Shown here: in pieces, positions 1 through 64,000 of the stretch
Numbering within the stretch: position 1 is the first letter of the stretch
Layout: each line of letters begins with the position of its first letter
Assembly: GCA_017302795.1 (NCBI GenBank)
Contig: JAFLCB010000002.1
Coordinates: 186,001 to 250,000 of the forward strand
DNA length: 64,000 nucleotides
Reading direction: 5' to 3'
Source of the DNA: Deltaproteobacteria bacterium
GTDB taxonomy: Bacteria > Bdellovibrionota > Bdellovibrionia > Bdellovibrionales > JAMPXM01
The notes under the pieces: model-generated
The model's database searches: none
Seen by the model: only the letters and a program-made list of their open reading frames with translations
Told to the model about the DNA's origin: nothing
Position numbers and translations under genes: made by a program

Positions 1-5
1 TACCC

Positions 6-968
6 GTGATTACAAGCTTAGGACTTAACGCTACGGATGGCGGAACGAATCGGCGAACCTTGAACGCAACATGCTTAAAACTAAATACTGATTCACAGCA
101 GGCTGTCTCAAAGCATCACGGCAGATTTGCGGGTGACGCACGCGTTGGCGCTCTGATCGCGCTGACTTTCATGGTCATCTTAGTATCGGTTGCACCGAAT
201 GCGCGCGCGGCCGATGAATTTGAATTTAGCGCGGAAATCTACACTCAAACTATGTATCGCCCAGAAGAGCGTCTTGATCGTCCACATGGAGTTTTTCACG
301 AAACACGTTTGCGATCGTCCTTGGCTTTGAATGCTGATTCTAAGATAAAATTTGATTTCGGCTCTTACCTCTTGGCTGAGTGGAGCGAAGCCAGCCAGGC
401 TTCTTCTAGCTTTACGAATACCTCACTATCGCCTTTCGTAGGATCCCACTGGAGAAATTCTTGGAACCTGCAATCCACTTTAGGTTCGTCAACGGCGTCT
501 TTAACCCTTCAATTCGAGGGACGCTATCGAGAACCGGTCAGTGACTTCAGTCGGTCGACAGGCGTTAAAGGGTGGGATCCACGCACGGGTGCAGCGGTTG
601 GCGTTTGGCATCAGTTCAATTCAAACTTCTTCTTAGATATCTACGCGGATCTTTTTTACGCTCCGAAATATTCGGCTGCGCCGATGTCGACGGCGATTGC
701 GCGCGTCGGAAACCGACATACTTTTTCGGCAACGTCTGAGACCTCGTGGAAACCGTTTGGCGATCTTTACTTCGAGCTTTTCCAGCAGAATGCAATGAAC
801 ATTGAACTGGGAACGAAACGGTCTGAAGGTCGCGCAGGTGTTGCCATTGGTGCTTCCCGCGAATCGGGTACCGTGCAGCTTCGGGTCTACAATGGTTGGC
901 CGCTGGAATCCGATCGCGATTCGCGGTCTCGCCTAGAGGCGTTGCTAGTCGGAGGTTTCTCGCTATGA
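6..968 (+). CDS. exported beta-rich protein, probable outer-membrane component of the polysaccharide cluster
   Basis: I do not recognise a named family. The hydrophobic stretch around residues 50-65, ending in a small-residue cleavage-like site (ARA|AD), looks like a signal peptide with a very long n-region. The rest alternates polar and aromatic residues in strand-like blocks, as in a small outer-membrane barrel, and ends in FSL. The first in-frame start in the window is GTG at 6; TTG at 60 is an alternative, and the frame stays open to the window edge, so the true start is uncertain. The stop overlaps the glycosyltransferase start as ATGA (965-968), so the two are translationally coupled. 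By analogy with the NfrA/NfrB pair of E. coli it could be the outer-membrane partner that exports the polymer, but I see no TPR region, so this is inference. Confidence 0.6.
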   Translation: MITSLGLNATDGGTNRRTLNATCLKLNTDSQQAVSKHHGRFAGDARVGALIALTFMVILVSVAPNARAADEFEFSAEIYTQTMYRPEERLDRPHGVFHETRLRSSLALNADSKIKFDFGSYLLAEWSEASQASSSFTNTSLSPFVGSHWRNSWNLQSTLGSSTASLTLQFEGRYREPVSDFSRSTGVKGWDPRTGAAVGVWHQFNSNFFLDIYADLFYAPKYSAAPMSTAIARVGNRHTFSATSETSWKPFGDLYFELFQQNAMNIELGTKRSEGRAGVAIGASRESGTVQLRVYNGWPLESDRDSRSRLEALLVGGFSL

Positions 969-2419
969 GTTTACCTCTATCCGGCGAGTTTTTTGCCGTC
1001 GAGTTTTTTCCAGTAGTCGGACTACTTTTGTTGGCCGCACTGTTAGCAGTGGACGATTTGTTTATTGATCTCATGTCGGCGATCAAACGACTGCGTCCGA
1101 AGGCAGTAGGCAAAGATGAACTGAGGTCATGGAGGCAGCAATCACAGAAAAACATAGCAGTCGTGGTTGCCAATTGGCATGAAGAAGATGTCATCGAGAG
1201 AATGCTCAGAGGTAATCTTTCCCGCCTCGAATATGCGCGCGTTTGGTTTTTTGTTGGTGTCTATCCGAATGACGAAGCGACTGTCGAAGCGGCACGGCGC
1301 GCGGCTAGAAATGATTCTCGAGTCGTCGTTGTTGAGAACCCGGTTCCGGGTCCGACCACAAAAGGTCAGATGTTAAATGTGATTTTCCGCCGCACTTTTG
1401 AAGTAGAATCTCGAATTGGCAGTCAGTTTGATATTTTTCTCATGCATGACTCGGAGGACGTCCTCCATCCGCAGTCGTTGTTAATGATTAACGCCGAAAT
1501 GACGAGCGGCTTCGATTTCGTCCAAATTCCTGTTTTCTCGTTCGCGCGCAAGGCATCTATGATTGTTGGTTCTACCTACATCGATGAATTTGCCGAAATA
1601 CACACGAAGGACCTTCTCGTACGAGACTACCTGAAAGCCGGAATACCGTCGGCCGGAGTTGGAACAGCGATCTCGCGCCGACTTGTTCAAAACCTTATGT
1701 CGACTCAGCACGGATCAGTGCTCAATGAAACTTCTTTGACGGAAGACTATATTCTCGGTCTTACGACTGCTCACTTAGGGTATCGATCGAAGTTTGTCTC
1801 ACGTTACATTCCGCATTATGATCGCAATGGTAAACTGGTACGCCGCGAATTCATCGCCACGCGAGAATATTTTCCGAGCGAGTGGGGCCGTGCAGTTCGT
1901 CAAAAAGGACGCTGGATTCACGGTATCGTTTTGCAGGGTCGTCGACTGTTGAAGTTCGAGGGATCACCGGCGCGACGCTATTTTCTGATGCGTGACCGAA
2001 AAGGCCCTGTGACAGCGATCGTTGGCGTATTGGGCGTGATGGTTTTGCTCGGAAATCTTTTGCTCCGCACCTTCGCCCCCGATGTTTACGAGACGCAGAT
2101 TCTGCCACTTTTTTCGAGTCCGATAATCGTGTCACTTTTCGGTTTCAACCTCATGGCTGGAACTTTTAGGGCCGCCCAGCGAGGCTATGCGGTCTGGCTG
2201 ACTCAAGACATGGCGACAGCTTGTTTAAGTTTGTTTCGAATTCCAGTTGGTAACTTTTTAAACTTTGCCGCTGTTCTTCGCGCCATTTCGCAAGATCGCG
2301 TCGCGCGCTCGACCGGAGCCGCGCCCAAATGGACAAAAACGATTCACGAATTGCCAGCAGACTTCGGTCTTGAGCAACCGGCCCAAGCAGAAGAGCCGTC
2401 GAAACAGGTACAGTTATGA
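965..2419 (+). CDS. NfrB/BcsA-type processive family 2 glycosyltransferase (inner-membrane polysaccharide synthase)
   Basis: A 484-residue membrane glycosyltransferase. The start at 965 was chosen because it overlaps the upstream stop as ATGA. Hydrophobic segments lie near residues 10-35 and again near 355-380 and 385-430, flanking a cytosolic GT-A domain. Catalytic motifs of processive GT2 enzymes are visible: the acidic HDSED at 161-165, TED at 259-261 and QKGRW (QxxRW) at 313-317. The wording MHDSEDVLHP is typical of NfrB, the E. coli inner-membrane protein needed for phage N4 infection that makes a secreted polysaccharide. E. coli NfrB carries a C-terminal c-di-GMP-binding MshEN domain. 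This protein stops soon after the last membrane segments, so that domain is absent. The deacetylase-like and glycosidase-like genes downstream fit synthesis and trimming of an exopolysaccharide. Confidence 0.85.
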   Translation: MSLPLSGEFFAVEFFPVVGLLLLAALLAVDDLFIDLMSAIKRLRPKAVGKDELRSWRQQSQKNIAVVVANWHEEDVIERMLRGNLSRLEYARVWFFVGVYPNDEATVEAARRAARNDSRVVVVENPVPGPTTKGQMLNVIFRRTFEVESRIGSQFDIFLMHDSEDVLHPQSLLMINAEMTSGFDFVQIPVFSFARKASMIVGSTYIDEFAEIHTKDLLVRDYLKAGIPSAGVGTAISRRLVQNLMSTQHGSVLNETSLTEDYILGLTTAHLGYRSKFVSRYIPHYDRNGKLVRREFIATREYFPSEWGRAVRQKGRWIHGIVLQGRRLLKFEGSPARRYFLMRDRKGPVTAIVGVLGVMVLLGNLLLRTFAPDVYETQILPLFSSPIIVSLFGFNLMAGTFRAAQRGYAVWLTQDMATACLSLFRIPVGNFLNFAAVLRAISQDRVARSTGAAPKWTKTIHELPADFGLEQPAQAEEPSKQVQL

Positions 2420-4284
2420 AATTGAGTAAAACAAGAATTTGGACCGCATTGTTCGGCGCCGTGGTCGCAGGCGTTTTGCTTCTGAACGCGAGCCCGGCAA
2501 TCTCGCTGACTTGGCCCTTCGGCAAAAAGAAGTGCGTTCGGATCTATTACGACCGCTCCAAAACTCCGGAATCTTACTGGATTGGTCGTACGTATGCGAT
2601 GTTCACCCAAAATCTTTTGGGCCATTTTCCTGAATGGCAGCAAATCGTAAGTCCGATTGAGCTTTATCAAGTAGGCGAAATAGAGACTTGCGAAGCGACG
2701 ATCTACCTCGGTTCGTTTTTCGAAAATGCGATTCCGAAAGCATTTTACGATGATTTCGCGAAAACCAAGAAGCGTGTCGCGTGGGCTGGCTACTCGGTAT
2801 GGAAATACTCGCCCGCAGAGCTGTCGCGACTTTTCGGCCACGAGTACGCCGGTCTCACGACGCTCGAGTTGGGCAAGTTCGACCCGGAAGGACGACCGGC
2901 ATTTTTTCGAGATGTGCTTTATAAGGGCGAAACCTTTTCTAAATTTGGTGACTTCGTAAAGCTAGATCCCTCTTTGTGGAGATCTGAATCGGAGTTTCGC
3001 GCAGGGTTCGAGCAAGTAAAGTTGGTGCCGGCAAAGAATCTGGAAAATAGAAAAGGTGCGAAAGTTCTTGCTGAAACCCGCCACAGTTTGACGGGCGAAA
3101 AAATCCCATACGTTGTGCAAAAAGATAATCGATTCTATTTTGCTGACGTTCCCTTTAGCTATATGCACGAATCCGATAGAATGTTGGTTTTTGCTGACCT
3201 TCTTTTTGACATCCTGGATGAAAAGCCACGGCATAACGGAAAGTATGCAGTGGTTCGGATCGAGGACATTCATCCGATGATTCCTCTGTTCGAGATGGAT
3301 GATATTCTTCGTGTCTTAAGAGAAGAAAAGGTTCCGGTTACCATTTCGTTGATCCCCTTGTTTTTCGACCCGTTGTTTCGTGCCGACCGCCCGGAGGGCG
3401 AAGAGCTCGTGACAATGGATCGGCACGTCGGATTCATGGATATGATCCGCCAGTTACAGAAAGAGAAAGCAACTTTCATCTGGCACGGTGTCACCCACCA
3501 GTATGGCCGACAGCAAAACCCACACGATGGCGTTTCTGGCTCTGATTTTGAATTTTGGGACGCGATCAATAATCGCCCGGTGCAGGAAGATTCAGCGGCG
3601 TGGGCGCTTGATCGTCTGGAAGATGGTTGGTTTACGCTATTGAAGGCCGGTGTTCATCCAACAATTTGGCTGACTCCCCATTATCAAGCATCGACGATCG
3701 ATTACGGTGTTTTTGCGAAGGTCTTTCCGTGGAATGTTGGCCGAGTGATATATTATAATCATCGCCTCGATGGCGCAAAAGTAGGGGTGCCAGAAAAAGA
3801 CCTGTGGTTCGATCCCAAGCGCCCTGGAAACTCAAAAAACCGCTTTGATGCACTCAGTGGTCTTAAGTCGACTGTTGAGTTTGATCGGTGGAACGGTCAG
3901 ATTTTCCCCTATGAGATTTATGGGGACGTCCATGGTCAGCGCTTGATTCCGGAAAACCTGGGCAATAGCCAACCGTTCATCAGTTCGCATGTCGTGCGCA
4001 CTCGGTCAGTGAAAGAAATCATCGCCGATGCGAAAAGAAATTTGGTGTTGCGTGACGCTTGGGCCTCTTTGTTCTATCATTCTTTCCTCGTCGGAACGAT
4101 CGAGACGGGTGGTCGTGGTGGATTTCCTGGGGACCCCAGTGAGCTTCGCTACATTCTGCAGGAAATAAAAAAATTGGGTTATCAGTTCATCGATCTCGAG
4201 GATTGGACCCGAAAAAACACAGTCCCCATACGCCCGGAACCTATTGTTCGCGACACGTTGGAAATAAAGACGAGAGGAAACTGA
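2416..4284 (+). CDS. DUF2334 polysaccharide-deacetylase-like exported protein
   Basis: A 622-residue protein with an N-terminal signal peptide (residues 1-30). It contains the DUF2334 fold, a distant relative of NodB carbohydrate deacetylases. Metal-site-like motifs are visible: EDIHP at 283-287 at the end of a beta strand, WHGVTHQ at 356-362, and a later LTPHY. About 270 residues precede the deacetylase-like part and probably form a separate domain. The gene overlaps the glycosyltransferase stop by ATGA, so it is coupled to it. The likely role is removal of acetyl groups from the polymer made by the upstream synthase, in the periplasm. Activity is inferred: DUF2334 proteins are mostly uncharacterised and the canonical NodB metal triad is not fully recognisable. 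Confidence 0.8.
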   Translation: MKLSKTRIWTALFGAVVAGVLLLNASPAISLTWPFGKKKCVRIYYDRSKTPESYWIGRTYAMFTQNLLGHFPEWQQIVSPIELYQVGEIETCEATIYLGSFFENAIPKAFYDDFAKTKKRVAWAGYSVWKYSPAELSRLFGHEYAGLTTLELGKFDPEGRPAFFRDVLYKGETFSKFGDFVKLDPSLWRSESEFRAGFEQVKLVPAKNLENRKGAKVLAETRHSLTGEKIPYVVQKDNRFYFADVPFSYMHESDRMLVFADLLFDILDEKPRHNGKYAVVRIEDIHPMIPLFEMDDILRVLREEKVPVTISLIPLFFDPLFRADRPEGEELVTMDRHVGFMDMIRQLQKEKATFIWHGVTHQYGRQQNPHDGVSGSDFEFWDAINNRPVQEDSAAWALDRLEDGWFTLLKAGVHPTIWLTPHYQASTIDYGVFAKVFPWNVGRVIYYNHRLDGAKVGVPEKDLWFDPKRPGNSKNRFDALSGLKSTVEFDRWNGQIFPYEIYGDVHGQRLIPENLGNSQPFISSHVVRTRSVKEIIADAKRNLVLRDAWASLFYHSFLVGTIETGGRGGFPGDPSELRYILQEIKKLGYQFIDLEDWTRKNTVPIRPEPIVRDTLEIKTRGN

Positions 4285-4287
4285 GCC

Positions 4288-6018
4288 ATGTATCACATCG
4301 CACCTAAACTTCTTTTGGCATTTGTCGCATTTGCGACGTTTGTTTCGGCGCCTGCGGAAGCGGCGCTCAATCTGCCGCCACCACAAGAGCTATTGAAGAA
4401 AGCGGGCCAGGATCGTCGTACACTTCGAGAAGCGCTGTTGGATATTCAGCAAAATGTCTCGGAGATGCGCGATCCCGCTACCTTTGACAGTTACTTCTCA
4501 CTGCTCGCAGAGCTCGAAGTGCTTGCGGTAAAAACTCAGCTGAACGCCATTCTACCAAAAGCGGTCGAACAGACAGGCCTCAAGATGGTGGCACACGGCA
4601 TTCGCTGGTTAGATCTTTCTCAGCGACCGCTGTCGGATGCTCTCTACTATCTTCGTTACGCGGACGGCGATGTGATGAGCCGCTTTGTTGCGGAAACTGA
4701 AATTCAAGTTCGCAGTCTCAAGGAAGACAAACGTCTTCAAAACGTCGCCGTCAACCTTGAGGGCATGTTGCCGACATTGGAAAAAAAGCTCGAGCAACGG
4801 CGCGATGTGCGCGTATCTTTTCGAGAGCTTCTATCTTCGATTGCCATTCGATTCTTGCGTCAAGCAAGTCTGAATAATCAGGAAGCTGGATTTTGGATTG
4901 CGAAAATCTCGATGCCGACAGCCTATTCTGAATACATTTCTTCCCTGACGGATGAATTACTCGAATCAAAGCCAACTGATTCTGTGACTTTGGCGCGTGT
5001 TTCTTCGCGCCTCCATGAACTTGGAAAAAAGATTGCGGTTGAAACTTACCCGCTTCCTGCTTACATCGCATCTTCTTGGGGCGATACTGCCTTAGAGCTG
5101 ATTCTTCGATCCGTTCAGGGAGAGCGAACGTTTGCGAAGGGCGAGTTTGAATCGTTAATTGGAATGATGCGTTCGAGACAGCTTCAAGGCGCAGCCGGTC
5201 AATGGCTTTCGACGGAACGTCTTCCGTCGACGAATTACGCCTCTCATTATTTGGAAATTTCGAATCTCTTGATTGCTAAGCTTCGCGCCGTGGGACTTTC
5301 GAAAGAAGCTGGCGAAGTCGCGAAACACGTTTCGCAGATGGCAGCACCCATTCAAGGAGCGAAAACCAACCTCGAGGGCCTCTATACTTTGAAGGCCGAA
5401 GACGGATCTGGATTTACATTTTCCGTAATTCGCGCACGTTCCAATTTGATTTACGCAACATTGGAAATGGAACAAGGGGCTGTCACATTAGGTTTTTTCA
5501 ATGTCACCTATGATGTCGAACGCCAGAAGTATTTCGCCAGTCAGCGCGAACCAGATTTAGATTCGACAGGAAATCCCACGATTTCATTCGTCGTCTCTGA
5601 AAAAGGAGAGATCGAAATCGAAGTGCCAATTGCGTCCGTAAGTTGGAGAAAGTTGAAGGGCAAGAAGACTGCCGAGTACACCAATTTCTTGGATGATCAG
5701 TCGACAGTCGCTAGTTCAACCGATGGAGAGTGGGAAGGAGAAATGCAGTTCAAAAGTATGCTTTGGACGGTTCGCCTGGTGGTCTCGAAATTCGGCGGCT
5801 ATTCAATTGGACGTTTGATATCGAATCAGGGAATTGCGATCGACTTTCAAATAGGTAATACAGGGGAAAATGGGGTCATCTATTTGACCACGGGAAAGCT
5901 TCCGCATTCCGGTTGGGTTCATTTGCGCGCCGTTCGACGCGGGGACTTTCTTGAGGGTCAAATGATCGCAGCTGCTGGAACAACGGTTCCATTCTTCAAA
6001 TTAAAGAAGGTGAAGTAG
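4288..6018 (+). CDS. exported protein of unknown function in the polysaccharide cluster
   Basis: A 576-residue protein with a clear signal peptide (residues 1-26, cleavage after AEA). Residues about 30-350 are rich in amphipathic helices. Residues about 360-576 are beta-rich and may form two similar sandwich domains, since a ValTrp/Gly pattern recurs (for example near 430-450 and 480-500). I do not recognise a family. It starts four bases after the upstream stop and ends directly against the next gene (TAG then ATG), so it is part of the same transcription unit. Position and export suggest a periplasmic scaffold or carbohydrate-binding partner of the synthase, deacetylase and glycosidase. Confidence 0.7.
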   Translation: MYHIAPKLLLAFVAFATFVSAPAEAALNLPPPQELLKKAGQDRRTLREALLDIQQNVSEMRDPATFDSYFSLLAELEVLAVKTQLNAILPKAVEQTGLKMVAHGIRWLDLSQRPLSDALYYLRYADGDVMSRFVAETEIQVRSLKEDKRLQNVAVNLEGMLPTLEKKLEQRRDVRVSFRELLSSIAIRFLRQASLNNQEAGFWIAKISMPTAYSEYISSLTDELLESKPTDSVTLARVSSRLHELGKKIAVETYPLPAYIASSWGDTALELILRSVQGERTFAKGEFESLIGMMRSRQLQGAAGQWLSTERLPSTNYASHYLEISNLLIAKLRAVGLSKEAGEVAKHVSQMAAPIQGAKTNLEGLYTLKAEDGSGFTFSVIRARSNLIYATLEMEQGAVTLGFFNVTYDVERQKYFASQREPDLDSTGNPTISFVVSEKGEIEIEVPIASVSWRKLKGKKTAEYTNFLDDQSTVASSTDGEWEGEMQFKSMLWTVRLVVSKFGGYSIGRLISNQGIAIDFQIGNTGENGVIYLTTGKLPHSGWVHLRAVRRGDFLEGQMIAAAGTTVPFFKLKKVK

Positions 6019-7317
6019 ATGATCGGCTCAAATTTCTTCAAAATCATAGCGATCGCAACGACCATCGCGATGGCGCCCGCAGCGTCGATGGCCGCACCAC
6101 CCGTGACTGCGGCCAAAGTGAAAGGTTTTAACTTATCTGAGAGTGATGGTTTCGTTTACGATGCTGTCACGACGGGTGTGCCAACTCCTGCGATGATCGC
6201 GGTGGATGAGGCAAAACGCCTTGGGTCGAACCACGTGATCCTCAATGTTCGAGGAAAAATGGTCGGACCGACTTCCACCGAAGTTGTGCCGATGACGGCA
6301 CCCGCCGAGCGATCGAACGAAGCGCGACGAATCGCCCGACTAGCCACTTACATTCGGTCAAAAGGAATGACGGTGGGAATGCGTCCCATCTTTTTCGTGT
6401 TCGGACCGAATGGAGAATTTCCTTATACCGAAAAATTTGCCAACGGGACCTCAAAAGTTTGGTGGCATGGCAACATTCAGCCGGCGGATCCAGATCGATG
6501 GTTCGAAAGTTTTAGAACCTTTCTTGATCAGTACATCACGGTCGCTCGCCTAGCGAAGGTCGAGGAGTTTACAATCGCGGCCGAGCTTTACTCGATGACC
6601 GTGGGTATCGAAGATCAATGGAAGGCGCAGCCTTACGGTTTTCCGGGCCGGTGGCTTGAGCTTTTGAGATACGTTCGAGGTAAACTTCCGGATGCACGAT
6701 TGATGTACGATATTAACTTCACCGACGATTCGAATACGGAGTCTGGATTCGCCAGGTCCGGTGGTGAGCTCGAACGATGGCGCTATCGACTTGCTGATCT
6801 TGCTAATCCAACTCGGCCAGAGGAACTGAAAATCTGGAAAGACCTCGTTCAATTTTGGACTGAACTGGATGCTGTGGGACTGGACATGTATCGTAGTCTG
6901 GCATCTTCGAAAGATGTTTTGGCGACGAATCGTGCCGATCTTACTCGTCAGCTAAAAACAAGAACGGATGTTTACACAACTCAATTAGATACGGCTTTGC
7001 TTGAAATTTCGCTCGTGACGAACGTCGAAAAGCAAATCATTCTCAAAGAAGTCGGCTATCGCTCGATTGAGAAAGGTTTTATCGAACCCTTCAATTATGC
7101 GAGTGCCAGTGGTGTTGTGAATATTGATCACCAAGCTGCAGCGTATGATGCATTGCTTGCGTCTTTCGCTCGATCTAACTGGGCGTGGTTTCAAGGAGTC
7201 GTATTCTGGGATATTCAGGTCGACCCAAGCAAAAAAGGCCTCAAAGATCTTGGTTTTTCGCCGATTGGCAAACCTCAGACCGAATCGGTTGTGATCGATT
7301 ATTTCAAAACCATTTAA
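6019..7317 (+). CDS. GH113-like exported glycosidase
   Basis: A 432-residue protein with a signal peptide (about 1-25) followed by a single TIM-barrel domain. The layout matches the GH113 (mannanase-like) family: KGFNLSE at the first strand, an acid/base-type glutamate at 189 in the motif TIAAEL, and a nucleophile-type glutamate at 344 in KEVGYRS. The start directly abuts the preceding stop. Similar glycosidase-like proteins often accompany exopolysaccharide synthases, where they trim or process the polymer. I infer the same role here, in the periplasm or at the surface. The substrate cannot be told from sequence; mannan is known for some family members only. Confidence 0.75.
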   Translation: MIGSNFFKIIAIATTIAMAPAASMAAPPVTAAKVKGFNLSESDGFVYDAVTTGVPTPAMIAVDEAKRLGSNHVILNVRGKMVGPTSTEVVPMTAPAERSNEARRIARLATYIRSKGMTVGMRPIFFVFGPNGEFPYTEKFANGTSKVWWHGNIQPADPDRWFESFRTFLDQYITVARLAKVEEFTIAAELYSMTVGIEDQWKAQPYGFPGRWLELLRYVRGKLPDARLMYDINFTDDSNTESGFARSGGELERWRYRLADLANPTRPEELKIWKDLVQFWTELDAVGLDMYRSLASSKDVLATNRADLTRQLKTRTDVYTTQLDTALLEISLVTNVEKQIILKEVGYRSIEKGFIEPFNYASASGVVNIDHQAAAYDALLASFARSNWAWFQGVVFWDIQVDPSKKGLKDLGFSPIGKPQTESVVIDYFKTI

Positions 7318-7325
7318 TTTGGCGT

Positions 7326-8051
7326 GTGTCAGCAGTTTTCATACTGCTGATTGCAGGGTTGGCTGTTTTGAGTGCGTGTACATCGGCGCCTAAGTTAAAA
7401 GAGGTTAGATTCTCGAAAGAGGAAGCGGTTCCGCTAGATGCGACTCAATGGAAAATTACCTATGACGGTGATGGTAAAGCCGAGTTTCAAAAAAGCGGTA
7501 TTTTTTTGCAGCCTCGGGTGCCTAAGCATGATCAGGATACGATTGCCGCACTTGTCGTCTCGAGATTCCTTCCTCGACAAAATGATTTTCGACTGCGTGT
7601 TCGATATCTCGTCGAGCGCCAGCTTCGGCGGAATGAAGGAACAAGTGAGTCGGCTCCGAGGCCTTGGGAGGTTTTTTGGTTATTCTGGGGATATCGTGAA
7701 GGCCGGTCTCCGGCATTAAAAGAAACAAATTATTTTATTTTGAAGTCCAACGGTGTCGAGCTTGGTCGCGCGTTTGAGGAAACCGAACAAACCTTTTTGG
7801 CAACTGCAACCACCCCGAAGCTCGCTCTCGCGCATTCTCATGAACTTGTATTGACTCGAATTTCCAACCGAGTCTCGGTCGACGTCGATGGTATATCCGC
7901 GCTAGAGTTTTCAAATAGCGAATGGCCTCAAGCATTTTATGAGGCAAATGGCAAAATAGGGCTCTATGTCGAGGACGCCGGAGCCGTGGTTCAGGGCGTG
8001 TGGATTTCTTATCCCGAAGCGCAGTTTTCGGCGTCTCACCGTACACCGTGA
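7326..8051 (+). CDS. lipoprotein with a beta-sandwich (DUF1080/LamG-like) domain
   Basis: About 241 residues. The chosen start is GTG at 7326, just after the glycosidase stop at 7317. The frame is open further upstream, but that would overlap the glycosidase by more than 100 bases. A hydrophobic leader ends in LSAC, a good lipobox. The mature part alternates strands with Trp and Phe and includes phrases such as NYFILKSNG and VDVDGISALEF, which resemble the concanavalin-like DUF1080/3-keto-disaccharide hydrolase fold. I cannot assign catalysis. It is the last gene of the polysaccharide cluster and probably a lipid-anchored polymer-binding or processing factor. No Shine-Dalgarno sequence is obvious, so the exact start is uncertain. 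Confidence 0.65.
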   Translation: MSAVFILLIAGLAVLSACTSAPKLKEVRFSKEEAVPLDATQWKITYDGDGKAEFQKSGIFLQPRVPKHDQDTIAALVVSRFLPRQNDFRLRVRYLVERQLRRNEGTSESAPRPWEVFWLFWGYREGRSPALKETNYFILKSNGVELGRAFEETEQTFLATATTPKLALAHSHELVLTRISNRVSVDVDGISALEFSNSEWPQAFYEANGKIGLYVEDAGAVVQGVWISYPEAQFSASHRTP

Positions 8052-8113
8052 CAAACTTGCCCATTCTACGGGCCAACGTCGGGTCGACGTCCAATCTTCG
8101 TCAAAAAATTGAC

Positions 8114-8140
8114 TAAATTAACGCTAAAAAGCGCCCTCAC
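8114..8140 (+). promoter_or_regulatory. possible sigma-28-type promoter upstream of fliD
   Basis: TAAATTAA at 8114-8121, an 11-base spacer and GCCCTCAC at 8133-8140. Against the enteric FliA consensus (TAAAGTTT, 11 bases, GCCGATAA) the -35 part matches well but only half of the -10 part does. Its place about 100 bases before a flagellar gene is the main argument. Weak call. Confidence 0.28.
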
Positions 8141-8223
8141 TATCTGAAGTCCAAGCCAACTGTTTGACTCAGGTATTTTGTGAAAACTCTGAGAGACTAT
8201 GTGAACAGGTGCAGTCGCAATTT

Positions 8224-8232
8224 CCAGGAGGG
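8224..8232 (+). promoter_or_regulatory. Shine-Dalgarno sequence that sets the fliD TTG start
   Basis: CCAGGAGGG lies a few bases before TTG at 8236. It decides in favour of this start over the longer in-frame extension from 8164, whose extra residues do not resemble FliD. Confidence 0.75.
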
Positions 8233-8235
8233 CAG

Positions 8236-9627
8236 TTGGCGGGCATTCGCTTCGGATCTATCAACACAGGGCTTCCGCCGAATATCGTCGATCAGTTGAT
8301 CGAGGCGGAGCGTATTCCTATGAAGCAGCTTGAAGCTCGCAAAATGAAATCCGAAGAAAAAATGAAGCTCGTTGAAGATCTGCAAACTAAAGTTGGCGAT
8401 ATCCGCAAAAATCTTGGTGAACTCGCTAACACTCGTGGCTTTACAGACGTGAAACTTACCTCTGGTGATCCAAGCGTCATTAGCGGAACAGTTGACCCGG
8501 CGTCGTACACGCCAGGTAATTGGAACATTGAAGTCATGCAGTTGGCACAAAAAGCCTCGGTGAAAACAAATGGCTTTCCCGACAAAGATAAAACTGAAAT
8601 TGGAATTGGTTATTTTCGATTTCAAACTCCAGACGGCAACAAAGACGTCTATATCAACAATAATAACAACACTCTTGAAGGCGCAGCCAAAGCCATCAAC
8701 CAAGCGGGTATCGGCGTGCGTGCAAGTGTGATCAACGATCGAAAAGATGTGGATAGCCCGTGGAAGCTTGTACTTTCCTCGGATGGTGTCGGTACAGATA
8801 AGTCGGTCGAGTATCCACGTCTTTATTTTTTAGATGGTGATCAGGACATGTACTTCGACAGTGAAGTCGAAGCTAAAAACGGAGTCGTTAAAGTCGATGG
8901 CTTTGAAATGGAAATTGGCGACAATGTTTTGAAAGATGTCATTCCCGGAGTGACACTTGAGCTCAAGCAAGCTTCGCCAGGGCGGGCCGTCAACCTTACG
9001 GTCAAGGAAGATTTGGAAGTTGTCAGCGGCAAGATCAAAGGTTTCGTCGATGCGTTGAACAGTGTTCTTGGGTTCATTCAAACTCAAAATAAAATGACGA
9101 AAGAGACCGACACCACCAAAACGTTAGGTGGCGATAGTATCTTGCGGTCTGTCGAATCTCGAGTGCGGCAAATGGTTCAGAATCCGCAGTATGGCCTAAA
9201 AGGAAGTGTCCGCTCGTTGAATCAATTGGGAATTACATTCAACCGCGCAGGTACGTTGGATTTTGATCAAAAGAAATTCAATGCAGCTTTGGCCGCTAAT
9301 CCAGAACACGTGCAGGAGTTTTTTGCGGGCGACGGGTTCTCGACGGGATTCATCGCAGCGGTTCGGCGTGAAGTGACAAATCTCACGAATCCTGGGTTTG
9401 GTCCGTTGAACAATCGCGCACGAGGGCTGAAGACACAAATCGATCAAATGGATCAGAGAATTGAACAAAAAGAACGGCAGCTCGTAAAGAAAGAAGAGCA
9501 ACTCCGAAACAAGTTCGCCAAGCTCGAAGAAACTATGTCCCGTATCAAGGGGCAGGGAGCGCAGGTTTCGGCAATCGCTAGCGGCGGATTTGGTGGCGGC
9601 GGAGGCGGCGGTGGATTTGGAGTTTAA
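8236..9627 (+). CDS. fliD: flagellar hook-associated protein 2 (filament cap)
   Basis: 463 residues from TTG 8236, chosen for its strong Shine-Dalgarno and because the product then begins AGIRFGS..GLPPNIVDQLI, a typical FliD N-terminus. The FliD_N region covers about residues 1-110 and FliD_C about 225-440. Coiled-coil segments near 20-60 and 395-440 are the terminal helices that pack into the cap base. FliD caps the growing flagellar filament and helps flagellin fold there. An unusual Gly-rich tail (residues about 450-463) follows the C-terminal coil and is absent from well-known FliD proteins. The gene precedes fliS, the usual arrangement. Confidence 0.95.
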   Translation: MAGIRFGSINTGLPPNIVDQLIEAERIPMKQLEARKMKSEEKMKLVEDLQTKVGDIRKNLGELANTRGFTDVKLTSGDPSVISGTVDPASYTPGNWNIEVMQLAQKASVKTNGFPDKDKTEIGIGYFRFQTPDGNKDVYINNNNNTLEGAAKAINQAGIGVRASVINDRKDVDSPWKLVLSSDGVGTDKSVEYPRLYFLDGDQDMYFDSEVEAKNGVVKVDGFEMEIGDNVLKDVIPGVTLELKQASPGRAVNLTVKEDLEVVSGKIKGFVDALNSVLGFIQTQNKMTKETDTTKTLGGDSILRSVESRVRQMVQNPQYGLKGSVRSLNQLGITFNRAGTLDFDQKKFNAALAANPEHVQEFFAGDGFSTGFIAAVRREVTNLTNPGFGPLNNRARGLKTQIDQMDQRIEQKERQLVKKEEQLRNKFAKLEETMSRIKGQGAQVSAIASGGFGGGGGGGGFGV

Positions 9628-9681
9628 AATTTTAAATACATTTAGTTCGAAGAACGTGAACGGGAACGGGACCAAACAAGA

Positions 9682-10077
9682 ATGAAAAACGCTTATCAGA
9701 AGTACAAAACGACGTCGATTCAAAGTGCAGGACGCGAAAAGCTGTTGTTGATGATGTACGAAGGTGCCATCAAATTTACGAAGCTTGGGATTCAAGCGGC
9801 GGAAGAGAAGCGGATTGCTGATCGTGGTATGAATATTGGGCGAGCGTACGACATTGTTATGGAGCTCAATAATACGCTTGATCATAGCGTCGGTGGCGAT
9901 ATCTCAAAAAATCTCGAGCAGTTGTATATGTACATCACTGAGCTCTACACAAAAGGCAATATTAGTGGCAGCCCCGAGCCCCTTCGCGAAGCATTGAAGC
10001 TTCTCGAAACCCTGTATGACGGGTGGCAAAAGGCAGTCGAACAATTGAAGAAAAACCAAGGCGAAAAAGTCGGCTAA
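9682..10077 (+). CDS. fliS: flagellin export chaperone FliS
   Basis: 131 residues, the normal FliS length, all helical. Recognisable features are the N-terminal NAYQKYKTTSIQSA segment, then LLLMMYEGAIKF and a helix bearing LNNTLD. FliS binds the C-terminal helix of flagellin in the cytosol and prevents early polymerisation before export. It follows fliD after a 54-base gap and has a GGGA-rich ribosome-binding region. Confidence 0.95.
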   Translation: MKNAYQKYKTTSIQSAGREKLLLMMYEGAIKFTKLGIQAAEEKRIADRGMNIGRAYDIVMELNNTLDHSVGGDISKNLEQLYMYITELYTKGNISGSPEPLREALKLLETLYDGWQKAVEQLKKNQGEKVG

Positions 10078-10104
10078 GCAGCCATCACGGTACCAGGAGG
10101 GTGC

Positions 10105-10563
10105 ATGCAGAATTCATCGGAAGGTTCTAACCAGGGCGCGGCGCAAAAATTGATGGAGCTCTTGGACGAGAAGAACCAGTATTTAGAACGCTTCTTCGAA
10201 CTCAATGAGTCGGAGCTGCTAAATTTTGCTGATGGATATTTCGATAACGTCGAATCCTTCTATCAAGCTCGAGAAAAAATCCTCGATATCGTTCGTTGTA
10301 TCGATGCATTGGTCGACGACGAGGTGGCCCTCATTTCTGAAGACGGCGTATCGCAGGCGATGCGCACAGAGATGAAAGATCTCATGGCGCAAAAGGATAA
10401 GCTTGCGAAGCAAATTCTTGCGCAGGACCTTCAAGTCCTCGCGGCCATCGAGACAGAGAAGTCCAATATCATTCGCGAATTGAAAAGTACCGGACAGAGC
10501 AGAAAAGCGGTTGCGGCTTATAGGTCTGGTCCAGCCGGTCGGCAAATCGACGAAGAAGTCTAG
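10105..10563 (+). CDS. FliT/FlgN-like small helical flagellar protein
   Basis: 152 residues, almost entirely helical and rich in Glu, Lys and Leu, with a coiled-coil look (residues about 15-140). Its position directly after fliS, behind a strong AGGAGGG ribosome-binding site, is where FliT or FlgN-type export chaperones are usually found. Sequence resemblance alone is weak, so the chaperone role comes from context. It is the last gene before the terminator at 10685. Confidence 0.65.
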   Translation: MQNSSEGSNQGAAQKLMELLDEKNQYLERFFELNESELLNFADGYFDNVESFYQAREKILDIVRCIDALVDDEVALISEDGVSQAMRTEMKDLMAQKDKLAKQILAQDLQVLAAIETEKSNIIRELKSTGQSRKAVAAYRSGPAGRQIDEEV

Positions 10564-10603
10564 GACCGTCAACGGTCCGACAGTTTGGAAACATCGAACT
10601 GTC
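10563..10603 (+). repeat. two tandem perfect inverted repeats upstream of the sigma-54 promoter
   Basis: GGACCGT (10563-10569) pairs perfectly with ACGGTCC (10572-10578). GACAGTT (10579-10585) pairs perfectly with AACTGTC (10597-10603) across 11 bases. Neither is followed by a T-run, so they are not terminators. They lie about 135-175 bases before the sigma-54 promoter at 10738, a usual distance for an enhancer-binding protein site. That role is inferred. Confidence 0.55.
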
Positions 10604-10684
10604 AAAACCGACGCTGTTTCTGGTGAACCGGATAGAGCGTCGACGAATGATCCTTGCGAGCACCTCTTAGCTCTCGTTCATTTC

Positions 10685-10716
10685 AAAAGACTCGACTTCG
10701 ATCGAGTCTTTTTTTT
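10685..10716 (+). terminator. intrinsic terminator after the fliD-fliS unit
   Basis: An 11-bp perfect stem, AAAAGACTCGA with TCGAGTCTTTT around a six-base loop, runs directly into a run of T (to 10716). It separates the fliD operon from the next one. Confidence 0.9.
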
Positions 10717-10737
10717 GACGTCATGAATCGAAATCGG

Positions 10738-10753
10738 TGGCACCCCCATTGCA
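10738..10753 (+). promoter_or_regulatory. sigma-54 (RpoN) promoter
   Basis: TGGCACCCCCATTGCA has the invariant GG (10739-10740) and GC (10751-10752) at the exact -24/-12 spacing and matches the RpoN consensus TGGCAC-N5-TTGCW completely. It lies 65 bases before the TPR gene at 10818 with nothing else between. Sigma-54 promoters need an enhancer-binding activator, for which the inverted repeats at 10563-10603 are candidate sites. Confidence 0.85.
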
Positions 10754-10817
10754 AACCTGAGAATGCAGAAGGTAGCAGATTTGCACTTCAGGATGAAAGT
10801 GCGAGAGGGGATCCAGG

Positions 10818-11858
10818 ATGGATATGCACTCACGAGAGCTTCAAAATGAAACACGATCGATCACGGTTCCGGGCCTTCAGACAAAAGTGCCGGTCGAGAG
10901 TTCTCTGCTTGTTCGTCCCATTGAGCGAGCGAGTGAAGCGATCAAAGAGTTTGATTCAGAGCTTGTGACCGCGTGGACTCAACACGCCACGGTACTAATC
11001 AAACACCGGGAATTCAAAACCGCCCACACGTTACTGCGGCACTCACTGGCTAAGGAACCACGAAATATTCCTGCGATTTCGCTTTTGGCGATTTGCCTAG
11101 AGAAGTCAGAAAAATGGGAAGAAGCCGTCAAGTGTCGTCGTGCACTCGTCCGGCTAAGTCCGACGGTAGAAAATAGAATCGACCTCGCGAACCTTTACTA
11201 TGCGCTTGAGGACGACAACCAAGCGCTCCTCTCATATCAAGAAATTCTTCACAGTGATGTCATCCCCGAGACTCGGGCGTTTGAGATCTTTAAAAACATG
11301 GGAAACATACTAGTTCGAAAAGGCGATTTTGAGGCCGCAGAGGATTGCTACAATCGCGCCTTTCTTGTCGACTCAAAATCGGATGCGTTGCTTGTGAACT
11401 TCGGGACGTTGGAAATCAATCGAGACAACTTGGAAGCGGCAACCGAACGCTTCCGCTCGGCTTTACTCATCAACGACCGAAACGATCGAGCGTGGGTCGG
11501 TTTGGCCTTGGCACACCGCTCGCGTGGCGACTTTGAGCTTTCTTGGGCAAATCTCGAACGAGCTCTTGATTTGAATCCGGAAAACCGAACCGCATTGAAA
11601 CTGTTGGTCGAATGGGGCGTTCGAGACGGCCGAGTTCAAGCTGCGAGCCTGCGCTTAGAAAGTTACTTGGCTCTTGACGGTGAAGACGCAGAGATGGCGT
11701 TTGCATTTGCCAAATGCCTTACGTTGACCGGGCATTTCAATGAAGCGCTGCTTGAATGCGAACGCGTCGTAGCACTCGACCCCGAGCAGGAGGAAGCGCT
11801 CCGATTGCGCCGGGTTTTGGCTGAACGCATAGTTTCAGAAAGCGAAACGCCGGCGTGA
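10818..11858 (+). CDS. TPR repeat protein, first gene of the sigma-54 operon
   Basis: 346 residues built largely of tetratricopeptide repeats from about residue 45 to 335. Typical helix pairs include KTAHTLLRHSLAKEPRN, FEAAEDCYNRAFLVD and LSWANLERALDLNPEN. There is no signal peptide, so it acts in the cytosol as a protein-binding scaffold. The start ATG 10818 follows a GGGATCCAGG ribosome-binding region. It is the first gene after the RpoN promoter and its stop overlaps the next start. TPR proteins commonly accompany glycosyltransferases in flagellin and surface glycosylation loci; a role in presenting the acceptor protein is plausible but inferred. Confidence 0.85.
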   Translation: MDMHSRELQNETRSITVPGLQTKVPVESSLLVRPIERASEAIKEFDSELVTAWTQHATVLIKHREFKTAHTLLRHSLAKEPRNIPAISLLAICLEKSEKWEEAVKCRRALVRLSPTVENRIDLANLYYALEDDNQALLSYQEILHSDVIPETRAFEIFKNMGNILVRKGDFEAAEDCYNRAFLVDSKSDALLVNFGTLEINRDNLEAATERFRSALLINDRNDRAWVGLALAHRSRGDFELSWANLERALDLNPENRTALKLLVEWGVRDGRVQAASLRLESYLALDGEDAEMAFAFAKCLTLTGHFNEALLECERVVALDPEQEEALRLRRVLAERIVSESETPA

Positions 11859-12508
11859 ATACACATATCGAGCGAAGCCGGAACGGGCACGAAGTACTTC
11901 ACGTCGACGGCAAGGCTACGGCTTCGACAATTGATCCTGTAAAAGAAGCGACGGCATGGATTGCCTCAACCTTTTCCTTTTCCGCTATGGAGAATGACGA
12001 AACGCTTGTCGTGATTGGTGCGGGCTCTGGCTATCATATTGAGGCTCTTCGGGAGCACACGCTGAAAAAAATCGTCGTGATCGACACTTGCCCCGCTTCA
12101 ATTGAATTCGTACAGCGCCGGTTGTTTCGACTCAACCAGATCAGTTACATTGAGTTGAAACGCGGAACGACTTTTACGGAGTTCTTCCAGCGAAACGATG
12201 TTGTTGAATGGGTCTTTGAGCCATTCACACTTCTACGCCACCGGTCGTCGATCGTTCGCAATCCAGATCTTTCAAAAGTGGAAGAATGCCTCGTAGGCAG
12301 GTCCATTGAAGCCTTTCGCGCGCAATTAGAAGCTCGTCCCTCAATTGCTTCGGCCCTTAATTATGGCCGCCTCAAAAAATTGGCAGAAGTGAAGCTGTCC
12401 ACCAACGGATTAGTTTCCGTTCGAGATCTTACTTCGGTATGGGAAGTTTCGTCGGAGCCCTCGAATGAACGACGTCTACTTCGGGTGCTCGAGGAGCTTG
12501 TACGATGA
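11855..12508 (+). CDS. Rossmann-fold protein resembling the N-terminal part of MAF flagellin glycosyltransferases
   Basis: 217 residues from GTG 11855 (overlap GTGA with the TPR gene). The central segment has a nucleotide- or cofactor-binding style VVIGAGSGYHIEAL (residues about 49-62) followed by KIVVIDTCPASIEFV. This pattern is characteristic of the region before the catalytic domain in motility accessory factor (MAF/DUF115) proteins. The catalytic domain itself is missing, as the protein is less than half the family's length. It may be a stand-alone partner of the glycosyltransferases that follow. The assignment rests on motif resemblance and on the flagellar context. Confidence 0.55.
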   Translation: MNTHIERSRNGHEVLHVDGKATASTIDPVKEATAWIASTFSFSAMENDETLVVIGAGSGYHIEALREHTLKKIVVIDTCPASIEFVQRRLFRLNQISYIELKRGTTFTEFFQRNDVVEWVFEPFTLLRHRSSIVRNPDLSKVEECLVGRSIEAFRAQLEARPSIASALNYGRLKKLAEVKLSTNGLVSVRDLTSVWEVSSEPSNERRLLRVLEELVR

Positions 12509-14262
12509 AGATCTTGGTCGTGAATCTCTTGCGTCTCGGTGATGTGATTTCGATGGCGCCTGCATTGAAAGCGCTTAGAATGGCGCAGCCAAACGCACAA
12601 ATAGATCTCCTCGTGAACGCTGGAGTTGAGACGGTAACGCCAATTATTCCTGGGATCAGTCAAGTTCATGTATTCGAGCGCACTCGAATGCAGTCAGCCC
12701 TCGTGGATGGAAGTCGACCCATGTTCGAATCCTTTGATGTGCTAGGGCGTTTGGTCGAGCGTCTTTCAGAGGAAAAGTATGATGTTCTATATAACTTTAC
12801 CCACAATCGGCTGTCCGGTTGGCTTTGCGGTTTGATTCCGGCTGGTAAGAAAATCGGCTTAGCGCTGGATGGGGCGGGCGGTGTTTCGTTCGGTTCCGCG
12901 TGGTTTCGCCATCTCAATCAACAAGTCGATTTCGAAGAAGCGCAATGCTTTCATCATTCGGACGTTTTCTTTGCAGCGGTGGGCGGGTTGGCTGTGCAAC
13001 GTGAGCAAGCACTTTCCGACCGTCGAGTGCTTGATGGCGTCCTGTGTGAGACGACCAAAGGGCGTTCAGAGGCAACCGTCCTTTTAAAAAGCGTGTCAGC
13101 GACGATGACCGGGGAACGTTCGCCATTGGTCCTCATGCAGATTTCAACCAGTGATCGAAAGAAAGAATGGGGTGACCAACAGTTTCGAACGTTGGCGCGC
13201 CATCTGTTAAATCGGCACAGCAACGCGACCATCTTTGTTCTTGGAGCAAGCAGCGAGGAAACGAGAATTCAAAACTTCTGCCGATCCGTCGAGAGCGATC
13301 AAGATCGCTTGATTCCAGCTATTTGCTCGCTGGAGGCGGTTGTCAGTCTCCTGGAGAGTGCTGACGTGCTGATCACGGGTGATACGTCGATCAAACATAT
13401 AGCTTCAGCGAGTACTGCTCGGGTGATTGAGCTTGCAGTTGGTAGTTCGGATCCATTTCGTACCGGGCCTTGGAAGTCAGGAGATGTCGTGATCGCCGGT
13501 CGCGAGGCTTGTCGGCCATGTGGACACTCGGAAGGGTGTCATCGTGAATCACACTTTTGTGCAACTGCCATCGATGTCGAAGAAGTTGCGGTCATTGTGG
13601 ACTCTTATATTTTGGAGCCCGAGACTGTTGCGAAAGCACGTGCAAGCATCGTTGAAAAGTTTGACGTATTTGTTGTCGATCGAAGTGAAGGCCTTGTGCA
13701 ACTGAACCGTCTGAACGGGCCAGGCGTCAAGCACGGCGCGTCCGATCGTGAGATTGCCGTCAGTGTCGAAAGAACTGCGCGCAGACTTATTCTGGAATCA
13801 AAAGACGGCCGGCTTGATCGAATGACGATGGGCTCAGAAATCCGCTTTGCTTACTTAGCAATCAAACAGAAATTTCCGCACTCGGCCGTCTTGGATTTTC
13901 GCCATTCGTTAAACTCGGCTGATATCACATTGAGGCACTCCGATGGAATGGTGCGGTCGCTTCGGTTGCAACTAGATCGCGTGAAGGAGTCAATTCAAGA
14001 TCCGAAGCGTCTTCATGAATTGGTTTCGTCGATCGCAGTTATGCGCAGCCGACTTGGAGCAAGCCCCTGGACGGCATTCATTGTCGAGCCGCTCTTGAGT
14101 GTCTTGGAAGATGATAGGTCGGCGCCGTTCACGCGCTATCGGAGGCTTGCCGACACGGTCGGTGATCTGGAGCTACGAATTGAAATGGCGCTCAAGCTGA
14201 TTCGCGGCCTCGAAATTGAAATCGAAAATGAATTGGAAAGTGATTTAGACAACGAATTGTAG
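12505..14262 (+). CDS. GT9 (heptosyltransferase-like) glycosyltransferase with C-terminal extension
   Basis: 585 residues. The N-terminus ILVVNLLRLGDVISMAPAL is the classic GT9 start, and the second half of the fold carries VLITGDTSIKHIASA, the GT9 sugar-nucleotide region. A small Cys/His cluster (CRPCGHSEGCH) follows near residue 340, where other GT9 enzymes have a similar CxPC loop. GT9 proteins are usually about 350 residues; here some 210 extra residues follow, largely helical and of unknown function. The gene overlaps the previous one by ATGA. GT9 enzymes usually build lipopolysaccharide core, but the operon context suggests glycosylation linked to flagella or the cell surface. Confidence 0.85.
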   Translation: MKILVVNLLRLGDVISMAPALKALRMAQPNAQIDLLVNAGVETVTPIIPGISQVHVFERTRMQSALVDGSRPMFESFDVLGRLVERLSEEKYDVLYNFTHNRLSGWLCGLIPAGKKIGLALDGAGGVSFGSAWFRHLNQQVDFEEAQCFHHSDVFFAAVGGLAVQREQALSDRRVLDGVLCETTKGRSEATVLLKSVSATMTGERSPLVLMQISTSDRKKEWGDQQFRTLARHLLNRHSNATIFVLGASSEETRIQNFCRSVESDQDRLIPAICSLEAVVSLLESADVLITGDTSIKHIASASTARVIELAVGSSDPFRTGPWKSGDVVIAGREACRPCGHSEGCHRESHFCATAIDVEEVAVIVDSYILEPETVAKARASIVEKFDVFVVDRSEGLVQLNRLNGPGVKHGASDREIAVSVERTARRLILESKDGRLDRMTMGSEIRFAYLAIKQKFPHSAVLDFRHSLNSADITLRHSDGMVRSLRLQLDRVKESIQDPKRLHELVSSIAVMRSRLGASPWTAFIVEPLLSVLEDDRSAPFTRYRRLADTVGDLELRIEMALKLIRGLEIEIENELESDLDNEL

Positions 14263-14290
14263 GACTGAATTTTTTCACTGGGAGACATTG

Positions 14291-14590
14291 ATGAAAAACA
14301 CTCAAAGTAAGTTTAATGCAGGTGGTGCTGCGATTGCGGTTCCTGTGACGGGTATGCCACCCAGCGCTTTAAGCAATGACTATAGCGGCAGTGTTTCTGC
14401 CGGTGAAGCAGCGGCGAACGCCCAGCTGGATCTGCTTGCGCGGTTAACCGAGGCTTCAGCCTTCATTCGTTCTGAAGCCGAGCAAATTAAAACAATTGGC
14501 CTGACAGATCGTTCAGTCAGACTTTTGCGAATTCTCGGAGAGGCCGTTGAAGAACAACGTCTCGGATTAGACGCGGAGCAAATGAAGTGA
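14291..14590 (+). CDS. small protein of unknown function between two glycosyltransferases
   Basis: 99 residues from ATG 14291, behind a GGGAGA ribosome-binding site. TTG at 14288 is also in frame but less likely. The N-terminal half is low-complexity and rich in Ala, Gly and Ser; the C-terminal half is a charged helix. There is no signal peptide and I recognise no family. Its stop overlaps the next gene's GTG start by four bases, so it is translated in step with the second glycosyltransferase. It could be an acceptor or regulatory subunit. Confidence 0.65.
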   Translation: MKNTQSKFNAGGAAIAVPVTGMPPSALSNDYSGSVSAGEAAANAQLDLLARLTEASAFIRSEAEQIKTIGLTDRSVRLLRILGEAVEEQRLGLDAEQMK

Positions 14591-16161
14591 AAATTCTTGT
14601 TCTTCAACTAGCAAGACTGGGCGACGTCTTTCAGACGTGGCCAGCTTTACGATCATTGAATCGAGCCGGGGCGGAAGTTCATCTTCTTGTTCGGCCTAGA
14701 TTTAAAGCGGCGACCAAAGGGCTGAAGGCTGTCCATCAAGTCCACGAGTTCAAAACAGACGAGGTTCTGGGGCCGGTTTTGAAACAAGGCAAGTCAGGTA
14801 TCGTAGGGTCAATGGCGGCTCTTGACCAACTGCTGGCGAAACTTGACGCCCACAAGTTCGACCGAATTATTAACTTATCTTTCTCGCCTCTTTCCTCCTG
14901 GATCACCTATGACCTCGAGATGCGATCCTTCCTTCGTGGGAAAGCTGCTATGAGCGTTGGTTATACGAGGCATGCAGACGGATCGCTGGCGATCCCAGAC
15001 GACGCATCCGCTTACTTCTTTGCGCAGGTTGGCTCGCGAAGTTCGGCATTTCCTGGCGAAGCACTCAATCGAATTCCACTCCCTCGATTGTTTTCGACGA
15101 TTGCATCTGCTGCTGTTCCGGGGTCGGAACTGAAGACTGAAGATTGGTGTGGCCCTGAAAACGAAGTTCGTCTTCCTGAGGCTCTGATCCCACGAGGAAG
15201 ATTTGTGGCAATCCATATCGGCGCAAGCACTGCAGACAAAACTTTGGATGCATCAAGCTGGTCCGAGATCATTCAGCGTCTTCATGGAAAAGTTAATTCA
15301 GATTTTGTCCTACTTGGTTCGTCGGAAGAACGGGAAAAGAGCGAAGAAATTTATAATCGGGCTCTTCAAGCGGGCCTGTCTCCGCGGCACATTGCGAATG
15401 CAGTCGGATGTACAAACGTTGAGGAGCTATTTCCGATTCTCAGGCGCGCCGAAGTTTTGATAGCAGGCGATAGTGCACTGATTCATGTCGCGTCGCTTGT
15501 TGGTACCAAGGTGTTGAATCTTTCCTCTCGATCAGTTTCTCATTGGGAGACCGGCCCGTTATCGTCCGGCAGTCGAATTATTGTTTACGGGGGTGCCGCG
15601 CCTACAATCGATATTGTGATTCAAGAGGCTGTCGCAATGATGGCTGGCGAATCAAAGACGGCGGCCGATCGGACAGTTAAAAGTCCCCTTGAAGAGATCC
15701 CAACGGTCACGACGGATGCCCATTCTGATTTTCTTTGGAGCTTTGTATCGGGCCTTTACATGGGAACCTCGTTCGGAATTCCGGAGGACTCCAAGTTTGC
15801 ACAAGCCGTGGAACAGTGGTTAGAGATTTCAGATGTCGAGCTAAGCCAATTAGAGGCGCTGTCGGCGATTTTCGCTCGCGCTGGAGATCATGACAATGAC
15901 GACGACGGAAAACGTCAGTCGGTAAAGACGATCGCCTCCGTTTTGAATCGGGTCGATGATCTCGCGAATTTAATCGTCGGTGCAGAGCCACGCTTGGCGC
16001 CTCTCGCGCGGTGGTTAAGCACGGAAAAATTGCGTTTGGGACCGCAGGCTCAGGCCGAGCTCGTGCAAAAGTACCTCGAAATCAATTTGCAGTTGCGCAC
16101 GGTGCTTGCGCGAATCAAGGAAACTGGGGAGGCGCATGATCGATTCGAATTGGGACTCTGA
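14587..16161 (+). CDS. second GT9 glycosyltransferase with C-terminal extension
   Basis: 524 residues from GTG 14587, with the same ILVLQLARLGDVFQTWPAL opening as the upstream GT9 protein and the matching VLIAGDSALIHVASL region near residue 295. Like its neighbour it carries about 170 additional residues past the normal end of the GT9 fold, mainly helical. The two are probably old paralogues with divergent specificity. Here the Cys/His cluster seen in the first enzyme is missing. It probably adds one sugar in the pathway encoded by this operon; donor and acceptor are unknown. Confidence 0.85.
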   Translation: MKILVLQLARLGDVFQTWPALRSLNRAGAEVHLLVRPRFKAATKGLKAVHQVHEFKTDEVLGPVLKQGKSGIVGSMAALDQLLAKLDAHKFDRIINLSFSPLSSWITYDLEMRSFLRGKAAMSVGYTRHADGSLAIPDDASAYFFAQVGSRSSAFPGEALNRIPLPRLFSTIASAAVPGSELKTEDWCGPENEVRLPEALIPRGRFVAIHIGASTADKTLDASSWSEIIQRLHGKVNSDFVLLGSSEEREKSEEIYNRALQAGLSPRHIANAVGCTNVEELFPILRRAEVLIAGDSALIHVASLVGTKVLNLSSRSVSHWETGPLSSGSRIIVYGGAAPTIDIVIQEAVAMMAGESKTAADRTVKSPLEEIPTVTTDAHSDFLWSFVSGLYMGTSFGIPEDSKFAQAVEQWLEISDVELSQLEALSAIFARAGDHDNDDDGKRQSVKTIASVLNRVDDLANLIVGAEPRLAPLARWLSTEKLRLGPQAQAELVQKYLEINLQLRTVLARIKETGEAHDRFELGL

Positions 16162-16750
16162 CCAGGTGGAGTCGCAGTTTGTCGGCTGCGAAACCGTCAG
16201 AGACGTAATTATTTTTCTAGAATCGCAAGCCGCAGCTCGCGGAGAAGTGATTTGTGAAATTCGTTTGAACGGGCATCTGCTTCAAGAGGAGGACGAAACC
16301 CGTTATGCCAATGATCCTCGATCGGCGATCAGAGCACTTTCCATTCGTTGTGACCGGCCGGAACACCTCATCGGGCAGGCCTTGAAATCTGCACTTAGCT
16401 TTATTCCTTTGCTGACCCAAGCGACAACTGAAACTGCAAAGCTCTTTCGAGAAGGCGAAATTCATAAAGCCTCTGAGCAGTTCAATGAAGCGCTGCAGGG
16501 CTGTCAGTGGTTTGTCGAGACGGTCCATTCTGCACGTGGAGCAGCTTCAGGTATGGGCACGGCCGTTACGAGCGCGGAACGCTGGCATGAGGCGGAAAAG
16601 TTACTTTTCCGAGTGGTTCGAGAATTAACCGAGACTTTCGACCGGAAAGACTATGTTTTAACGGCAGATGTCTTGGAATACGAGTTAACAGCCGCAATTG
16701 AAATGTGGCAGCCAGTCCTACAAAACGAGTCGTCGCGCCGTCCTGTTTGA
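16136..16750 (+). CDS. protein of unknown function in the glycosylation operon
   Basis: 204 residues from ATG 16136, chosen because GGGGAGG lies just before it; the reading frame is open further upstream. It overlaps the end of the second GT9 gene by 26 bases. The N-terminal 75 residues look like a small alpha/beta domain and the rest is helical. There is no signal peptide and no family I recognise. It sits between the glycosyltransferases and the histidine kinase, so it may link the two halves of the operon. Confidence 0.65.
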   Translation: MIDSNWDSDQVESQFVGCETVRDVIIFLESQAAARGEVICEIRLNGHLLQEEDETRYANDPRSAIRALSIRCDRPEHLIGQALKSALSFIPLLTQATTETAKLFREGEIHKASEQFNEALQGCQWFVETVHSARGAASGMGTAVTSAERWHEAEKLLFRVVRELTETFDRKDYVLTADVLEYELTAAIEMWQPVLQNESSRRPV

Positions 16751-16781
16751 CCGACCCTCAATCTGCGCCCAACATAGGATT

Positions 16782-18935
16782 GTGGCGAATGAAAATGACG
16801 GCGTAAGAAACTCTTTTCCTTTGGGTGGTATGGCTGCAATCAGCGCTGGCCCGGCGGCTGTTTTCTATGATGGGAATGATTCTGACGGAGTCATTCGCGA
16901 TGCCGCTTTTCGAACTCGCTCGACTGTCGTCAAACAGATGCCTGTTGATGAATTTCGTTTAGCTGCAGTATTCGTGTTCCTCGAACGACTTGATCTTGAG
17001 CAATGGCTAACGGAACTTCGGAATCGGGATTCATCTGTAGATATTTGGCTCATCCTTGGTCCCGAATCATCGCCGATGACGGCCTCAGCCATTGATAGGA
17101 AATTAGAACGCCGACAGGTTTTGGCTAAGTTGGGTCCAAAGCGAATTGCGAGCCTCATCAATCGCTATCGACTACGCGGCTGGATCAGCCGAGACGTAAA
17201 TGTTGTTCTAGCCGCGATACATACCGGAATTCAGAATCGGGATTCTCGGATCGGGTACGTAAAGAGTCGGAGAGAACTTGGAACAAGAAATCGGCAGCTT
17301 TACGATCTTCAAGAAAATCTAGAAAAAATCGTTACCGAACGCACCTCCTATTTGTCAGATGCCGAACGTGAATTGCATCGTCGAACTCAAGCAACGAGAG
17401 ATTTAGTGCGGTTCATTAAGGAACTGAGTCAGGCCGAGGCGATCGAGGAAGTCCTCCAGTTCCTGAGCAACGAAGTACGCAGCTTTCATGAAGTTCGTCC
17501 TCCGATGCTGGCGCTTGTTTCTCCCGAATTCGGAGCGAGACTTCACTTTCAACAAGTTCGGGCCGGTGGGGGCCAAAGGGCACATGAAAAAGGGTGGGGC
17601 TCAAAAACGGTCTCACGTCCGTGGCCAAGTCGATCAGCGATCCGAATTAACGAAGCTGAAGATCAAACCTACCTAGCGCAAGAGCTTGGGCGTCCGATCG
17701 CAAGAACCGTGGTAATCCCGCTAGGTAAAGATGCAAGAGTTAGCGCGAGCCCGCTTCTTATATTCGAGCATAGCTTTGATGAACTGAAAGCGGATCGATT
17801 TAAGAAATTTTTGATTCCTCGCCTTGAGCCCCTTTCAACGGCTCTCGACAGGGTCGTCATAAATCGTGAACTGATCGCAGCGTCTCGGTTGTGGGAATCC
17901 ACTTTCGACGGGATCTCTGACCCCATTGCAGTGGTGGGTACGAACTATGAAGTTTTGAGAATGAATCAGGCTTTTGCCAGATATCAATCACGAAACGAAG
18001 ATACCCGAAAAACTAAGTGCTATGAAATTTTCGCCGCGAGATCTGCGCCCTGCGATGGATGCGGCTTTTCGCAGGCCGATAAAACGCCTGAACACATAGA
18101 GTGGCAGGTGCGTCGCGGTGCCAATGTCTATGACGTCAGCGGCTACCCGATTCGCTTTCAAGAAGAGGCAAAGGTCAAAACCTTGATTCATCACTATTCG
18201 GACGTAACGAAGTCACTGGAACTGAAAGGCCATGCCTTCCAGGGTGAAAAAATGGCTGCGATCGGCTTGATGGCAGGTAATATTGCACACGAGTTAAACA
18301 ATCCATTGGCAGGTTTAAAATCCTTGGCCCAAGTGCTTCGCCAAGAAGCGAAGTATCCTGAAAGTGTAAAAAACGATCTCCATGAAATTGAAAACGCGGC
18401 CGAGCGATCCAGTGCAATCATTCGAGACCTCATGGAGTTTTCCAATGCGGAGGACCGCGCACGGGAAACGATTTCCCTTAATCAAATCGCGGACAGCGCA
18501 CTCAATATGGTAAAGACGGCGCTCCACGATCACCGGGTTGAGACCGATTGGGGCGACAATCAAGAAGTGATGGTGAACGTCGATCCCCATTTGCTTCAGC
18601 ATGTCGTTTTCAATATCGTAAACAACGCGTGTCAGGCTATGAAAGAACCGGGCGAAATTTCGATTCGGTCTTATCGTCAAACGCTTCCCGAAGGTGAACA
18701 TGCGATACTTGAAATCAGTGACACAGGCCCCGGCATTCCAAGTGAAATTCTTAGTCGAGTGTTCGAACCATTCTTCACAACCAAGGGCGCAGGCCAAGGC
18801 ACAGGCCTTGGATTAAGCATGAGTCGCTGGGTCGTGGAAACTTATCGAGGGAGAATTGAAGTTGAAAATCGAAAAGACTTAACGGGAGCAGTATTTAGAA
18901 TTTTACTACCCTTGGCGCCAAGGGGCGGAACATGA
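16782..18935 (+). CDS. soluble hybrid sensor histidine kinase (degenerate receiver, GAF-like, PAS, HisKA, HATPase)
   Basis: About 717 residues from GTG 16782, preceded by AGGA; the exact start is uncertain. No transmembrane segment is evident. In order I see a receiver-like domain lacking the phospho-acceptor signature (about 1-165), a coiled coil (about 170-215), a GAF-like domain (about 225-370), a PAS domain (about 375-480) with a CYE...PCDGC cysteine cluster, the H-box HELNNPLAGL with phospho-histidine 503, and the ATPase domain with DTGPGIP, FEPFFTTK and GTGLGLSMS. The cysteines in the PAS region could bind metal or sense redox state. The stop overlaps the response-regulator start, so the two form a kinase/receiver pair. 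Confidence 0.85.
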   Translation: MANENDGVRNSFPLGGMAAISAGPAAVFYDGNDSDGVIRDAAFRTRSTVVKQMPVDEFRLAAVFVFLERLDLEQWLTELRNRDSSVDIWLILGPESSPMTASAIDRKLERRQVLAKLGPKRIASLINRYRLRGWISRDVNVVLAAIHTGIQNRDSRIGYVKSRRELGTRNRQLYDLQENLEKIVTERTSYLSDAERELHRRTQATRDLVRFIKELSQAEAIEEVLQFLSNEVRSFHEVRPPMLALVSPEFGARLHFQQVRAGGGQRAHEKGWGSKTVSRPWPSRSAIRINEAEDQTYLAQELGRPIARTVVIPLGKDARVSASPLLIFEHSFDELKADRFKKFLIPRLEPLSTALDRVVINRELIAASRLWESTFDGISDPIAVVGTNYEVLRMNQAFARYQSRNEDTRKTKCYEIFAARSAPCDGCGFSQADKTPEHIEWQVRRGANVYDVSGYPIRFQEEAKVKTLIHHYSDVTKSLELKGHAFQGEKMAAIGLMAGNIAHELNNPLAGLKSLAQVLRQEAKYPESVKNDLHEIENAAERSSAIIRDLMEFSNAEDRARETISLNQIADSALNMVKTALHDHRVETDWGDNQEVMVNVDPHLLQHVVFNIVNNACQAMKEPGEISIRSYRQTLPEGEHAILEISDTGPGIPSEILSRVFEPFFTTKGAGQGTGLGLSMSRWVVETYRGRIEVENRKDLTGAVFRILLPLAPRGGT

Positions 18936-19312
18936 AGTTTCTTGTCATCGATGACGAACCGTTGGTTCGAAGATCGTTGGTGCGCGCAATCAAAGCCCGC
19001 GGCCACGAGTGTGCTGAGGCAGCTGATGGCGAAGACGGTCTCAAACTTTGGGAAAGCGAATCTCCACAAGGTGTTTTTGTGGATGTTTTGATGCCCGGTT
19101 TAAGTGGACCGGAAGTCGTTAGCCGAGCACGCGCCAATAGGGTCCTTCGTCCGTCTTTTATCGCGCTTATTTCGGCATTTTCGGGTGACGATAGCGAGAA
19201 ACTGGCGCTGGAGTGTGGAGCCGACATTTTTATTGGCAAACCGTTTGCTGATATTTTTCATGTCGTAGATCAGGTTGTTGATCGAGTTGTTAAACTATCT
19301 GGGGAACTTTAA
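18932..19312 (+). CDS. single-domain response regulator
   Basis: 126 residues, just a receiver domain. The acidic pair D7-D8, the phospho-acceptor D51 (FVDVLMPG), S81 in place of the usual Thr/Ser and K103 (GKPF) are all present, so it should accept phosphate. It overlaps the kinase gene by ATGA. With no output domain, it must act by binding another protein, as CheY does at the flagellar motor, or pass phosphate on. Its nearness to flagellar and glycosylation genes is suggestive only. Confidence 0.92.
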   Translation: MKFLVIDDEPLVRRSLVRAIKARGHECAEAADGEDGLKLWESESPQGVFVDVLMPGLSGPEVVSRARANRVLRPSFIALISAFSGDDSEKLALECGADIFIGKPFADIFHVVDQVVDRVVKLSGEL

Positions 19313-19315
19313 GCC

Positions 19316-19690
19316 ATGCCAAGCAATTCGGTGAAAAAGGTAAAGCCCTACCCCTTTAAAGGTGAACTCAAAGAGTCGGCGACGGCTCGCCCTTGCCAAA
19401 TTGTCTTGCTGACTCAGTCGGCAGTGCTCTTAGATGTTGTCGGAGGGTCCGCTCAGCCAGGCGACAAAGTGGAAGTGTCTTTTCAAACCCCTGTTATAGG
19501 ACATTCGGTTCAATTTCATGGTCTTGTCGTGAAAGTCTATAACCAGCTCACCGGTTCGACGACGCCGCATGCCGAGGGTGCGTCGGGCACCATTCACAGA
19601 CTGGAAATCCATATCCGGTCAATTGACCCACTTTACCAGAACCATATTGCAACATTCCTAGATCAAATTGGTCAAAAGGCACGAACGTGA
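19316..19690 (+). CDS. small beta-rich protein, possibly a degenerate PilZ-like domain
   Basis: 124 residues, starting four bases after the response regulator stop. Strands with phrases such as GDKVEVSFQTP and HGLVVKVYN recall the PilZ beta-barrel, but the RxxxR and (D/N)xSxxG c-di-GMP-binding motifs are not present. I therefore cannot call it a c-di-GMP receptor. No signal peptide or membrane segment. It is co-oriented with the signalling pair and may belong with them. Confidence 0.6.
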   Translation: MPSNSVKKVKPYPFKGELKESATARPCQIVLLTQSAVLLDVVGGSAQPGDKVEVSFQTPVIGHSVQFHGLVVKVYNQLTGSTTPHAEGASGTIHRLEIHIRSIDPLYQNHIATFLDQIGQKART

Positions 19691-19703
19691 TAGGCCATTC
19701 CCC

Positions 19704-20255
19704 ATGAGAATAATTGCGGGAAAATGGCGTGGTCGACGGCTGGTGACGTTCAAAGCGGATCATATTCGGCCCACTACAGATCGCGTAAAAGAAAGCGTCT
19801 TTAATAAACTTCAGGGCGAATGGGATGGGGCGCGAGTTTTAGATCTTTTTGCTGGCACTGGAAACATTGGTTTCGAGGCTTTGTCCCGCGGAGCCAGCGA
19901 GGTTGTCGCCATCGAACTTAACGCCAAATCGATCGATATTATTCGCCGCAATGTCACCGAACTCGAAGTTGGAAAAGAGCATCGGGTGATGAAAGACGAC
20001 GTCCACCGATGGCTTGAGCGCTACGAGGGAGAGCCATTTTCTATTATTATGGCTGACCCACCTTTTACCGAAAGTCTTGCTCATCGAACCCTTGAACTTT
20101 TGTCGACCTCTAAAGCGGTAGGCCCAGAAACCACTGTCGTTGTGGAAGCGTCTTCTCATGAGCGTGTGGACGAAACCTATCCGGGACTTAGTTGCGCCGA
20201 TCGCCGAGATTATGGAGACAAGATGATTTCGTTTTGGAAAAAGGAGCAAGAATGA
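19704..20255 (+). CDS. rsmD: 16S rRNA (guanine966-N2)-methyltransferase
   Basis: 183 residues from ATG 19704, which gives the standard MRIIAGKWRGR start; an upstream in-frame start would overlap the preceding gene. Visible motifs are RPTTDRVKESVFN, the SAM-binding VLDLFAGTGNIGFEAL and the catalytic ADPPF (the family usually has DPPY). The enzyme methylates G966 of 16S rRNA in the assembled 30S particle. Its stop overlaps the coaD start, and the rsmD-coaD pair is common in bacteria. Confidence 0.95.
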   Translation: MRIIAGKWRGRRLVTFKADHIRPTTDRVKESVFNKLQGEWDGARVLDLFAGTGNIGFEALSRGASEVVAIELNAKSIDIIRRNVTELEVGKEHRVMKDDVHRWLERYEGEPFSIIMADPPFTESLAHRTLELLSTSKAVGPETTVVVEASSHERVDETYPGLSCADRRDYGDKMISFWKKEQE

Positions 20256-20743
20256 AAGCCGCACGCCGAATTGCCGTTTACCCCGGTAGTTTTGATCCGA
20301 TAACGATGGGGCACCGAGACATCATGGAGCGTATGGCACCTTCCTTTGATCGGGTCATCCTTTTGATCTCGTCCAATCGGAATAAAGCTGGACTATTCAC
20401 TCCAGAGGAGCGGCGGGACTTGGCGCGCGAGGCGCTTCGCGATCTCCCCAGCGTTGAAGTTGATATTCACCAGGGCTTGACGGTCGATTATGTGAAAAAA
20501 ATTGGCGGTGGAGTTATCTTGCGGGGGCTGCGAGCTGTGACTGATTTCGAATACGAGCTCGTTATGGCGAATATGAACAAAAAGTTGGCTCCTGAAATTG
20601 AAACGATGATTGTCTTCGCAAGCCCAGAGTTCTATTACGTATCAAGCAATACAGTGAAAGAAGTCGCTTTTCACGGCGGTAAAGTTTCGGATCTCGTGCC
20701 CGCCAATGTGGAACAAGCCCTTCTCGCCCGATTTAAAAAGTAA
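20252..20743 (+). CDS. coaD: phosphopantetheine adenylyltransferase
   Basis: 163 residues from ATG 20252 (ATGA overlap with rsmD, AAGGAG upstream). The nucleotidyltransferase signature YPGSFDPITMGH lies at residues 9-20, with RGLRAVTDFEYE and YYVSSNTVKE further on. It makes dephospho-CoA from 4'-phosphopantetheine and ATP in coenzyme A synthesis. Normal length and all motifs intact. Confidence 0.97.
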   Translation: MKAARRIAVYPGSFDPITMGHRDIMERMAPSFDRVILLISSNRNKAGLFTPEERRDLAREALRDLPSVEVDIHQGLTVDYVKKIGGGVILRGLRAVTDFEYELVMANMNKKLAPEIETMIVFASPEFYYVSSNTVKEVAFHGGKVSDLVPANVEQALLARFKK

Positions 20744-20783
20744 ACTAGTTTATTTTGGTAATTTTATATTAGGAGACATACCA

Positions 20784-22004
20784 ATGAGTAACTCGGAACC
20801 GACAATTCAACTCGCCAATCGCGCCAAGCTATTAAAGGGTTCGCCTATTCTCTTGCTCGCAGCGCGCGCAGGAGAAATGAAAGCCGCGGGAAAAGACGTG
20901 ATTTCACTTTCAATTGGAGAGCCGGATTGGGGCACCTTCGATAAAATCAAAGAAGCGGCGATCGTTTCGATCCAAAAAGGTCAGACAAAATATTCTCCGC
21001 CAGCTGGCATTCCAGAACTGCGCAAAGCGGTTGCCGCACAGACTTCCAAAGATCTTGGCCTCGATTATAAATTCGACGAAGTCACTTGTAGCTCGGGTGC
21101 AAAATTCGTTTTGTTTGCAGCGCTGCAAGCACTTGTGAATCCTGGAGATGAAGTGATCTTGGTAGCGCCATTTTGGGCAAGCTATTCGACAATGGTGGAA
21201 CTGGCCGACGGTGTTCCTCGCATCGCAGTCTGCGACGAAGACACCGACTTCAAAATGACACCGGCGATTCTAGAAAAGGCGATCACGCCGAAGACGAAAG
21301 TTCTTCTATTAAATTCGCCGTCGAACCCGACTGGCAAAACCTATAAGCGAGAAGAACTTGCTGCACTTGCGGAAGTGCTTCGCCGTCATCCGCAAATTGC
21401 AATTATCAGCGACGACATTTATAATCGCCTCAGCTTCGATGCGAAACTCGCTCCGCATCTTTTGCATGTCGCTCCAGATCTGCGATCCCGAGTGATAGTC
21501 CTCAACGGTGCTTCAAAAACTTATTCGATGACCGGCTGGCGTCTTGGGTGGGCACTTGGTCCCAAACCAGTCATCACCGCGATGTCGAACTATCAGTCTC
21601 AATCCGTAAGCTGTGCGTCTTCGCCTGCGCAATACGGCGCGCTCGAAGGGATTCTCTCTTGCGATGCGGACGTTGAACGCACGGTGAAAGTGCTGAAAGA
21701 AAAACGCGATGTGCTTCTAGCGGAGCTTGCGAAAATCCCGGGAGTCAAAACGACTGTACCAGAGGGCGCTTTCTATCTGTGGGTGGGTGTTAAGGCCTAC
21801 CTTGGGAAAAAACATAATGGCAACGTTGTGCACACGAGTGCCGATCTCTGCAGTCTACTGCTTGAGGAAAAATTGGTTGCAGCTGTTCCAGGTGTTGAAT
21901 TTGGTCTCGATGGCTATCTTCGCCTCAGCTACGCACTTGAAACAACGAAAGGCAAAGAAGCGATTGCTCGCATTGGGGATTTCTTAAAGGGCATGACTGC
22001 TTAA
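20784..22004 (+). CDS. PLP-dependent aminotransferase, aspartate aminotransferase type
   Basis: 406 residues from ATG 20784, behind AGGAGAC. A fold-type I, class I aminotransferase: NSPSNPTGKTY, the PLP-lysine context GASKTYSMTGWRLGW and the C-terminal arginine region YLRLSYA are all present. The family (aspC/aatA type) exchanges amino groups between aspartate and 2-oxoglutarate; exact substrate range cannot be told from sequence. It is the last gene before the terminator at 22071 and may have its own promoter in the 40-base AT-rich gap after coaD. Confidence 0.92.
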   Translation: MSNSEPTIQLANRAKLLKGSPILLLAARAGEMKAAGKDVISLSIGEPDWGTFDKIKEAAIVSIQKGQTKYSPPAGIPELRKAVAAQTSKDLGLDYKFDEVTCSSGAKFVLFAALQALVNPGDEVILVAPFWASYSTMVELADGVPRIAVCDEDTDFKMTPAILEKAITPKTKVLLLNSPSNPTGKTYKREELAALAEVLRRHPQIAIISDDIYNRLSFDAKLAPHLLHVAPDLRSRVIVLNGASKTYSMTGWRLGWALGPKPVITAMSNYQSQSVSCASSPAQYGALEGILSCDADVERTVKVLKEKRDVLLAELAKIPGVKTTVPEGAFYLWVGVKAYLGKKHNGNVVHTSADLCSLLLEEKLVAAVPGVEFGLDGYLRLSYALETTKGKEAIARIGDFLKGMTA

Positions 22005-22070
22005 AGTCTGATGACGATGTCGGTTTGTGACATCGGCAATTCAACCGGTTAATGCGTCCATTGACTGGCG

Positions 22071-22100
22071 AAAAAGCCCGACTTTCAGTCGGGTTTTTTT
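22071..22100 (+). terminator. intrinsic terminator after the aminotransferase gene
   Basis: CCCGACT (22077-22083), three-base loop, AGTCGGG (22087-22093), then seven T. It ends the long co-directional run that began at the sigma-54 promoter at 10738. Confidence 0.92.
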
Positions 22101-22203
22101 ATGACCGAGGTCTTGTAAACGTACGACGAACGTCCGGCCTGGCCCCACGTCAGTCGACTCTGTGGGTTTACAGCGTCAAACTAAGTAGTGAAGGGGGTCC
22201 ACA

Positions 22204-23229
22204 GTGTCCTTCACATTATTTCTGCAGGTGTTCTTCAATATTGCGATTCTTACGGCGGTCTTTGTCCTCTTCGCGCGATTGCGTCGACCGGCAAAGGACG
22301 ACCCTCGAATGTCAAAAGGGCTTCAGCTACTCTCTAGCAAGATTGCCGTGCTTGAAGACCTCAATGATCGCACCGAAACGCAAGTTCAACAGATGTTGAC
22401 ACTTCTTGATCAGAAGTCTCGGGAGCTTCAATCCAAAATCGCTTTAGCCGAGCAGCAAGTCCAAGCGGTTCGTCAGTCGATGGATCAAAGCTTAGAGGTT
22501 GCTCAAATTTTCCAAGATAAAATTCCGCACACGGAAATTATTGAGCGCCAGAATTCAATGAAGTACATAAAGGCGGCTCGCCTTGCGCATGCTGGCTATT
22601 CTGTCGACCAGATCGCCGCACAAGTGGATTTACCTATTGGTGAGATCGAGTTCATTGCAAAAGTAAACCGCGAAAGTCTTTCGTTTCGTGAAGACGAACT
22701 GCCAGCATGGGCACGACAACCCGATGCGGTGCAGTCCGGTGCAGAGCAGGCGACAGCTGACGGCGGATACCGCCACGCTAACTTCGAACAAACTCCTGAT
22801 GCTCCAAGTTCGCCGCCTCCAGAGGAAAATCGGGCGCCGAGTGCCGCGCCGGTACTATCAGCCGAGCAAGCGGGACTTGTCGATCGGTTGAACCGACTTC
22901 AATTCGAAATGAAGAATCTTGATTTGGAGCTCGCCAATAGGGCCATGGCGCCAGGCAAAGATCTTTCGCGAGCCTTTGAAACACCGCAAATAGAATCCGA
23001 TCGCCTAGCGGAAATAGGCGAGCGTTTTCGCCAAGCGGTTAGCCAGACCGAGCCGCCCGCGGCCATCCAGCAGGCGCCAGCTCAACCGGCAACACTTCAA
23101 CCGCTAGCAAAACCATTCGTCGCGCCAGCATTTGCGGCGTCACCAGTTGCGGCGCCAATTGCCCCCGAACTTGAGGCAGCGCGGGCGGCCGCCCAAGCTA
23201 TTCGCCGAGTTGAGTTTCCGCGAATATGA
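22204..23229 (+). CDS. membrane-anchored coiled-coil protein with a DUF2802-like segment
   Basis: 341 residues from GTG 22204, behind GAAGGGGG. One N-terminal transmembrane helix (about 5-24) leads into a coiled coil (about 40-105). A helix-turn-helix-like stretch AARLAHAGYSVDQIAAQVDLPIGEIEFI follows in two parts (about residues 122-150) and resembles DUF2802, found in proteins near flagellar and chemotaxis genes. The rest is a long Ala/Pro-rich region. The role is unknown; an association with polar flagellar organisation is suggested only by the family's usual neighbourhood. The next gene overlaps it by four bases. Confidence 0.72.
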   Translation: MSFTLFLQVFFNIAILTAVFVLFARLRRPAKDDPRMSKGLQLLSSKIAVLEDLNDRTETQVQQMLTLLDQKSRELQSKIALAEQQVQAVRQSMDQSLEVAQIFQDKIPHTEIIERQNSMKYIKAARLAHAGYSVDQIAAQVDLPIGEIEFIAKVNRESLSFREDELPAWARQPDAVQSGAEQATADGGYRHANFEQTPDAPSSPPPEENRAPSAAPVLSAEQAGLVDRLNRLQFEMKNLDLELANRAMAPGKDLSRAFETPQIESDRLAEIGERFRQAVSQTEPPAAIQQAPAQPATLQPLAKPFVAPAFAASPVAAPIAPELEAARAAAQAIRRVEFPRI

Positions 23230-23495
23230 AGCAGTGGTTGCGCGGTCAAACCATAAAAGCGACTGTCGTTGAATTGATAGAGCCCAATGAGATCTTGATT
23301 CGCTTTGGAGGCGGGGCCGAGGAGCCAGCCGCAAAGCTGCTTCGAATCCGCAATGAAACCAATCGCCCGCTCTCTAGCTTTTCTACCGATGATGCGATTG
23401 GGCTCAGAGTGATCGAAATCTTACCGCTGCGGTTTCAATTTGTCGAAGCCCTCAACGAACAACGTCGACGCGGGCACATCGACGTTTCAATTTAA
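23226..23495 (+). CDS. small beta-rich protein of unknown function
   Basis: 89 residues starting at an ATGA overlap with the DUF2802-like gene, so the two are coupled. The predicted pattern is mostly strands (TIKATVVELIEPNEILIRF) with a short helix at the end. No signal peptide, no recognised family. It ends 18 bases before a convergent gene, and I see no terminator hairpin between them. Confidence 0.62.
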   Translation: MKQWLRGQTIKATVVELIEPNEILIRFGGGAEEPAAKLLRIRNETNRPLSSFSTDDAIGLRVIEILPLRFQFVEALNEQRRRGHIDVSI

Positions 23496-23513
23496 GATTA
23501 CTTTTTTAAAAAT

Positions 23514-24143
23514 TTACTTCGCACTTTCGCGAACAAATCGAGTCAGATAGTAGCGCACCAAATAGTCCACCTTGATCGCTTGCTCTTGATACGTCCAATT
23601 CAGGTCGCCGAATGCGCCCCAGCGCGCAATTAATAGGTCTTCTTCTCCGACGTGGGAAACGGCACCGGCCCCTGGAGTCATTGGCGCACCGGCTGGTTGA
23701 AAGCCAGCCCCAACATAATGAAATCGCACTGAAACTGCGCCAGGTTCTTTCAGAGAGAAAATTAATTTAAATCCGTTTCGGAAAAGCATGAAATCGGCGT
23801 GCGTGTTGGCAATGCCATAGATCTTCACTCTCCCGAGCGAGGATCCTTTCAGCTGGTTGAAAGCTGAAGACGCATCGACAAACGCGACTTTCATCTCGTT
23901 CATAAAAGAAACCGATTCGCCCAAGAGAATGGAGGCAGGGTCAAAGGCAGGACCGAATTCGATCACGCCTGACTCTTCCATTCTTTGTTCCGCGCGAACG
24001 AGCTCCTTGATCCATCCCATTCGGTCTTGTCGCATTCCAGTCGGAGTGCCCGATGATGTGGTGGTCGCGGAACCTGCTGTTCCTGTTTGGCCGAGATCTC
24101 GGCCGGCTTCGCGTTTTGGTCCTAAAAATTCCATTCCGTCCAT
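23514..24143 (-). CDS. protein of unknown function downstream of ssb
   Basis: 209 residues. ATG at 24143 was chosen because a GAGGAGAGGGG stretch precedes it; the frame is open as far as the ssb stop. The first 50 residues are low-complexity (Gly, Thr, Ser). The rest seems to be one globular alpha/beta domain with several Phe/Trp-rich strands and no signal peptide. I recognise no family. It follows ssb in the same orientation with a gap of about 130 bases and may be co-transcribed with it. Confidence 0.62.
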   Translation of the reverse strand: MDGMEFLGPKREAGRDLGQTGTAGSATTTSSGTPTGMRQDRMGWIKELVRAEQRMEESGVIEFGPAFDPASILLGESVSFMNEMKVAFVDASSAFNQLKGSSLGRVKIYGIANTHADFMLFRNGFKLIFSLKEPGAVSVRFHYVGAGFQPAGAPMTPGAGAVSHVGEEDLLIARWGAFGDLNWTYQEQAIKVDYLVRYYLTRFVRESAK

Positions 24144-24271
24144 GGAAGCCCCCCCTCTCCTCAACTGTCGACGTGGGGCTCCGGCGTTGTCAAGATGCGT
24201 TTCAGAGTCCCAAAAGGCTGTCTGGGCCGGCCGCTTGTGGCCGCGAAGCCCAGCCCCATAGAGAGGGATCA

Positions 24272-24742
24272 TCAGTTGAGAGGCCCAAACGGCACCACGG
24301 CCAAGCCAGATTCACCGGCCGCTTCGCTATAAAGAACTGGTCCAGGTCGACCGCCGGAAGTCGTTTGCGAACCCAGGAGGTCTTCTTCGCCTCGCTCTGC
24401 GGCGTCAGAAACTCGGCTTCCAGGTATGAACTGGATTTGCTCGGCGACGATTCCTAGGTGATAGGATTTAACCCCAGCCTCTTCTTTTGAATAAGAGGCG
24501 AGATGGCCTTCAATGTAAAGCGGGCTTCCTTTGCTGCAAAAAGTCGAACAGAGTTCCGCGTTTTTTCCCCAGAGCATTATTTTGTGCCACTGCGTTTCGC
24601 GCCGGGAGTTGCCGAGTTCATCTTTGCTTCGGCGGTAGGTCGCAAGGCTGAGACGTACATACGGTTTACCGTTGATGGACGTTTTCAGTTCCGGATTTTG
24701 CCCGATGGTTCCCATGAGGACAACGCGATTGATTGAGCCCAT
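24272..24742 (-). CDS. ssb: single-stranded DNA-binding protein (short form)
   Basis: 156 residues behind a strong AAAGGAGA ribosome-binding site. The OB-fold of bacterial SSB covers residues 1-108, with INRVVLMGTIGQNPEL, WHKIMLWGKNAE and LYIEGHLASYS. The usual acidic C-terminal tip (DDDIPF type), which recruits repair and replication proteins, is missing: the tail ends in VVPFGPLN. This suggests a second, accessory SSB rather than the replication SSB, but no other ssb is visible in this window to compare. Confidence 0.9.
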   Translation of the reverse strand: MGSINRVVLMGTIGQNPELKTSINGKPYVRLSLATYRRSKDELGNSRRETQWHKIMLWGKNAELCSTFCSKGSPLYIEGHLASYSKEEAGVKSYHLGIVAEQIQFIPGSRVSDAAERGEEDLLGSQTTSGGRPGPVLYSEAAGESGLAVVPFGPLN

Positions 24743-24808
24743 TTTAAAATCTCCTTTTTGTTGCGAGACCGAAGAAATTATCGGTCACAAAGAAGATTTC
24801 AGAGCAGG

Positions 24809-24827
24809 AATTTCGCCAATTGAAATT
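24809..24827. repeat. inverted repeat in the ssb upstream region
   Basis: AATTTC (24809-24814) and GAAATT (24822-24827) with a seven-base centre, 67 bases before the ssb start on the minus strand. It may be an operator for ssb. It does not match the TTAC-N3-GTAA LexA box or another motif I know. Confidence 0.35.
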
Positions 24828-24841
24828 GACGAAACTTTCGT

Positions 24842-27800
24842 TTAGAGCGCGATGGAAATCACGGGGTAGGCGCCGTTCGGATTTGCGCGGGTATCGAAGC
24901 CGAAGTGAACGCCGAGAACGAATTGGACCGGCAAGTGATAAAACAGCGTCGAATCGAGACGGGCCTCCGCGCCTACCGCCGGGTAGAGATCACCGAACTG
25001 ACTGATGCGGTAGCCATCAAGGGCGAAATCGTAAAAGGCTCCGTCGACGGTGACTGCGTCGGCGAAAACTGCGGCATGCCAACGACGCAAGAAGGCGGGC
25101 TTGGTGCCGAACCCCTCATAGCTATTGGCCAGTGGAAAGCGATATTCAATAGAGCCGCGCACAAACTTTCTCGCCAAAAAAGTTCCTGTCGGGTACCCGC
25201 GCATGACAAAACTCGTGCTCGTCGCGCCCAGTGCAATGGTTTCGATCGGAAGGCTCACGCTTGATGGGCCAAGTAAAAGGCGATCAAGTCCCGGAAGCCA
25301 ACTGAGGTTCGCAGCGAGTGCCAAAACATGGCGATCCGGAAGCCAACCTATCCATTTTGGATGCGAGGCCTTTGAAACTTGCGTGCCTAAGACGAGATCT
25401 GTTTTATCGTAAACTTGATTGCCGAGCTCGGGTAAGAATCGGGCATGCGAGAATTTAAAAACACCGCCTTTTTCAGGTGAAATTTCATGACCGCGTTGCG
25501 AAAGGCTTTGCCAAAGTAAACCTGCCCGCACTCCACCTCGTATGCGGATATCAGTCGCGGTGGTTGTGGGCACCTCCGACCGCTGATGATTGATACCGAT
25601 CTCGCCTCGCCAATTGTTGGACAGTGCCGGTATGTAAAACAAACCTGAAGCGTCGCTCGTCGTTGTTCGACGATCAAACCCAGACGAAGAAAGACGCTGC
25701 CAAAAATCATCGACCAAGAAAGTGTACCTTACGTCGGTTGTCGCGTTGCTATACGCACCGAAGATATTTGGTTTTGAGTGACGAGTGTCGGTGGAAATCG
25801 ACGCGGCCAAAACGTGGCGGCCGATCGGATCACCTGACGACGTAGAGGCCGAGAGGTACGCCCCGCCGGGAACGAAAGCCGCGTAAGGCATCCAGTAGCG
25901 CGGAATCATATATGGCCACGCACTGAAGTCGCGATCTTGGAGGTCCGCTGCCGAAAGGCCCGCATCGGGCGGCGTGTAGGGCTCTGTCGGTGCGTCAACC
26001 AGCGGTTCGATTTTCGTCAGCCGACCGCGAGCTATACTTGGCATCACCTCGCGCTCGTCTTTGCGTAAAATTCTTAAACGCGATCCATTTCCGTCGAGTC
26101 GAGAAAAAATCAGGGTTTCGCTTTTCGCATCGAGGTCTCCGATCCAAGCCCGAGTGGAAGAATTGGTGACGGGCGTAACTGTTTCGAAGTTCTCGTCACT
26201 CGTTAAGCGGCCCAGATAAAGATTGGTGACGCCATTTCTGGCCGAAGCGAACAGGAGGTGGCGCCGTCCCCTGGAGTCTGAAACTAGGCGCGGAAAGTTA
26301 GCATCGCCGCCTGAGTTTAGCGTCAGCGGTTTTGCGAGAACAGTGTTTGTTTTCGGATCGAATTGAACGACTTTTAAAACTTCACGTCCATCTTCGCCAC
26401 GTTCGGCGAAAACGATTTTATCAGCCTCAATGAATTCTGGCCACGAGACGCGGTGATAGTTCGCAGGGGTGTAAAGAACTTTAGGATCACTGAATGTGAA
26501 ATCGCCGGATTTCTCGTCGCGTCGGATGTTCGCAATCGCCAACTGAGAATTACCGGGAGTGAGCTGTACGAAAGCCACAAATTTTCCACTCGGGCTGATC
26601 CCGGGTTCACGCGCTCGCCACCCCTTTGTCACCCGTTTCGTGCGTTTTCTTTCCCGATCATAAATCCACAAATCGGATCGCTCTTCATAGCGACCGAACG
26701 AGTCGACCGCATCGTAAACGACGGCGGTCTCGTCTGGCATCCAGCTGACACGGTTGGAGCCGTCGGGATCGGCAGCTCGCACGGCGTTTTTTAAGTCAAA
26801 GAGTTTATCGGTTCCACGAGATGCGATGAGCAGAACGGAATCGTGATTGTGTTCTCGTCCTATGAATGCGAGCGACTCTTGAGTTCGCGATAGTACAGGC
26901 GAGCGCGAATAAAAACCTGATTCGTTCAGACGGGCGCCGTCATTACAGCCGACTGAACCGCCTTCACAGAGGACTTCGATCTGATGAACAGCTTTTTCTT
27001 CGAGTTCTGAGTAAACGGAATCAAGAATCTCTTGCCAGGATTTCTGCTCTCGCTCTTCGACAGGGGTATCGATGAAGAACGGAATTCTTCGTGCGAAGTG
27101 ATCATTTAGATCACCGACCAAAGAAAGATTTTTTTTCGAAAGATGATTCCACACTAAGCCACCAAATAAATAGGGACGAATTCCGCCCGGCCATTCGGGA
27201 TCGAAAATGTCACCGATCCGAGCGATATCCTCGCGGCGAAGCAAATTTTCTTGAATCATGGCTCGTGGAATCGCCGTGAAATTCGGTGACCGCAAGCGGC
27301 CGCCGCTTGGCGAGTAGCGGGTTTCAGTTTCAACCGCGAGGCCCTCGAGGTACCAGCGCGGCAAAAGTAAGTTAGGGCGAACAACTGATCCAAAAATCGA
27401 ACGGGCGAAATTGAAAAATCCATGCGCAGGCTGGAAGTTCAAAACGTGCGTGTATTCGTGGGTGATCAGTTCAAGTCCCCAGGGACCCGTGTCGCCAATC
27501 GAATCGCCGGGCGAAGGCATCGCGGGAAAAAGGTGCATCTGTGGGTAGGGAAAGCCTGTTGCCATTCCGTTTGCTTGGTCGCCGCGATCATCGATCACGA
27601 TAACTGTCTTGTCTGGCCACGTGCGCAACACGGGCGCAAGAGTCATCCAGGCTGACTCGGCATTGCGAGCGACATCCTTAGCCAGCTGGTAATGCCTTGA
27701 GTCAAAGAGAATTTCGAAGTGTGCAGTTTCGATTTTTCTCCACTGAATATGTGGATTCGCCAAAGCATTTTCGGCACCGGAAAGAAGGCTCCCCCCTACG

Positions 27801-27898
27801 ACAAGCAGCATTTTCGCTAGGGAAAAAGCGCGATTCAAAATCTGAGAGAATAGCGGTTTCCAAAACATTTTTCTGACAGAAAACACATGATCCTGCAT
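24842..27898 (-). CDS. large exported protein: gluzincin-type protease domain + beta-propeller + outer-membrane barrel
   Basis: 1018 residues with an N-terminal hydrophobic segment (about 25-47) acting as signal peptide. Residues 50-300 form a peptidase MA-like domain: HEYTH at 147-151 gives the two zinc histidines and the catalytic Glu148, and WYLEGLA places a likely third ligand at Glu185. From about 320 to 640, repeated Asp-, Ser- and Trp-containing strands (such as GISPSGKFVAFVQ) are typical of a TolB/WD40-like propeller. The last 330 residues are strand-rich, with BamA/surface-antigen-like phrases, and end in PVISIAL, like a terminal barrel strand. It is probably anchored in the outer membrane with the protease and propeller in the periplasm or outside. 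Start ATG 27898 follows AGAGG. Confidence 0.8.
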   Translation of the reverse strand: MQDHVFSVRKMFWKPLFSQILNRAFSLAKMLLVVGGSLLSGAENALANPHIQWRKIETAHFEILFDSRHYQLAKDVARNAESAWMTLAPVLRTWPDKTVIVIDDRGDQANGMATGFPYPQMHLFPAMPSPGDSIGDTGPWGLELITHEYTHVLNFQPAHGFFNFARSIFGSVVRPNLLLPRWYLEGLAVETETRYSPSGGRLRSPNFTAIPRAMIQENLLRREDIARIGDIFDPEWPGGIRPYLFGGLVWNHLSKKNLSLVGDLNDHFARRIPFFIDTPVEEREQKSWQEILDSVYSELEEKAVHQIEVLCEGGSVGCNDGARLNESGFYSRSPVLSRTQESLAFIGREHNHDSVLLIASRGTDKLFDLKNAVRAADPDGSNRVSWMPDETAVVYDAVDSFGRYEERSDLWIYDRERKRTKRVTKGWRAREPGISPSGKFVAFVQLTPGNSQLAIANIRRDEKSGDFTFSDPKVLYTPANYHRVSWPEFIEADKIVFAERGEDGREVLKVVQFDPKTNTVLAKPLTLNSGGDANFPRLVSDSRGRRHLLFASARNGVTNLYLGRLTSDENFETVTPVTNSSTRAWIGDLDAKSETLIFSRLDGNGSRLRILRKDEREVMPSIARGRLTKIEPLVDAPTEPYTPPDAGLSAADLQDRDFSAWPYMIPRYWMPYAAFVPGGAYLSASTSSGDPIGRHVLAASISTDTRHSKPNIFGAYSNATTDVRYTFLVDDFWQRLSSSGFDRRTTTSDASGLFYIPALSNNWRGEIGINHQRSEVPTTTATDIRIRGGVRAGLLWQSLSQRGHEISPEKGGVFKFSHARFLPELGNQVYDKTDLVLGTQVSKASHPKWIGWLPDRHVLALAANLSWLPGLDRLLLGPSSVSLPIETIALGATSTSFVMRGYPTGTFLARKFVRGSIEYRFPLANSYEGFGTKPAFLRRWHAAVFADAVTVDGAFYDFALDGYRISQFGDLYPAVGAEARLDSTLFYHLPVQFVLGVHFGFDTRANPNGAYPVISIAL

Positions 27899-27935
27899 TG
27901 CGACCTCTTGGCTTCGATATTCAACGTTTAGACCT

Positions 27936-27964
27936 TTGACAAAAACCGTGCGCTTTTCAACAAT
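27936..27964 (+). promoter_or_regulatory. probable sigma-70 promoter of the pal operon
   Basis: TTGACA (27936-27941), 17-base spacer, AACAAT (27959-27964). The -35 element is perfect, the -10 element is poor. It lies 27 bases before the pal start, in the divergent gap with the protease-barrel gene. Confidence 0.45.
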
Positions 27965-27990
27965 GTTGCTTCATGAAGGAGAACTACGCC

Positions 27991-28557
27991 ATGCAAAAAA
28001 ATTCGACATCGACTCCATCAACCTTCTCAACAACGTTCTCAAGAACTCTTACTCTTGTCCTGGGACTAGCGGTGGTCGCCACACTGTCATTGGCTTCCTG
28101 CACGAAAGCAAAAAAGGCGGACGGTGAAGGTGGAGCAGAGAGCTCTGGAATGTCAGACGCAGGTCCTCAGGTCACTGATAAAGATATGGCCTACGACCAA
28201 GCTGGTTCTGACGGTGGCAACATCAGCGGCCTCAGCACTATTTTCTTTGAATACGATCAGGCGCGCCTAACCGACACGTCGAAAAATAAGCTGAAGGAAA
28301 ACGCGGACTGGATCCGAGCAAATCCCGCTGTCACTGTCCAAATTGAAGGACACACTGATTCTCGTGGTTCGACAGAATACAATTTGTCGCTCGGTGAGCG
28401 CCGTGCAAAGTCGGTTCGCCAGTATCTTGAAGGGCTGGGAGTTGAATCGAAGCGCATGACTATTCTGAGTTACGGCGAAGAAAAGCCATTGGCGTCGGGA
28501 GATACAGAGGCGGCGTTTTCGAAAAACCGTCGCGCTAACTTTGTTCCAGTTCAGTAG
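27991..28557 (+). CDS. pal: peptidoglycan-associated lipoprotein (OmpA-family)
   Basis: 188 residues from ATG 27991, chosen because GAAGGAG lies at the right distance; a start at 27973 is less likely. The signal peptide ends in the lipobox LASC. The C-terminal OmpA domain carries IEGHTDSRGSTEYNLSLGERRA, the classic peptidoglycan-binding motif (residues about 118-139). Pal anchors the outer membrane to peptidoglycan and works with the Tol proteins during division. It is followed by a DUF4398 lipoprotein and a CpoB-like gene; tolQRAB are not in this window. Confidence 0.93.
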   Translation: MQKNSTSTPSTFSTTFSRTLTLVLGLAVVATLSLASCTKAKKADGEGGAESSGMSDAGPQVTDKDMAYDQAGSDGGNISGLSTIFFEYDQARLTDTSKNKLKENADWIRANPAVTVQIEGHTDSRGSTEYNLSLGERRAKSVRQYLEGLGVESKRMTILSYGEEKPLASGDTEAAFSKNRRANFVPVQ

Positions 28558-28578
28558 TAAACATAGAAGGTGGACCTT

Positions 28579-28932
28579 ATGGTCGCGTCCTTTCGGATTT
28601 GTTTCAGCGCCACTAGCACGGTCTTCTTTCTCGCCATTGGACTCGGCATAGGACTAGGCAGTGGCGCCGTGTCATGTGTTTCCGTTATTCCCGTCGACGA
28701 ATACACAATTGCCCGGGCCGCAATGGATGGCGCAAAAGAGTCGGAAGCGCCTCGCTTCGCGCCCGCGTTGTGGTATAAGGCTGAGCAGGCGTATCGCGAA
28801 GGCGAAACATTCTTTCGCGAACGAGCTTACAATGACGCCTTAAAGCGATTTGCGCAGGCGCGATCATTGGCAGAACAAGCTGAAAACGCGGCTCGATTGT
28901 CGCGTTTTGAATCTGGCGACCTCGCGCCATAG
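28579..28932 (+). CDS. DUF4398-type small lipoprotein
   Basis: 117 residues from ATG 28579. A hydrophobic Gly-rich leader ends in AVSC, an acceptable lipobox. The mature part is a helical hairpin with the DUF4398 pattern: APALWYKAEQAYREGE, then YNDALKRFAQARSLAEQAE. DUF4398 proteins often neighbour OmpA/Pal genes; their function is not established. It lies between pal and the cpoB-like gene with short gaps, so it belongs to the pal operon. Confidence 0.8.
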   Translation: MVASFRICFSATSTVFFLAIGLGIGLGSGAVSCVSVIPVDEYTIARAAMDGAKESEAPRFAPALWYKAEQAYREGETFFRERAYNDALKRFAQARSLAEQAENAARLSRFESGDLAP

Positions 28933-28958
28933 TCGTAACGTAGTCGGAAAGGATTTAC

Positions 28959-29672
28959 ATGTCGAATCCCAGTACTCCAGCTGTCGCAGTGATCGTCGGG
29001 TTGATGATGTCTGGCGCATTGATGACGTCTGGTTGCTTGCAAACTAGGTCCAACTTGAAGGAACAAGAGGAAAAGCAGGTTTTACGCAAACAAGTTGTCA
29101 ACTTGCAGCAGACGACAGCGGACGTTTCATCAAAATTCAACGAAGTGGACGAGGATCTTCGAAAGACCAATGGTCGCATCGAGGCTCTCGACGCCCGCAT
29201 GACTCAGATCAAAGACCGAGCGGAAAAAAATGACTTTGCTCTGGAGTCTAAGTTCAAAGAGCAAGACACAAAATTCCAAGCATTTCGCGAAGAGCTTCAG
29301 AAGATGCAGGCCGAACTGTTGGAAGTGAAAGCCTCGAACTCTGCCCTACAGGCTGCGTTTCAAGCCGGTGGAGCACCATCGGGATCAAGTGGCGGCAAAA
29401 ACTCGGACAAGAATCCCTTTGAATTGGGCGACAGTCGCTTCGAGCAAAAGGCTTGGCGAGAGGCGATTTTCGCCTACGAGGACTATCGGAAGTCCTACCC
29501 CAAGGGAAAAAACTTTGGTGCCGCGACCTATAAGATAGGCGTCTGTTTTCAAGAGCTAGGTATGCTGGACGATGCAAAGCCATTTTATGACGAAGTTATC
29601 TCGAAGTTCCCGAAATCCAAAGAGGCAGATCGCGCGCGATCTCGGCTGAAAGCAATTTCGAAAAAGAAGTAA
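28959..29672 (+). CDS. CpoB/YbgF-like lipoprotein, cell-division coordinator
   Basis: 237 residues behind AAAGGA. The signal peptide ends in TSGC, a lipobox. A long coiled coil (about 30-130) precedes a Gly/Ser linker and a TPR domain (about 150-235) with the CpoB-like wording ALxxYEDYRKSYPKGKNFGAA in part. CpoB couples Tol-Pal function to peptidoglycan synthesis in E. coli and there is soluble in the periplasm; this one seems lipid-anchored. Its position after pal supports the assignment. Confidence 0.85.
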   Translation: MSNPSTPAVAVIVGLMMSGALMTSGCLQTRSNLKEQEEKQVLRKQVVNLQQTTADVSSKFNEVDEDLRKTNGRIEALDARMTQIKDRAEKNDFALESKFKEQDTKFQAFREELQKMQAELLEVKASNSALQAAFQAGGAPSGSSGGKNSDKNPFELGDSRFEQKAWREAIFAYEDYRKSYPKGKNFGAATYKIGVCFQELGMLDDAKPFYDEVISKFPKSKEADRARSRLKAISKKK

Positions 29673-29689
29673 TCGGAAGAAAAGGCCCA

Positions 29690-30793
29690 ATGCGCTCCTT
29701 TCAAAAAGTTCTGGCCATTGAAACGAGCTGCGATGATACGTCTGTGGCGGTGGTGGCCAGCACTGGGCAAGTCTTAAGCTGCGTGATGGCCGGGCAAGAT
29801 CTTTATCACGAAAAGTACGGCGGTATCGTTCCCGAGATCGCTTCGCGAAATCACACCCATCATTTGTTGCCGTTGATCGAGGAAGCGCTCAAGGCCGCTG
29901 GAACTTCTATGTCGAGCATCGATGGGTTTGCAGTGACTTCACGGCCAGGTTTGATCGGCGCACTTCTGACCGGATTGGTAACGGCGAAGACTTTAAGTCT
30001 TACAACTGGAAAACCGTTCGTGGGAATTAATCACCTTGAAGGTCACTTGCTTGCGCCCTTTTTAACAGATGAAGGTTATTCGCCGCCCAAGGGATTTGAT
30101 TTCCCCTACATTGCGCTTGCCGTAAGTGGAGGGCACACAACGCTCTACAAAGTCGATGGGTTCGGTCGGTACAAAGTGCTGGGCCGCACTTTGGATGATG
30201 CGGCCGGTGAGGCCTTCGATAAGTTTGCAAAAAAAATTGGCCTCGGTTTTCCAGGGGGAGCCAAGGTGGATCGCCTTGGTGCAGTTGGAAATCGCACTCG
30301 TTTCGAGTTTCCGCGGGCCATGCTGAAAGATGAACGCGACGATGTCAGTTTTTCGGGACTTAAAACTTCCGCCTCTCGCTTATTTGAAGAGCTGCTTCCG
30401 GCAGATCAAGAGTTAATTCTTAAACAGGCCGAAGGGTTTCTAAAATCGGGCTCTGCGGAGCCGGGTTTACTTGCAGATCTGTGCGCTAGCTTTCAGGAGG
30501 CGATTGTCGATGTACTTGTTGCGCGCATCTCGCGTGCAGCGTTTCGCGAAAACTTGTCTCGCGTCGTGCTGACCGGCGGAGTTGCGGCGAACAGTCGTTT
30601 GCGAGCGAGAGTGACAGAGTGGAGTCAAGCAAACGGGCGAGTCGCCGCAATTCCTCCGCTTCGATTTTGCACGGACAATGCAGCGATGATTGGACTTGCC
30701 GGTATTATCCGTCTGAATCTAGGCGAAGTTTCGGCGACATCATTAGGCCCTCAGCCCAAGGCGCCACTCGATCAGGAGCAGGTGCCTGTATGA
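29690..30793 (+). CDS. tsaD: tRNA N6-adenosine threonylcarbamoyltransferase
   Basis: 367 residues, a little longer than average. The start gives LAIETSCDDTSVAVV, the family signature. The metal-binding HTHH (55-58) and NHLEGHL (114-120, H115 and H119) are intact, as is GVAANSRLR near the C-terminus. With TsaB and TsaE it transfers threonylcarbamoyl to A37 of ANN-decoding tRNAs. Its stop overlaps the rsmA start by four bases. Confidence 0.97.
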   Translation: MRSFQKVLAIETSCDDTSVAVVASTGQVLSCVMAGQDLYHEKYGGIVPEIASRNHTHHLLPLIEEALKAAGTSMSSIDGFAVTSRPGLIGALLTGLVTAKTLSLTTGKPFVGINHLEGHLLAPFLTDEGYSPPKGFDFPYIALAVSGGHTTLYKVDGFGRYKVLGRTLDDAAGEAFDKFAKKIGLGFPGGAKVDRLGAVGNRTRFEFPRAMLKDERDDVSFSGLKTSASRLFEELLPADQELILKQAEGFLKSGSAEPGLLADLCASFQEAIVDVLVARISRAAFRENLSRVVLTGGVAANSRLRARVTEWSQANGRVAAIPPLRFCTDNAAMIGLAGIIRLNLGEVSATSLGPQPKAPLDQEQVPV

Positions 30794-31638
30794 CACGTCG
30801 AGAGCGCCTGTTAGAAAAGATTCGATTGAGCGGAACTGGTCCGAAGCGCGCCTTGGGGCAGAACTTTCTTATTTCAGACCACGTCATCGATCGCATTCTT
30901 GAGAACGCGCTAGAAACAGGATCAACAAGTTTTTGGGCTGCAGCAGGGAAGGCGACGGCGATCCTTGAAATCGGGCCTGGCCTCGGAGCCCTGACAGAGG
31001 GGTTGATTGCCGGCACGAAAAAACTTTCTATTCCTTTCTCGGTCATTGAATTAGACCGCGATTTCGCGGCCTCCTGGCGTGAGCAGGGTTTGAAGGTAGT
31101 GGAAGCCGATGCGTTGCAAGTAGATTGGAGCTCGTTAGAACTGCCTCAGGGAACGCGGCTGATTTCGAATCTTCCCTATCAGATTTCTTCTAGCCTTGTG
31201 ATCGATCGGTCCGTTGATGCCCAAGGTGTGACTTCGATGGTGCTGATGTTTCAGAAGGAAGTTGCAAAGCGAATCCTTGCGAAACCGAAGACTGAAGATT
31301 TCGGCCTGCTTTCGGTGATCGCCCAACTTGGCTGGGAAATCGAAATCGTTTGCGAGGCCGGACCACAGGACTTTTTTCCTCCGCCACGCATAGCTAGTCG
31401 CGTCCTGCGCTTTCGACGAAAAGTGGATGCACCCGACGTTCAAGAGTTTACTCGTGTCCTGGCGTTTGCAAAACGGGCTTATGCTCATCGCCGAAAGCTT
31501 TTGGCGGGAAACTTGGCGGGCGGTTCGGCAACTCGTGAGACAATTGAAACCGTGATAGAAAGTATGGGATTCACGAAAACGGCAAGAGCCGAAGAGCTAA
31601 GTCCGGTACAGATTCTAGAACTTTTTCGACGATTGTAG
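30790..31638 (+). CDS. rsmA: 16S rRNA dimethyladenosine transferase (A1518/A1519)
   Basis: 282 residues from ATG 30790 (ATGA overlap with tsaD); longer upstream versions would run far into tsaD. KRALGQNFL near the N-terminus, the SAM motif LEIGPGLGALTEGL and the catalytic SNLPYQISS are all clear, as is the DFFPPPRIASRVLRF stretch. It dimethylates two adenines near the 3' end of 16S rRNA (KsgA activity), a late ribosome-assembly step. Confidence 0.96.
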   Translation: MTRRERLLEKIRLSGTGPKRALGQNFLISDHVIDRILENALETGSTSFWAAAGKATAILEIGPGLGALTEGLIAGTKKLSIPFSVIELDRDFAASWREQGLKVVEADALQVDWSSLELPQGTRLISNLPYQISSSLVIDRSVDAQGVTSMVLMFQKEVAKRILAKPKTEDFGLLSVIAQLGWEIEIVCEAGPQDFFPPPRIASRVLRFRRKVDAPDVQEFTRVLAFAKRAYAHRRKLLAGNLAGGSATRETIETVIESMGFTKTARAEELSPVQILELFRRL

Positions 31639-31650
31639 GGGCGTTTAGTC

Positions 31651-32115
31651 ATGGCGACGAAAGACAATGGCATTAGGCTGATCGCAGAAAATCGCAAAGC
31701 GCGATTTGATTACATTGTCATCGACACGCTGGAGGCGGGGATTTCGCTTCTCGGGAGCGAGGTCAAGGCGATTCGAGACACTGGAATTCAGTTGAAGGAC
31801 TCGTACGTCGTCATCAAAAATGGAGAGGCCTTTTTGCAGGGTGCCCATGTTTCGCCTTACCGGGCATCGAGCTATTTGAATCACGAACCAGAACGCTTAA
31901 GAAAACTTCTTTTAAGCAAAATTCAAATTGATCGTCTCGATCGATCCCTTTCTGAAAAGGGGTACTCCTGTGTTCCTTTGAAGCTTTACTTTAAGGGACG
32001 CTGGGCGAAGATAGAACTGGCCATCGCGAAAGGCAAAAACGTCGGCGATAAGCGTGAGTCCATAAAGACGAGAGATGTCGATCGCGAGCTTCGTCGCGCA
32101 AAGGCCAAAAAGTAA
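31651..32115 (+). CDS. smpB: SsrA-binding protein SmpB
   Basis: 154 residues, the normal length. NRKARFDYIVIDTLEAGI, LLGSEVKAIR, the GAHVSPY strand and KGRWAKIELAIAKGKN are diagnostic. SmpB binds tmRNA and delivers it to stalled ribosomes. No tmRNA gene (ssrA) is visible beside it in this window. Confidence 0.97.
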   Translation: MATKDNGIRLIAENRKARFDYIVIDTLEAGISLLGSEVKAIRDTGIQLKDSYVVIKNGEAFLQGAHVSPYRASSYLNHEPERLRKLLLSKIQIDRLDRSLSEKGYSCVPLKLYFKGRWAKIELAIAKGKNVGDKRESIKTRDVDRELRRAKAKK

Positions 32116-32133
32116 GAGCACTGGAGGTTCGTT

Positions 32134-33087
32134 GTGGCAAAAATCTTAGGTACATTCGGTTTTGCAAGTACAGGTGCGATTGCCGTAAATTTGGCTCTGG
32201 CGGTTATTTTTGTGACTTCACTTGCCGGCTGCGGAGTCAAAACCGTTCGCCGTGAAGGAGAATCAGAAACGGCAAGTGCGAATGTCACTTCCGCTGAGGT
32301 CACCAGTTCGGAGACAGCCTCGGAAATCAGCCTTAAAGCAGACCGGTCAGAACTCGACAAGTTTCGCACCGAAATTCCAGAAGAAGTGAAGCGTCAAAAC
32401 GACGAGATCGCGTTGATCCTTTCGTTTATCAATCGCGAAACTGAAGAAGATCCAAATAAAGTGCGCGACCGATTTAGTTCGGCGCTTCGTAAACGTCGAG
32501 AGGCATCCGACAAGCACTTGCGCCGGACGCGCGAAAGCTTTTCGAAACGAGAAAAACAAGAGCGAGAAGATTTTTTGAAAAGGTCGAAAGATGAGCGCAC
32601 AGATTTTCTTGATCGAAAGCGTTCGCCTGATGACCGGAAGCGTTTTTTTGAAGATCAAGAGGACAAACGGAAAGTTTTTTTTGCTGATCAGACAGAAAAG
32701 CGAAAAGACTTTGAATCATCCGTTCAAGAAGAGCGGAAGCGCATGGAGGACTTCGTTCGCGAAAAGCAAAACCAGTTCAATCAGGAATGGCGCGATTATC
32801 TAACGAGGTACACCGAGCGAAAAAAACAAAACGAATTGAAAAAGCGCATGGAGCAGAAAGCGCGTGAACTCGAGCGTCGCGGTCAACCAGCCTTAAAGGC
32901 ACCAGATCAGCCTTCCGGTCAGCTTCCGCTAACGGCGCCAGTTCATTCTGGCGGAGCGGTTGCTAGTGATTCGCGCGCACGTGGGACCCTTCAGTCAAGC
33001 GCAGAGGAATCATTGAAAGAGTTCGATTCCATCCCGCAAGGACCCGGTGTTCCGTTGACTCCAGGTACCGCGAAGAAAGGGAATTAG
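32134..33087 (+). CDS. highly charged lipoprotein with 11-residue aromatic repeats
   Basis: 317 residues from GTG 32134, seven bases after GGAGG. The leader ends in LAGC, a perfect lipobox. Residues 105-250 are almost wholly Lys, Arg, Glu, Asp and Gln in one long helix. Aromatic or hydrophobic residues recur every 11 positions: F136, F147, F158, then (after a two-residue insertion) F171, F182, F193, M204, F215 and Y226. An 11-residue (hendecad) period predicts a nearly straight, possibly right-handed coiled coil, suited to span the periplasm or form a surface rod. The tail (about 250-317) is Pro/Ser/Gly-rich. I recognise no family. Its 3' end overlaps the convergent rluB by four bases. Confidence 0.8.
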   Translation: MAKILGTFGFASTGAIAVNLALAVIFVTSLAGCGVKTVRREGESETASANVTSAEVTSSETASEISLKADRSELDKFRTEIPEEVKRQNDEIALILSFINRETEEDPNKVRDRFSSALRKRREASDKHLRRTRESFSKREKQEREDFLKRSKDERTDFLDRKRSPDDRKRFFEDQEDKRKVFFADQTEKRKDFESSVQEERKRMEDFVREKQNQFNQEWRDYLTRYTERKKQNELKKRMEQKARELERRGQPALKAPDQPSGQLPLTAPVHSGGAVASDSRARGTLQSSAEESLKEFDSIPQGPGVPLTPGTAKKGN

Positions 33088-34034
33088 CCTCTTCGTGAAG
33101 GTCGGCGATCCGTCGACTTAAGGCTTCCGCGGCGCGAGGACTCGTCCCGGGCCAGAGCTTTGGCAGATTTCGGTCCGCGTTTTCGGTCAAACTTTTTTGG
33201 TCCAATTGCATTTGAGCGTGAAGCGATCGGTCCACGTCGGCCTGAAGCTGACTCATCTTGGTAAAAAATCTTTTCTACTTCGTCGGATGTCAAGAGCGCC
33301 CACTCGCCGCGAGCTAGGCCCCCCATCTTGAGGCGGCCGATCGCAATTCGTTGGAGCTTCATCACATCAAAGCCAATTTTTTCGAACATACGACGAATTT
33401 GGCGATTTTTTCCTTCGCCGATCACGATCTTAAACCAATCGTACTTATCAGAAGCTGTGCCTTTGAGGCGTTCGATTTCTCGAGCGGCAACTCGACCACC
33501 GATGATCGTCACACCCGTGCGAAGTTTTTGAAGATGCGCGTCTGTGGGTTGACCATCAACTTTTACCAGGTAGGTTTTTAAAACCTCGTGTTTTGGGTGA
33601 GTGACTCGCTGAGCGAAGTCCCCATCATTTGTCAGAAGCAAAAGCCCTTCGCTGTCATAATCCAGACGCCCGACAGGAAATACCCGCGATTCGAACCGCT
33701 TGAAGTATTCGCCGATGCACGGCCGACCTTCTGGGTCTTCCATGGTTGTCATGACCCCTTTTGGCTTGTTGAACAGCAAGTATACTTTTCGAGTTTCGGG
33801 ACGAACTGGTTTTCCGTTTACAGTCACTTTGTCAGAGGTGAGATTCACTCGAACTCCGAGCTCGTAGACTCTTTTTCCGTTGATCTGAATGGCGCCCTCG
33901 GCAATGAGTTCGTCGGCTCCGCGACGAGAGGTCACACCGCTCTCGGCCAGGTATTTGTTGAGGCGTACTTCGTTGGCGTTTGCGATGGTTACAGGTTTTG
34001 TAGTTCGCGATTTAGTGGGGCGATTGTTTCGCAT
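33084..34034 (-). CDS. rluB: 23S rRNA pseudouridine synthase, RluB/RsuA family
   Basis: 316 residues. An S4 RNA-binding domain (about 23-75, RLNKYLAESGVTSRRGADELI) precedes the pseudouridine synthase domain with the catalytic aspartate 125 in GRLDYDSEG. The basic C-terminal tail (about 265-316) extends beyond the usual RluB length and probably binds RNA nonspecifically. RluB modifies position 2605 of 23S rRNA in E. coli; the RluE/RluF/RsuA relatives are less likely. Its N-terminus overlaps the upstream gene by 46 bases. Confidence 0.9.
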   Translation of the reverse strand: MRNNRPTKSRTTKPVTIANANEVRLNKYLAESGVTSRRGADELIAEGAIQINGKRVYELGVRVNLTSDKVTVNGKPVRPETRKVYLLFNKPKGVMTTMEDPEGRPCIGEYFKRFESRVFPVGRLDYDSEGLLLLTNDGDFAQRVTHPKHEVLKTYLVKVDGQPTDAHLQKLRTGVTIIGGRVAAREIERLKGTASDKYDWFKIVIGEGKNRQIRRMFEKIGFDVMKLQRIAIGRLKMGGLARGEWALLTSDEVEKIFYQDESASGRRGPIASRSNAIGPKKFDRKRGPKSAKALARDESSRRGSLKSTDRRPSRRG

Positions 34035-35209
34035 TTTTCGGCCTCTTGTAGTTCGACCAGGTCGGGACCAGAGGGTTCGATGAACTCTTGACCTGGTGCG
34101 AGATTCAGTCCCAAGTTATGGCCCAGTTGCAGGGGCATTTCAACTGGCATTGCTGGTCTTAAATTCTCTTCAGGTAAGGTCTCATACGGCACAGTTCGAT
34201 GTTCAAGTTGGATTGCGCGCTCGAGGTTTTCTAACAAAAGCCTCAGCAGCCGGTCGTCCACGAAGACTTGTTCGAAGGCCAGTCGGCCGCGTTCGATTGC
34301 CGCCTCTGCGAACCGCAATCGTTCTGGGTGCTTACGGGCCATTAAATCGGAAGCCTGCTCGAGAAGATTGGTGAGTTCGATATACATTGGGTCGGTCGCA
34401 CGATTGACAAAGAACTGCTCAATTCTCTTCAACGGGTAGAACAAAAGAGGGTGGCGATGCAGATCTCCGCCATCAAAGGTCGCGGTTTTTTGAAAAGTGT
34501 AACCGCGAACTTGAATACCCCGGTATCCGTTGTTGAATTTGAATCTAGCTACCGTATGCGGTGCAGTTTCAATCTGGCTGAGACGAGCCGAATCGATGGA
34601 GAGATCAGAGTTGTAATACACGGCCATGTCGTCGACCAAGGGTTCAAGGCGGCCGTCGCGAATACAAAGGGCTCGATCAAAAATATGGACCGAAAGCGAT
34701 CGATCGACCGCAAGGCGGCACACCAATAGTTTTTCTTCTCGATCTTTTAAAATGCGGATCTGATCGGTCGGGCCTTGGTGTTGTTGAATCCAATTTTCGA
34801 CGACGAGTTCAAGAGTGCGAAAGCTCTCGGCGCGAACCATTTGGAGGTCGTCAGGACTTGAGAAGGGAGGCAGCGGAATCGGCTCGCCAGTTTGATTGGA
34901 GAAATGCTGAAGACAGGACGCCACTTCCGTAAAAAGTTCGAGTTTGTTTTCGGACCAATGCTGGTGGCCAAGGGCGCGGCGAAAAAATCGGTCGAGTACG
35001 GAAGTCGATAAAGGTTCGCCAGCCTCACAGAGGTTTTTTAGAAAATGATAGAAGGCCATCCGAGCGGCATCGGACTTCGCGACACTGACGTTCGCGCCGG
35101 CAACTGGCACTCCAGTCCCCGTTACATTTGCGGCCGCATTTTTCGCAGCTCCGGGAGCGGGTTGAAGAAGACCAAGAAGATGAGTTGCGAGGTTGGTCAC
35201 AGTAGCCAT
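33989..35209 (-). CDS. protein of unknown function upstream of rluB
   Basis: 406 residues with no signal peptide. The N-terminal 50 residues are Ala/Gly/Val-rich and probably disordered; the central part is a mixed alpha/beta domain and residues about 300-350 a helical stretch. No family recognised. Translation starts at ATG 35209, 67 bases from a divergent start, without a clear Shine-Dalgarno sequence. Its last 46 bases overlap the rluB start, so the two are probably co-transcribed. Confidence 0.7.
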   Translation of the reverse strand: MATVTNLATHLLGLLQPAPGAAKNAAANVTGTGVPVAGANVSVAKSDAARMAFYHFLKNLCEAGEPLSTSVLDRFFRRALGHQHWSENKLELFTEVASCLQHFSNQTGEPIPLPPFSSPDDLQMVRAESFRTLELVVENWIQQHQGPTDQIRILKDREEKLLVCRLAVDRSLSVHIFDRALCIRDGRLEPLVDDMAVYYNSDLSIDSARLSQIETAPHTVARFKFNNGYRGIQVRGYTFQKTATFDGGDLHRHPLLFYPLKRIEQFFVNRATDPMYIELTNLLEQASDLMARKHPERLRFAEAAIERGRLAFEQVFVDDRLLRLLLENLERAIQLEHRTVPYETLPEENLRPAMPVEMPLQLGHNLGLNLAPGQEFIEPSGPDLVELQEAEKCETIAPLNRELQNL

Positions 35210-35276
35210 AGGCTTAACATTAGGAAGATTTGAATTTTCAGTCCAGCGAATTTAAGCTCGGTGTGAAGGGGATCAA

Positions 35277-35897
35277 ATGGAATATTTCAAGGACCCGGCG
35301 ACTATTTTGCATCGGGAATTAGATCCACAGGTGTTTGGCGCGAATCCACAGGGTGGCGCATCTGGGAATGCGCAAAGTTATTCTGGTGGATCTTCCAGTG
35401 GTGCTTTTGGCGGTTCCTTAGGACTGCAGCCGCCAGCAAGTCCGCCTCAGACGAGGCCCGGTGCGCAGATTCCCTATCCGCCGATTGACCTCAAGGTTGT
35501 TGAAGCGCAAATCCAGCAGATCAAAGCAGTGCTACAGCAATATGAACGACGTTTAGATCAGCTATCTGCAAGACAAAATGAAATTTCGCGCGATAGCCAA
35601 AGTCGACTTGATCGATTTGAGCAACAGTTGATTCGACTTGAGGATGGGATCTCCCGTTTAACTACCGATACAAGTCAACGTTTGGCTTCGCTTGCCGGCC
35701 GGGTAAACGAACGAAAAGTTACTGACAGCAAGGTTCAAGAGCTTATGGATCGACACAATTTGATGCTGAGAAACTTCGAGAATCGCCTGTCTTCGATGCA
35801 AAAGCTTGCATCCGATCAGGAACAAGCTCTTTTGAGTGCCTTTGCAGCGTTAGAAGATGCGCGAGCTGAACTCTCGCGCTTAAAAAGATTGCCGTAA
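35277..35897 (+). CDS. coiled-coil protein of unknown function
   Basis: 206 residues behind AAGGGGATCAA. The first 70 residues are Gly/Ser/Pro/Gln-rich and likely disordered; residues about 72-205 form a continuous helix with heptad spacing, rich in Gln, Arg, Leu and Asp. No signal peptide, so it is cytosolic. It ends nine bases before the convergent Ig-fold gene. It may bind another protein or form a filament, but this cannot be read from the sequence. Confidence 0.7.
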   Translation: MEYFKDPATILHRELDPQVFGANPQGGASGNAQSYSGGSSSGAFGGSLGLQPPASPPQTRPGAQIPYPPIDLKVVEAQIQQIKAVLQQYERRLDQLSARQNEISRDSQSRLDRFEQQLIRLEDGISRLTTDTSQRLASLAGRVNERKVTDSKVQELMDRHNLMLRNFENRLSSMQKLASDQEQALLSAFAALEDARAELSRLKRLP

Positions 35898-35905
35898 ACC
35901 CATAT

Positions 35906-36955
35906 CTAGTTGCCGCCGCTTTCAAAGTACCGATCGCAGCGAATGTTGTCGATGCTGATCAGTTTACCGTTTCGGCACTGAAACAGTGCGGACGCAACGA
36001 TACACTGACCAAAGCCAACGGCAGCCGTGTTCACGTAGGGAAGTCGAGTTGTGTACGCATCTGGCAATTCGCGCTGAATGGTATACGGTGCATTCGATGC
36101 GCCGATCATCGACTCATGCCAGTACTCGTCGTAGTTTCTAGTTCCTGGATAGTAGCCATACTTTCCTGCTGGGCAGGGATTTCGCGCAGCTTTTACTTTA
36201 ACTGTGACAGTCACACTTCGAATCATCTCGGTGCCAGAGCGAGCTTCGACATGGTATTGCCCTGCAGAGGCCGTCGTGATTTGAAACTGGCGAAGCATGT
36301 AGCCGGTCTGTCCAGAAATTGGCTGCCCGTTTTTAAACCACTGATAGGTGACAAGATCGACCCCTTTTGTCGCATAGGTGCCGAGGGTTAATACTTCGCC
36401 CTCTTCGACGGTACGATCTTCGGGTTGATACTGCCAAATAAAACTTGGACCTGTCGTGCCTCCCGTCGATCCTCCCGGTGCAACACCTGTGTTGCCGCCG
36501 CCGACCATGCCGCCCGAACCACCGCTGCCGCCGTCGACGGGGATCGTGCCGCCACCACCAGTGCCGCCAGTGCCTCCGCCGGTTCCACCGGTTCCGCCAC
36601 CAGTGCCGCCACCACTAACGGGCATCACGCCTCCGACTGTATTTCCGCCGCCCGTAGGAGCCGTGCCGGGAGCATAAGAGCCGCCGCCACCTGCTGCGCC
36701 ACCGCCGCCGATCGCGCCGTTGGCTCCGCCGATTGTCGAAGAATAAACGGGGGATTTAGATGAAGAATTCTCCGTAGATTCCATCGCAGGAGAGCAGTTC
36801 TGGTACATCAACAGACTGGTTGAAGCTGCAAAGAGAATAGTCATGAGAGGTGTGTTGTTCATTCGCTGGTTCGTTTTATCAACCAACGGTGCGATTTTCA
36901 TGCGCAGGTAGCGCTGAATAACCAAGGCCCGCTTGGTCCATCGATGCTGATTCAT
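35906..36955 (-). CDS. exported Gly-rich protein with an Ig-like domain
   Basis: 349 residues from ATG 36955, preceded by AGAGGGG. A hydrophobic segment (about 35-52) ends in YQNCS; this may be an unusual lipobox, but the standard LxxC rule is not met. A long Gly-rich linker (about 75-170) joins it to an Ig-like beta-sandwich (about 172-260) with the TVEEGEVLTLGTYA and YQWFKNGQPISG features of Ig-fold repeats. A Cys-containing C-terminal domain (about 262-349) follows. It is probably anchored at the membrane and exposed to the periplasm or surface as an adhesin-like protein. Confidence 0.72.
   Translation of the reverse strand: MNQHRWTKRALVIQRYLRMKIAPLVDKTNQRMNNTPLMTILFAASTSLLMYQNCSPAMESTENSSSKSPVYSSTIGGANGAIGGGGAAGGGGSYAPGTAPTGGGNTVGGVMPVSGGGTGGGTGGTGGGTGGTGGGGTIPVDGGSGGSGGMVGGGNTGVAPGGSTGGTTGPSFIWQYQPEDRTVEEGEVLTLGTYATKGVDLVTYQWFKNGQPISGQTGYMLRQFQITTASAGQYHVEARSGTEMIRSVTVTVKVKAARNPCPAGKYGYYPGTRNYDEYWHESMIGASNAPYTIQRELPDAYTTRLPYVNTAAVGFGQCIVASALFQCRNGKLISIDNIRCDRYFESGGN
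36548..36616. repeat. low-complexity repeat encoding GGT/GGGT units
   Basis: Imperfect short repeats of the type GCCGCCACCAGT and CCTCCGCCGGTT encode a run of Gly and Thr in the linker of the Ig-like protein. Such tracts are prone to slippage, so their length may vary between strains. Confidence 0.6.
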
Positions 36956-37062
36956 CTTGCCCCCTCTGAAAGTCCCCACCAATTCAATTTGCCAGAAAAC
37001 TGTCTCTCTTTCATGCGTCTCATGAAGAAACGGGTGAAATCGAATTTAGCCCTAGCATAAAC

Positions 37063-37090
37063 AAAAACGGCGTCTCGTTGTGAGACGCCG
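37063..37090 (-). terminator. intrinsic terminator after dsbD
   Basis: A nine-bp GC-rich stem (CGGCGTCTC / GAGACGCCG) with a five-base loop, followed on the minus strand by five T. It lies just downstream of the dsbD stop. Confidence 0.88.
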
Positions 37091-37106
37091 TCAAAGCATT
37101 TTTTGC

Positions 37107-39035
37107 TTATTGCTCGCTGGCTGCGGCTCTCGGAATTGGCTCGTTGGCTTTTCTCATTCTGTCTAAGAAATCGTCCGCATTCATGAAGCCTGTCACAGTG
37201 AGATCGGTCCGAATCTGTCCGTTAGTGTCATAGAACACCATGGTTGGAAGCCCCATCACACTATAAGTCTTTTTTAGTTTATCGATCTCCGGCGAATCGT
37301 TTGTCGCATCAATCTTAAATAGCACGAAGTTTTTCGAGAGAGCCTGGATGCGATCGTCGGGAAATGTTTTTTCTTCAAGCTCATGACAAGCGCCGCACCA
37401 GTCGGCCCAGAAATCTACCAAGACAGGCTTTTTCTGTTCGATGGCAGCTGCCAACGCTTCATCCGAGTAGGACTGCCAGCCGAGCTTCGCGACATTTCCA
37501 GGCGAGATGCTTGTCGCGCCTCCCGCAGTCGCAAATTGAACACCTGATTTTTCAAGCGTTGAAACCATCATGAGTGCAATTCCAATACAGAAAGCCGCAA
37601 CCGCTGCGCCCTTTTTAACTTGGGATGCACCCGTAGTCGCCGGAGCAAACGCGCCGTAAGCGCTTGCGATGAGGACCACGGAAAGCCCAATGATCGCGCG
37701 GACCGCCCAATCTGGATAAACTGGTGCGATGTAGTAAATCGCCATGCCGATCATGGTGGTGCCGAAAACGAATTTAACAGTATCCATCCACGCGCCAGCC
37801 TTTGGGACCTTCTGTAAGAGCGAACTCGAAGTGCCGAGCGCGACAAAAAGAACGCCCATACCCATTGCGAAGCTGAACAAAAGAATTAAGCCAAGAGCCT
37901 TATCTTGAGTTTGGGCAATATAAGCTAGAACACTGACGAGGACAGGTCCGATGCAGGGGCTTGCGACGACTCCGGCAGCAAGTCCCATGGCGAATGAACT
38001 AAAATATCCTGTTTCTGACTTTCCTTGGCCGACGCGGTCGCGAATGAATGCGGGTGCTTGAATTTCGTAAAGGCCGTACATGGAAAGCCCCATGGCGACG
38101 AACAATAGCGCTAATCCAGAAACGACATAAATGTTAGAGAGTGCGGAACCGAACAGCGCGCCGGTGGAGGCAGCGGTAACACCGAGTATTGAGTACGTAA
38201 CGCCAATCCCAAGAACATAGAATATAGAAAGGAAAAAGCTTCGTAGCTTGGAGTGTTTGGTAGATGTGTCCGCGCGTCCACCTGACCGCCGTTCACTCGC
38301 ACCAAGAATCGCTAGGGTAATAGGAATCATTGGATAAATGCACGGGGTCAGCGAAGTTAAAAAACCAGCGACGAACATGAACAGCACTGCAGACAAAAGT
38401 CCTGCGCCCATCGCTTTTTCAAACTCGGATGACTGACCTCCGCTTGTTGCCGGGGCTCGAGAAGGTGTAGTCGTGTCTTTTGTTTCGACTTTGGGCTCAA
38501 CACTAGCGATGGAAGCGGCTTTTGCAGCCATCGCTCCGGGAGTGAGAACGATATGTTTCGGAAATAAGCAGTGCTCGGTGGTGCAGGCTTGATAGGTCAA
38601 CTTTAACTTCAAGACTTTAGCAGATTCGGCGTTGGGCAGTTTGACTTTCGCAGTCATGGTGCCCTTTTTCTTTATGCCGTCTTTCATTTTTTTCGAGAAC
38701 GTGTCCATGAACTGAACGACCGGAGTCAGTTGGAAAGGTTCAAGTTTTACGTCGGTGGGTTCTTCGACCACAAGTTTAAATCGATCAGCGTAGGCCTTGT
38801 AGGGATCGGCCAAATCGAGATCGACGATCACTGTTGCCGACTTTGGGTCCTGGGCCGAAATTTCCAATCGAGCCTTCGCCGTCATTGGATTCTCTGCAAC
38901 CTTTTCGTCGCCACTCGCCGAAGCGGTAAGAGAGGAAAGCGGGGCCGAAAGTAGGGACAATGCGACCGCGCACACCAACAGAAAAAGCGCGCTAAACGTT
39001 CGTTTAAAACCACAATGCAATACGTCGTTCGTCAT
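37107..39035 (-). CDS. dsbD: thiol:disulfide interchange protein DsbD
   Basis: 642 residues in the full three-part layout: signal peptide, periplasmic alpha domain with YQACTTEHC (about 150-158), an eight-helix membrane domain (about 215-500), and a C-terminal thioredoxin-like domain with the CxxC motif WADWCGACHE. It passes electrons from cytosolic thioredoxin to periplasmic partners such as DsbC and cytochrome-maturation proteins. The start ATG follows GTGAGGTCATC at the right distance. No partner gene is adjacent. Confidence 0.95.
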   Translation of the reverse strand: MTNDVLHCGFKRTFSALFLLVCAVALSLLSAPLSSLTASASGDEKVAENPMTAKARLEISAQDPKSATVIVDLDLADPYKAYADRFKLVVEEPTDVKLEPFQLTPVVQFMDTFSKKMKDGIKKKGTMTAKVKLPNAESAKVLKLKLTYQACTTEHCLFPKHIVLTPGAMAAKAASIASVEPKVETKDTTTPSRAPATSGGQSSEFEKAMGAGLLSAVLFMFVAGFLTSLTPCIYPMIPITLAILGASERRSGGRADTSTKHSKLRSFFLSIFYVLGIGVTYSILGVTAASTGALFGSALSNIYVVSGLALLFVAMGLSMYGLYEIQAPAFIRDRVGQGKSETGYFSSFAMGLAAGVVASPCIGPVLVSVLAYIAQTQDKALGLILLFSFAMGMGVLFVALGTSSSLLQKVPKAGAWMDTVKFVFGTTMIGMAIYYIAPVYPDWAVRAIIGLSVVLIASAYGAFAPATTGASQVKKGAAVAAFCIGIALMMVSTLEKSGVQFATAGGATSISPGNVAKLGWQSYSDEALAAAIEQKKPVLVDFWADWCGACHELEEKTFPDDRIQALSKNFVLFKIDATNDSPEIDKLKKTYSVMGLPTMVFYDTNGQIRTDLTVTGFMNADDFLDRMRKANEPIPRAAASEQ

Positions 39036-39070
39036 GATGACCTCACTCGAGACCTTTCGGCAGGGTGACG

Positions 39071-39097
39071 ATAATACCTAAATATAACACGTCTCAA
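39071..39097 (-). promoter_or_regulatory. possible dsbD promoter
   Basis: On the minus strand TTGAGA (39097-39092), 15 bases, then TATTAT (39076-39071), about 35 bases before the dsbD start. The spacer is short for sigma-70, so confidence is low. Confidence 0.3.
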
Positions 39098-39153
39098 GGT
39101 AGATCAATGCCGTGAAAATCTATCGATAAGTCCTGTCACAGAGTTTGACAGTT

Positions 39154-40164
39154 TTAATGCCCATGAGGATCAAGCAGTTGGGCCAAGTCGGAAACCAGTT
39201 TTCGAAATTCTAATTTGGCAAAGTTTCTTCTATTTCTTGACGGTAAAAGCTCGCTGAATCCCATTTGTACAAAGTGATCAAGCCGGTAGGGGCCTCGTTC
39301 TCGCCCCCAAGTCTGGCTTCCGATGGGCACGAAGCCATCGCTTGGAGCAAATGAGTTCGCATCGGTGACGAGAGCTTTAGCGAACCGACCGACCGACAAA
39401 CCATGCAGATGCGGGTAGAGCGTCCAAAAATAGGGCGAGACATCAGCTAACGGAGCCGAGCAGAGAAGACTGAACTCGTCGGTTTCTGGATGGATGGGGT
39501 GGATCAAATTGAAGCTCTCCATCGTGCGAGGAGAGTAGGCCTTGAAAGTCGACGATTTAGCATCGACGTGATAGTCCACTCTTGCGAGCGCCGCCGTAAG
39601 CTGTGGATAAAGGCGGGGAAATTTCTGAGACAGATGCGATGTCAAATCTGCTGCGATTGTTCCGCGATGGGGTGTTCCCCAAGTGATTATTCTGCGGACA
39701 TGAACGTCGAGGGATTCTGGTCGATCACGAAGTTTTTTAGCGAGGGCGCGAGCCACTAAGCCGCCGATTGAATTTCCAAGCAGTGAGATCTCTTTGCCTT
39801 GAATTTCGGGAGCATTTTGCTTTAACCAACTGATCGCCCAGTCTGCCTGTGACTCGGGAGATCCGTCGCCGACCTTTTCAACCGCAATAAAGCGGACTCC
39901 GTGCTCTGAAAGCGCGGGCGCAAGGTGCCGATCCATCTTTCCTAAGTTCACTGGTCCAAGGTGGAGGAGGTCATCGCCAAATGTATTCAAGCCATGAAAG
40001 AAAACTGCGATTGGTTTAGCTCGATCTTGGTCAGTCACATTGTCCCCTGGTAATGCCAACAATCTGCCTCTAAACTCGGGTTGAGTCGACCATGATTCTT
40101 CAGCGGTTGCTAAGACCTCAGCAGTTGGCAAGACCTCGGTCCTAAAAACTAGCCGGGGCGTCAA
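39154..40164 (-). CDS. lipase-like alpha/beta-hydrolase
   Basis: 336 residues, no signal peptide evident. FFHGLNTFGDD gives the oxyanion-hole segment and GNSIGG (about residues 131-136) the nucleophile elbow with its serine, as in triacylglycerol-lipase relatives. WGTPHRGT matches the lipase family, and a later conserved His follows SDGFVPIGSQ. The start is TTG at 40164, placed seven bases after GGAAGG; no better ATG exists in frame. The substrate is unknown. It diverges from motA, with 42 bases between the starts. Confidence 0.8.
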   Translation of the reverse strand: MTPRLVFRTEVLPTAEVLATAEESWSTQPEFRGRLLALPGDNVTDQDRAKPIAVFFHGLNTFGDDLLHLGPVNLGKMDRHLAPALSEHGVRFIAVEKVGDGSPESQADWAISWLKQNAPEIQGKEISLLGNSIGGLVARALAKKLRDRPESLDVHVRRIITWGTPHRGTIAADLTSHLSQKFPRLYPQLTAALARVDYHVDAKSSTFKAYSPRTMESFNLIHPIHPETDEFSLLCSAPLADVSPYFWTLYPHLHGLSVGRFAKALVTDANSFAPSDGFVPIGSQTWGRERGPYRLDHFVQMGFSELLPSRNRRNFAKLEFRKLVSDLAQLLDPHGH

Positions 40165-40188
40165 TCAACATCCTTCCAATGCCGATAA
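40162..40188 (+). promoter_or_regulatory. sigma-28 (FliA-type) promoter of motAB
   Basis: GCCGATAA (40181-40188) is a perfect match to the FliA -10 element. The -35 region, CAATCAAC at 40162-40169 with the standard 11-base spacing, is only a partial match to TAAAGTTT. It lies 18 bases before the motA ATG, and stator genes are classic FliA targets. Confidence 0.7.
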
Positions 40189-40206
40189 GACGTTTGAGGT
40201 GAAGTC

Positions 40207-41067
40207 ATGGGAGTAGTTGGAGCAATCGTAGTAATGGTGTGCGTCTTCGGGGGCTATATGCTCCACGGTGGACACTTGCACGTCCTTTGGCAGCCAACGG
40301 AACTCATTATTATTGGTGGAGCTGCGCTGGGCGGATTCATTATCGGAAACCCGATTCCAATTATTAAAATGGGTGTGCAAAAAGGTCTTCACGGCTGGAT
40401 CGGCAAAGGTCCTTCGAAGTCAGACTATCTTGAGCTTCTGCAGCTGCTGTTTCAACTCTTTCAGATTTTCCGAAAAGACGGTCCGCAAGCTGTTGAACGC
40501 CATATTGAGGAACCTGAAAAATCAGAAATTTTTAAGCAGTATCCATCGTTTCTGAAGAATCACCACGCGGTCGACTTTCTTTGCGACACAATGAAAATCA
40601 CTCTCTCGGCCGACCTTTCACAATACGACGTCGATGATTTGCTGACTGGCGATATCAAAGCGGCACACGTGGAAGAGCACATGGCGTCACATGGTATTAA
40701 CCAAATCGCAGAAGCGCTTCCGGGTCTCGGGATCGTTGCAGCCGTTCTCGGGGTCGTTCACACCATGGGTCTTCTTGATCAAGGTACGGAAGTCATCGGT
40801 AAGTCGATCGGTGCCGCCCTCGTTGGTACGTTCCTTGGGGTTTTGGCATGTTACGGTTTTGTTGGACCTACGGTCACGAAAATGAACAATGATATCGAAG
40901 CAGAAGGTCGCTACTTAGAAGTTATCAAAGCTGCTTTGATCGCACTCCAGCGCGGCTCGCCCCCGCTAGTATGCGTTGAATTCGCACGTCGTACGATTTT
41001 ACCAATTGATCGTCCAACGTTCTCGGAAGTTGACGCCGCAGCAAAAGGAGCAAAGAAAGCCGCCTAG
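40207..41067 (+). CDS. motA: flagellar motor stator protein MotA
   Basis: 286 residues behind GAGGTGA. Four membrane helices in the MotA pattern: two near the N-terminus (about 1-22 and 28-50) and two near 170-220, with the conserved EALPGLGIVAAVLGVVHTMG block in the third. The large cytosolic loop between helices 2 and 3 (about 65-165) carries the charged residues that act on the rotor. With MotB it makes the proton-driven stator unit. Confidence 0.96.
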   Translation: MGVVGAIVVMVCVFGGYMLHGGHLHVLWQPTELIIIGGAALGGFIIGNPIPIIKMGVQKGLHGWIGKGPSKSDYLELLQLLFQLFQIFRKDGPQAVERHIEEPEKSEIFKQYPSFLKNHHAVDFLCDTMKITLSADLSQYDVDDLLTGDIKAAHVEEHMASHGINQIAEALPGLGIVAAVLGVVHTMGLLDQGTEVIGKSIGAALVGTFLGVLACYGFVGPTVTKMNNDIEAEGRYLEVIKAALIALQRGSPPLVCVEFARRTILPIDRPTFSEVDAAAKGAKKAA

Positions 41068-41096
41068 CCGGTAGCTGATTCTTTGATTTAAAAGTC

Positions 41097-42032
41097 ATGG
41101 CAGAAAAGAAAGCAACGATCGTCATAAAAAAGATCAACGTGGTAGCCGGTGGCGCCCACGGTGGTGCTTGGAAAGTTGCATTCGCCGATTTCATGACAGC
41201 GATGATGGCGTTCTTTCTTGTTATGTGGCTGCTAGCTACACAGTCGGAACAGACTAAAAAAGCAGTATCCGACTATTTTTCGACACCCTCTGTAATTGAG
41301 TATGAATTCAATAACTATGGTGTTGAGTTAACTCTCGAGAAACTGTTTATGGACCTAGTGAACGAACCGTTAAAAGTGTTCCAGGCGTTCGTTAACCCAA
41401 TGGACCGCACGCCCAATGTGATGGCAATGGGAATGAAAAAAGTTGTTTCCGCGCACTTGGCTTCACAGCTGGGCGAAATCGCGTCAAACGTCAACGTCAC
41501 ACCGGACACAATCGTTTTCGAAATTCCAGATCTCTATTTATTTAAGCCCGGAACGACGATGCCATCAGCGCAATTTGTTTCGGTTATGGATAAAGTCAAA
41601 GGGATCACAACGGGTCTTCAAGACTCTGACATTCAAATCACGTCGCTCGTCTACGACGACAGTGTTTACGGCAAAGATTCAAAAGTCGCAAAAAACGTTG
41701 CTGAGGAACGGCTGACGATTGTTGAACTTCAGATCAAAGGTTCTCTTGAACACGAATCTGTCGGCGTATCAGGTTCAGCCGTGAACACGCGCGATCAGCG
41801 TGGAAAAGGTGAAAATCATGCCGGCGGCGGGCATTTCAAAATTGAAATTCGTCAACGTCCAGAGACAAAAACTGGTAAGCCACCACGATCGTTAGAGGAC
41901 GGTGTGTTTGGTGGAAAATCACCAGAGCAAAAGTCATACAACGAGTATATCAACAAGCTTGCCGAGAAAAAGCCGCGTCGATCAAAGCAGCAAGGCACAG
42001 CCAGGTCAGAATCGAAATCTGAAAATAAATAG
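41097..42032 (+). CDS. motB: flagellar motor stator protein MotB
   Basis: 311 residues. The N-terminal part is typical: [24 protein letters not shown] gives the plug-side residue run and the proton-carrying aspartate at about 32 at the start of the single membrane helix (in two overlapping motifs, FADFMTAM and FFLVMWLL). The expected C-terminal OmpA-like peptidoglycan-binding domain (about 140-270) is poorly preserved, with no recognisable HxDs/NxxLSxxRA motif. The tail is Lys/Arg-rich. It follows motA with 30 bases between and ends next to the convergent L,D-transpeptidase gene. Confidence 0.93.
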
Positions 42033-42034
42033 AT

Positions 42035-43465
42035 CTACTTCAAGATTGCTCGCGGGAGAAGGTGGTCGGTGTACCCACCTTTTCTTAATTCCTTTGGATG
42101 CGAGTATCCGACAAGGCGCCCTTCGTCGACCAGAAATTCGCCTTTGAATGAGGATTCGTTCAAATCGTAAAGATTCGCTTCAGGGCGCACAACGACGGCG
42201 CTCAAGCGATCACCTTTCACCTCTTTTTTGAAAGCGACCGGACTCGGAGTCGTATCGATCCGATAAACACCTTGTTCAAGAATTTGCTCGCTCGGTACAT
42301 CGCGAAGTAGCTGGGCCGCGCGATTGCTTGAAAGTGGGTTCGTGCTGCGAACACCGTCCTTCGTCAGGATCCATTCCCATGAAGTAGGGGCATCCGACGT
42401 AGCAGATTTAGATCGAGCAGATTCTTTCGCGTAGATTTTTATCATCTTCGTACCGACGGGAAGCAAGTCTTGAAGATAGGCGATTGCTTGGTTCTCGACA
42501 CGTGTGCAACCAAAGCTTCTTGGGTCCGAATAAAACTGCGCCAGCTGCGACTTAGGTAACTGAATGAATCGGTCGCGATCTGCGCCCCAACCAAGCGTTC
42601 CATGGGTCCACTGTGTGAAAGCATTTGGACCAAGTTTGGCCGTGTACCAACCAAAGGCACCGCGGACGAGCCCAGACGGTTCGCCGGATTTTTTCTTTGG
42701 AAGAAAGTACTTTTGAGTCCAATCCTCAAGGCTCGCGCCGGGGAGTGGGAGGCTTGGCGATCGTTCGTCGTGCCACGAAGGAAATAGTCCTTCGGAGTCT
42801 TGATAGAACTTATGCCAAGAAAGAATCTTGTAGCTGCCAACTGCAGTGCGACGAGTTTTGCTCGGATTATTTTCGCCAGCAATCATGTCTGTTTCTAGCA
42901 CCAATCGGTTTGGCTGACCCCGAGGCGCGACCTCATACACGCGAAGTTTTTCTGTCGCGATGTTTTGAATAACGATATAGCGATCTGCATCGATGATATG
43001 CGGAGTGCGAGTGACGGGAGTTGTTTGAAGATATTCGGCGGGGACGTAAGCGATTTCTTGCGCGACTGGGACCGGGGTAGCAGCCGGTTCTTGAACAACG
43101 GGAATGTCGGGCTCTTGCTCGATAATTCGCACGCTGACCAAGCGATCTTCGCCAGCTGGAGTTGGGTCAACAATTTGAACTTCGTCTCCGCGCTCGAGGA
43201 GGCGTGGGGCCTCTTCCGCGTTTTGATCTGGCGTCGATCGCCCGCGCAGACGGTCCGGAGCCACATAGGCGGTTTGCCCCGGTTGGGCAGTTTCAGGGGT
43301 GAGGTCTCCGCGTTGCGCTTCCAGTGTTGGGTCGCCCGTGTTGATGGCTTTAACTTCGCGCCATTCTGCCTTTTGACAGGCAACCATAGGTCCTGCAGCG
43401 ACAAAAGCCAAAGCGGCCAAGATTCCGAACGTTTTCAACACCGATTTTCCATATGGCTTTTTCAT
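42035..43465 (-). CDS. lipid-anchored L,D-transpeptidase (YkuD family)
   Basis: 476 residues from ATG 43465; a longer in-frame version to 43582 has no signal-like character. The leader ends in MVAC, a plausible lipobox. The YkuD domain (about 165-365) contains THGTLG and the catalytic SFGCTR motif, whose cysteine attacks the peptidoglycan tetrapeptide. The N-terminal part between lipid anchor and catalytic domain is Pro/Glu-rich. L,D-transpeptidases form 3-3 cross-links or attach lipoproteins to peptidoglycan. Which of the two this enzyme does cannot be told. Confidence 0.85.
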   Translation of the reverse strand: MKKPYGKSVLKTFGILAALAFVAAGPMVACQKAEWREVKAINTGDPTLEAQRGDLTPETAQPGQTAYVAPDRLRGRSTPDQNAEEAPRLLERGDEVQIVDPTPAGEDRLVSVRIIEQEPDIPVVQEPAATPVPVAQEIAYVPAEYLQTTPVTRTPHIIDADRYIVIQNIATEKLRVYEVAPRGQPNRLVLETDMIAGENNPSKTRRTAVGSYKILSWHKFYQDSEGLFPSWHDERSPSLPLPGASLEDWTQKYFLPKKKSGEPSGLVRGAFGWYTAKLGPNAFTQWTHGTLGWGADRDRFIQLPKSQLAQFYSDPRSFGCTRVENQAIAYLQDLLPVGTKMIKIYAKESARSKSATSDAPTSWEWILTKDGVRSTNPLSSNRAAQLLRDVPSEQILEQGVYRIDTTPSPVAFKKEVKGDRLSAVVVRPEANLYDLNESSFKGEFLVDEGRLVGYSHPKELRKGGYTDHLLPRAILK

Positions 43466-43576
43466 ACGTAGCGTTAGCGAAGCAAGTTCTGGGCAAATTT
43501 CACGAATGGCGAAGACATGTTCAAAAGAGCTTAGTGCGCCAATCAGCCAGAGATCGAGCGCGATTGGGCGACGCGG

Positions 43577-43591
43577 TGACAATTCTTGTCA
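43577..43591. repeat. perfect inverted repeat in the divergent ldt/ychJ-like promoter gap
   Basis: TGACAA (43577-43582), three bases, TTGTCA (43586-43591). It sits 30 bases before the ychJ-like start and looks like a regulator operator; TTGTCA could also act as a -35 element. Confidence 0.45.
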
Positions 43592-43621
43592 TCATTTAGG
43601 GGGTATGGTTAAACGTTTCGT

Positions 43622-44179
43622 ATGAATGATAATCATATGGTTGAAAATGAAGCGTGCCCGTGTGGGTCATCAAAAAACTACTCGCAATGCTGCGAACCTT
43701 TTTTGTCGGGTAAAGTGAATCCTTCGACCGCGGAAGCTTTGATGCGATCGCGTTACACCGCCTTCGCCAAAGGTGAAATCGGATATATAAAGACCACTTT
43801 GGCTGCAGAATCACGGGGTGATTTTGATGAAGCAGCTGTGCGGCAGTGGTCAACAAAATCCGAATGGTTGGGACTGGAAATTATCCGGACTGAAAATGGC
43901 GGAGCATCGGACTCCAAGGGTGTTGTTGAATTCCATGCGAAATATCGATTGAAGGGAAAAGTCATTGGACATCATGAAGTGTCGACGTTTCGAAAAGAAA
44001 AGTTAGATGGCAAGTGGTACTTCGTCGATGGTGAATCGCACGAACATCAAGACGGCGAAGGTCACCACCACCACCGTGAGCCGGTTGCTCCGGTTGTGCG
44101 GTCCGAACCGAAAATAGGACGCAACGATCCTTGTCACTGCGGAAGCGGACAAAAGTACAAAAAGTGTCATGGAAAATAG
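43622..44179 (+). CDS. YchJ-like protein with two SEC-C zinc-binding motifs and a His-rich linker
   Basis: 185 residues. An N-terminal SEC-C motif ([13 protein letters not shown], residues 12-24) and a C-terminal one ([13 protein letters not shown], about 170-182) flank a YchJ/UPF0225-like NTF2-type domain (about 25-135). A linker near 140-155 is His-rich ([14 protein letters not shown]) and could bind metal. SEC-C motifs bind zinc and in SecA contact SecB and the ribosome. The function of YchJ itself is unknown. An 11-bp palindrome ATGATAATCAT (43626-43636) spans the first codons. Confidence 0.8.
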
Positions 44180-45071
44180 CGGTCTTCGCAGCGCGCCCGA
44201 GGCTAATGCACTAAGTTGGCGTGATATAACCTGGATTGCATTCGACACTGAAACGACGGGTCGGTATCCAGTTGAATCGGAAATTTGTGAAATCGCTGCC
44301 GTCAAATGGAAAGCCGGAAGCGAAATAGCGTCATTTCAATCGCTCGTTAAACCGTCTAAGAGAATGGGCCAAGAAGTTATTCGCATTCACGGGATCACCA
44401 ACGAAATGGTTGCCAATGCACCTTCGGTGGGGCCTGTGTTGCAAGACTTCAAGAAATTCATTGCGGGCGGGACGTTGCTGGCGCATCACGCGCAATTTGA
44501 TTTAGGTTTTGTAGCCGCGCAGATGGAAGACTGCGACATTGAGCTACCTAAAGAACTAACGATCTGTACGTCACTGCTCGCGCAAGGCAACGTTCCCGAA
44601 ACTTTGAATCATCGTCTGCAAACGCTCGTTGCCCACTACGGAATCAACCCGGGGCAGGCACATAGAGCGTTGGACGATGCACGCGCCTGTCTTCAGGTCG
44701 CTCTCAAAATTTTCGAGCGACTCGGTTCTGGTTTAGACGATGCGCCGATGACCGTCTCAATGCTTGCCGAAAAAATGCTCCGCAGAACCGCATTAGATTT
44801 AGGTCCGCTTCACTTTGATCGCTTTTCCCTTCGAGCGTTGAAAGCCAATCCCAGCCTTAAGCGATTCATCGAGGCGGCTAGGCAGCAGCAGATTGTTGAA
44901 ATGGTTTACAGTGCAGGCAGTCGCCCGGGGCAACCAAGAAATGTGTTACCGATTGGTATCATCCGCCAGCTAGATGGTGACGCCCTGGTAGCAAGCGAGA
45001 TCGGCGAAGACGCAAATAGTTTAAAGCAATCGAAGCGCTATTGGGTCAAAGACGTTACGTCGATCGTTTAA
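44169..45071 (+). CDS. DEDDh 3'-5' exonuclease with a WYL-like C-terminal domain
   Basis: 300 residues, overlapping the upstream stop by 11 bases. The exonuclease domain (about 20-185) has all five key residues: D26 and E28 in FDTETTG, D111 in HAQFDLGF, H165 and D170 in HRALDDA. This is the DnaQ/epsilon type. Residues about 238-300 ([31 protein letters not shown]) resemble a WYL domain, a Sm-like fold that binds nucleic acid or ligand. A DNA repair or nucleic-acid sensing role is likely. Its end overlaps the convergent lspA-like gene by 17 bases. Confidence 0.82.
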
Positions 45072-46146
45072 GCGGCATGACGTTGGAGGGCATATTGCCA
45101 GTTCCCGTCGCCGAGCCAGGTGACGAACTGCTGTCGTCATTTTTCGATTTCGACTCAGCTTCGGCGGTTTCTGCTGCTTCCTCTCGCGGAGGAGCTCGCT
45201 TGCCGATCGACTCGTAATACCTTTGAACCGCGTCTTCGTTGATATTCGAAATCATTTGTTTTTCGATCACTTGCTGACTCAGCCGGGCGGCGATGTTCTC
45301 GAGATGCTTAAACTCGTCACCGACGCGAAGCTTAAGACGTCTTGGACGGCCATTCGATAAGTCCTCAAGAAATTTTTCGAAAGCGTAAAGTGGTCCCGCT
45401 ATTCGACTTGATAGGACGCGACCGACTAAAAACAGCACCGCTGCAAACGCAAGACTGACGATGATGAAAGTGAAGACGAACGGAGTGAGGTAGTGATCGA
45501 GAAGTTTCTCGTTGTTTCCTAGAAGATCGATAATTGTGACTCTCAGAAACGTATATGAAAAAACGCCTGCAATCAGCGCAAATCCAAGTCCTACGCCTGT
45601 CAAAATAAAACAGTAACGCAATTGAAATCTTAAATTTACCCAGAGGCGTTTTCTTGTGTTGTCCGCCGGCCAAAGAATTTCTGATTCGCGAATCAGCGCT
45701 GTCGCGATCATTGCATAACCAACCCACTGTAGAGCATCAGCTAAGTTAAACGCGGGTGTCGCACTTGCGACCGAGCCGAGTAAAAGAAAGTCGACAACAT
45801 AGCCGTTGATGATACGGTCTGTGACGTTGCCAAGAATTCCGCCTAGCAGAACGCTCATTCCTGAACGCAACATCAACGATTTAATCGGCAAAAGGTATTG
45901 AATGATGGCGAATGAGAAAATGAGAAATGCCCCACCGGTCGACAAAGTTACGATGCGAAGAACGGCGGGAAGATCACTGAACAGTCCAAGCATTGCGCCG
46001 TGATTGTGGTGAAGAACAAACCCAAACGGTCCATAAAACTGGAGACCTCGAATACCTTCGGCCCATGCTTTGGTGGCTTGGTCTACTCCCCATGTCAGAA
46101 ACAAGGGGACTATAACGATAATCCAATCTAAGCGCCGAAGTTGCAT
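45055..46146 (-). CDS. signal peptidase II (LspA) paralogue fused to a membrane-HAMP module
   Basis: 363 residues. Residues 1-155 are LspA-like: DQATK near 22, NHGAMLGLF near 48, GNVTDR (106-111), YVVDF with catalytic D119, and FNLAD with the second catalytic D137. Both acidic residues of the signal peptidase II active site are present, so it may cleave prolipoproteins. After residue 165 come two further membrane helices (about 178-200 and 222-245) and a HAMP-like linker with GPLYAFEKFL and VGDEFKHL (about 250-290), as in sensor proteins. A Ser/Glu-rich tail ends the protein. A canonical lspA is also present in this window (63042-63578). I know of no described function for such a fusion. Confidence 0.82.
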   Translation of the reverse strand: MQLRRLDWIIVIVPLFLTWGVDQATKAWAEGIRGLQFYGPFGFVLHHNHGAMLGLFSDLPAVLRIVTLSTGGAFLIFSFAIIQYLLPIKSLMLRSGMSVLLGGILGNVTDRIINGYVVDFLLLGSVASATPAFNLADALQWVGYAMIATALIRESEILWPADNTRKRLWVNLRFQLRYCFILTGVGLGFALIAGVFSYTFLRVTIIDLLGNNEKLLDHYLTPFVFTFIIVSLAFAAVLFLVGRVLSSRIAGPLYAFEKFLEDLSNGRPRRLKLRVGDEFKHLENIAARLSQQVIEKQMISNINEDAVQRYYESIGKRAPPREEAAETAEAESKSKNDDSSSSPGSATGTGNMPSNVMPLKRST

Positions 46147-46208
46147 TCACACCACCCGTTCAATAGGTTATCGGTGCAATCCCGCGCAGAATTTACGGTC
46201 TCGGAGCG

Positions 46209-47753
46209 CTATTCTTTCTGGACTTTCGTCAGGGACGAGTAGTCGCCATTTTTTGAAGGCGAGTAGTCCTTCACTTTTGCGCTGGCAACGGCAACTTCAA
46301 ATTCATACCAAAGAGGAATCATCGGCAAATCGGCGTAGATCAATTTTTGAACCTTTTTGTAATGGTCTATCCGTTTTCGAGTGTCTTCGATGCCTCGACC
46401 TTGGTCGACGAGCTTGTCCAGCGTCGGATTACTATAAGATCCGCGATTTCGACCCTTCGGTGGAACTTCCTGAGAATGAAATGCTGTTTTATAAATATCG
46501 GGGTCGGTCGTGCCGACCCACTTCATAGTCGCCAACTGAAAGTTTCCTTGATCCATGTCTTTGTAGAAGGTCGCCCATTCAAAACTTTGCAATTTAACTT
46601 TGAGACCGGCTTGCTCAAGCTGATTGGCGAGGACTTTTCCATTTTCAACAGCCTGGGTAGAATTGGAGGTTTTCAAAACCACTTCTTTTCCCTCAAGCCC
46701 GGCTGCCTTAATGAGCCCCTTCGCCGCCTCGAGATCAAATTTCGGGGCACTCAGCGAGACGTCGTGGTACGGATTGATCGGTGAAAGAATGCTGGTGGCC
46801 GGCTGAGCAAGCCCTTCAAGCTTGAATCGAATAATTTCATCTCGATTGATCGCCGCCGAAAGAGCCTGGCGAGATTCTTTTTTCTGGAACGTTGCATCTT
46901 TTAAATTCACCAGCAAATAGGTCATAGAAAGACCGGGATACTTAAATACTTGAAACCCGCCTTTTTTTTCTATCTCCATGACTTTTGAAGGAGGAAGCTC
47001 TTGTTGAACAAGATCTAATTCCCCTTTTAGAACTTTCAAGAAGCGAGTGTTGTCCTCGCGGACAATTTTGAAAACGACATTTTCCATTTTCGGCTGCACG
47101 TACGCACAATCGGGATTCGCGCGAATTTTTATTTCATTAGTATCAGCTGAGACGAATCGGAAAGGGCCAGATCCAACCGGCTGGTCGCGAAACGCGTCAC
47201 CTTTTTGGGTAACGATATTTTTTGGCAGAATTTTGACCGGGGTAAGATCAGTGAGAAGAGTCGCTGAATAACTTTTGAGCCCGATCGTCAATTGACCACC
47301 GTTTTTAACGTCATAAGTCGCTTCGACTTTCGCAATCGGCTCGAGTGAAGAGGCGAATCGACCGGCCGTTCGAAAGGTTTCAATAGAAAACAATATGTCT
47401 TCTTGGGTTACCGGAAAGGTGCCGCCGTTGATATCAACAAACTTTAGTCCTGGCCTCAGATTAAACGTGTAAACCAGATTCTTGTAAGTCCAGCTAGTTG
47501 CTGCTTCGCCGATAATCTCGAGATCGGGACCAAGCCTCACAATGGACGAAAAGAGCAATCCAGTGAGCCGCATTCCCCCGGCGTCCATCGCGTTGCGAGG
47601 GTCTAGTGTCGCAGGAGCCGAAGACAGACCAACGTAGAGCGTCTTTGGATCATCGGCTGCCTTTTTTGTGCAGCTAGTTTGGGCAAGAACCAAAACCGCC
47701 GGCAATAAAATCTTTGAAGCATAAACTATAACTGTTGTTGGTTTCATGATCAT
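46209..47753 (-). CDS. family 5 extracellular solute-binding lipoprotein (oligopeptide/dipeptide type)
   Basis: 514 residues from ATG 47753; ATG 47747 is equally possible. The leader ends in QTSC, a lipobox. The mature protein is a typical SBP_bac_5: LYVGLSSAPATLDPRNAMDAGG at the N-terminus (in part), the YTFNLRPGLKF segment and GSGPFRF. It probably captures peptides or similar solutes and hands them to an ABC importer. No permease or ATPase gene adjoins it, so the transporter lies elsewhere or the protein works alone. Confidence 0.9.
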   Translation of the reverse strand: MIMKPTTVIVYASKILLPAVLVLAQTSCTKKAADDPKTLYVGLSSAPATLDPRNAMDAGGMRLTGLLFSSIVRLGPDLEIIGEAATSWTYKNLVYTFNLRPGLKFVDINGGTFPVTQEDILFSIETFRTAGRFASSLEPIAKVEATYDVKNGGQLTIGLKSYSATLLTDLTPVKILPKNIVTQKGDAFRDQPVGSGPFRFVSADTNEIKIRANPDCAYVQPKMENVVFKIVREDNTRFLKVLKGELDLVQQELPPSKVMEIEKKGGFQVFKYPGLSMTYLLVNLKDATFQKKESRQALSAAINRDEIIRFKLEGLAQPATSILSPINPYHDVSLSAPKFDLEAAKGLIKAAGLEGKEVVLKTSNSTQAVENGKVLANQLEQAGLKVKLQSFEWATFYKDMDQGNFQLATMKWVGTTDPDIYKTAFHSQEVPPKGRNRGSYSNPTLDKLVDQGRGIEDTRKRIDHYKKVQKLIYADLPMIPLWYEFEVAVASAKVKDYSPSKNGDYSSLTKVQKE

Positions 47754-47812
47754 CAATTTCCCACTCGGATGTGTTCGACGCAAGCTCGATAGCTCTGTAC
47801 ACTTCAAGGACT

Positions 47813-49303
47813 ATGAGAATTCCTAATATTGCGCCTCGTTCAGTTTTTTGTGCGATGGGTCTTTTGTGCCCTATTTTTTTTGCGGCAACAGCGGTGCATG
47901 CCTCACAGGCCGGAACGCTTGCAAATAGACTAGAAAGCCAAGTCAAGGCAGCTGGATTCAAGAAAGATGAGGTGGGGGTCTGGATTTCCGATGGAATCAA
48001 TACTGTTTATGCCCATCATGCGGACAAAAAGTTTATTCCGGCATCACTTTCAAAAATTCCGACCGCCGCAGCCGCGCTTTCAATTTTGCCGCAAGGTCAC
48101 AAGTTTAAAACAACCCTCGTCGCTGATCCGGGAAACGCGTCCATCGCCTCAAATTTGACTTCTCCATCGGGAATAATGAAAGGCCCTTTGTATTTGGTTG
48201 GCGGGGGAGATCCTTCCTTTGTCTCAGAAACTATTTGGTTTCTAGTCAATGAATTCACGCGCACGGGAATAAAAGAGGTCGACGGAGATTTGGTCGTCGA
48301 CGATTCACGCTTTGACTCCATCCGGTTTGGCGAAGATCGACAAAGTCAGCGCGTCGACCGCGCCTACGATGCGCCGTTGGGCGCGATGTCCTTGAACTGG
48401 AATTCAGTGACGGCCTGGGTCCGTCCAGCGTCGAAACAAGGAGAACCCGCTCAGATTTTGATGGACATTGCGAGTCCATTTATCCGTTTACAAAATAAAA
48501 CGAAGACTGGAAAACCGGGCCAAGGTTTTTCGATTTCAATTGAACGATTGAAATCTGAAAATCCAGCCGACGGCGACACTTTTCTGGCAACAGGGTCGAT
48601 TGGCTCTGATCATCCCGAAAAAGCAATCTACAAGAGCATACGCGACCCCGCGTTTTGGACGGCGCAGTCGGTAAAGACTTTTTTCGAAGCGCGCGGAATC
48701 AAGATCAAAGGGGCAGTGAGGCAAGGTGTTGCGCCAAGTAAAGCGTTGGTCCTTGCAACTGCGGAAAGCAAAGCTTTGCCGCTGATTGTGTCGGATATGA
48801 TGAAATGGTCGAACAACTACGTCGCAGACATGTTGGTAAAAAATCTAGCGGCTGAAGCAGGTGAGCGTCCCGCAACGACATCCCATGGTATAAAGCAGGT
48901 TCGGCAGTACCTAGAGAAAGCGGCGGGACTAAAGGCTTCGGATTTTGAATTTATAAATGGGGCAGGCTTTACCCGAGAAAATAGTTTTACTCCCGGTCAA
49001 CTCGGTGCAGTTTTGACGGCTGTCCGAAATGACTTTCGAATCTTTCCCGAGTTTCTTTCTGCGCTGCCCATCGCCGGAATTGACGGGACATTGCGAAGCC
49101 GTTTTCGTGGCCTCGATGGGACAGGCTGGGTACGTGCTAAGTCTGGTCTGTTGAATGGTGCCATCGGCCTTGCTGGTTACGCTGGCGACGATCAAGGACG
49201 GATCTATACGTTCGTTTTACTTTTCAATGGCGCGGCTGGAAAAGAAGAAGTCGCACGAGCGCTGTTTGATCGACTTGCCACGACTCTTGTTAAGACAATG
49301 TAG
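47813..49303 (+). CDS. dacB: D-alanyl-D-alanine carboxypeptidase/endopeptidase (PBP4 type)
   Basis: 496 residues from ATG 47813, just after AAGGA; ATG 47771 is less likely because it removes the leader shape. A signal peptide covers about 1-33. The penicillin-binding motifs are SLSK (nucleophile S78, K81), SNN (about 333) and KSG (near 438). DacB trims or cleaves peptidoglycan peptides in the periplasm. In Bdellovibrio, DacB enzymes help round up prey, but I infer only the family role here. Confidence 0.93.
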   Translation: MRIPNIAPRSVFCAMGLLCPIFFAATAVHASQAGTLANRLESQVKAAGFKKDEVGVWISDGINTVYAHHADKKFIPASLSKIPTAAAALSILPQGHKFKTTLVADPGNASIASNLTSPSGIMKGPLYLVGGGDPSFVSETIWFLVNEFTRTGIKEVDGDLVVDDSRFDSIRFGEDRQSQRVDRAYDAPLGAMSLNWNSVTAWVRPASKQGEPAQILMDIASPFIRLQNKTKTGKPGQGFSISIERLKSENPADGDTFLATGSIGSDHPEKAIYKSIRDPAFWTAQSVKTFFEARGIKIKGAVRQGVAPSKALVLATAESKALPLIVSDMMKWSNNYVADMLVKNLAAEAGERPATTSHGIKQVRQYLEKAAGLKASDFEFINGAGFTRENSFTPGQLGAVLTAVRNDFRIFPEFLSALPIAGIDGTLRSRFRGLDGTGWVRAKSGLLNGAIGLAGYAGDDQGRIYTFVLLFNGAAGKEEVARALFDRLATTLVKTM

Positions 49304-49311
49304 GATGCTTC

Positions 49312-50988
49312 TTGAAACGTAGCCTGGAAAAACAGAATTTCACTCAAACTCCGCCGCGAAAAGCGGCCGCACTCTATTTTTCCGTGGCTATTGCAGTGGG
49401 CTTTGCGCTGGCTTTGACATTCGCAGGTGCTTTCACCTCAAGCTCTCGCGCCCAATCGGAGGCCGCGCCCGAGTTCGGAGCGGACGGTGGTCCTGAATCC
49501 GAGGGCGATCCAGACATTGCCCCGTTTGGCATGCCTTCCGTTTTGCGCGAAGATGATCCTGCAACTGATCCTGGCGACCTCGATGAGGCGGCAGAAATTT
49601 TGCCAGAGCGTTATTTGATTCGTTCTGTTCCTTGGCGTGCGCCAGACTTTAGCAAGCAGGATGGCGCTCTCGGTTGGAGTTCGTCTGCCTTTTCCGTACC
49701 GCCTGAACTGAAAGATCGGGTCGCATTTTGGAAGCTCATTTATGCCAAGTACACGACTGACCAAGGTTTGCTGCACGATATTGATGATGTCACTGTCGTC
49801 TATGAAGCCGTAGATTTTACTTCTATTTTGCGAGACTCAAAGCTCTCAACGAAGGCAAAATCACGAGCTCGAACTCGGCACCTGGACGCAACCCGCAGTC
49901 GCTTGCAAAAGCGGCTTGAAGCGCTGTCAAAAATGAAGAAAGAAAGTGACCTCAAGGATGATCGAGATCGCGAACTCTTAGGCTATTTTACTAAGCTTTC
50001 ACCGGCCGAGCTTTTTGCGAGTCCTAAAGAGGAGAAATCGAAAACGACACTTAAAGCTCTAAAGGAAAAAATCGCCAAAGCAGCGAAGAAGAAGCGGATT
50101 AGATTCCAGCTTGGTCAGCGCGATAAGTTCATTTTGGGTGTTTATTATTCCGGCCGGTATATGCGGCAAATGGAAAAGATATTTCGTTCTGAGAATCTCC
50201 CTATTGAGCTTACCCGGCTTCCCTTTGTTGAGAGCAGCTTCAACATAAAGGCTCGATCGCGCGTGGGAGCTAGCGGTATCTGGCAGTTCATGCCTCGAAC
50301 AGCGCGGCCGTGGATGATGGTCAGTCGAGACATAGACGAAAGAAATGATCCCCTTTCTGCAACTTCTGCGGCAGCGCGCTTGATGAAGTCGAATTTTGAT
50401 CGATTGGGCAGTTGGCCACTTGCACTGACCGCTTACAATCATGGCGCATCCGGATTGGTGCGCGCAATTAAGAAGACGGGGTCTCGAGATCTAGCAGTGA
50501 TCATCGAAAAATACGAAAGCCGGCGCTTCGGCTTTGCGTCGAGTAACTTTTATTCCTGTTTTCTGGCTGCGCTTGAAGTGGAAAAAGAAGCTCGCGAACT
50601 TTTGGGCGATGTTAAGTGGAGTCTAGAATTCGACGGAATCGAAATCGATTTAAAAAAACCATTGCCGTGGCGCCTTTTGGTTGAGTTCTACGATGGAGAA
50701 GGTCCGCTTGCCGAGCTGCAAAATCCGCATATCACCGATAGAACCAAAAAGAAGAACCGGGGGATTCCAAAGGGAACATTCGTTCGGGTTCCGGCAACGC
50801 GAGCAGAAGTCATTCGTCAGTATTTTTCGGGAGCGATCAAAGAAGATGAGTTGCGAAGGAAGCTTGCGATCGTCCCGATTCCACGAATGAAAGCTGGAGA
50901 ATCTACGCCGTCAAAACTTGGAGCATTGACCGAAGCCGCCAAAGCTTTACTTCCGTTTCTGAATCCTAGTCCTACGCCTGTAGAATAA
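49312..50988 (+). CDS. MltD-type lytic transglycosylase
   Basis: 558 residues from TTG 49312, placed by AGGA six bases earlier. A signal peptide (about 15-47) precedes a long disordered acidic region (50-110), a helical part and the SLT domain (about 285-430). The catalytic glutamate is E307 in PFVESSF, followed by GASGIWQFMP and LTAYNHG. Two LysM-like segments are not obvious. It cleaves glycan strands with formation of 1,6-anhydro-muramyl ends. It follows dacB within nine bases, so the two form a peptidoglycan-remodelling pair. Confidence 0.88.
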   Translation: MKRSLEKQNFTQTPPRKAAALYFSVAIAVGFALALTFAGAFTSSSRAQSEAAPEFGADGGPESEGDPDIAPFGMPSVLREDDPATDPGDLDEAAEILPERYLIRSVPWRAPDFSKQDGALGWSSSAFSVPPELKDRVAFWKLIYAKYTTDQGLLHDIDDVTVVYEAVDFTSILRDSKLSTKAKSRARTRHLDATRSRLQKRLEALSKMKKESDLKDDRDRELLGYFTKLSPAELFASPKEEKSKTTLKALKEKIAKAAKKKRIRFQLGQRDKFILGVYYSGRYMRQMEKIFRSENLPIELTRLPFVESSFNIKARSRVGASGIWQFMPRTARPWMMVSRDIDERNDPLSATSAAARLMKSNFDRLGSWPLALTAYNHGASGLVRAIKKTGSRDLAVIIEKYESRRFGFASSNFYSCFLAALEVEKEARELLGDVKWSLEFDGIEIDLKKPLPWRLLVEFYDGEGPLAELQNPHITDRTKKKNRGIPKGTFVRVPATRAEVIRQYFSGAIKEDELRRKLAIVPIPRMKAGESTPSKLGALTEAAKALLPFLNPSPTPVE

Positions 50989-51012
50989 TTTGTAGAGCCA
51001 AAGGGAAAGAAA

Positions 51013-52203
51013 ATGAACGTCTCCTCAGAAAGTTTCTATTCCGACCTGATGCCGTTCACTAAGTTTTCCGATTTGACGAATGCCACTCATTATCGTGCGG
51101 TCCCGGAAGATTGGTGGATCATAGTCACCGACATTGTCGGCTCAACGAAAGCGATCGAACAAAATCGCTATAAAGATGTAAACCTACTGGGCGCTTCCTC
51201 GATTGTTGCAATTTTGAACAAGCTGAAAGGGAAACAAATTCCTTTCGTTTTTGGCGGCGATGGCGCGACAATTCTCATTCACAATTCCGATTTAAAAGTT
51301 GTCCGACCGGCGTTAATCGGCGCTCAGCGCTTGGCGCGAGATGTATTTTCAATGGAACTTCGAGCTGGCCTGGTTCCTGTGATCGAATTGCTGAACCGAG
51401 GCGCCACAATCGAAGTTGCGAAATTTGCGATTTCTGAAAAATCCCAGATTGCCACGATTCGTGGTGGGGGTCTTCAGCTTGCAGAAAAATTGATCAAGAA
51501 TCCGCTTCCGGAGTTTGATAAGTATCGAGTGATTCAGCTGAAAAACGAATCGGCAAATAGCGCGAATTTTGAAGGTCTCTCGTGCCGCTGGAACCCAATC
51601 AAAGCGCGAAAAGGCGAAATCATGAGTCTCTTGGTGATGGCAACTGTGAAGGAGGAGGCATCGAGTGTGAAGACCTACAAAGATGTCATTGTCCTTCTCG
51701 AATCAATTCTCGATGAGAGCGACTCTCGACCGGTAACGCCCGAAAAAATCGACCGTGGCCTTGCGCTTTCAAGTCTCATCAAAGAAATGAAAATTCAGGC
51801 AATGGGTAAGTCTTTCTTCGGACATTTTAAGCATCTACTGGCGATTTTCTTTGAAGTCGCAGTGATGAGAATCCTGATGTTGACTGGCGCGAAAGTGAAA
51901 GGCTGGTTTACGGCAGAGGGCTATATCCGAGATCTGAGTGCAAATACCGATTTTCAAAAGTTCGACGACATGATCCGCATGGTGCGCGACTGCACGAAAG
52001 ATCAGCGCGAGAAAATTTTGGCGGGCCTCGAGAAGATGAAATTGGAACGTAAAATCGTGTATGGCGCACACTTTTCGAATGAAGCGCTAATGACATGTCT
52101 CGTATTTCAGCTGGACAACCATATCCATTTTGTCGACGGCGGTGGCGGCGGATATGCGCTGGCGGCCAAGCAATTAAAGGCCCAGCTCAATCAATTGAGC
52201 TAA
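51013..52203 (+). CDS. DUF3095 family protein with a nucleotide-cyclase-like fold
   Basis: 396 residues behind AAGGGAAAG, no signal peptide. VTDIVGSTKAIE (about 38-49) and FVFGGDGATI (about 77-86) are typical of DUF3095, a family built on the class III adenylate cyclase/GGDEF fold. The metal-binding aspartate of the first motif is present. DUF3095 proteins have not, to my knowledge, been shown to make cyclic nucleotides, so activity is uncertain. It is last in the dacB-mltD direction of transcription. Confidence 0.85.
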   Translation: MNVSSESFYSDLMPFTKFSDLTNATHYRAVPEDWWIIVTDIVGSTKAIEQNRYKDVNLLGASSIVAILNKLKGKQIPFVFGGDGATILIHNSDLKVVRPALIGAQRLARDVFSMELRAGLVPVIELLNRGATIEVAKFAISEKSQIATIRGGGLQLAEKLIKNPLPEFDKYRVIQLKNESANSANFEGLSCRWNPIKARKGEIMSLLVMATVKEEASSVKTYKDVIVLLESILDESDSRPVTPEKIDRGLALSSLIKEMKIQAMGKSFFGHFKHLLAIFFEVAVMRILMLTGAKVKGWFTAEGYIRDLSANTDFQKFDDMIRMVRDCTKDQREKILAGLEKMKLERKIVYGAHFSNEALMTCLVFQLDNHIHFVDGGGGGYALAAKQLKAQLNQLS

Positions 52204-52225
52204 GCCGTTCAAAGCGCGTTTTTTC

Positions 52226-55200
52226 CTAGTACTTCAGTGGTACGAATAAAACCCGATCCTTGCAGACAAAGGCCACTCTGGCTGGCGTCAGGCTGCTCGC
52301 TTCAAGTGGGTCGCCCATCGACTCGCAGAATTCAGGCGCCACTAGTCGCAGCTTAGCTGGCCGAACGAGGCCTGTCAGCCGGCCGCTTTCATATCTCGGC
52401 GCAGTCACTTCCATTGAAATCCCAGTCCCGAATCCTTGAGCGAGATAGATCATCGGCAACCGGCGATTAGAAACGGTGTCTTCTCCTACCGCTGGGAAAA
52501 ACAACTTCTGGAAAAAGAAGCCGGGCATGAAGCTGAATTTCTTCAACGAGGTCGACACGACCGAACCAGAAACTTCGTGGTATTGAAGTTCGTAAATCGT
52601 CTGAGTAAAAATCGAGCCATCATTTTGCGGACTCACAAAGCCAGCTAGCACCGAGGCGATCGCGTCGGTTTTCGACAGTGGTGTTAAAACGGAATCGAAG
52701 AGCGGACCAAGAGAAGTGCTGAAAGCAGTAATTCTCTGTGCTGCACGAAAGCTCTCGCCAAAAAATCCGGCGCCCACTATTTCGCCGGCGGCTGCACGCC
52801 GATCATTCGCCAGATCATAAATGGGCGCAATCATATTTGGTCGGATCTTGCGATAGCCTCCGAGGTCGGCCAGTTTTAGCCCGTGAACCTGTTGGTCATA
52901 AATCAGAGAAGTTTCGTAGATCTGATCAGTACCTACACCCGATACCCAAAGTGCTTTCAACTTGCCTGACTTCATTTCTTCCCGCGACGCAGGAAAAAAC
53001 GCGACCGGGGTCTTGTCATCCAGGTTAATTGTTTTCAGGCCCGCTTCGCCCCAGTAATAAAGGCGAAAATTTGGTAAATCGATGGGAGTCGGATTCCACG
53101 GATCGAACGTCGGCTTTTCGGACTCAGGCGTCGAGCCCCTCGAAATCCAAGAAGGGACTTTGCGACTACCGACTTTTAGCCACTGAAACTTATCGGTGAT
53201 TACCGAAATCGAATTTCCATAGGTAGCGTCGGTCGCTTTCTTTCCGTCAAAAACTAGCGCTAGCGGTTTCATTGACTCATCAAAGAAATGGAAATTAAAA
53301 AGCGGGAATCGCGTTCCAGCGTTCGGCGCCTGCTTCCACACCAGCGCATAGTCGGACTTGCCGTCCCCATCTAAATCTACTCGGTGCAGAACTAAGAGTG
53401 TTCCTTTTGGAGCGGGCAGCGTGGCGGAGTTAGAAACTCGAAACTGGTTTCCTTCTTCTTTGAGAAGAATCAGTCGCGTGTTCGCGCCTTGATTTTCAAT
53501 TGCCATGTAGTCTTGAGAAAGGCCGCCGTCGAGACTTTGTACTGTTCGAAGCAGCGAGTTTCCTAGGGCCACGATGAGCGACGAATCTCCCGAGTACGAG
53601 CGACTCTCGATTTCGCGGTCGCCACTGGACGGAACCGATACGATCTCGAGCGCAACATAGCGGGTCTCGGATTTCTTCACACCAGATTTTGCATCCACTG
53701 ATTCGATCTGTAGTTTGGCAAGCAACTCGCTATCAAGACGATCGTTCAAGATCTGGAGCTCGACAGGGAAGACTTTTTTCTCGCCGGATTTCCAGTTCGA
53801 CGTGGAAACAGTTTTCTGAGTGAAGTTCGCGTCTTTTGACGAGCTGTTACCATCAATCTCAAGTGATATCGATACTGACTTCGCCTCAGCCCAATAGTTG
53901 ATCATTTCAAGCTGAAGCTTGACCTGCTTTTGAGCTCGGTCCCACTTCACAAGTAACGGGCGTTTCGTTGTGGCCAGTATCAATGGCTGGGCTTTCGCGC
54001 TGAACGCCTTTTCAAGATCAGCGTTCCCTGTTTGAACAATCATCTCGCGATTCCGCTTAACACGTGGGTTCGGAGCGACCGTTCGTGTTCCCAGTAGGAG
54101 GCGTGCGTACGCTTCCTGGGCGGAATAGCCAGCGTTCAGAAGGCGCGCAAGGATGCCGGCCACATAGGGTGCCGCCATACTTGTTCCGCTTTTTTGTTCA
54201 TATCCAACTCGGTCTGTGAAGACCCACGACGACTTCGAAGTTGGGAACAGGCTTAAAATACCAAGCCCGGGTGCTGCGATATCCACGCCCGCGCCGTGAT
54301 TGGAAAAGTGCGAAATAGCACCATCAGGGTCGTGCGAAGCGACGCAAATCACACCTTCAAAAATACAAGGTCGAATCAATGCATCGGTTCCATCGTTCCC
54401 CGCAGCAGCGACGACGAGCACACCGCGCGACCTTGCAAGATCGATCATTTGGCTCATGAGATTCGAATCCACATCTGCAGGCCAACCGAGCGACATATTG
54501 ATGATGTGTGCTCCGGACCGAAGCGAATAAAGAATGCCACGGGCGACGAGATCGCCAAGGCCTTTCTCGGCCTTCAGCAGTCCCTCGTCTGGAGAAGGCA
54601 AAGCTGTCGCGACGGATGGTGCCGAAACTTCGGGAGTGGCGCTGATCACTCCGACCTCTGCAGGGCGAATCGGCTCTGTCGGCGAGGCGGTGATGACCTT
54701 CACGGGTAAAATTCGCGAGTTTTGAATGACTCCGTAAACGCCGTCTTGATCATTTCTCCGAGCGGAAAGAATACCTGCGATGTGAGTACCGTGTCCGATG
54801 TTGTCGCGAGCGTCGTTGTCGCCCCACACCGTCGATCCAGGTAAAGATTTTGCTGTTAGATTCCAACCTGAACAATCAAGCGGGTAGCCGTTTCCATCAA
54901 AGTCTTTTCCAAGATATTTGCCGTCACACACTTTTTTTGCTTCTACGATTTGGGTCGCATTTGCACCTTGTACCGTTGCCGCATCTTTTAAACATTTTGT
55001 GTGTTCCGCAAGAGCCCGACACTCGGGAACGTTCTCTGCTAGTTGATCAAGCATTTCTGGGTGGCCGAAATCGACCCCTGTATCTAGGACTGCTATGGTA
55101 ATTTTCTTTGCCGGGTCGCTCGATTCTTTTTGTGCGCGCTCAAGACCAATGTCTTCGCCCGGTTTTCCGGTGACGACGTAACTGGTCAAGTCATCGAGTG

Positions 55201-55693
55201 CGATCGAAACTTTTTGCCCAATGTTCTTCATTCCCCATAGAAGGTCATCAAACTTGGCAGAAATTGCCGAGCGGGCCTTCGCGGGATTGTTGTTCGCGCT
55301 CATTGGCGCCAAGCCGTTTGCGCGACTTACCATGAAACGAATTTCCGCCGGCTCGATTTTCACTCGAATTTTTCGTCGACCTGTTTGTTCGCTTAAAGCT
55401 AGGTAGTCTTGCTCGGATTTGAGGGTGAACTTTCTAGCAGCAGCCAGCGCTGGGCGGCCTGCCTGCGAAAGCATCCGTTGCTCATCTGGAGAGAAAACAT
55501 AGCGTGCATTTGTCACTAACGGTGATTTAAGCACGTGCTCAATGTCGACAACGCTGCCTCCCGGCGTTGCGCTGACAATGGCCTCGAAAGCATTGGCATT
55601 TTGACCAAATGTTTGACCCAACAGAATGCCGACAGAAACAACAGCGAGTTTAAACCTGCGATGATCTATTCTTGCACCGTTATTGATTTTCAT
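52226..55693 (-). CDS. large exported subtilisin-family serine protease
   Basis: 1155 residues with a signal peptide (about 1-35). The S8 catalytic triad is intact: D204 in VLDTGVDFGHPE, H301 in GHGTHIAG, S505 in SGTSMAAPYVAG, plus the oxyanion Asn433. A propeptide-like region covers 36-180. Two inserts interrupt the catalytic domain: a Cys-rich one (about 220-285) and an Ala/Pro/Glu-rich one (about 338-375). The long C-terminal part (about 550-1155) is beta-rich, with repeated DLDGDGKSDYALVW-like FG-GAP/VCBS phrases. It is secreted or on the surface. The start ATG at 55693 overlaps the stop of the preceding gene, so it is translationally coupled to it. Confidence 0.9.
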   Translation of the reverse strand: MKINNGARIDHRRFKLAVVSVGILLGQTFGQNANAFEAIVSATPGGSVVDIEHVLKSPLVTNARYVFSPDEQRMLSQAGRPALAAARKFTLKSEQDYLALSEQTGRRKIRVKIEPAEIRFMVSRANGLAPMSANNNPAKARSAISAKFDDLLWGMKNIGQKVSIALDDLTSYVVTGKPGEDIGLERAQKESSDPAKKITIAVLDTGVDFGHPEMLDQLAENVPECRALAEHTKCLKDAATVQGANATQIVEAKKVCDGKYLGKDFDGNGYPLDCSGWNLTAKSLPGSTVWGDNDARDNIGHGTHIAGILSARRNDQDGVYGVIQNSRILPVKVITASPTEPIRPAEVGVISATPEVSAPSVATALPSPDEGLLKAEKGLGDLVARGILYSLRSGAHIINMSLGWPADVDSNLMSQMIDLARSRGVLVVAAAGNDGTDALIRPCIFEGVICVASHDPDGAISHFSNHGAGVDIAAPGLGILSLFPTSKSSWVFTDRVGYEQKSGTSMAAPYVAGILARLLNAGYSAQEAYARLLLGTRTVAPNPRVKRNREMIVQTGNADLEKAFSAKAQPLILATTKRPLLVKWDRAQKQVKLQLEMINYWAEAKSVSISLEIDGNSSSKDANFTQKTVSTSNWKSGEKKVFPVELQILNDRLDSELLAKLQIESVDAKSGVKKSETRYVALEIVSVPSSGDREIESRSYSGDSSLIVALGNSLLRTVQSLDGGLSQDYMAIENQGANTRLILLKEEGNQFRVSNSATLPAPKGTLLVLHRVDLDGDGKSDYALVWKQAPNAGTRFPLFNFHFFDESMKPLALVFDGKKATDATYGNSISVITDKFQWLKVGSRKVPSWISRGSTPESEKPTFDPWNPTPIDLPNFRLYYWGEAGLKTINLDDKTPVAFFPASREEMKSGKLKALWVSGVGTDQIYETSLIYDQQVHGLKLADLGGYRKIRPNMIAPIYDLANDRRAAAGEIVGAGFFGESFRAAQRITAFSTSLGPLFDSVLTPLSKTDAIASVLAGFVSPQNDGSIFTQTIYELQYHEVSGSVVSTSLKKFSFMPGFFFQKLFFPAVGEDTVSNRRLPMIYLAQGFGTGISMEVTAPRYESGRLTGLVRPAKLRLVAPEFCESMGDPLEASSLTPARVAFVCKDRVLFVPLKY

Positions 55694-58600
55694 CAGTGCC
55701 CCTCGCTAAGGTAGCTAGCGTTCATTTCACTCGAAGTAATGTGGAAGTCCGTCGTGAAGTCTTTAAATACTCCTGCGCGGTCTTTCGTATTAAACGTTCC
55801 GATCGTCGACGAACGGTACTCAGCTGTGTCGCCGTTTTCGTCGCGGGTGCGGAAACCAGAAATTTTCACCTGGTAGAAAAGATTTTCTTTGCCGATGTAC
55901 TGAATCAGTTTTCCCAAGTCCAAATGCCGCTCGAGGTGCGTCAACAGGCGAGTCGCCCATTTTACGCGTTCTTCGCGGTTCGATGGATATTCTCGACGAA
56001 GGCTTAAAACTTCGTACATCCATGGCATTAAACAGTCATAGCTTTCGCCGTGCGCACCCGTGTGGGTCGACCGCCCGCCTTCTCCGCTGTTCTTTTGCAT
56101 GTAGCACCAGTCGTCAAACTTCTGTTTGCCATACATCGGAATTAAGATTTTTTCGACAATCGCTTTATCTGTACCGCTGTACTTGTCCCAGCCCACAAAT
56201 CGTTGAAAGCCACTTCCTCGATCACCATTCTTAACAAGAAAACGTTTGCGAAGCTTTTCCATGCCCTCCTCGTAAACAATCAACGTGGTCCGAATTTCAT
56301 AAAGTTGAAGACGGCGCATATCGTTAAAGGTGTCGCGATTTACAAGTGGAAGGCCTAAGCGTAAGCGTTGGACTCGCGAATCGATTTGATCCAATGTCGA
56401 GAAGAGATCCTTCTTTGATAAGTCCCAACCTGCCCAGAAGTTTTCTACCGTCGTAACGGGGTTGCTTTCGCGACCGCGAGTGACTTCTGCCTCCGTGTTG
56501 GTGACTGTCCAGCGAGCATTTCCAAAGAAGCTGTCCTTCGGGTTTGAACCGCCGCCACCAGATAGCAAGCCTGGCTTCCAGAAACTCGAATTCTGAACCA
56601 ATCCGTCTAAGACATCGGATAGGAATGAATAATAATTTTTTCCAGAACGTTCTAAAATACGATGACTAAACAGTGTGCGTTCAAACTTCTTCGGATCATA
56701 GTCCCTGGTTGGATCTTTCGGCGGTCGCACTTTCACGCGGTGCCACTCTTCGATGTTGGTCCACCGCCAGAAAAGAAACTTGCCTTGCGAAATGTCAGCT
56801 TGGGTTTTGTGATTTAAGTGGTATGGGTGGAAGTTAGATTCCAAAAGTTCCGAGTTGTTTGTGCTTAATATCCCCTTGATCGCAAGGATCGTGTTTCGAA
56901 GTTTCACCTCTTCTGAGGGTTTTTCGTCAAGATGGAACGCACGTGTGCGCGCTTGGCCCCACTTTCGCTCGAAGCTGAGTCGCATAATATTCATCCAAAG
57001 ATTCACGTCCAACGAAAGACCGGCCATCTGCGACTGAATGTTTTGGAGATAAATTTTGATGAATCCGTTTTCTCGGGTGAAAGTCGTTCGGCGCAGGACC
57101 ACCTGATTCGCAGACGCTCCTAGGGAAATGGTTGCGGTGTACGAAACCGGGTCCAGACCAAGAAGAGTTGTGATTGGAATCGTCAGCGAAGCGTTTTCTC
57201 CGATAGCTAATGAATCGGTGACAGTGAATGTTTCGCTCTCCTGAAGTTCATCTAAAAACTTGGTAATCGAGTCGGTCATTTCTTTTTGTCGGTCCTCTGG
57301 CTTTTCCGCCGTCGATGTCGACAATAAGCCCCCGAGGTTTTTCATGAACTTTGGAACGAATAGTTCACTCCACGATTTCTTATCTGCCGCCTTGATAGAG
57401 GGGATCGGTCGCACGTGAACATAACTTCTAATGACCGATAGGTTTGCACCTATTCCGGGAAATACTTTCGGATAGCCGTCTACTCCTAGAAAATAGCCAA
57501 CGCGTGCGCCTGCTGAAATCTGATCCACCATACTGACTTTGAAATCACTGGATTGATCACCAAAGTAAGAACCGGTTACGATCGACCGCGAAGCATTTAA
57601 AGAAATGCCGCCGGTTGGTCCGCCCCAAGTTGAAATCGGTTGAACAAACGGCTTCGTTGGATTTTTTTGAATATGATCAAAAAATTGTTTTCTAAGGCCA
57701 TCGCTTCGTTCTTGAAGAAGCTTGTCCATCGGAAAGTACTCGAGCTTATCGTTTACAAGTGAGGTCAACTGTCGAATACCGGCCGAAGTTGCTTCGATTT
57801 TTAAGAAACGAACGATGTCGTCGGTTTTCAATGGAGATTCTGGATCTCCGTGGGTAAAGCGAAGCGCATAACCGTCATAGCGCTCTTGGGTGACTTTTCC
57901 CTGTTGAACCGACCCAACAGTGATTTGCTTTTTGTAATCAAATTTTCGAAGTTCTTGCGGCAAACGGTTTTGCACTTTTGCATAAGCAAGAATGTTGTTT
58001 CTTCGTGCAATAGTCTTTTCAAAAATTATGGCTTCGATATCCGGAGGATACCGACCTGCTTGGACAATCTCTTTCCAGTCAGCAACATTCAGTCGGCCGA
58101 TGCGTTCTGCAATCCACTGGACGTCGTCAAGTGTCGTCTCTTGAAAAGCGTCTGCGTACTTGTGGGTAAAAATCAGACTTTCATTAATGAGTTGCGCCGC
58201 TTCCCAAGCGTACATATTCACGCTTTCCGGAGCGTCCAAAAGTGTGAAAGGGACAAGAAGGGATCGCATGGTGCGGCGGCCCTTGAGCTGCGTCGCAATC
58301 ATGTTCCCCATATAAAAAGAGGTTGGAACGGTGATTGTCGACGGTTCCAGCATCACGTCTTGAAGCCAGACTTCTTTTTTGCCGAGATCTTCGTTTAAGA
58401 CCCAGCGCTTGTTATCAACAAGACCAGCTTGGGTGGGGATTTCGGCGACAAACTTTTTCAATTCTGCGTCGCTCGAAAAACGAACTCGGACTTGGCGGTA
58501 CCATTGGGGCGACTGAACAGGGTAGCCAAGCTTACGCAACAAAGCTGCGCGCATAAGTGCCTGGTGAGTGTTGAGACTGAGGAGCATGCGATAAAGCCGA

Positions 58601-59010
58601 GTTTGTCCGTCTTTTCCTACCCCTTGAACTTGAGTTCGGAACCAACCCTCTGGGTTCAATGGAACGAGAGATTTATATTCGAGGACCGTCGAGTCCGCTG
58701 GGAAAGTTGCCGCTGAAGATTCAGCAGAAGAATCGATTGCTGAGAGCTTCGTGTCGCTCCAAATATCGTTAGCGACGGGAGTAAGTAGGCTTAGGTCCAT
58801 TCCGGCTTTTCTTAAGTCGGCCGCGCGATCGGCATCCAGCGGTTGGCCATTCAGAAGAAGATCACTAGCGGGCGCTTCGCCGTTTTTTAGCTCGATAGCC
58901 GATGTCGGTAGGGCCTTGCTCTCGGCATTTGCATTCACTGGTGACAGCGTCGTGCCGGCAAAAAGAACAGCTAGCGCGGCGATCGTCATTGAGCCATTTC
59001 GACGTAGCAT
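55693..59010 (-). CDS. very large exported protein of unknown function, coupled to the subtilisin
   Basis: 1105 residues from ATG 59010, eight bases after a perfect GGAGG; longer versions are less likely. A signal peptide (about 1-30) is clear. The mature protein mixes helical and strand-rich blocks with many Trp and Tyr residues, without obvious repeats or membrane segments. I do not recognise any family. A TGA/ATG overlap couples it to the subtilisin, and a strong sigma-70 promoter precedes it. It could be the protease's substrate, inhibitor or carrier. Confidence 0.8.
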   Translation of the reverse strand: MLRRNGSMTIAALAVLFAGTTLSPVNANAESKALPTSAIELKNGEAPASDLLLNGQPLDADRAADLRKAGMDLSLLTPVANDIWSDTKLSAIDSSAESSAATFPADSTVLEYKSLVPLNPEGWFRTQVQGVGKDGQTRLYRMLLSLNTHQALMRAALLRKLGYPVQSPQWYRQVRVRFSSDAELKKFVAEIPTQAGLVDNKRWVLNEDLGKKEVWLQDVMLEPSTITVPTSFYMGNMIATQLKGRRTMRSLLVPFTLLDAPESVNMYAWEAAQLINESLIFTHKYADAFQETTLDDVQWIAERIGRLNVADWKEIVQAGRYPPDIEAIIFEKTIARRNNILAYAKVQNRLPQELRKFDYKKQITVGSVQQGKVTQERYDGYALRFTHGDPESPLKTDDIVRFLKIEATSAGIRQLTSLVNDKLEYFPMDKLLQERSDGLRKQFFDHIQKNPTKPFVQPISTWGGPTGGISLNASRSIVTGSYFGDQSSDFKVSMVDQISAGARVGYFLGVDGYPKVFPGIGANLSVIRSYVHVRPIPSIKAADKKSWSELFVPKFMKNLGGLLSTSTAEKPEDRQKEMTDSITKFLDELQESETFTVTDSLAIGENASLTIPITTLLGLDPVSYTATISLGASANQVVLRRTTFTRENGFIKIYLQNIQSQMAGLSLDVNLWMNIMRLSFERKWGQARTRAFHLDEKPSEEVKLRNTILAIKGILSTNNSELLESNFHPYHLNHKTQADISQGKFLFWRWTNIEEWHRVKVRPPKDPTRDYDPKKFERTLFSHRILERSGKNYYSFLSDVLDGLVQNSSFWKPGLLSGGGGSNPKDSFFGNARWTVTNTEAEVTRGRESNPVTTVENFWAGWDLSKKDLFSTLDQIDSRVQRLRLGLPLVNRDTFNDMRRLQLYEIRTTLIVYEEGMEKLRKRFLVKNGDRGSGFQRFVGWDKYSGTDKAIVEKILIPMYGKQKFDDWCYMQKNSGEGGRSTHTGAHGESYDCLMPWMYEVLSLRREYPSNREERVKWATRLLTHLERHLDLGKLIQYIGKENLFYQVKISGFRTRDENGDTAEYRSSTIGTFNTKDRAGVFKDFTTDFHITSSEMNASYLSEGH

Positions 59011-59072
59011 TGGACCTCCAGGGAAAGCGATCGACGGCATGATAAATTTGCCTCTTTTCGCAAAACGTGGAG

Positions 59073-59100
59073 ATTACAATGCCTTAACGCGATCTGTCAA
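59073..59100 (-). promoter_or_regulatory. sigma-70 promoter of the giant-protein/subtilisin operon
   Basis: On the minus strand TTGACA (59100-59095), 16 bases, TGTAAT (59078-59073). The -35 element is perfect and the -10 element has five of six consensus bases. It sits 63 bases before the start at 59010. The rest of the 309-base gap holds a small GTGGAC/GTCCAC inverted repeat (59185-59201) and the terminator below. Confidence 0.65.
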
Positions 59101-59249
59101 TTTTTGATCAGTTTGGGGAGGGGGTTTTTCGCCCGGCCGAAGCCTGGCCATAACCAAGCTAGCGAGCGCTCAAATCAAAGTGTGGTGGACAAAACGTCCA
59201 CGGGTAAAACGAACCCGGCAATTTTACAAAATGACGGGAGCCGAAAATG

Positions 59250-59279
59250 AAAAACCCCGGGCCGAGGGCCCAGGGTTTT
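59250..59279 (-). terminator. intrinsic terminator after the Gly-rich lipoprotein gene
   Basis: A long GC-rich stem (AAAACCC.GGGCC with GGCCC.GGGTTTT, one mismatch) around a three-base loop, followed on the minus strand by T. The flanking A and T runs make it potentially active in both directions. Confidence 0.82.
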
Positions 59280-59319
59280 AATATTCTATCAGGCCAATTC
59301 GGCTGATCGAACGAGAGGC

Positions 59320-60075
59320 CTAGAGAATTTGATCAGCTTGTTTGCCGTACCATGATTTCAATACTTCTTTTACTGTTTCTGGCGAAGTCATCCAGTTAGC
59401 AGCAGCTTCATCAACAACCGCGTTCATCGCGTCTTTGTCGCCAGCCATCGCTTCAGCCAAGGCGCCTTTTACTTTGTTGAAATCAACACCGTAAAGACGA
59501 GTTGTGAAATCAGCGATGTCAGCTTCTGTTCGTGCACGGTCTTTTCCGATTGTCGCCCAGTCGTTCAAGACTTTTGCGATTTTCAAACCAGTTGCAGCGT
59601 CGAGTTCGTACTTTGCAGCGAAGTGCTCGCCAGCCGACTTAATAATGTTTTGTTCTTGGTTTGCAACGTCCGCGGCGAAATCACGGCCTTTGCCAGTTTC
59701 GTCGTTAAGTGCATCACCCCAGTCGTCATAGATGATTCCGTTTGGCGATTGCCATGCCCAACCAACATAAGATGAAGATCGGCCGTAGCTATCAATGTAA
59801 TACCAAGTGTCGTAATCAAGTGCGTAGAAGCTAGTAAAGTATGGATCTTCCAGGTCGATGATCTTCAGACCATTCGAATAGAAGTTGCAGCCTGGGCTTG
59901 GAGCGCCAGTTCCGCACTTATATCCATAAACATCGTACCATGCGTTGTAGCCTGGATCTGGGTAAGATCCGCCGCCGCCACCGCCACCACTGCCGCCACC
60001 GCCGCCACCGCAAGCTGAAACGAGAACTGCTGCTGCAAGCGCTGATAGTGCAACGCTCAAAGACTTTTTAAACAT
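59320..60075 (-). CDS. Gly-rich lipoprotein under sigma-54 control
   Basis: 251 residues behind AGGGGG. The leader ends in VSAC, a lipobox, directly followed by two runs of Gly (about residues 23-36), which form a flexible tether. The mature protein has an aromatic-rich half (about 38-115; many Tyr and Trp, two Cys) and a helical half (about 125-251). I recognise no family. It stands alone between two terminator-like or intergenic regions and has its own RpoN promoter, so it is expressed under special conditions, perhaps at high level. Confidence 0.75.
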   Translation of the reverse strand: MFKKSLSVALSALAAAVLVSACGGGGGGSGGGGGGGSYPDPGYNAWYDVYGYKCGTGAPSPGCNFYSNGLKIIDLEDPYFTSFYALDYDTWYYIDSYGRSSSYVGWAWQSPNGIIYDDWGDALNDETGKGRDFAADVANQEQNIIKSAGEHFAAKYELDAATGLKIAKVLNDWATIGKDRARTEADIADFTTRLYGVDFNKVKGALAEAMAGDKDAMNAVVDEAAANWMTSPETVKEVLKSWYGKQADQIL

Positions 60076-60154
60076 ATAGCCCCCTAAGAAAGGTTGGTTG
60101 ATTGGTTCCTTTTCGCCTCATTCGATCACCGAATTTGGATCAAGCAGCGTTGTG

Positions 60155-60170
60155 AGCAATGCCTGTACCA
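60155..60170 (-). promoter_or_regulatory. sigma-54 promoter of the Gly-rich lipoprotein gene
   Basis: On the minus strand TGGTACAGGCATTGCT: GG (60169-60168) and GC (60157-60156) stand at the exact -24/-12 spacing, with one departure from TGGCAC. The expected transcription start is about 65 bases before the gene. The remaining intergenic sequence up to 60375 contains a CACCT/AGGTG inverted repeat but no gene that I can see. Confidence 0.7.
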
Positions 60171-60192
60171 CGGTTGAGCGGGGTCACTCCGG

Positions 60193-60206
60193 CACCTTTT
60201 CAGGTG
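60193..60206. repeat. inverted repeat upstream of the sigma-54 promoter
   Basis: CACCT (60193-60197), four bases, AGGTG (60202-60206). It lies about 23-36 bases beyond the -24 element. It could be a regulator site, but it is closer than most enhancer-binding sites. Confidence 0.3.
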
Positions 60207-60375
60207 TGCAAATTCCCGCCGCATCTGCAGGCTGACGCTTCGCAATATTTCGGGAAAGTTTCAAGGGGCGGAATCGCCAATTGGAAAACCAACACACTCA
60301 AATGGAGATGAATCAGGAGATTTATAACTGATTTAGGAAAGTTGAAAGCCGACGGCCCAGGGCGCCTGACTCAGG

Positions 60376-60954
60376 TTAGTCTTCTGAGTCTTCAGCAGTG
60401 TCATCGCCTTCACTTCGGGAAGCTAGCCCAAAACAGCGGTAGAGCGCTCGCGCCTGCTTGGATCGGTTCGGGAAGTTTGCTTCCAGACATGTTCTCCAAC
60501 CTTCGGCGACATTTTTTGCAAGACTCTCTTTTCCTTCGCGAAGGCTTTTGTGGGCACGGTAAAACTCGGACCAGCAGCTTCGATCCAGAGAAACAAACGG
60601 CACATCGTCTGGAATCAATCCCGCCGAAAGAATTGCTAAGCGATTTCGCTGATTGGAATTCACAAAACCATCTTTAATATTCTGCGTATCGAGGTCTGAC
60701 TTTTCGACGGCCGCGTTCAGGGCTTTGACCCGTGCCTCTCGTTTCCATTTCGACTCACAGCCAGGAAGCTCCGTCACATCCGCAACTGAAGACATAGATG
60801 GTTTAACAGGCGCCGTCGTTTGGGTCGGTTCGATTTTGGTTGCGTCAGACGGGGAAGAAACTGCGCCGTTTTCCACCACGGCAGTTGAACTAGTAGAGGA
60901 ACACCCCAAGCACAGGGCGATCAAGAAACTAAAAAAACGAGCGGAGGTGAGCAT
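60376..60954 (-). CDS. small lipoprotein of unknown function
   Basis: 192 residues. The signal peptide ends in LCLGCS, a lipobox. After a Ser/Thr/Pro-rich linker (about 20-55), a globular domain with four Cys (near positions 66, 127, 157 and 170) follows, which may form disulfides in the periplasm. No family recognised. Its start overlaps the stop of the upstream transglycosylase gene by one base (TAATG), so the two are translated together and may act together. Confidence 0.72.
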   Translation of the reverse strand: MLTSARFFSFLIALCLGCSSTSSTAVVENGAVSSPSDATKIEPTQTTAPVKPSMSSVADVTELPGCESKWKREARVKALNAAVEKSDLDTQNIKDGFVNSNQRNRLAILSAGLIPDDVPFVSLDRSCWSEFYRAHKSLREGKESLAKNVAEGWRTCLEANFPNRSKQARALYRCFGLASRSEGDDTAEDSED

Positions 60955-62174
60955 TACTTCTTAGCCCCTTTTTTTTCGGTTTTTTTATTCGGCGCTGCAG
61001 GTTTCGCGACCTTCGCTTTTTTCGACTTCGGCTTAGTTAAAGTGGCCGATTTTACTGGGTTTCGATACTCAGCGGGAAGTTCGTTGATACCGTCCGGTAG
61101 TACTGGCTTTGGTTCAAGAGGACTTGAACAGTCGTTATGAGGGCTTCCTAGCGGCGCACTCCAGGCCGAGGTGCTTGTTGACGGTGAAGTAAGACAATTT
61201 TGAATCGAAAGGATATGGCCTGCAGTTTCTTGATTCGATTTTTTAAGCCGCTCGATCCATTTTTTTGGATTCGGAGGACGAATATCTTGGAGCATTCCGG
61301 AAGCGGCGCCTGGCCCCATATTGTAAGCGCCAGCAGCCGCCAAAAGTGCATCATAGTTGCGAGCGTCTTTGTCACTTTGCTCGAGCGAGAGTGTTGGATC
61401 TAAAGTTTTTTGAAAATGAATAAGAATAGATTGGAGATAAAAAGCTGTCGCCCCGATCGCGATCGAAGGGGTCGTAATGTTTTTTGTGGAAACCACTTTC
61501 GGCGATGGACCTTTGTGAAGTTCTTTGGCGGAAAGATTCTCGAAGTAATTCTTCCATTGCGCGGACTGTGTTGCGCCCATCATGCGAGCTTTTGCATAGC
61601 GCATATCTTTCAATTCTTGTGTCGACAAACCACTTTCGCGACCGGACATAGAGTCGTGGAGGGCTTGAAGTTTCGGAATGTCGCTGAAGTCATCGCCGAC
61701 CACACGCGAGATGTCCGCCATCGTGCCTCGCAAGTGCTGACCCAGGCCAATCGCTCCGGATCCAGATCTAGCGTTGATATCGAAACGGCTTTCCCGAAAA
61801 ATCAGGCATGCGAGCAGCGTCTGAGGTATGTCGAAATCCTTGGCTGCTTGGGCGATGAGCGGAAGATACTTTTCGGTCACGATTTTCATTCTTCCGGGTT
61901 CTACGACATAACAATCTAGATATTTCCGTAAATCACCTTCCGACTTAAATGGAATGGCAGAAGCTTTTTGAGCGCTCTTCTCATGTTTTGTCTGCTGAAG
62001 CGCGGGCGCAGCTGTACGTTCATCGCAAATAGGTTCCGGTTTACCGTTGAAAATATTGATTTTGTCGAGAAGGCTTCTTGTGTGCTCAATGAAACCGCCC
62101 GCGTGCGCTAAGCTACCCGACAAAATAACGATAGAAAAAGCCGCGACCAACGCCGCGATTGGGAATCGGAACAT
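60954..62174 (-). CDS. soluble lytic transglycosylase-like protein
   Basis: 406 residues with a signal peptide (about 1-26). A lysozyme-like SLT domain covers about 105-310, with catalytic glutamate E128 in CLIFRESRFD, GAIGLGQ just after, and AGAYNMG further on. The region between carries a longer than usual insertion (about 150-245). The tail is Lys/Ala-rich and may bind peptidoglycan or nucleic acid. It cleaves glycan strands in the periplasm. It lies downstream of lgt/lspA with a short gap and shares one base with the small lipoprotein gene. Confidence 0.88.
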   Translation of the reverse strand: MFRFPIAALVAAFSIVILSGSLAHAGGFIEHTRSLLDKINIFNGKPEPICDERTAAPALQQTKHEKSAQKASAIPFKSEGDLRKYLDCYVVEPGRMKIVTEKYLPLIAQAAKDFDIPQTLLACLIFRESRFDINARSGSGAIGLGQHLRGTMADISRVVGDDFSDIPKLQALHDSMSGRESGLSTQELKDMRYAKARMMGATQSAQWKNYFENLSAKELHKGPSPKVVSTKNITTPSIAIGATAFYLQSILIHFQKTLDPTLSLEQSDKDARNYDALLAAAGAYNMGPGAASGMLQDIRPPNPKKWIERLKKSNQETAGHILSIQNCLTSPSTSTSAWSAPLGSPHNDCSSPLEPKPVLPDGINELPAEYRNPVKSATLTKPKSKKAKVAKPAAPNKKTEKKGAKK

Positions 62175-62232
62175 ACTGAGTCCTATCGGTCGAAATTCTC
62201 CGGGCCTTGTGCAAAATTGCCAAGAAACAGGA

Positions 62233-63045
62233 CTATTTGCCTGATTGATTTAACTGCCCACTGGCAGTCCGAAGAAAAAAGCCTCCGACAAGTATCAAAA
62301 TGAGACTCATGACCATCGAGACGGTCACTCCAAACGCGCTTGGTCCACGCGGATCAGCCCGCATGAGTTCCATCAACATTCGTCCTAAGCCGTGAAGCAC
62401 TAGCCACAGACTGAAAAGCTGTCCTGGCTGTCGACCCTTCGCCCATCTGCGGCCTTCGGCGCGATGAAGTACAAAGGCCGCTCCAAATTCCCAAATAATC
62501 GCAAAAGCCTGTGTGGGAAGCATGAAGCGAATCGGCGATGCGCCATGTGAGTGAAGCCAATGTGGAAGTTCGCAGACAGCACCGTAACAACACCCTGTTA
62601 AAAGACAGGCGATCCGGCCTGCTCCATAGCCAACGGCGGCGATGGGAGCAAAAAGATCAAGCCAGCCGCCGATCGATGAAGGCCGATCGCGCCGAAGTAT
62701 CAGATACAGTCCAAGCATGCCGCCGATCGCTCCGCCGTACCAAACAAAGCCGCCGCCAAGGATATCAAACACCAATAACGGGTCCGCAATGTAGTACCGG
62801 GGTTCTTCCCACAAAATATGGAAGAGTCGTGCGCCCACGAATCCAAATATCATAGCAGCGATGTAAAGATCTAAAGCGCGGCGAGGAGAATAGTCCAAAC
62901 TGACGGCGCGTCTTGGGATCCAAAAAGCAATCGCACTTAAGACAATACTGATAACGACAAAGTAGCTTTGAATTCGAATCGGGCCGATTTCAATCCAAGG
63001 TAAAAAGCCAGACGTCGCCAATGACAACGAGCTGAATTCGCTCAC
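62233..63045 (-). CDS. lgt: prolipoprotein diacylglyceryl transferase
   Basis: 270 residues, seven membrane helices. The family signature GYGAGRIACLLTGCCYG has R144 in the place of the essential E. coli Arg143. The HGG(L/A)IG motif of E. coli reads YGGAIGG here, with Tyr for His at about 103. Many Lgt proteins share this change. It adds diacylglycerol to the lipobox cysteine before LspA acts. It overlaps lspA by four bases, and the many lipoproteins in this window depend on it. Confidence 0.93.
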   Translation of the reverse strand: MSEFSSLSLATSGFLPWIEIGPIRIQSYFVVISIVLSAIAFWIPRRAVSLDYSPRRALDLYIAAMIFGFVGARLFHILWEEPRYYIADPLLVFDILGGGFVWYGGAIGGMLGLYLILRRDRPSSIGGWLDLFAPIAAVGYGAGRIACLLTGCCYGAVCELPHWLHSHGASPIRFMLPTQAFAIIWEFGAAFVLHRAEGRRWAKGRQPGQLFSLWLVLHGLGRMLMELMRADPRGPSAFGVTVSMVMSLILILVGGFFLRTASGQLNQSGK

Positions 63046-63578
63046 GTCGGTGAGGGCTCATCTTTATTAGGAGTCGAGCCTGCGGTAACTTCCGCAGCTT
63101 TTTTGGTGCGAGTTAGCTCTAGGAACAAGAGTACGGCAACACCGACGACAATCGCACTGTCGGCAATATTGAACGCAGGCCAAGTATATTTCTTGTCGAT
63201 ATGAAAATCGAGAAAGTCGATCACGTAGCGAAAGCGAATGCGGTCGATGTAATTTCCGATCGCGCCACCAAACACCAGCGAAAGGGAAACGATTTGTTTT
63301 CGGTCCGTTTCATGCACTGTTCGCAGAATTCCTAAAATGACCAAAAGCGCGACTGGAGGCATCGACAAGAAAAAAATCTCTCGGAATGAGGGATGACTCT
63401 CGGCCAAAAATCCAAACGCGGCACCATAGTTGCGAACATAAGTGAGATTGAAAAATCCTTGAATAACATCGATCGATTCATGCAAAGAAAAATGAGTATG
63501 GACGTACATTTTCGTCGCTTGATCGACCGTGATGATGGCTCCTGCAATAGCCGCCAGAATCAAATATTTCAGTTTCAT
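63042..63578 (-). CDS. lspA: lipoprotein signal peptidase (canonical)
   Basis: 178 residues, four membrane helices. It has DQATK (19-23), NYGAAFGF, GNYIDRI and the catalytic pair D121 (VIDF) and D140 (FNIAD). It cleaves diacylglyceryl-prolipoproteins in the inner membrane. The ileS-lspA-lgt order is common in bacteria. The second LspA-like protein at 45055-46146 shares these motifs but carries extra domains. Confidence 0.96.
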   Translation of the reverse strand: MKLKYLILAAIAGAIITVDQATKMYVHTHFSLHESIDVIQGFFNLTYVRNYGAAFGFLAESHPSFREIFFLSMPPVALLVILGILRTVHETDRKQIVSLSLVFGGAIGNYIDRIRFRYVIDFLDFHIDKKYTWPAFNIADSAIVVGVAVLLFLELTRTKKAAEVTAGSTPNKDEPSPT

Positions 63579-63609
63579 TCAGTCCTCAGTTTTAATTCTA
63601 GTCAGCTCT

Positions 63610-64000
63610 CTAATCCGCGAGCGCCGTCGAACACTTAGGGCAAACCGTGGGGTACTTTGTGTCGCGACCGATCTCTGTGCTCCAATACCAGCAACGTTCA
63701 CACTTTTCACCCTCTGCATGCACGGCTGATATCTCAAATGCTCCCACGTTGAACTCGACTTGGGAAACAATAAAAAACTCAGTCAGAAGGGCACGATGGC
63801 GTTTTAGAACTTCAGCGCGCTTTGAGTCAGCGTGGATCACGATTTTCGCGTCCAGTCCAGACCCGATCGATTTTGTTTGGCGCAATTCTTCAAGTTTCTT
63901 GGTCACTTCCGATCGAATCGCAAAAAGTTCGTCGACGTCATTCTGAAGCCCATCCCCCGTCCATTTTGGATTTACTTCTGGGAAGTCGGTTAAGAACACA
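63610..64000 (-). CDS. ileS: isoleucyl-tRNA synthetase, C-terminal end (partial)
   Basis: The last 129 residues or so of a protein that starts beyond the window end. They cover the end of the anticodon-binding domain and the C-terminal zinc finger, CERCWYWS and CPKCS, which is typical of bacterial IleS. IleS charges tRNA-Ile. It is followed by lspA after 31 bases, in the familiar ileS-lspA arrangement. Confidence 0.9.
   Translation of the reverse strand, partial: VFLTDFPEVNPKWTGDGLQNDVDELFAIRSEVTKKLEELRQTKSIGSGLDAKIVIHADSKRAEVLKRHRALLTEFFIVSQVEFNVGAFEISAVHAEGEKCERCWYWSTEIGRDTKYPTVCPKCSTALAD

Follow-up and report, generated by a model that had tools for sequence, protein, structure and literature searches.

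Several bacteria depend on flagellin glycosylation for their motility, and Maf-type and FlmG-type enzymes are the best known for this modification. FlmG from Caulobacter binds flagellins via its TPR half (PMC7591256), and TibC, a protein with a GT9 fold, O-heptosylates a secreted protein (PMC4358343). In a 64-kb window (the whole stretch of DNA analyzed here) from a Bdellovibrio relative, the flagellar filament genes fliD-fliS-fliT are adjoined by a cassette that encodes two GT9 proteins and probably decorates a protein of the flagellum before export. From this locus one would expect flagellin glycosylation throughout the phylum of the predatory Bdellovibrio to be carried out by another family of enzymes, GT9. 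The cassette also encodes p204, a member of an undescribed protein family that is associated with flagellar chaperone genes; more than 200 of the 369 searched genomes have it. The conserved cassette recurs across the phylum and seems to have escaped earlier study; in our literature search Bd0613-Bd0615 were unmentioned and Bd0616-Bd0621 were unmentioned in a relevant context. As fliD and fliS of Bdellovibrio are bd0611 and bd0612 (PMC9140294), the genes downstream of them are amenable to experiments in a laboratory strain.

Gene layout and the sigma-54 site

The cassette and its flanking elements comprise the following features:

10685..10716, +, intrinsic-terminator-like hairpin and T tract after fliT, AAAAGACTCGA-CTTCGA-TCGAGTCTTTTTTTT
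10738..10752, +, predicted sigma-54 (-24/-12) promoter, TGGCACCCCCATTGC
10818..11858, +, TPR protein, 346 aa (Pfam TPR_2, 3e-22)
11855..12508, +, Rossmann-fold protein, 217 aa (Maf_flag10_N, E 0.013)
12505..14262, +, GT9a, GT9 GT-B glycosyltransferase, 585 aa (PF01075, 4.9e-22)
14291..14590, +, 99-aa protein (no Pfam match)
14587..16161, +, GT9b, GT9 GT-B protein, 524 aa (PF01075, 9e-13)
16136..16750, +, p204, 204-aa protein (no named family)
about 16782..18935 (start codon uncertain), +, cytosolic histidine kinase (HATPase_c, 6.6e-24; HisKA, 2.3e-13)
18932..19312, +, single-domain response regulator, 126 aa (Response_reg, 1.8e-18, residues 4-106)
19316..19690, +, 124-aa protein, PilZ-like in some orthologs (2.4e-7 in the ortholog at locus L117)

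The genes from the TPR protein through the Maf-N-like Rossmann protein, GT9a, the small protein, GT9b and p204 to the kinase and the receiver are mostly translationally coupled. Four-base-pair overlaps at 11855, 12505, 14587 and 18932 and a 26-bp overlap at 16136 make five overlapping junctions, and only GT9a and the 99-aa gene (28 bp) and p204 and the kinase gene (about 31 bp) are separated by short gaps, which agrees with the gene content and the mostly overlapping starts described in an earlier note on this DNA. The span of 10738-18935 proposed there holds for the kinase, which ends at 18935, but not for the receiver it also named, which ends at 19312. Beyond the receiver the co-directional run continues with the 124-aa gene and then rsmD, coaD and aspC. 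A fliT-like gene (PF05400, E 5e-5, under the cut-off) is located between fliS and the promoter. Upstream of fliD this genome carries polysaccharide-type genes, namely a GT2-like transferase and a polysaccharide deacetylase-like protein.

The promoter element has the form TGGCAC-N5-TTGC and lies 65 bp upstream of the ATG of the TPR gene (10818); it is the single match to TGGCAY-N5-TTGC within the window. In the whole genome the exact motif occurs 9 times and its reversed control also 9 times, so the motif by itself is uninformative and we relied on position and conservation instead. About 35 of 38 loci of the same bacterial order have a TGGCAY-N5-TTGC-type site in the gap that separates fliT from the TPR gene, usually as the sole such site in 20 kb; the best score in this gap averages 13.2 out of 14 for the coding strand and 9.8 for the other strand. 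A strong hairpin (-14.6 kcal/mol, z -3.39, equalled in stability by 0 of 200 shuffles) stands between fliDST and this site. Judged by the element, the presence of RpoN in the genome and the conservation across the order, the cassette can be classed as a predicted sigma-54-dependent operon, as the note had proposed.

Glycosyltransferases and accessory proteins

Both GT9 proteins score above the curated PF01075 cut-off of 22 bits (GT9a 78.9 bits, GT9b 48.5 bits) and carry extra C-terminal domains of 150-200 aa, in line with the extended GT9 pair noted before. In detail, GT9a has a CxPC-HS-C-H-C finger and a C-terminal extension of about 200 aa, and GT9b consists of a GT-B core (residues 1-355) and a five-helix C-terminal domain (378-523; AF2 pLDDT 92.8). 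In alignments of 37 GT9a orthologs D13, K220, D293 and T294 are invariant, and the same is true for D13, K218 and D295 in 35 GT9b orthologs, with D295-S296 as the ADP-site motif. These catalytic and donor-site residues are thus kept despite a mean column identity of about 32-38%, and after alignment of GT9a with WaaC/3tov the catalytic Asp, the Lys and the ADP-site motif of both proteins match WaaC/WaaF positions. Both belong to the WaaC/WaaF type of GT-B enzymes. A comparison of the GT9b model with solved structures gave Z scores of 28-30 for WaaC/WaaF and 17.5 for TibC; a chloroplast NDH subunit that also has the GT9 fold appeared in the same search. Neither protein reaches the equivalog cut-offs for LPS heptosyltransferases (GT9a 86.1 vs 185.3 bits for TIGR02193 and 47.1 vs 134.6 bits for TIGR02195, GT9b lower), and other GT9s of the LPS type are encoded elsewhere in this genome. 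BAHT, with its four-Cys iron-finger, N-terminal beta-barrel and dodecamer, was considered and rejected as a model: GT9a and the GT9b model both start with the GT-B lobe, and as this lobe begins at residue 1, GT9a lacks an N-terminal barrel.

The Rossmann protein resembles the N-terminal domain of Maf as well as SAM-methyltransferases, and an ortholog is present at every locus of the order that was scanned. The earlier description as a short MAF-like protein is weakly supported: Maf_flag10_N matches at E<=0.1 in 21 of 39 orthologs (best 3.4e-6), but most matches are under the Pfam cut-off. One ortholog reaches 24.1 bits for PF20157 (cut-off 23.5), and methyltransferase families score similarly; the PF20157 matches lie in the same register (profile about 102-150). 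Maf N-domain structures were absent from the PDB sequence matches of the Rossmann profile.

For p204, Pfam and NCBIfam profile searches gave no match. Its model shows a small alpha/beta N-terminal domain and a helical bundle (AF2 pLDDT 95.7), and the fold search retrieved generic four-helix bundles only, mostly designed proteins, none at E<=0.001 and with the N-terminal domain barely covered; therefore we read no function from it. The C-terminal part of p204 is fused to GT9b in one genus. When whole profiles of the C-terminal domains were compared among GT9a, GT9b and p204, a weak signal linked GT9b and p204 (P 9e-4), and no other relation was significant. The 99-aa protein is found at 6 of 41 loci, all of them in this genus or in a second genus of the same family.

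Distribution and signalling genes

The search for this neighbourhood in related genomes, as the note had suggested, revealed that the order fliD-fliS-fliT-TPR-Ross-GT9a-GT9b-p204-HK-RR is conserved across the bacterial order, so that a combination described as unusual is the norm in this order of Bdellovibrionota. Another class has the same arrangement without the TPR gene (fliDST-Ross-GT9a-GT9b-p204-HK-RR); further families show fliDST-TPR-GT9b-p204, and other classes rearranged subsets. Members of the order, and some families elsewhere in the phylum, have kept the TPR gene downstream of fliT. A search of 369 genomes from the phylum detected p204 in 206; it is present in 64 of 85 FliS-bearing relatives vs 0 of 14 FliS-less ones (Fisher 6e-8, not corrected for phylogeny). 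Within the order the cassette is restricted to genomes with FliS. Synteny and co-occurrence with FliS both support the link to the flagellum proposed earlier, and the neighbourhood alone does not establish the acceptor.

The glycosyltransferase module is not essential for a flagellum, since some flagellated lineages lack it altogether, such as a genus (g15) with fliDST-TPR-HK-RR. In one family (f8), and possibly in two more (f6 and f20), the GT9 at the same place is degenerate or unrecognisable; in f8 locus L113 lacks D13 and GDTS, and L116 has an altered GDTS. Family f14 retains p204 and TPR without a recognisable glycosyltransferase. ORFs between TPR and p204/HK at loci L114, L130 and L118 had no significant match to the GT9 profile, and the two that were scanned with Pfam belonged to no family. 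The degenerate GT9s and the persistence of p204 and TPR without a glycosyltransferase suggest a role that is partly non-catalytic.

The kinase contains a degenerate receiver-like N-terminal region (Response_reg 6.8e-21 in an ortholog), PAS, HisKA and HATPase domains. In a Pfam scan the response regulator consists of a receiver only, without an output or AAA+ domain, and about 16 strong matches to sigma-54 activators are located elsewhere in the genome. The window copy of the 124-aa protein had no profile match. HK/RR are kept in lineages without the GT genes and vice versa; together with the missing output domain this leaves the two-component control of the operon itself, assumed in the note, without support.

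Proposed role and comparison with known systems

Flagellin glycosylation is the best-fitting reading of the cassette. We estimate a probability of about 0.5 that it is a flagellin-modification operon of this order, whose GT9s act in the cytoplasm and add sugar to flagellin, or to some other exported filament protein, ahead of its export. An RpoN-containing polymerase would transcribe the cassette as a unit apart from fliDST, in response to an activator from elsewhere in the genome that also switches on other flagellar genes. Both GT9s would use a nucleotide-sugar, in the simplest case one activated with ADP, as donor and pass the sugar on to flagellin or the other filament protein before or while FliS/FliT hold it. 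Holding or selecting the substrate may fall to p204, the TPR and Maf-N-like proteins and the helical domain at the C-terminus of GT9b, comparable to the TPR half of FlmG in Caulobacter. HK/RR and the PilZ-like protein would make up a signalling module of their own within this flagellar locus rather than the dedicated regulator of the promoter. Acceptor, sugar donor, accessory roles and the order of events are what we infer. An HldE-type kinase domain is encoded in this genome, its 330.9 bits falling slightly short of the 345-bit cut-off; ADP-heptose is a candidate donor only, because HldE domain I was not seen in G085, a genome that has the cassette.

It seems unlikely that the GT9-fold proteins, p204 and TPR act mainly as non-catalytic chaperones or scaffolds for filament subunits, with the GT fold recruited for binding. 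The degenerate GT9s of f8 and the retention of p204 and TPR in f14 speak for such a role, as do the likeness of the helical bundles to export chaperones and the GT9 fold of the NDH subunit; however, none of the 37 GT9a and 35 GT9b sequences in the alignments departs from the active-site D13, Lys and D-T/S, residues that a pure scaffold would not need. Somewhat less probable still is a lipopolysaccharide or glycolipid target, e.g., in the membrane sheath, in place of a protein. Bdellovibrio flagella are sheathed, the nearest solved relatives are LPS heptosyltransferases, and HldE is likewise missing from some of the small relatives that have no FliS. The C-terminal extensions, the coupling to TPR and p204, the invariant place beside export chaperones in FliS-bearing genomes only and the LPS-type GT9s elsewhere in the genome argue against this target. 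That the cassette is a general surface or exopolysaccharide operon with the flagellar genes as chance neighbours was already disfavoured and is very improbable: the GT2-like and deacetylase-like genes that would fit it lie outside the conserved neighbourhood beyond the genus, and throughout the phylum the cassette sits behind fliDST, with no copy in genomes that lack FliS.

Returning to flagellin glycosylation, the cassette shares with FlmG, a flagellin O-glycosyltransferase, a TPR part combined with a GT-B enzyme and a cytoplasmic action on flagellins, which is predicted here; FlmG, however, is one fused protein and uses pseudaminic acid, whereas the cassette encodes TPR and two GT9s as separate genes along with further proteins (PMC7591256). 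The heptosyltransferase-type GT-B fold and a secreted-protein target, the latter predicted here, are also seen in BAHT/TibC, whose four-Cys finger is shared by GT9a (PMC4358343), but these enzymes have an N-terminal beta-barrel and autotransporter substrates, and GT9b is closer to WaaC/WaaF. With WaaC/WaaF the cassette GT9s share the fold, the catalytic Asp13, the Lys and the ADP-site motif; they differ in their additional C-terminal domains, in the flagellar neighbourhood and in scores far under the NCBIfam equivalog cut-offs. Maf (PF01973/PF20157) is similar in its flagellar context, in the weak resemblance of the stand-alone protein to its N-terminal Rossmann domain and in a helical C-terminal domain (PMC11339370). 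In contrast, its catalytic domain MAF_flag10 was not found in this genome, and the catalytic fold here is GT9 GT-B; with full Maf (PF01973) missing from this genome and from 95 of 99 relatives, no rival Maf glycosylator of flagellin is visible. Tentatively, and with less confidence than for the operon itself, the phylum may possess GT9-based flagellin O-glycosylation, possibly of heptose onto flagellin or the cap protein, in which recognition is split over TPR, the Maf-N-like protein and p204; such a system, which would decay to a non-catalytic scaffold for filament subunits in some lineages, would add a third architecture to those of Maf and FlmG.

Gene order beside fliD and fliS

The locus in the window, including the cassette from the TPR gene to the response regulator (RR), is composed as follows.

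Features of the locus (window coordinates, strand)
about 8245-9627, +, fliD, upstream of the cassette
9682-10077, +, fliS, between fliD and the fliT-like gene
10105-10563, +, fliT-like gene, after fliS
10685-10716, +, hairpin with T tract, between the fliT-like gene and the sigma-54 site
10738-10752, +, sigma-54 site TGGCACCCCCATTGC, before the TPR gene
start 10818, +, TPR protein
start 11855, +, Rossmann protein
start 12505, +, GT9a, glycosyltransferase
start 14291, +, 99-aa protein
start 14587, +, GT9b, glycosyltransferase
start 16136, +, p204, 204-aa protein
start about 16782, +, histidine kinase (HK)
start 18932, +, RR
start 19316, +, 124-aa gene

From the TPR gene to the 124-aa gene all genes lie on the same strand and their ends mostly overlap, in agreement with the coupling claimed in an earlier note; the end coordinate given there, 18935, has to be corrected, as the RR falls outside it. 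The 124-aa gene is closely followed by rsmD, coaD and aspC. The window spans C2:186001-250000 of a Bdellovibrionota genome; GT9a shares 61% identity with 'Bdellovibrionota bacterium isolate KLAP46', the closest named contig.

The neighbourhood search in relatives that the earlier note had suggested revealed that the order FliD-FliS-FliT-TPR-Ross-GT9a-GT9b-p204-HK-RR-(PilZ)-rsmD-coaD-aspC recurs almost identically in some 35 loci from the sampled families of the order; the gene set is conserved and not a product of chance. The Rossmann protein was present in 41/41 and p204 in 37/41 of the order loci scanned; phylum-wide, p204 turned up in 206 of the 369 genomes searched. In the 20 loci fetched outside the order, p204 is located beside flagellar cap and chaperone genes in every case where the contig extends far enough to show them. 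FliS is encoded in 85 of the 99 relatives, and p204 occurs in 64 of these 85 versus 0 of the 14 FliS-less genomes (Fisher 6e-8, with genomes treated as independent of kinship). The 14 FliS-less genomes gave no GT9a match, apart from one hit to a frame of 348 aa, a length typical of GT9 proteins in general.

Polysaccharide-type genes for GT2-like transferase, polysaccharide deacetylase-like and UDP-GlcNAc 2-epimerase-like proteins are located between the flagellin genes and fliD (window 896-8051; locus L132:14821-18839), together with two related secreted glycoside-hydrolase-like proteins (window 6019-7317; L132:16300-17649). The window genome contains seven Flagellin_N matches (C2:161151, 174137, 175377, 181902; C3:26296, 27582, 367837), one of which is probably flgL-like. 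Its flagellins are short, with open frames of about 277-317 aa, and therefore lack large outer domains.

Promoter and two-component genes

The proposed sigma-54 site is borne out by its conservation after fliT and not by string frequency, as the exact string occurs 9 times in the whole genome, just as often as its reversed control. About 35 of the 38 order loci carry a TGGCAY-N5-TTGC-like site in the stretch that separates fliT from the TPR gene; the mean best score there is 13.2 (maximum 14) for the coding strand versus 9.8 for the other strand. In a second locus set, which includes lineages that have lost the GT genes, the site follows fliT in nearly every order locus and in both same-class loci, usually as the sole match within 20 kb. 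It is mostly absent in other classes, which indicates that sigma-54 control belongs to the class of the window genome. The sequence read in and around the flagellar regions contained two further sites, one immediately before flgF-flgG-like genes (L131:4877). RpoN is encoded in the genome, and about 16 strong matches to sigma-54 activator genes are located elsewhere in it.

Gains and losses across families break the locus into separable pieces. In genus g15, fliDST-TPR-HK-RR remains after the joint loss of Ross, GT9a, GT9b and p204. The arrangement in family f12, from another class, is fliDST-Ross-GT9a-GT9b-p204-HK-RR and lacks TPR; in families f26 and f27 it is fliDST-TPR-GT9b-p204 with no HK/RR detected, and f14 has TPR-p204 with no recognisable GT. 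This independent gain and loss argues against HK/RR as dedicated controller of the GT genes. In addition, the RR is a bare receiver domain that cannot drive a sigma-54 promoter by itself, so that the idea of an operon under its own two-component control is not supported. The N-terminal part of the HK (window 16782-18935) resembles a receiver that has lost its phospho-site, and the ortholog in the same-class locus L108 retains a full receiver there.

Rossmann protein, p204 and the GT9 pair

The Rossmann protein appears to resemble the Maf N-terminal domain, which is itself described as Rossmann-like but degenerate, and as weakly similar to methyltransferases (PMC11339370). PF20157 was matched by 21 of 39 Rossmann proteins; among the matches examined in detail, most share the same register and one lies above the cut-off. 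Methyltransferase profiles, however, reach similar scores, which leaves the description as MAF-like weakly supported. The catalytic MAF_flag10 domain was not found in the window genome.

Domain-family searches returned no family for p204. Its model (pLDDT 95.7) consists of a small alpha/beta domain and a helical bundle, and a fold search with this model gave no telling match. In genus g22 the last helices of p204 are fused to the C-terminus of GT9b (L084:11195-12877, L062:7072-8733), which argues for a physical link between both proteins.

GT9a and GT9b both match PF01075 and, in profile comparison, the solved structures WaaC, WaaF and 3tov. In the GT9b model (pLDDT 92.8) residues 1-355 align with these three structures at Z 28-30, and five extra helices follow at 378-523, in line with the C-terminal extension described in the earlier note. 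GT9a carries a conserved CxPC...C...C finger. Proteins of 366-495 aa stand at the GT9 place in four loci (L114:10788-12146, L130:8614-9978, L096:10201-11685, L118:4598-5695); none has a cassette-profile match, a Pfam scan of two of the four found no family, and the L096 protein shows a weak GT9 profile signal.

Proposed function and known systems

The simplest reading, to which we assign a probability of about one half, is a cytoplasmic glycosylation station beside the flagellar export chaperones. Selection of the substrate, flagellin or a different filament protein, would fall to the TPR and Rossmann proteins, to p204 and to the extensions of the GT9 enzymes. GT9a and GT9b would add the sugar, and FliS/FliT and the export gate would take up the product. 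As to the sugar donor, an HldE-like kinase domain is encoded in the window genome, but none was found in the cassette-bearing relative G085.

It is doubtful that the cassette is mainly a non-catalytic scaffold. Three elements do not vary in any aligned ortholog of GT9a/GT9b: D13, the residue that acts as catalytic base in WaaC; the Lys preceding the donor site; and the D-T/S of the ADP motif. In two genera of family f8 some active-site residues of the GT9-like protein are lost; the proteins at the cassette position (L113:10257-11702, L116:4104-5609), with D13 and/or the GDTS motif altered or lost, are likely pseudo-enzymes. Ranks 7-9 of the GT9b fold search (7wff, 9grx, 7f9o) are a chloroplast NDH-PSI supercomplex subunit with GT9 fold, which could be a precedent for this fold being used without catalysis. 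Modification of sheath or LPS is unlikely, and a role in an unrelated polysaccharide is very improbable.

In B. bacteriovorus HD100, fliD and fliS correspond to bd0611 and bd0612 (PMC9140294), and no paper in the literature searched discusses the genes downstream of them. A flagellar modification locus as such is a known kind of system; should the function of the glycosylation station be confirmed, this one would be new in its enzyme family, its split architecture and its p204 family. Precedents exist for single steps: FlmG binds flagellin via TPR (PMC7591256), and TibC is a heptosyltransferase-type enzyme that modifies a secreted protein (PMC4358343) and has a four-Cys finger, although with a spacing different from that of GT9a.
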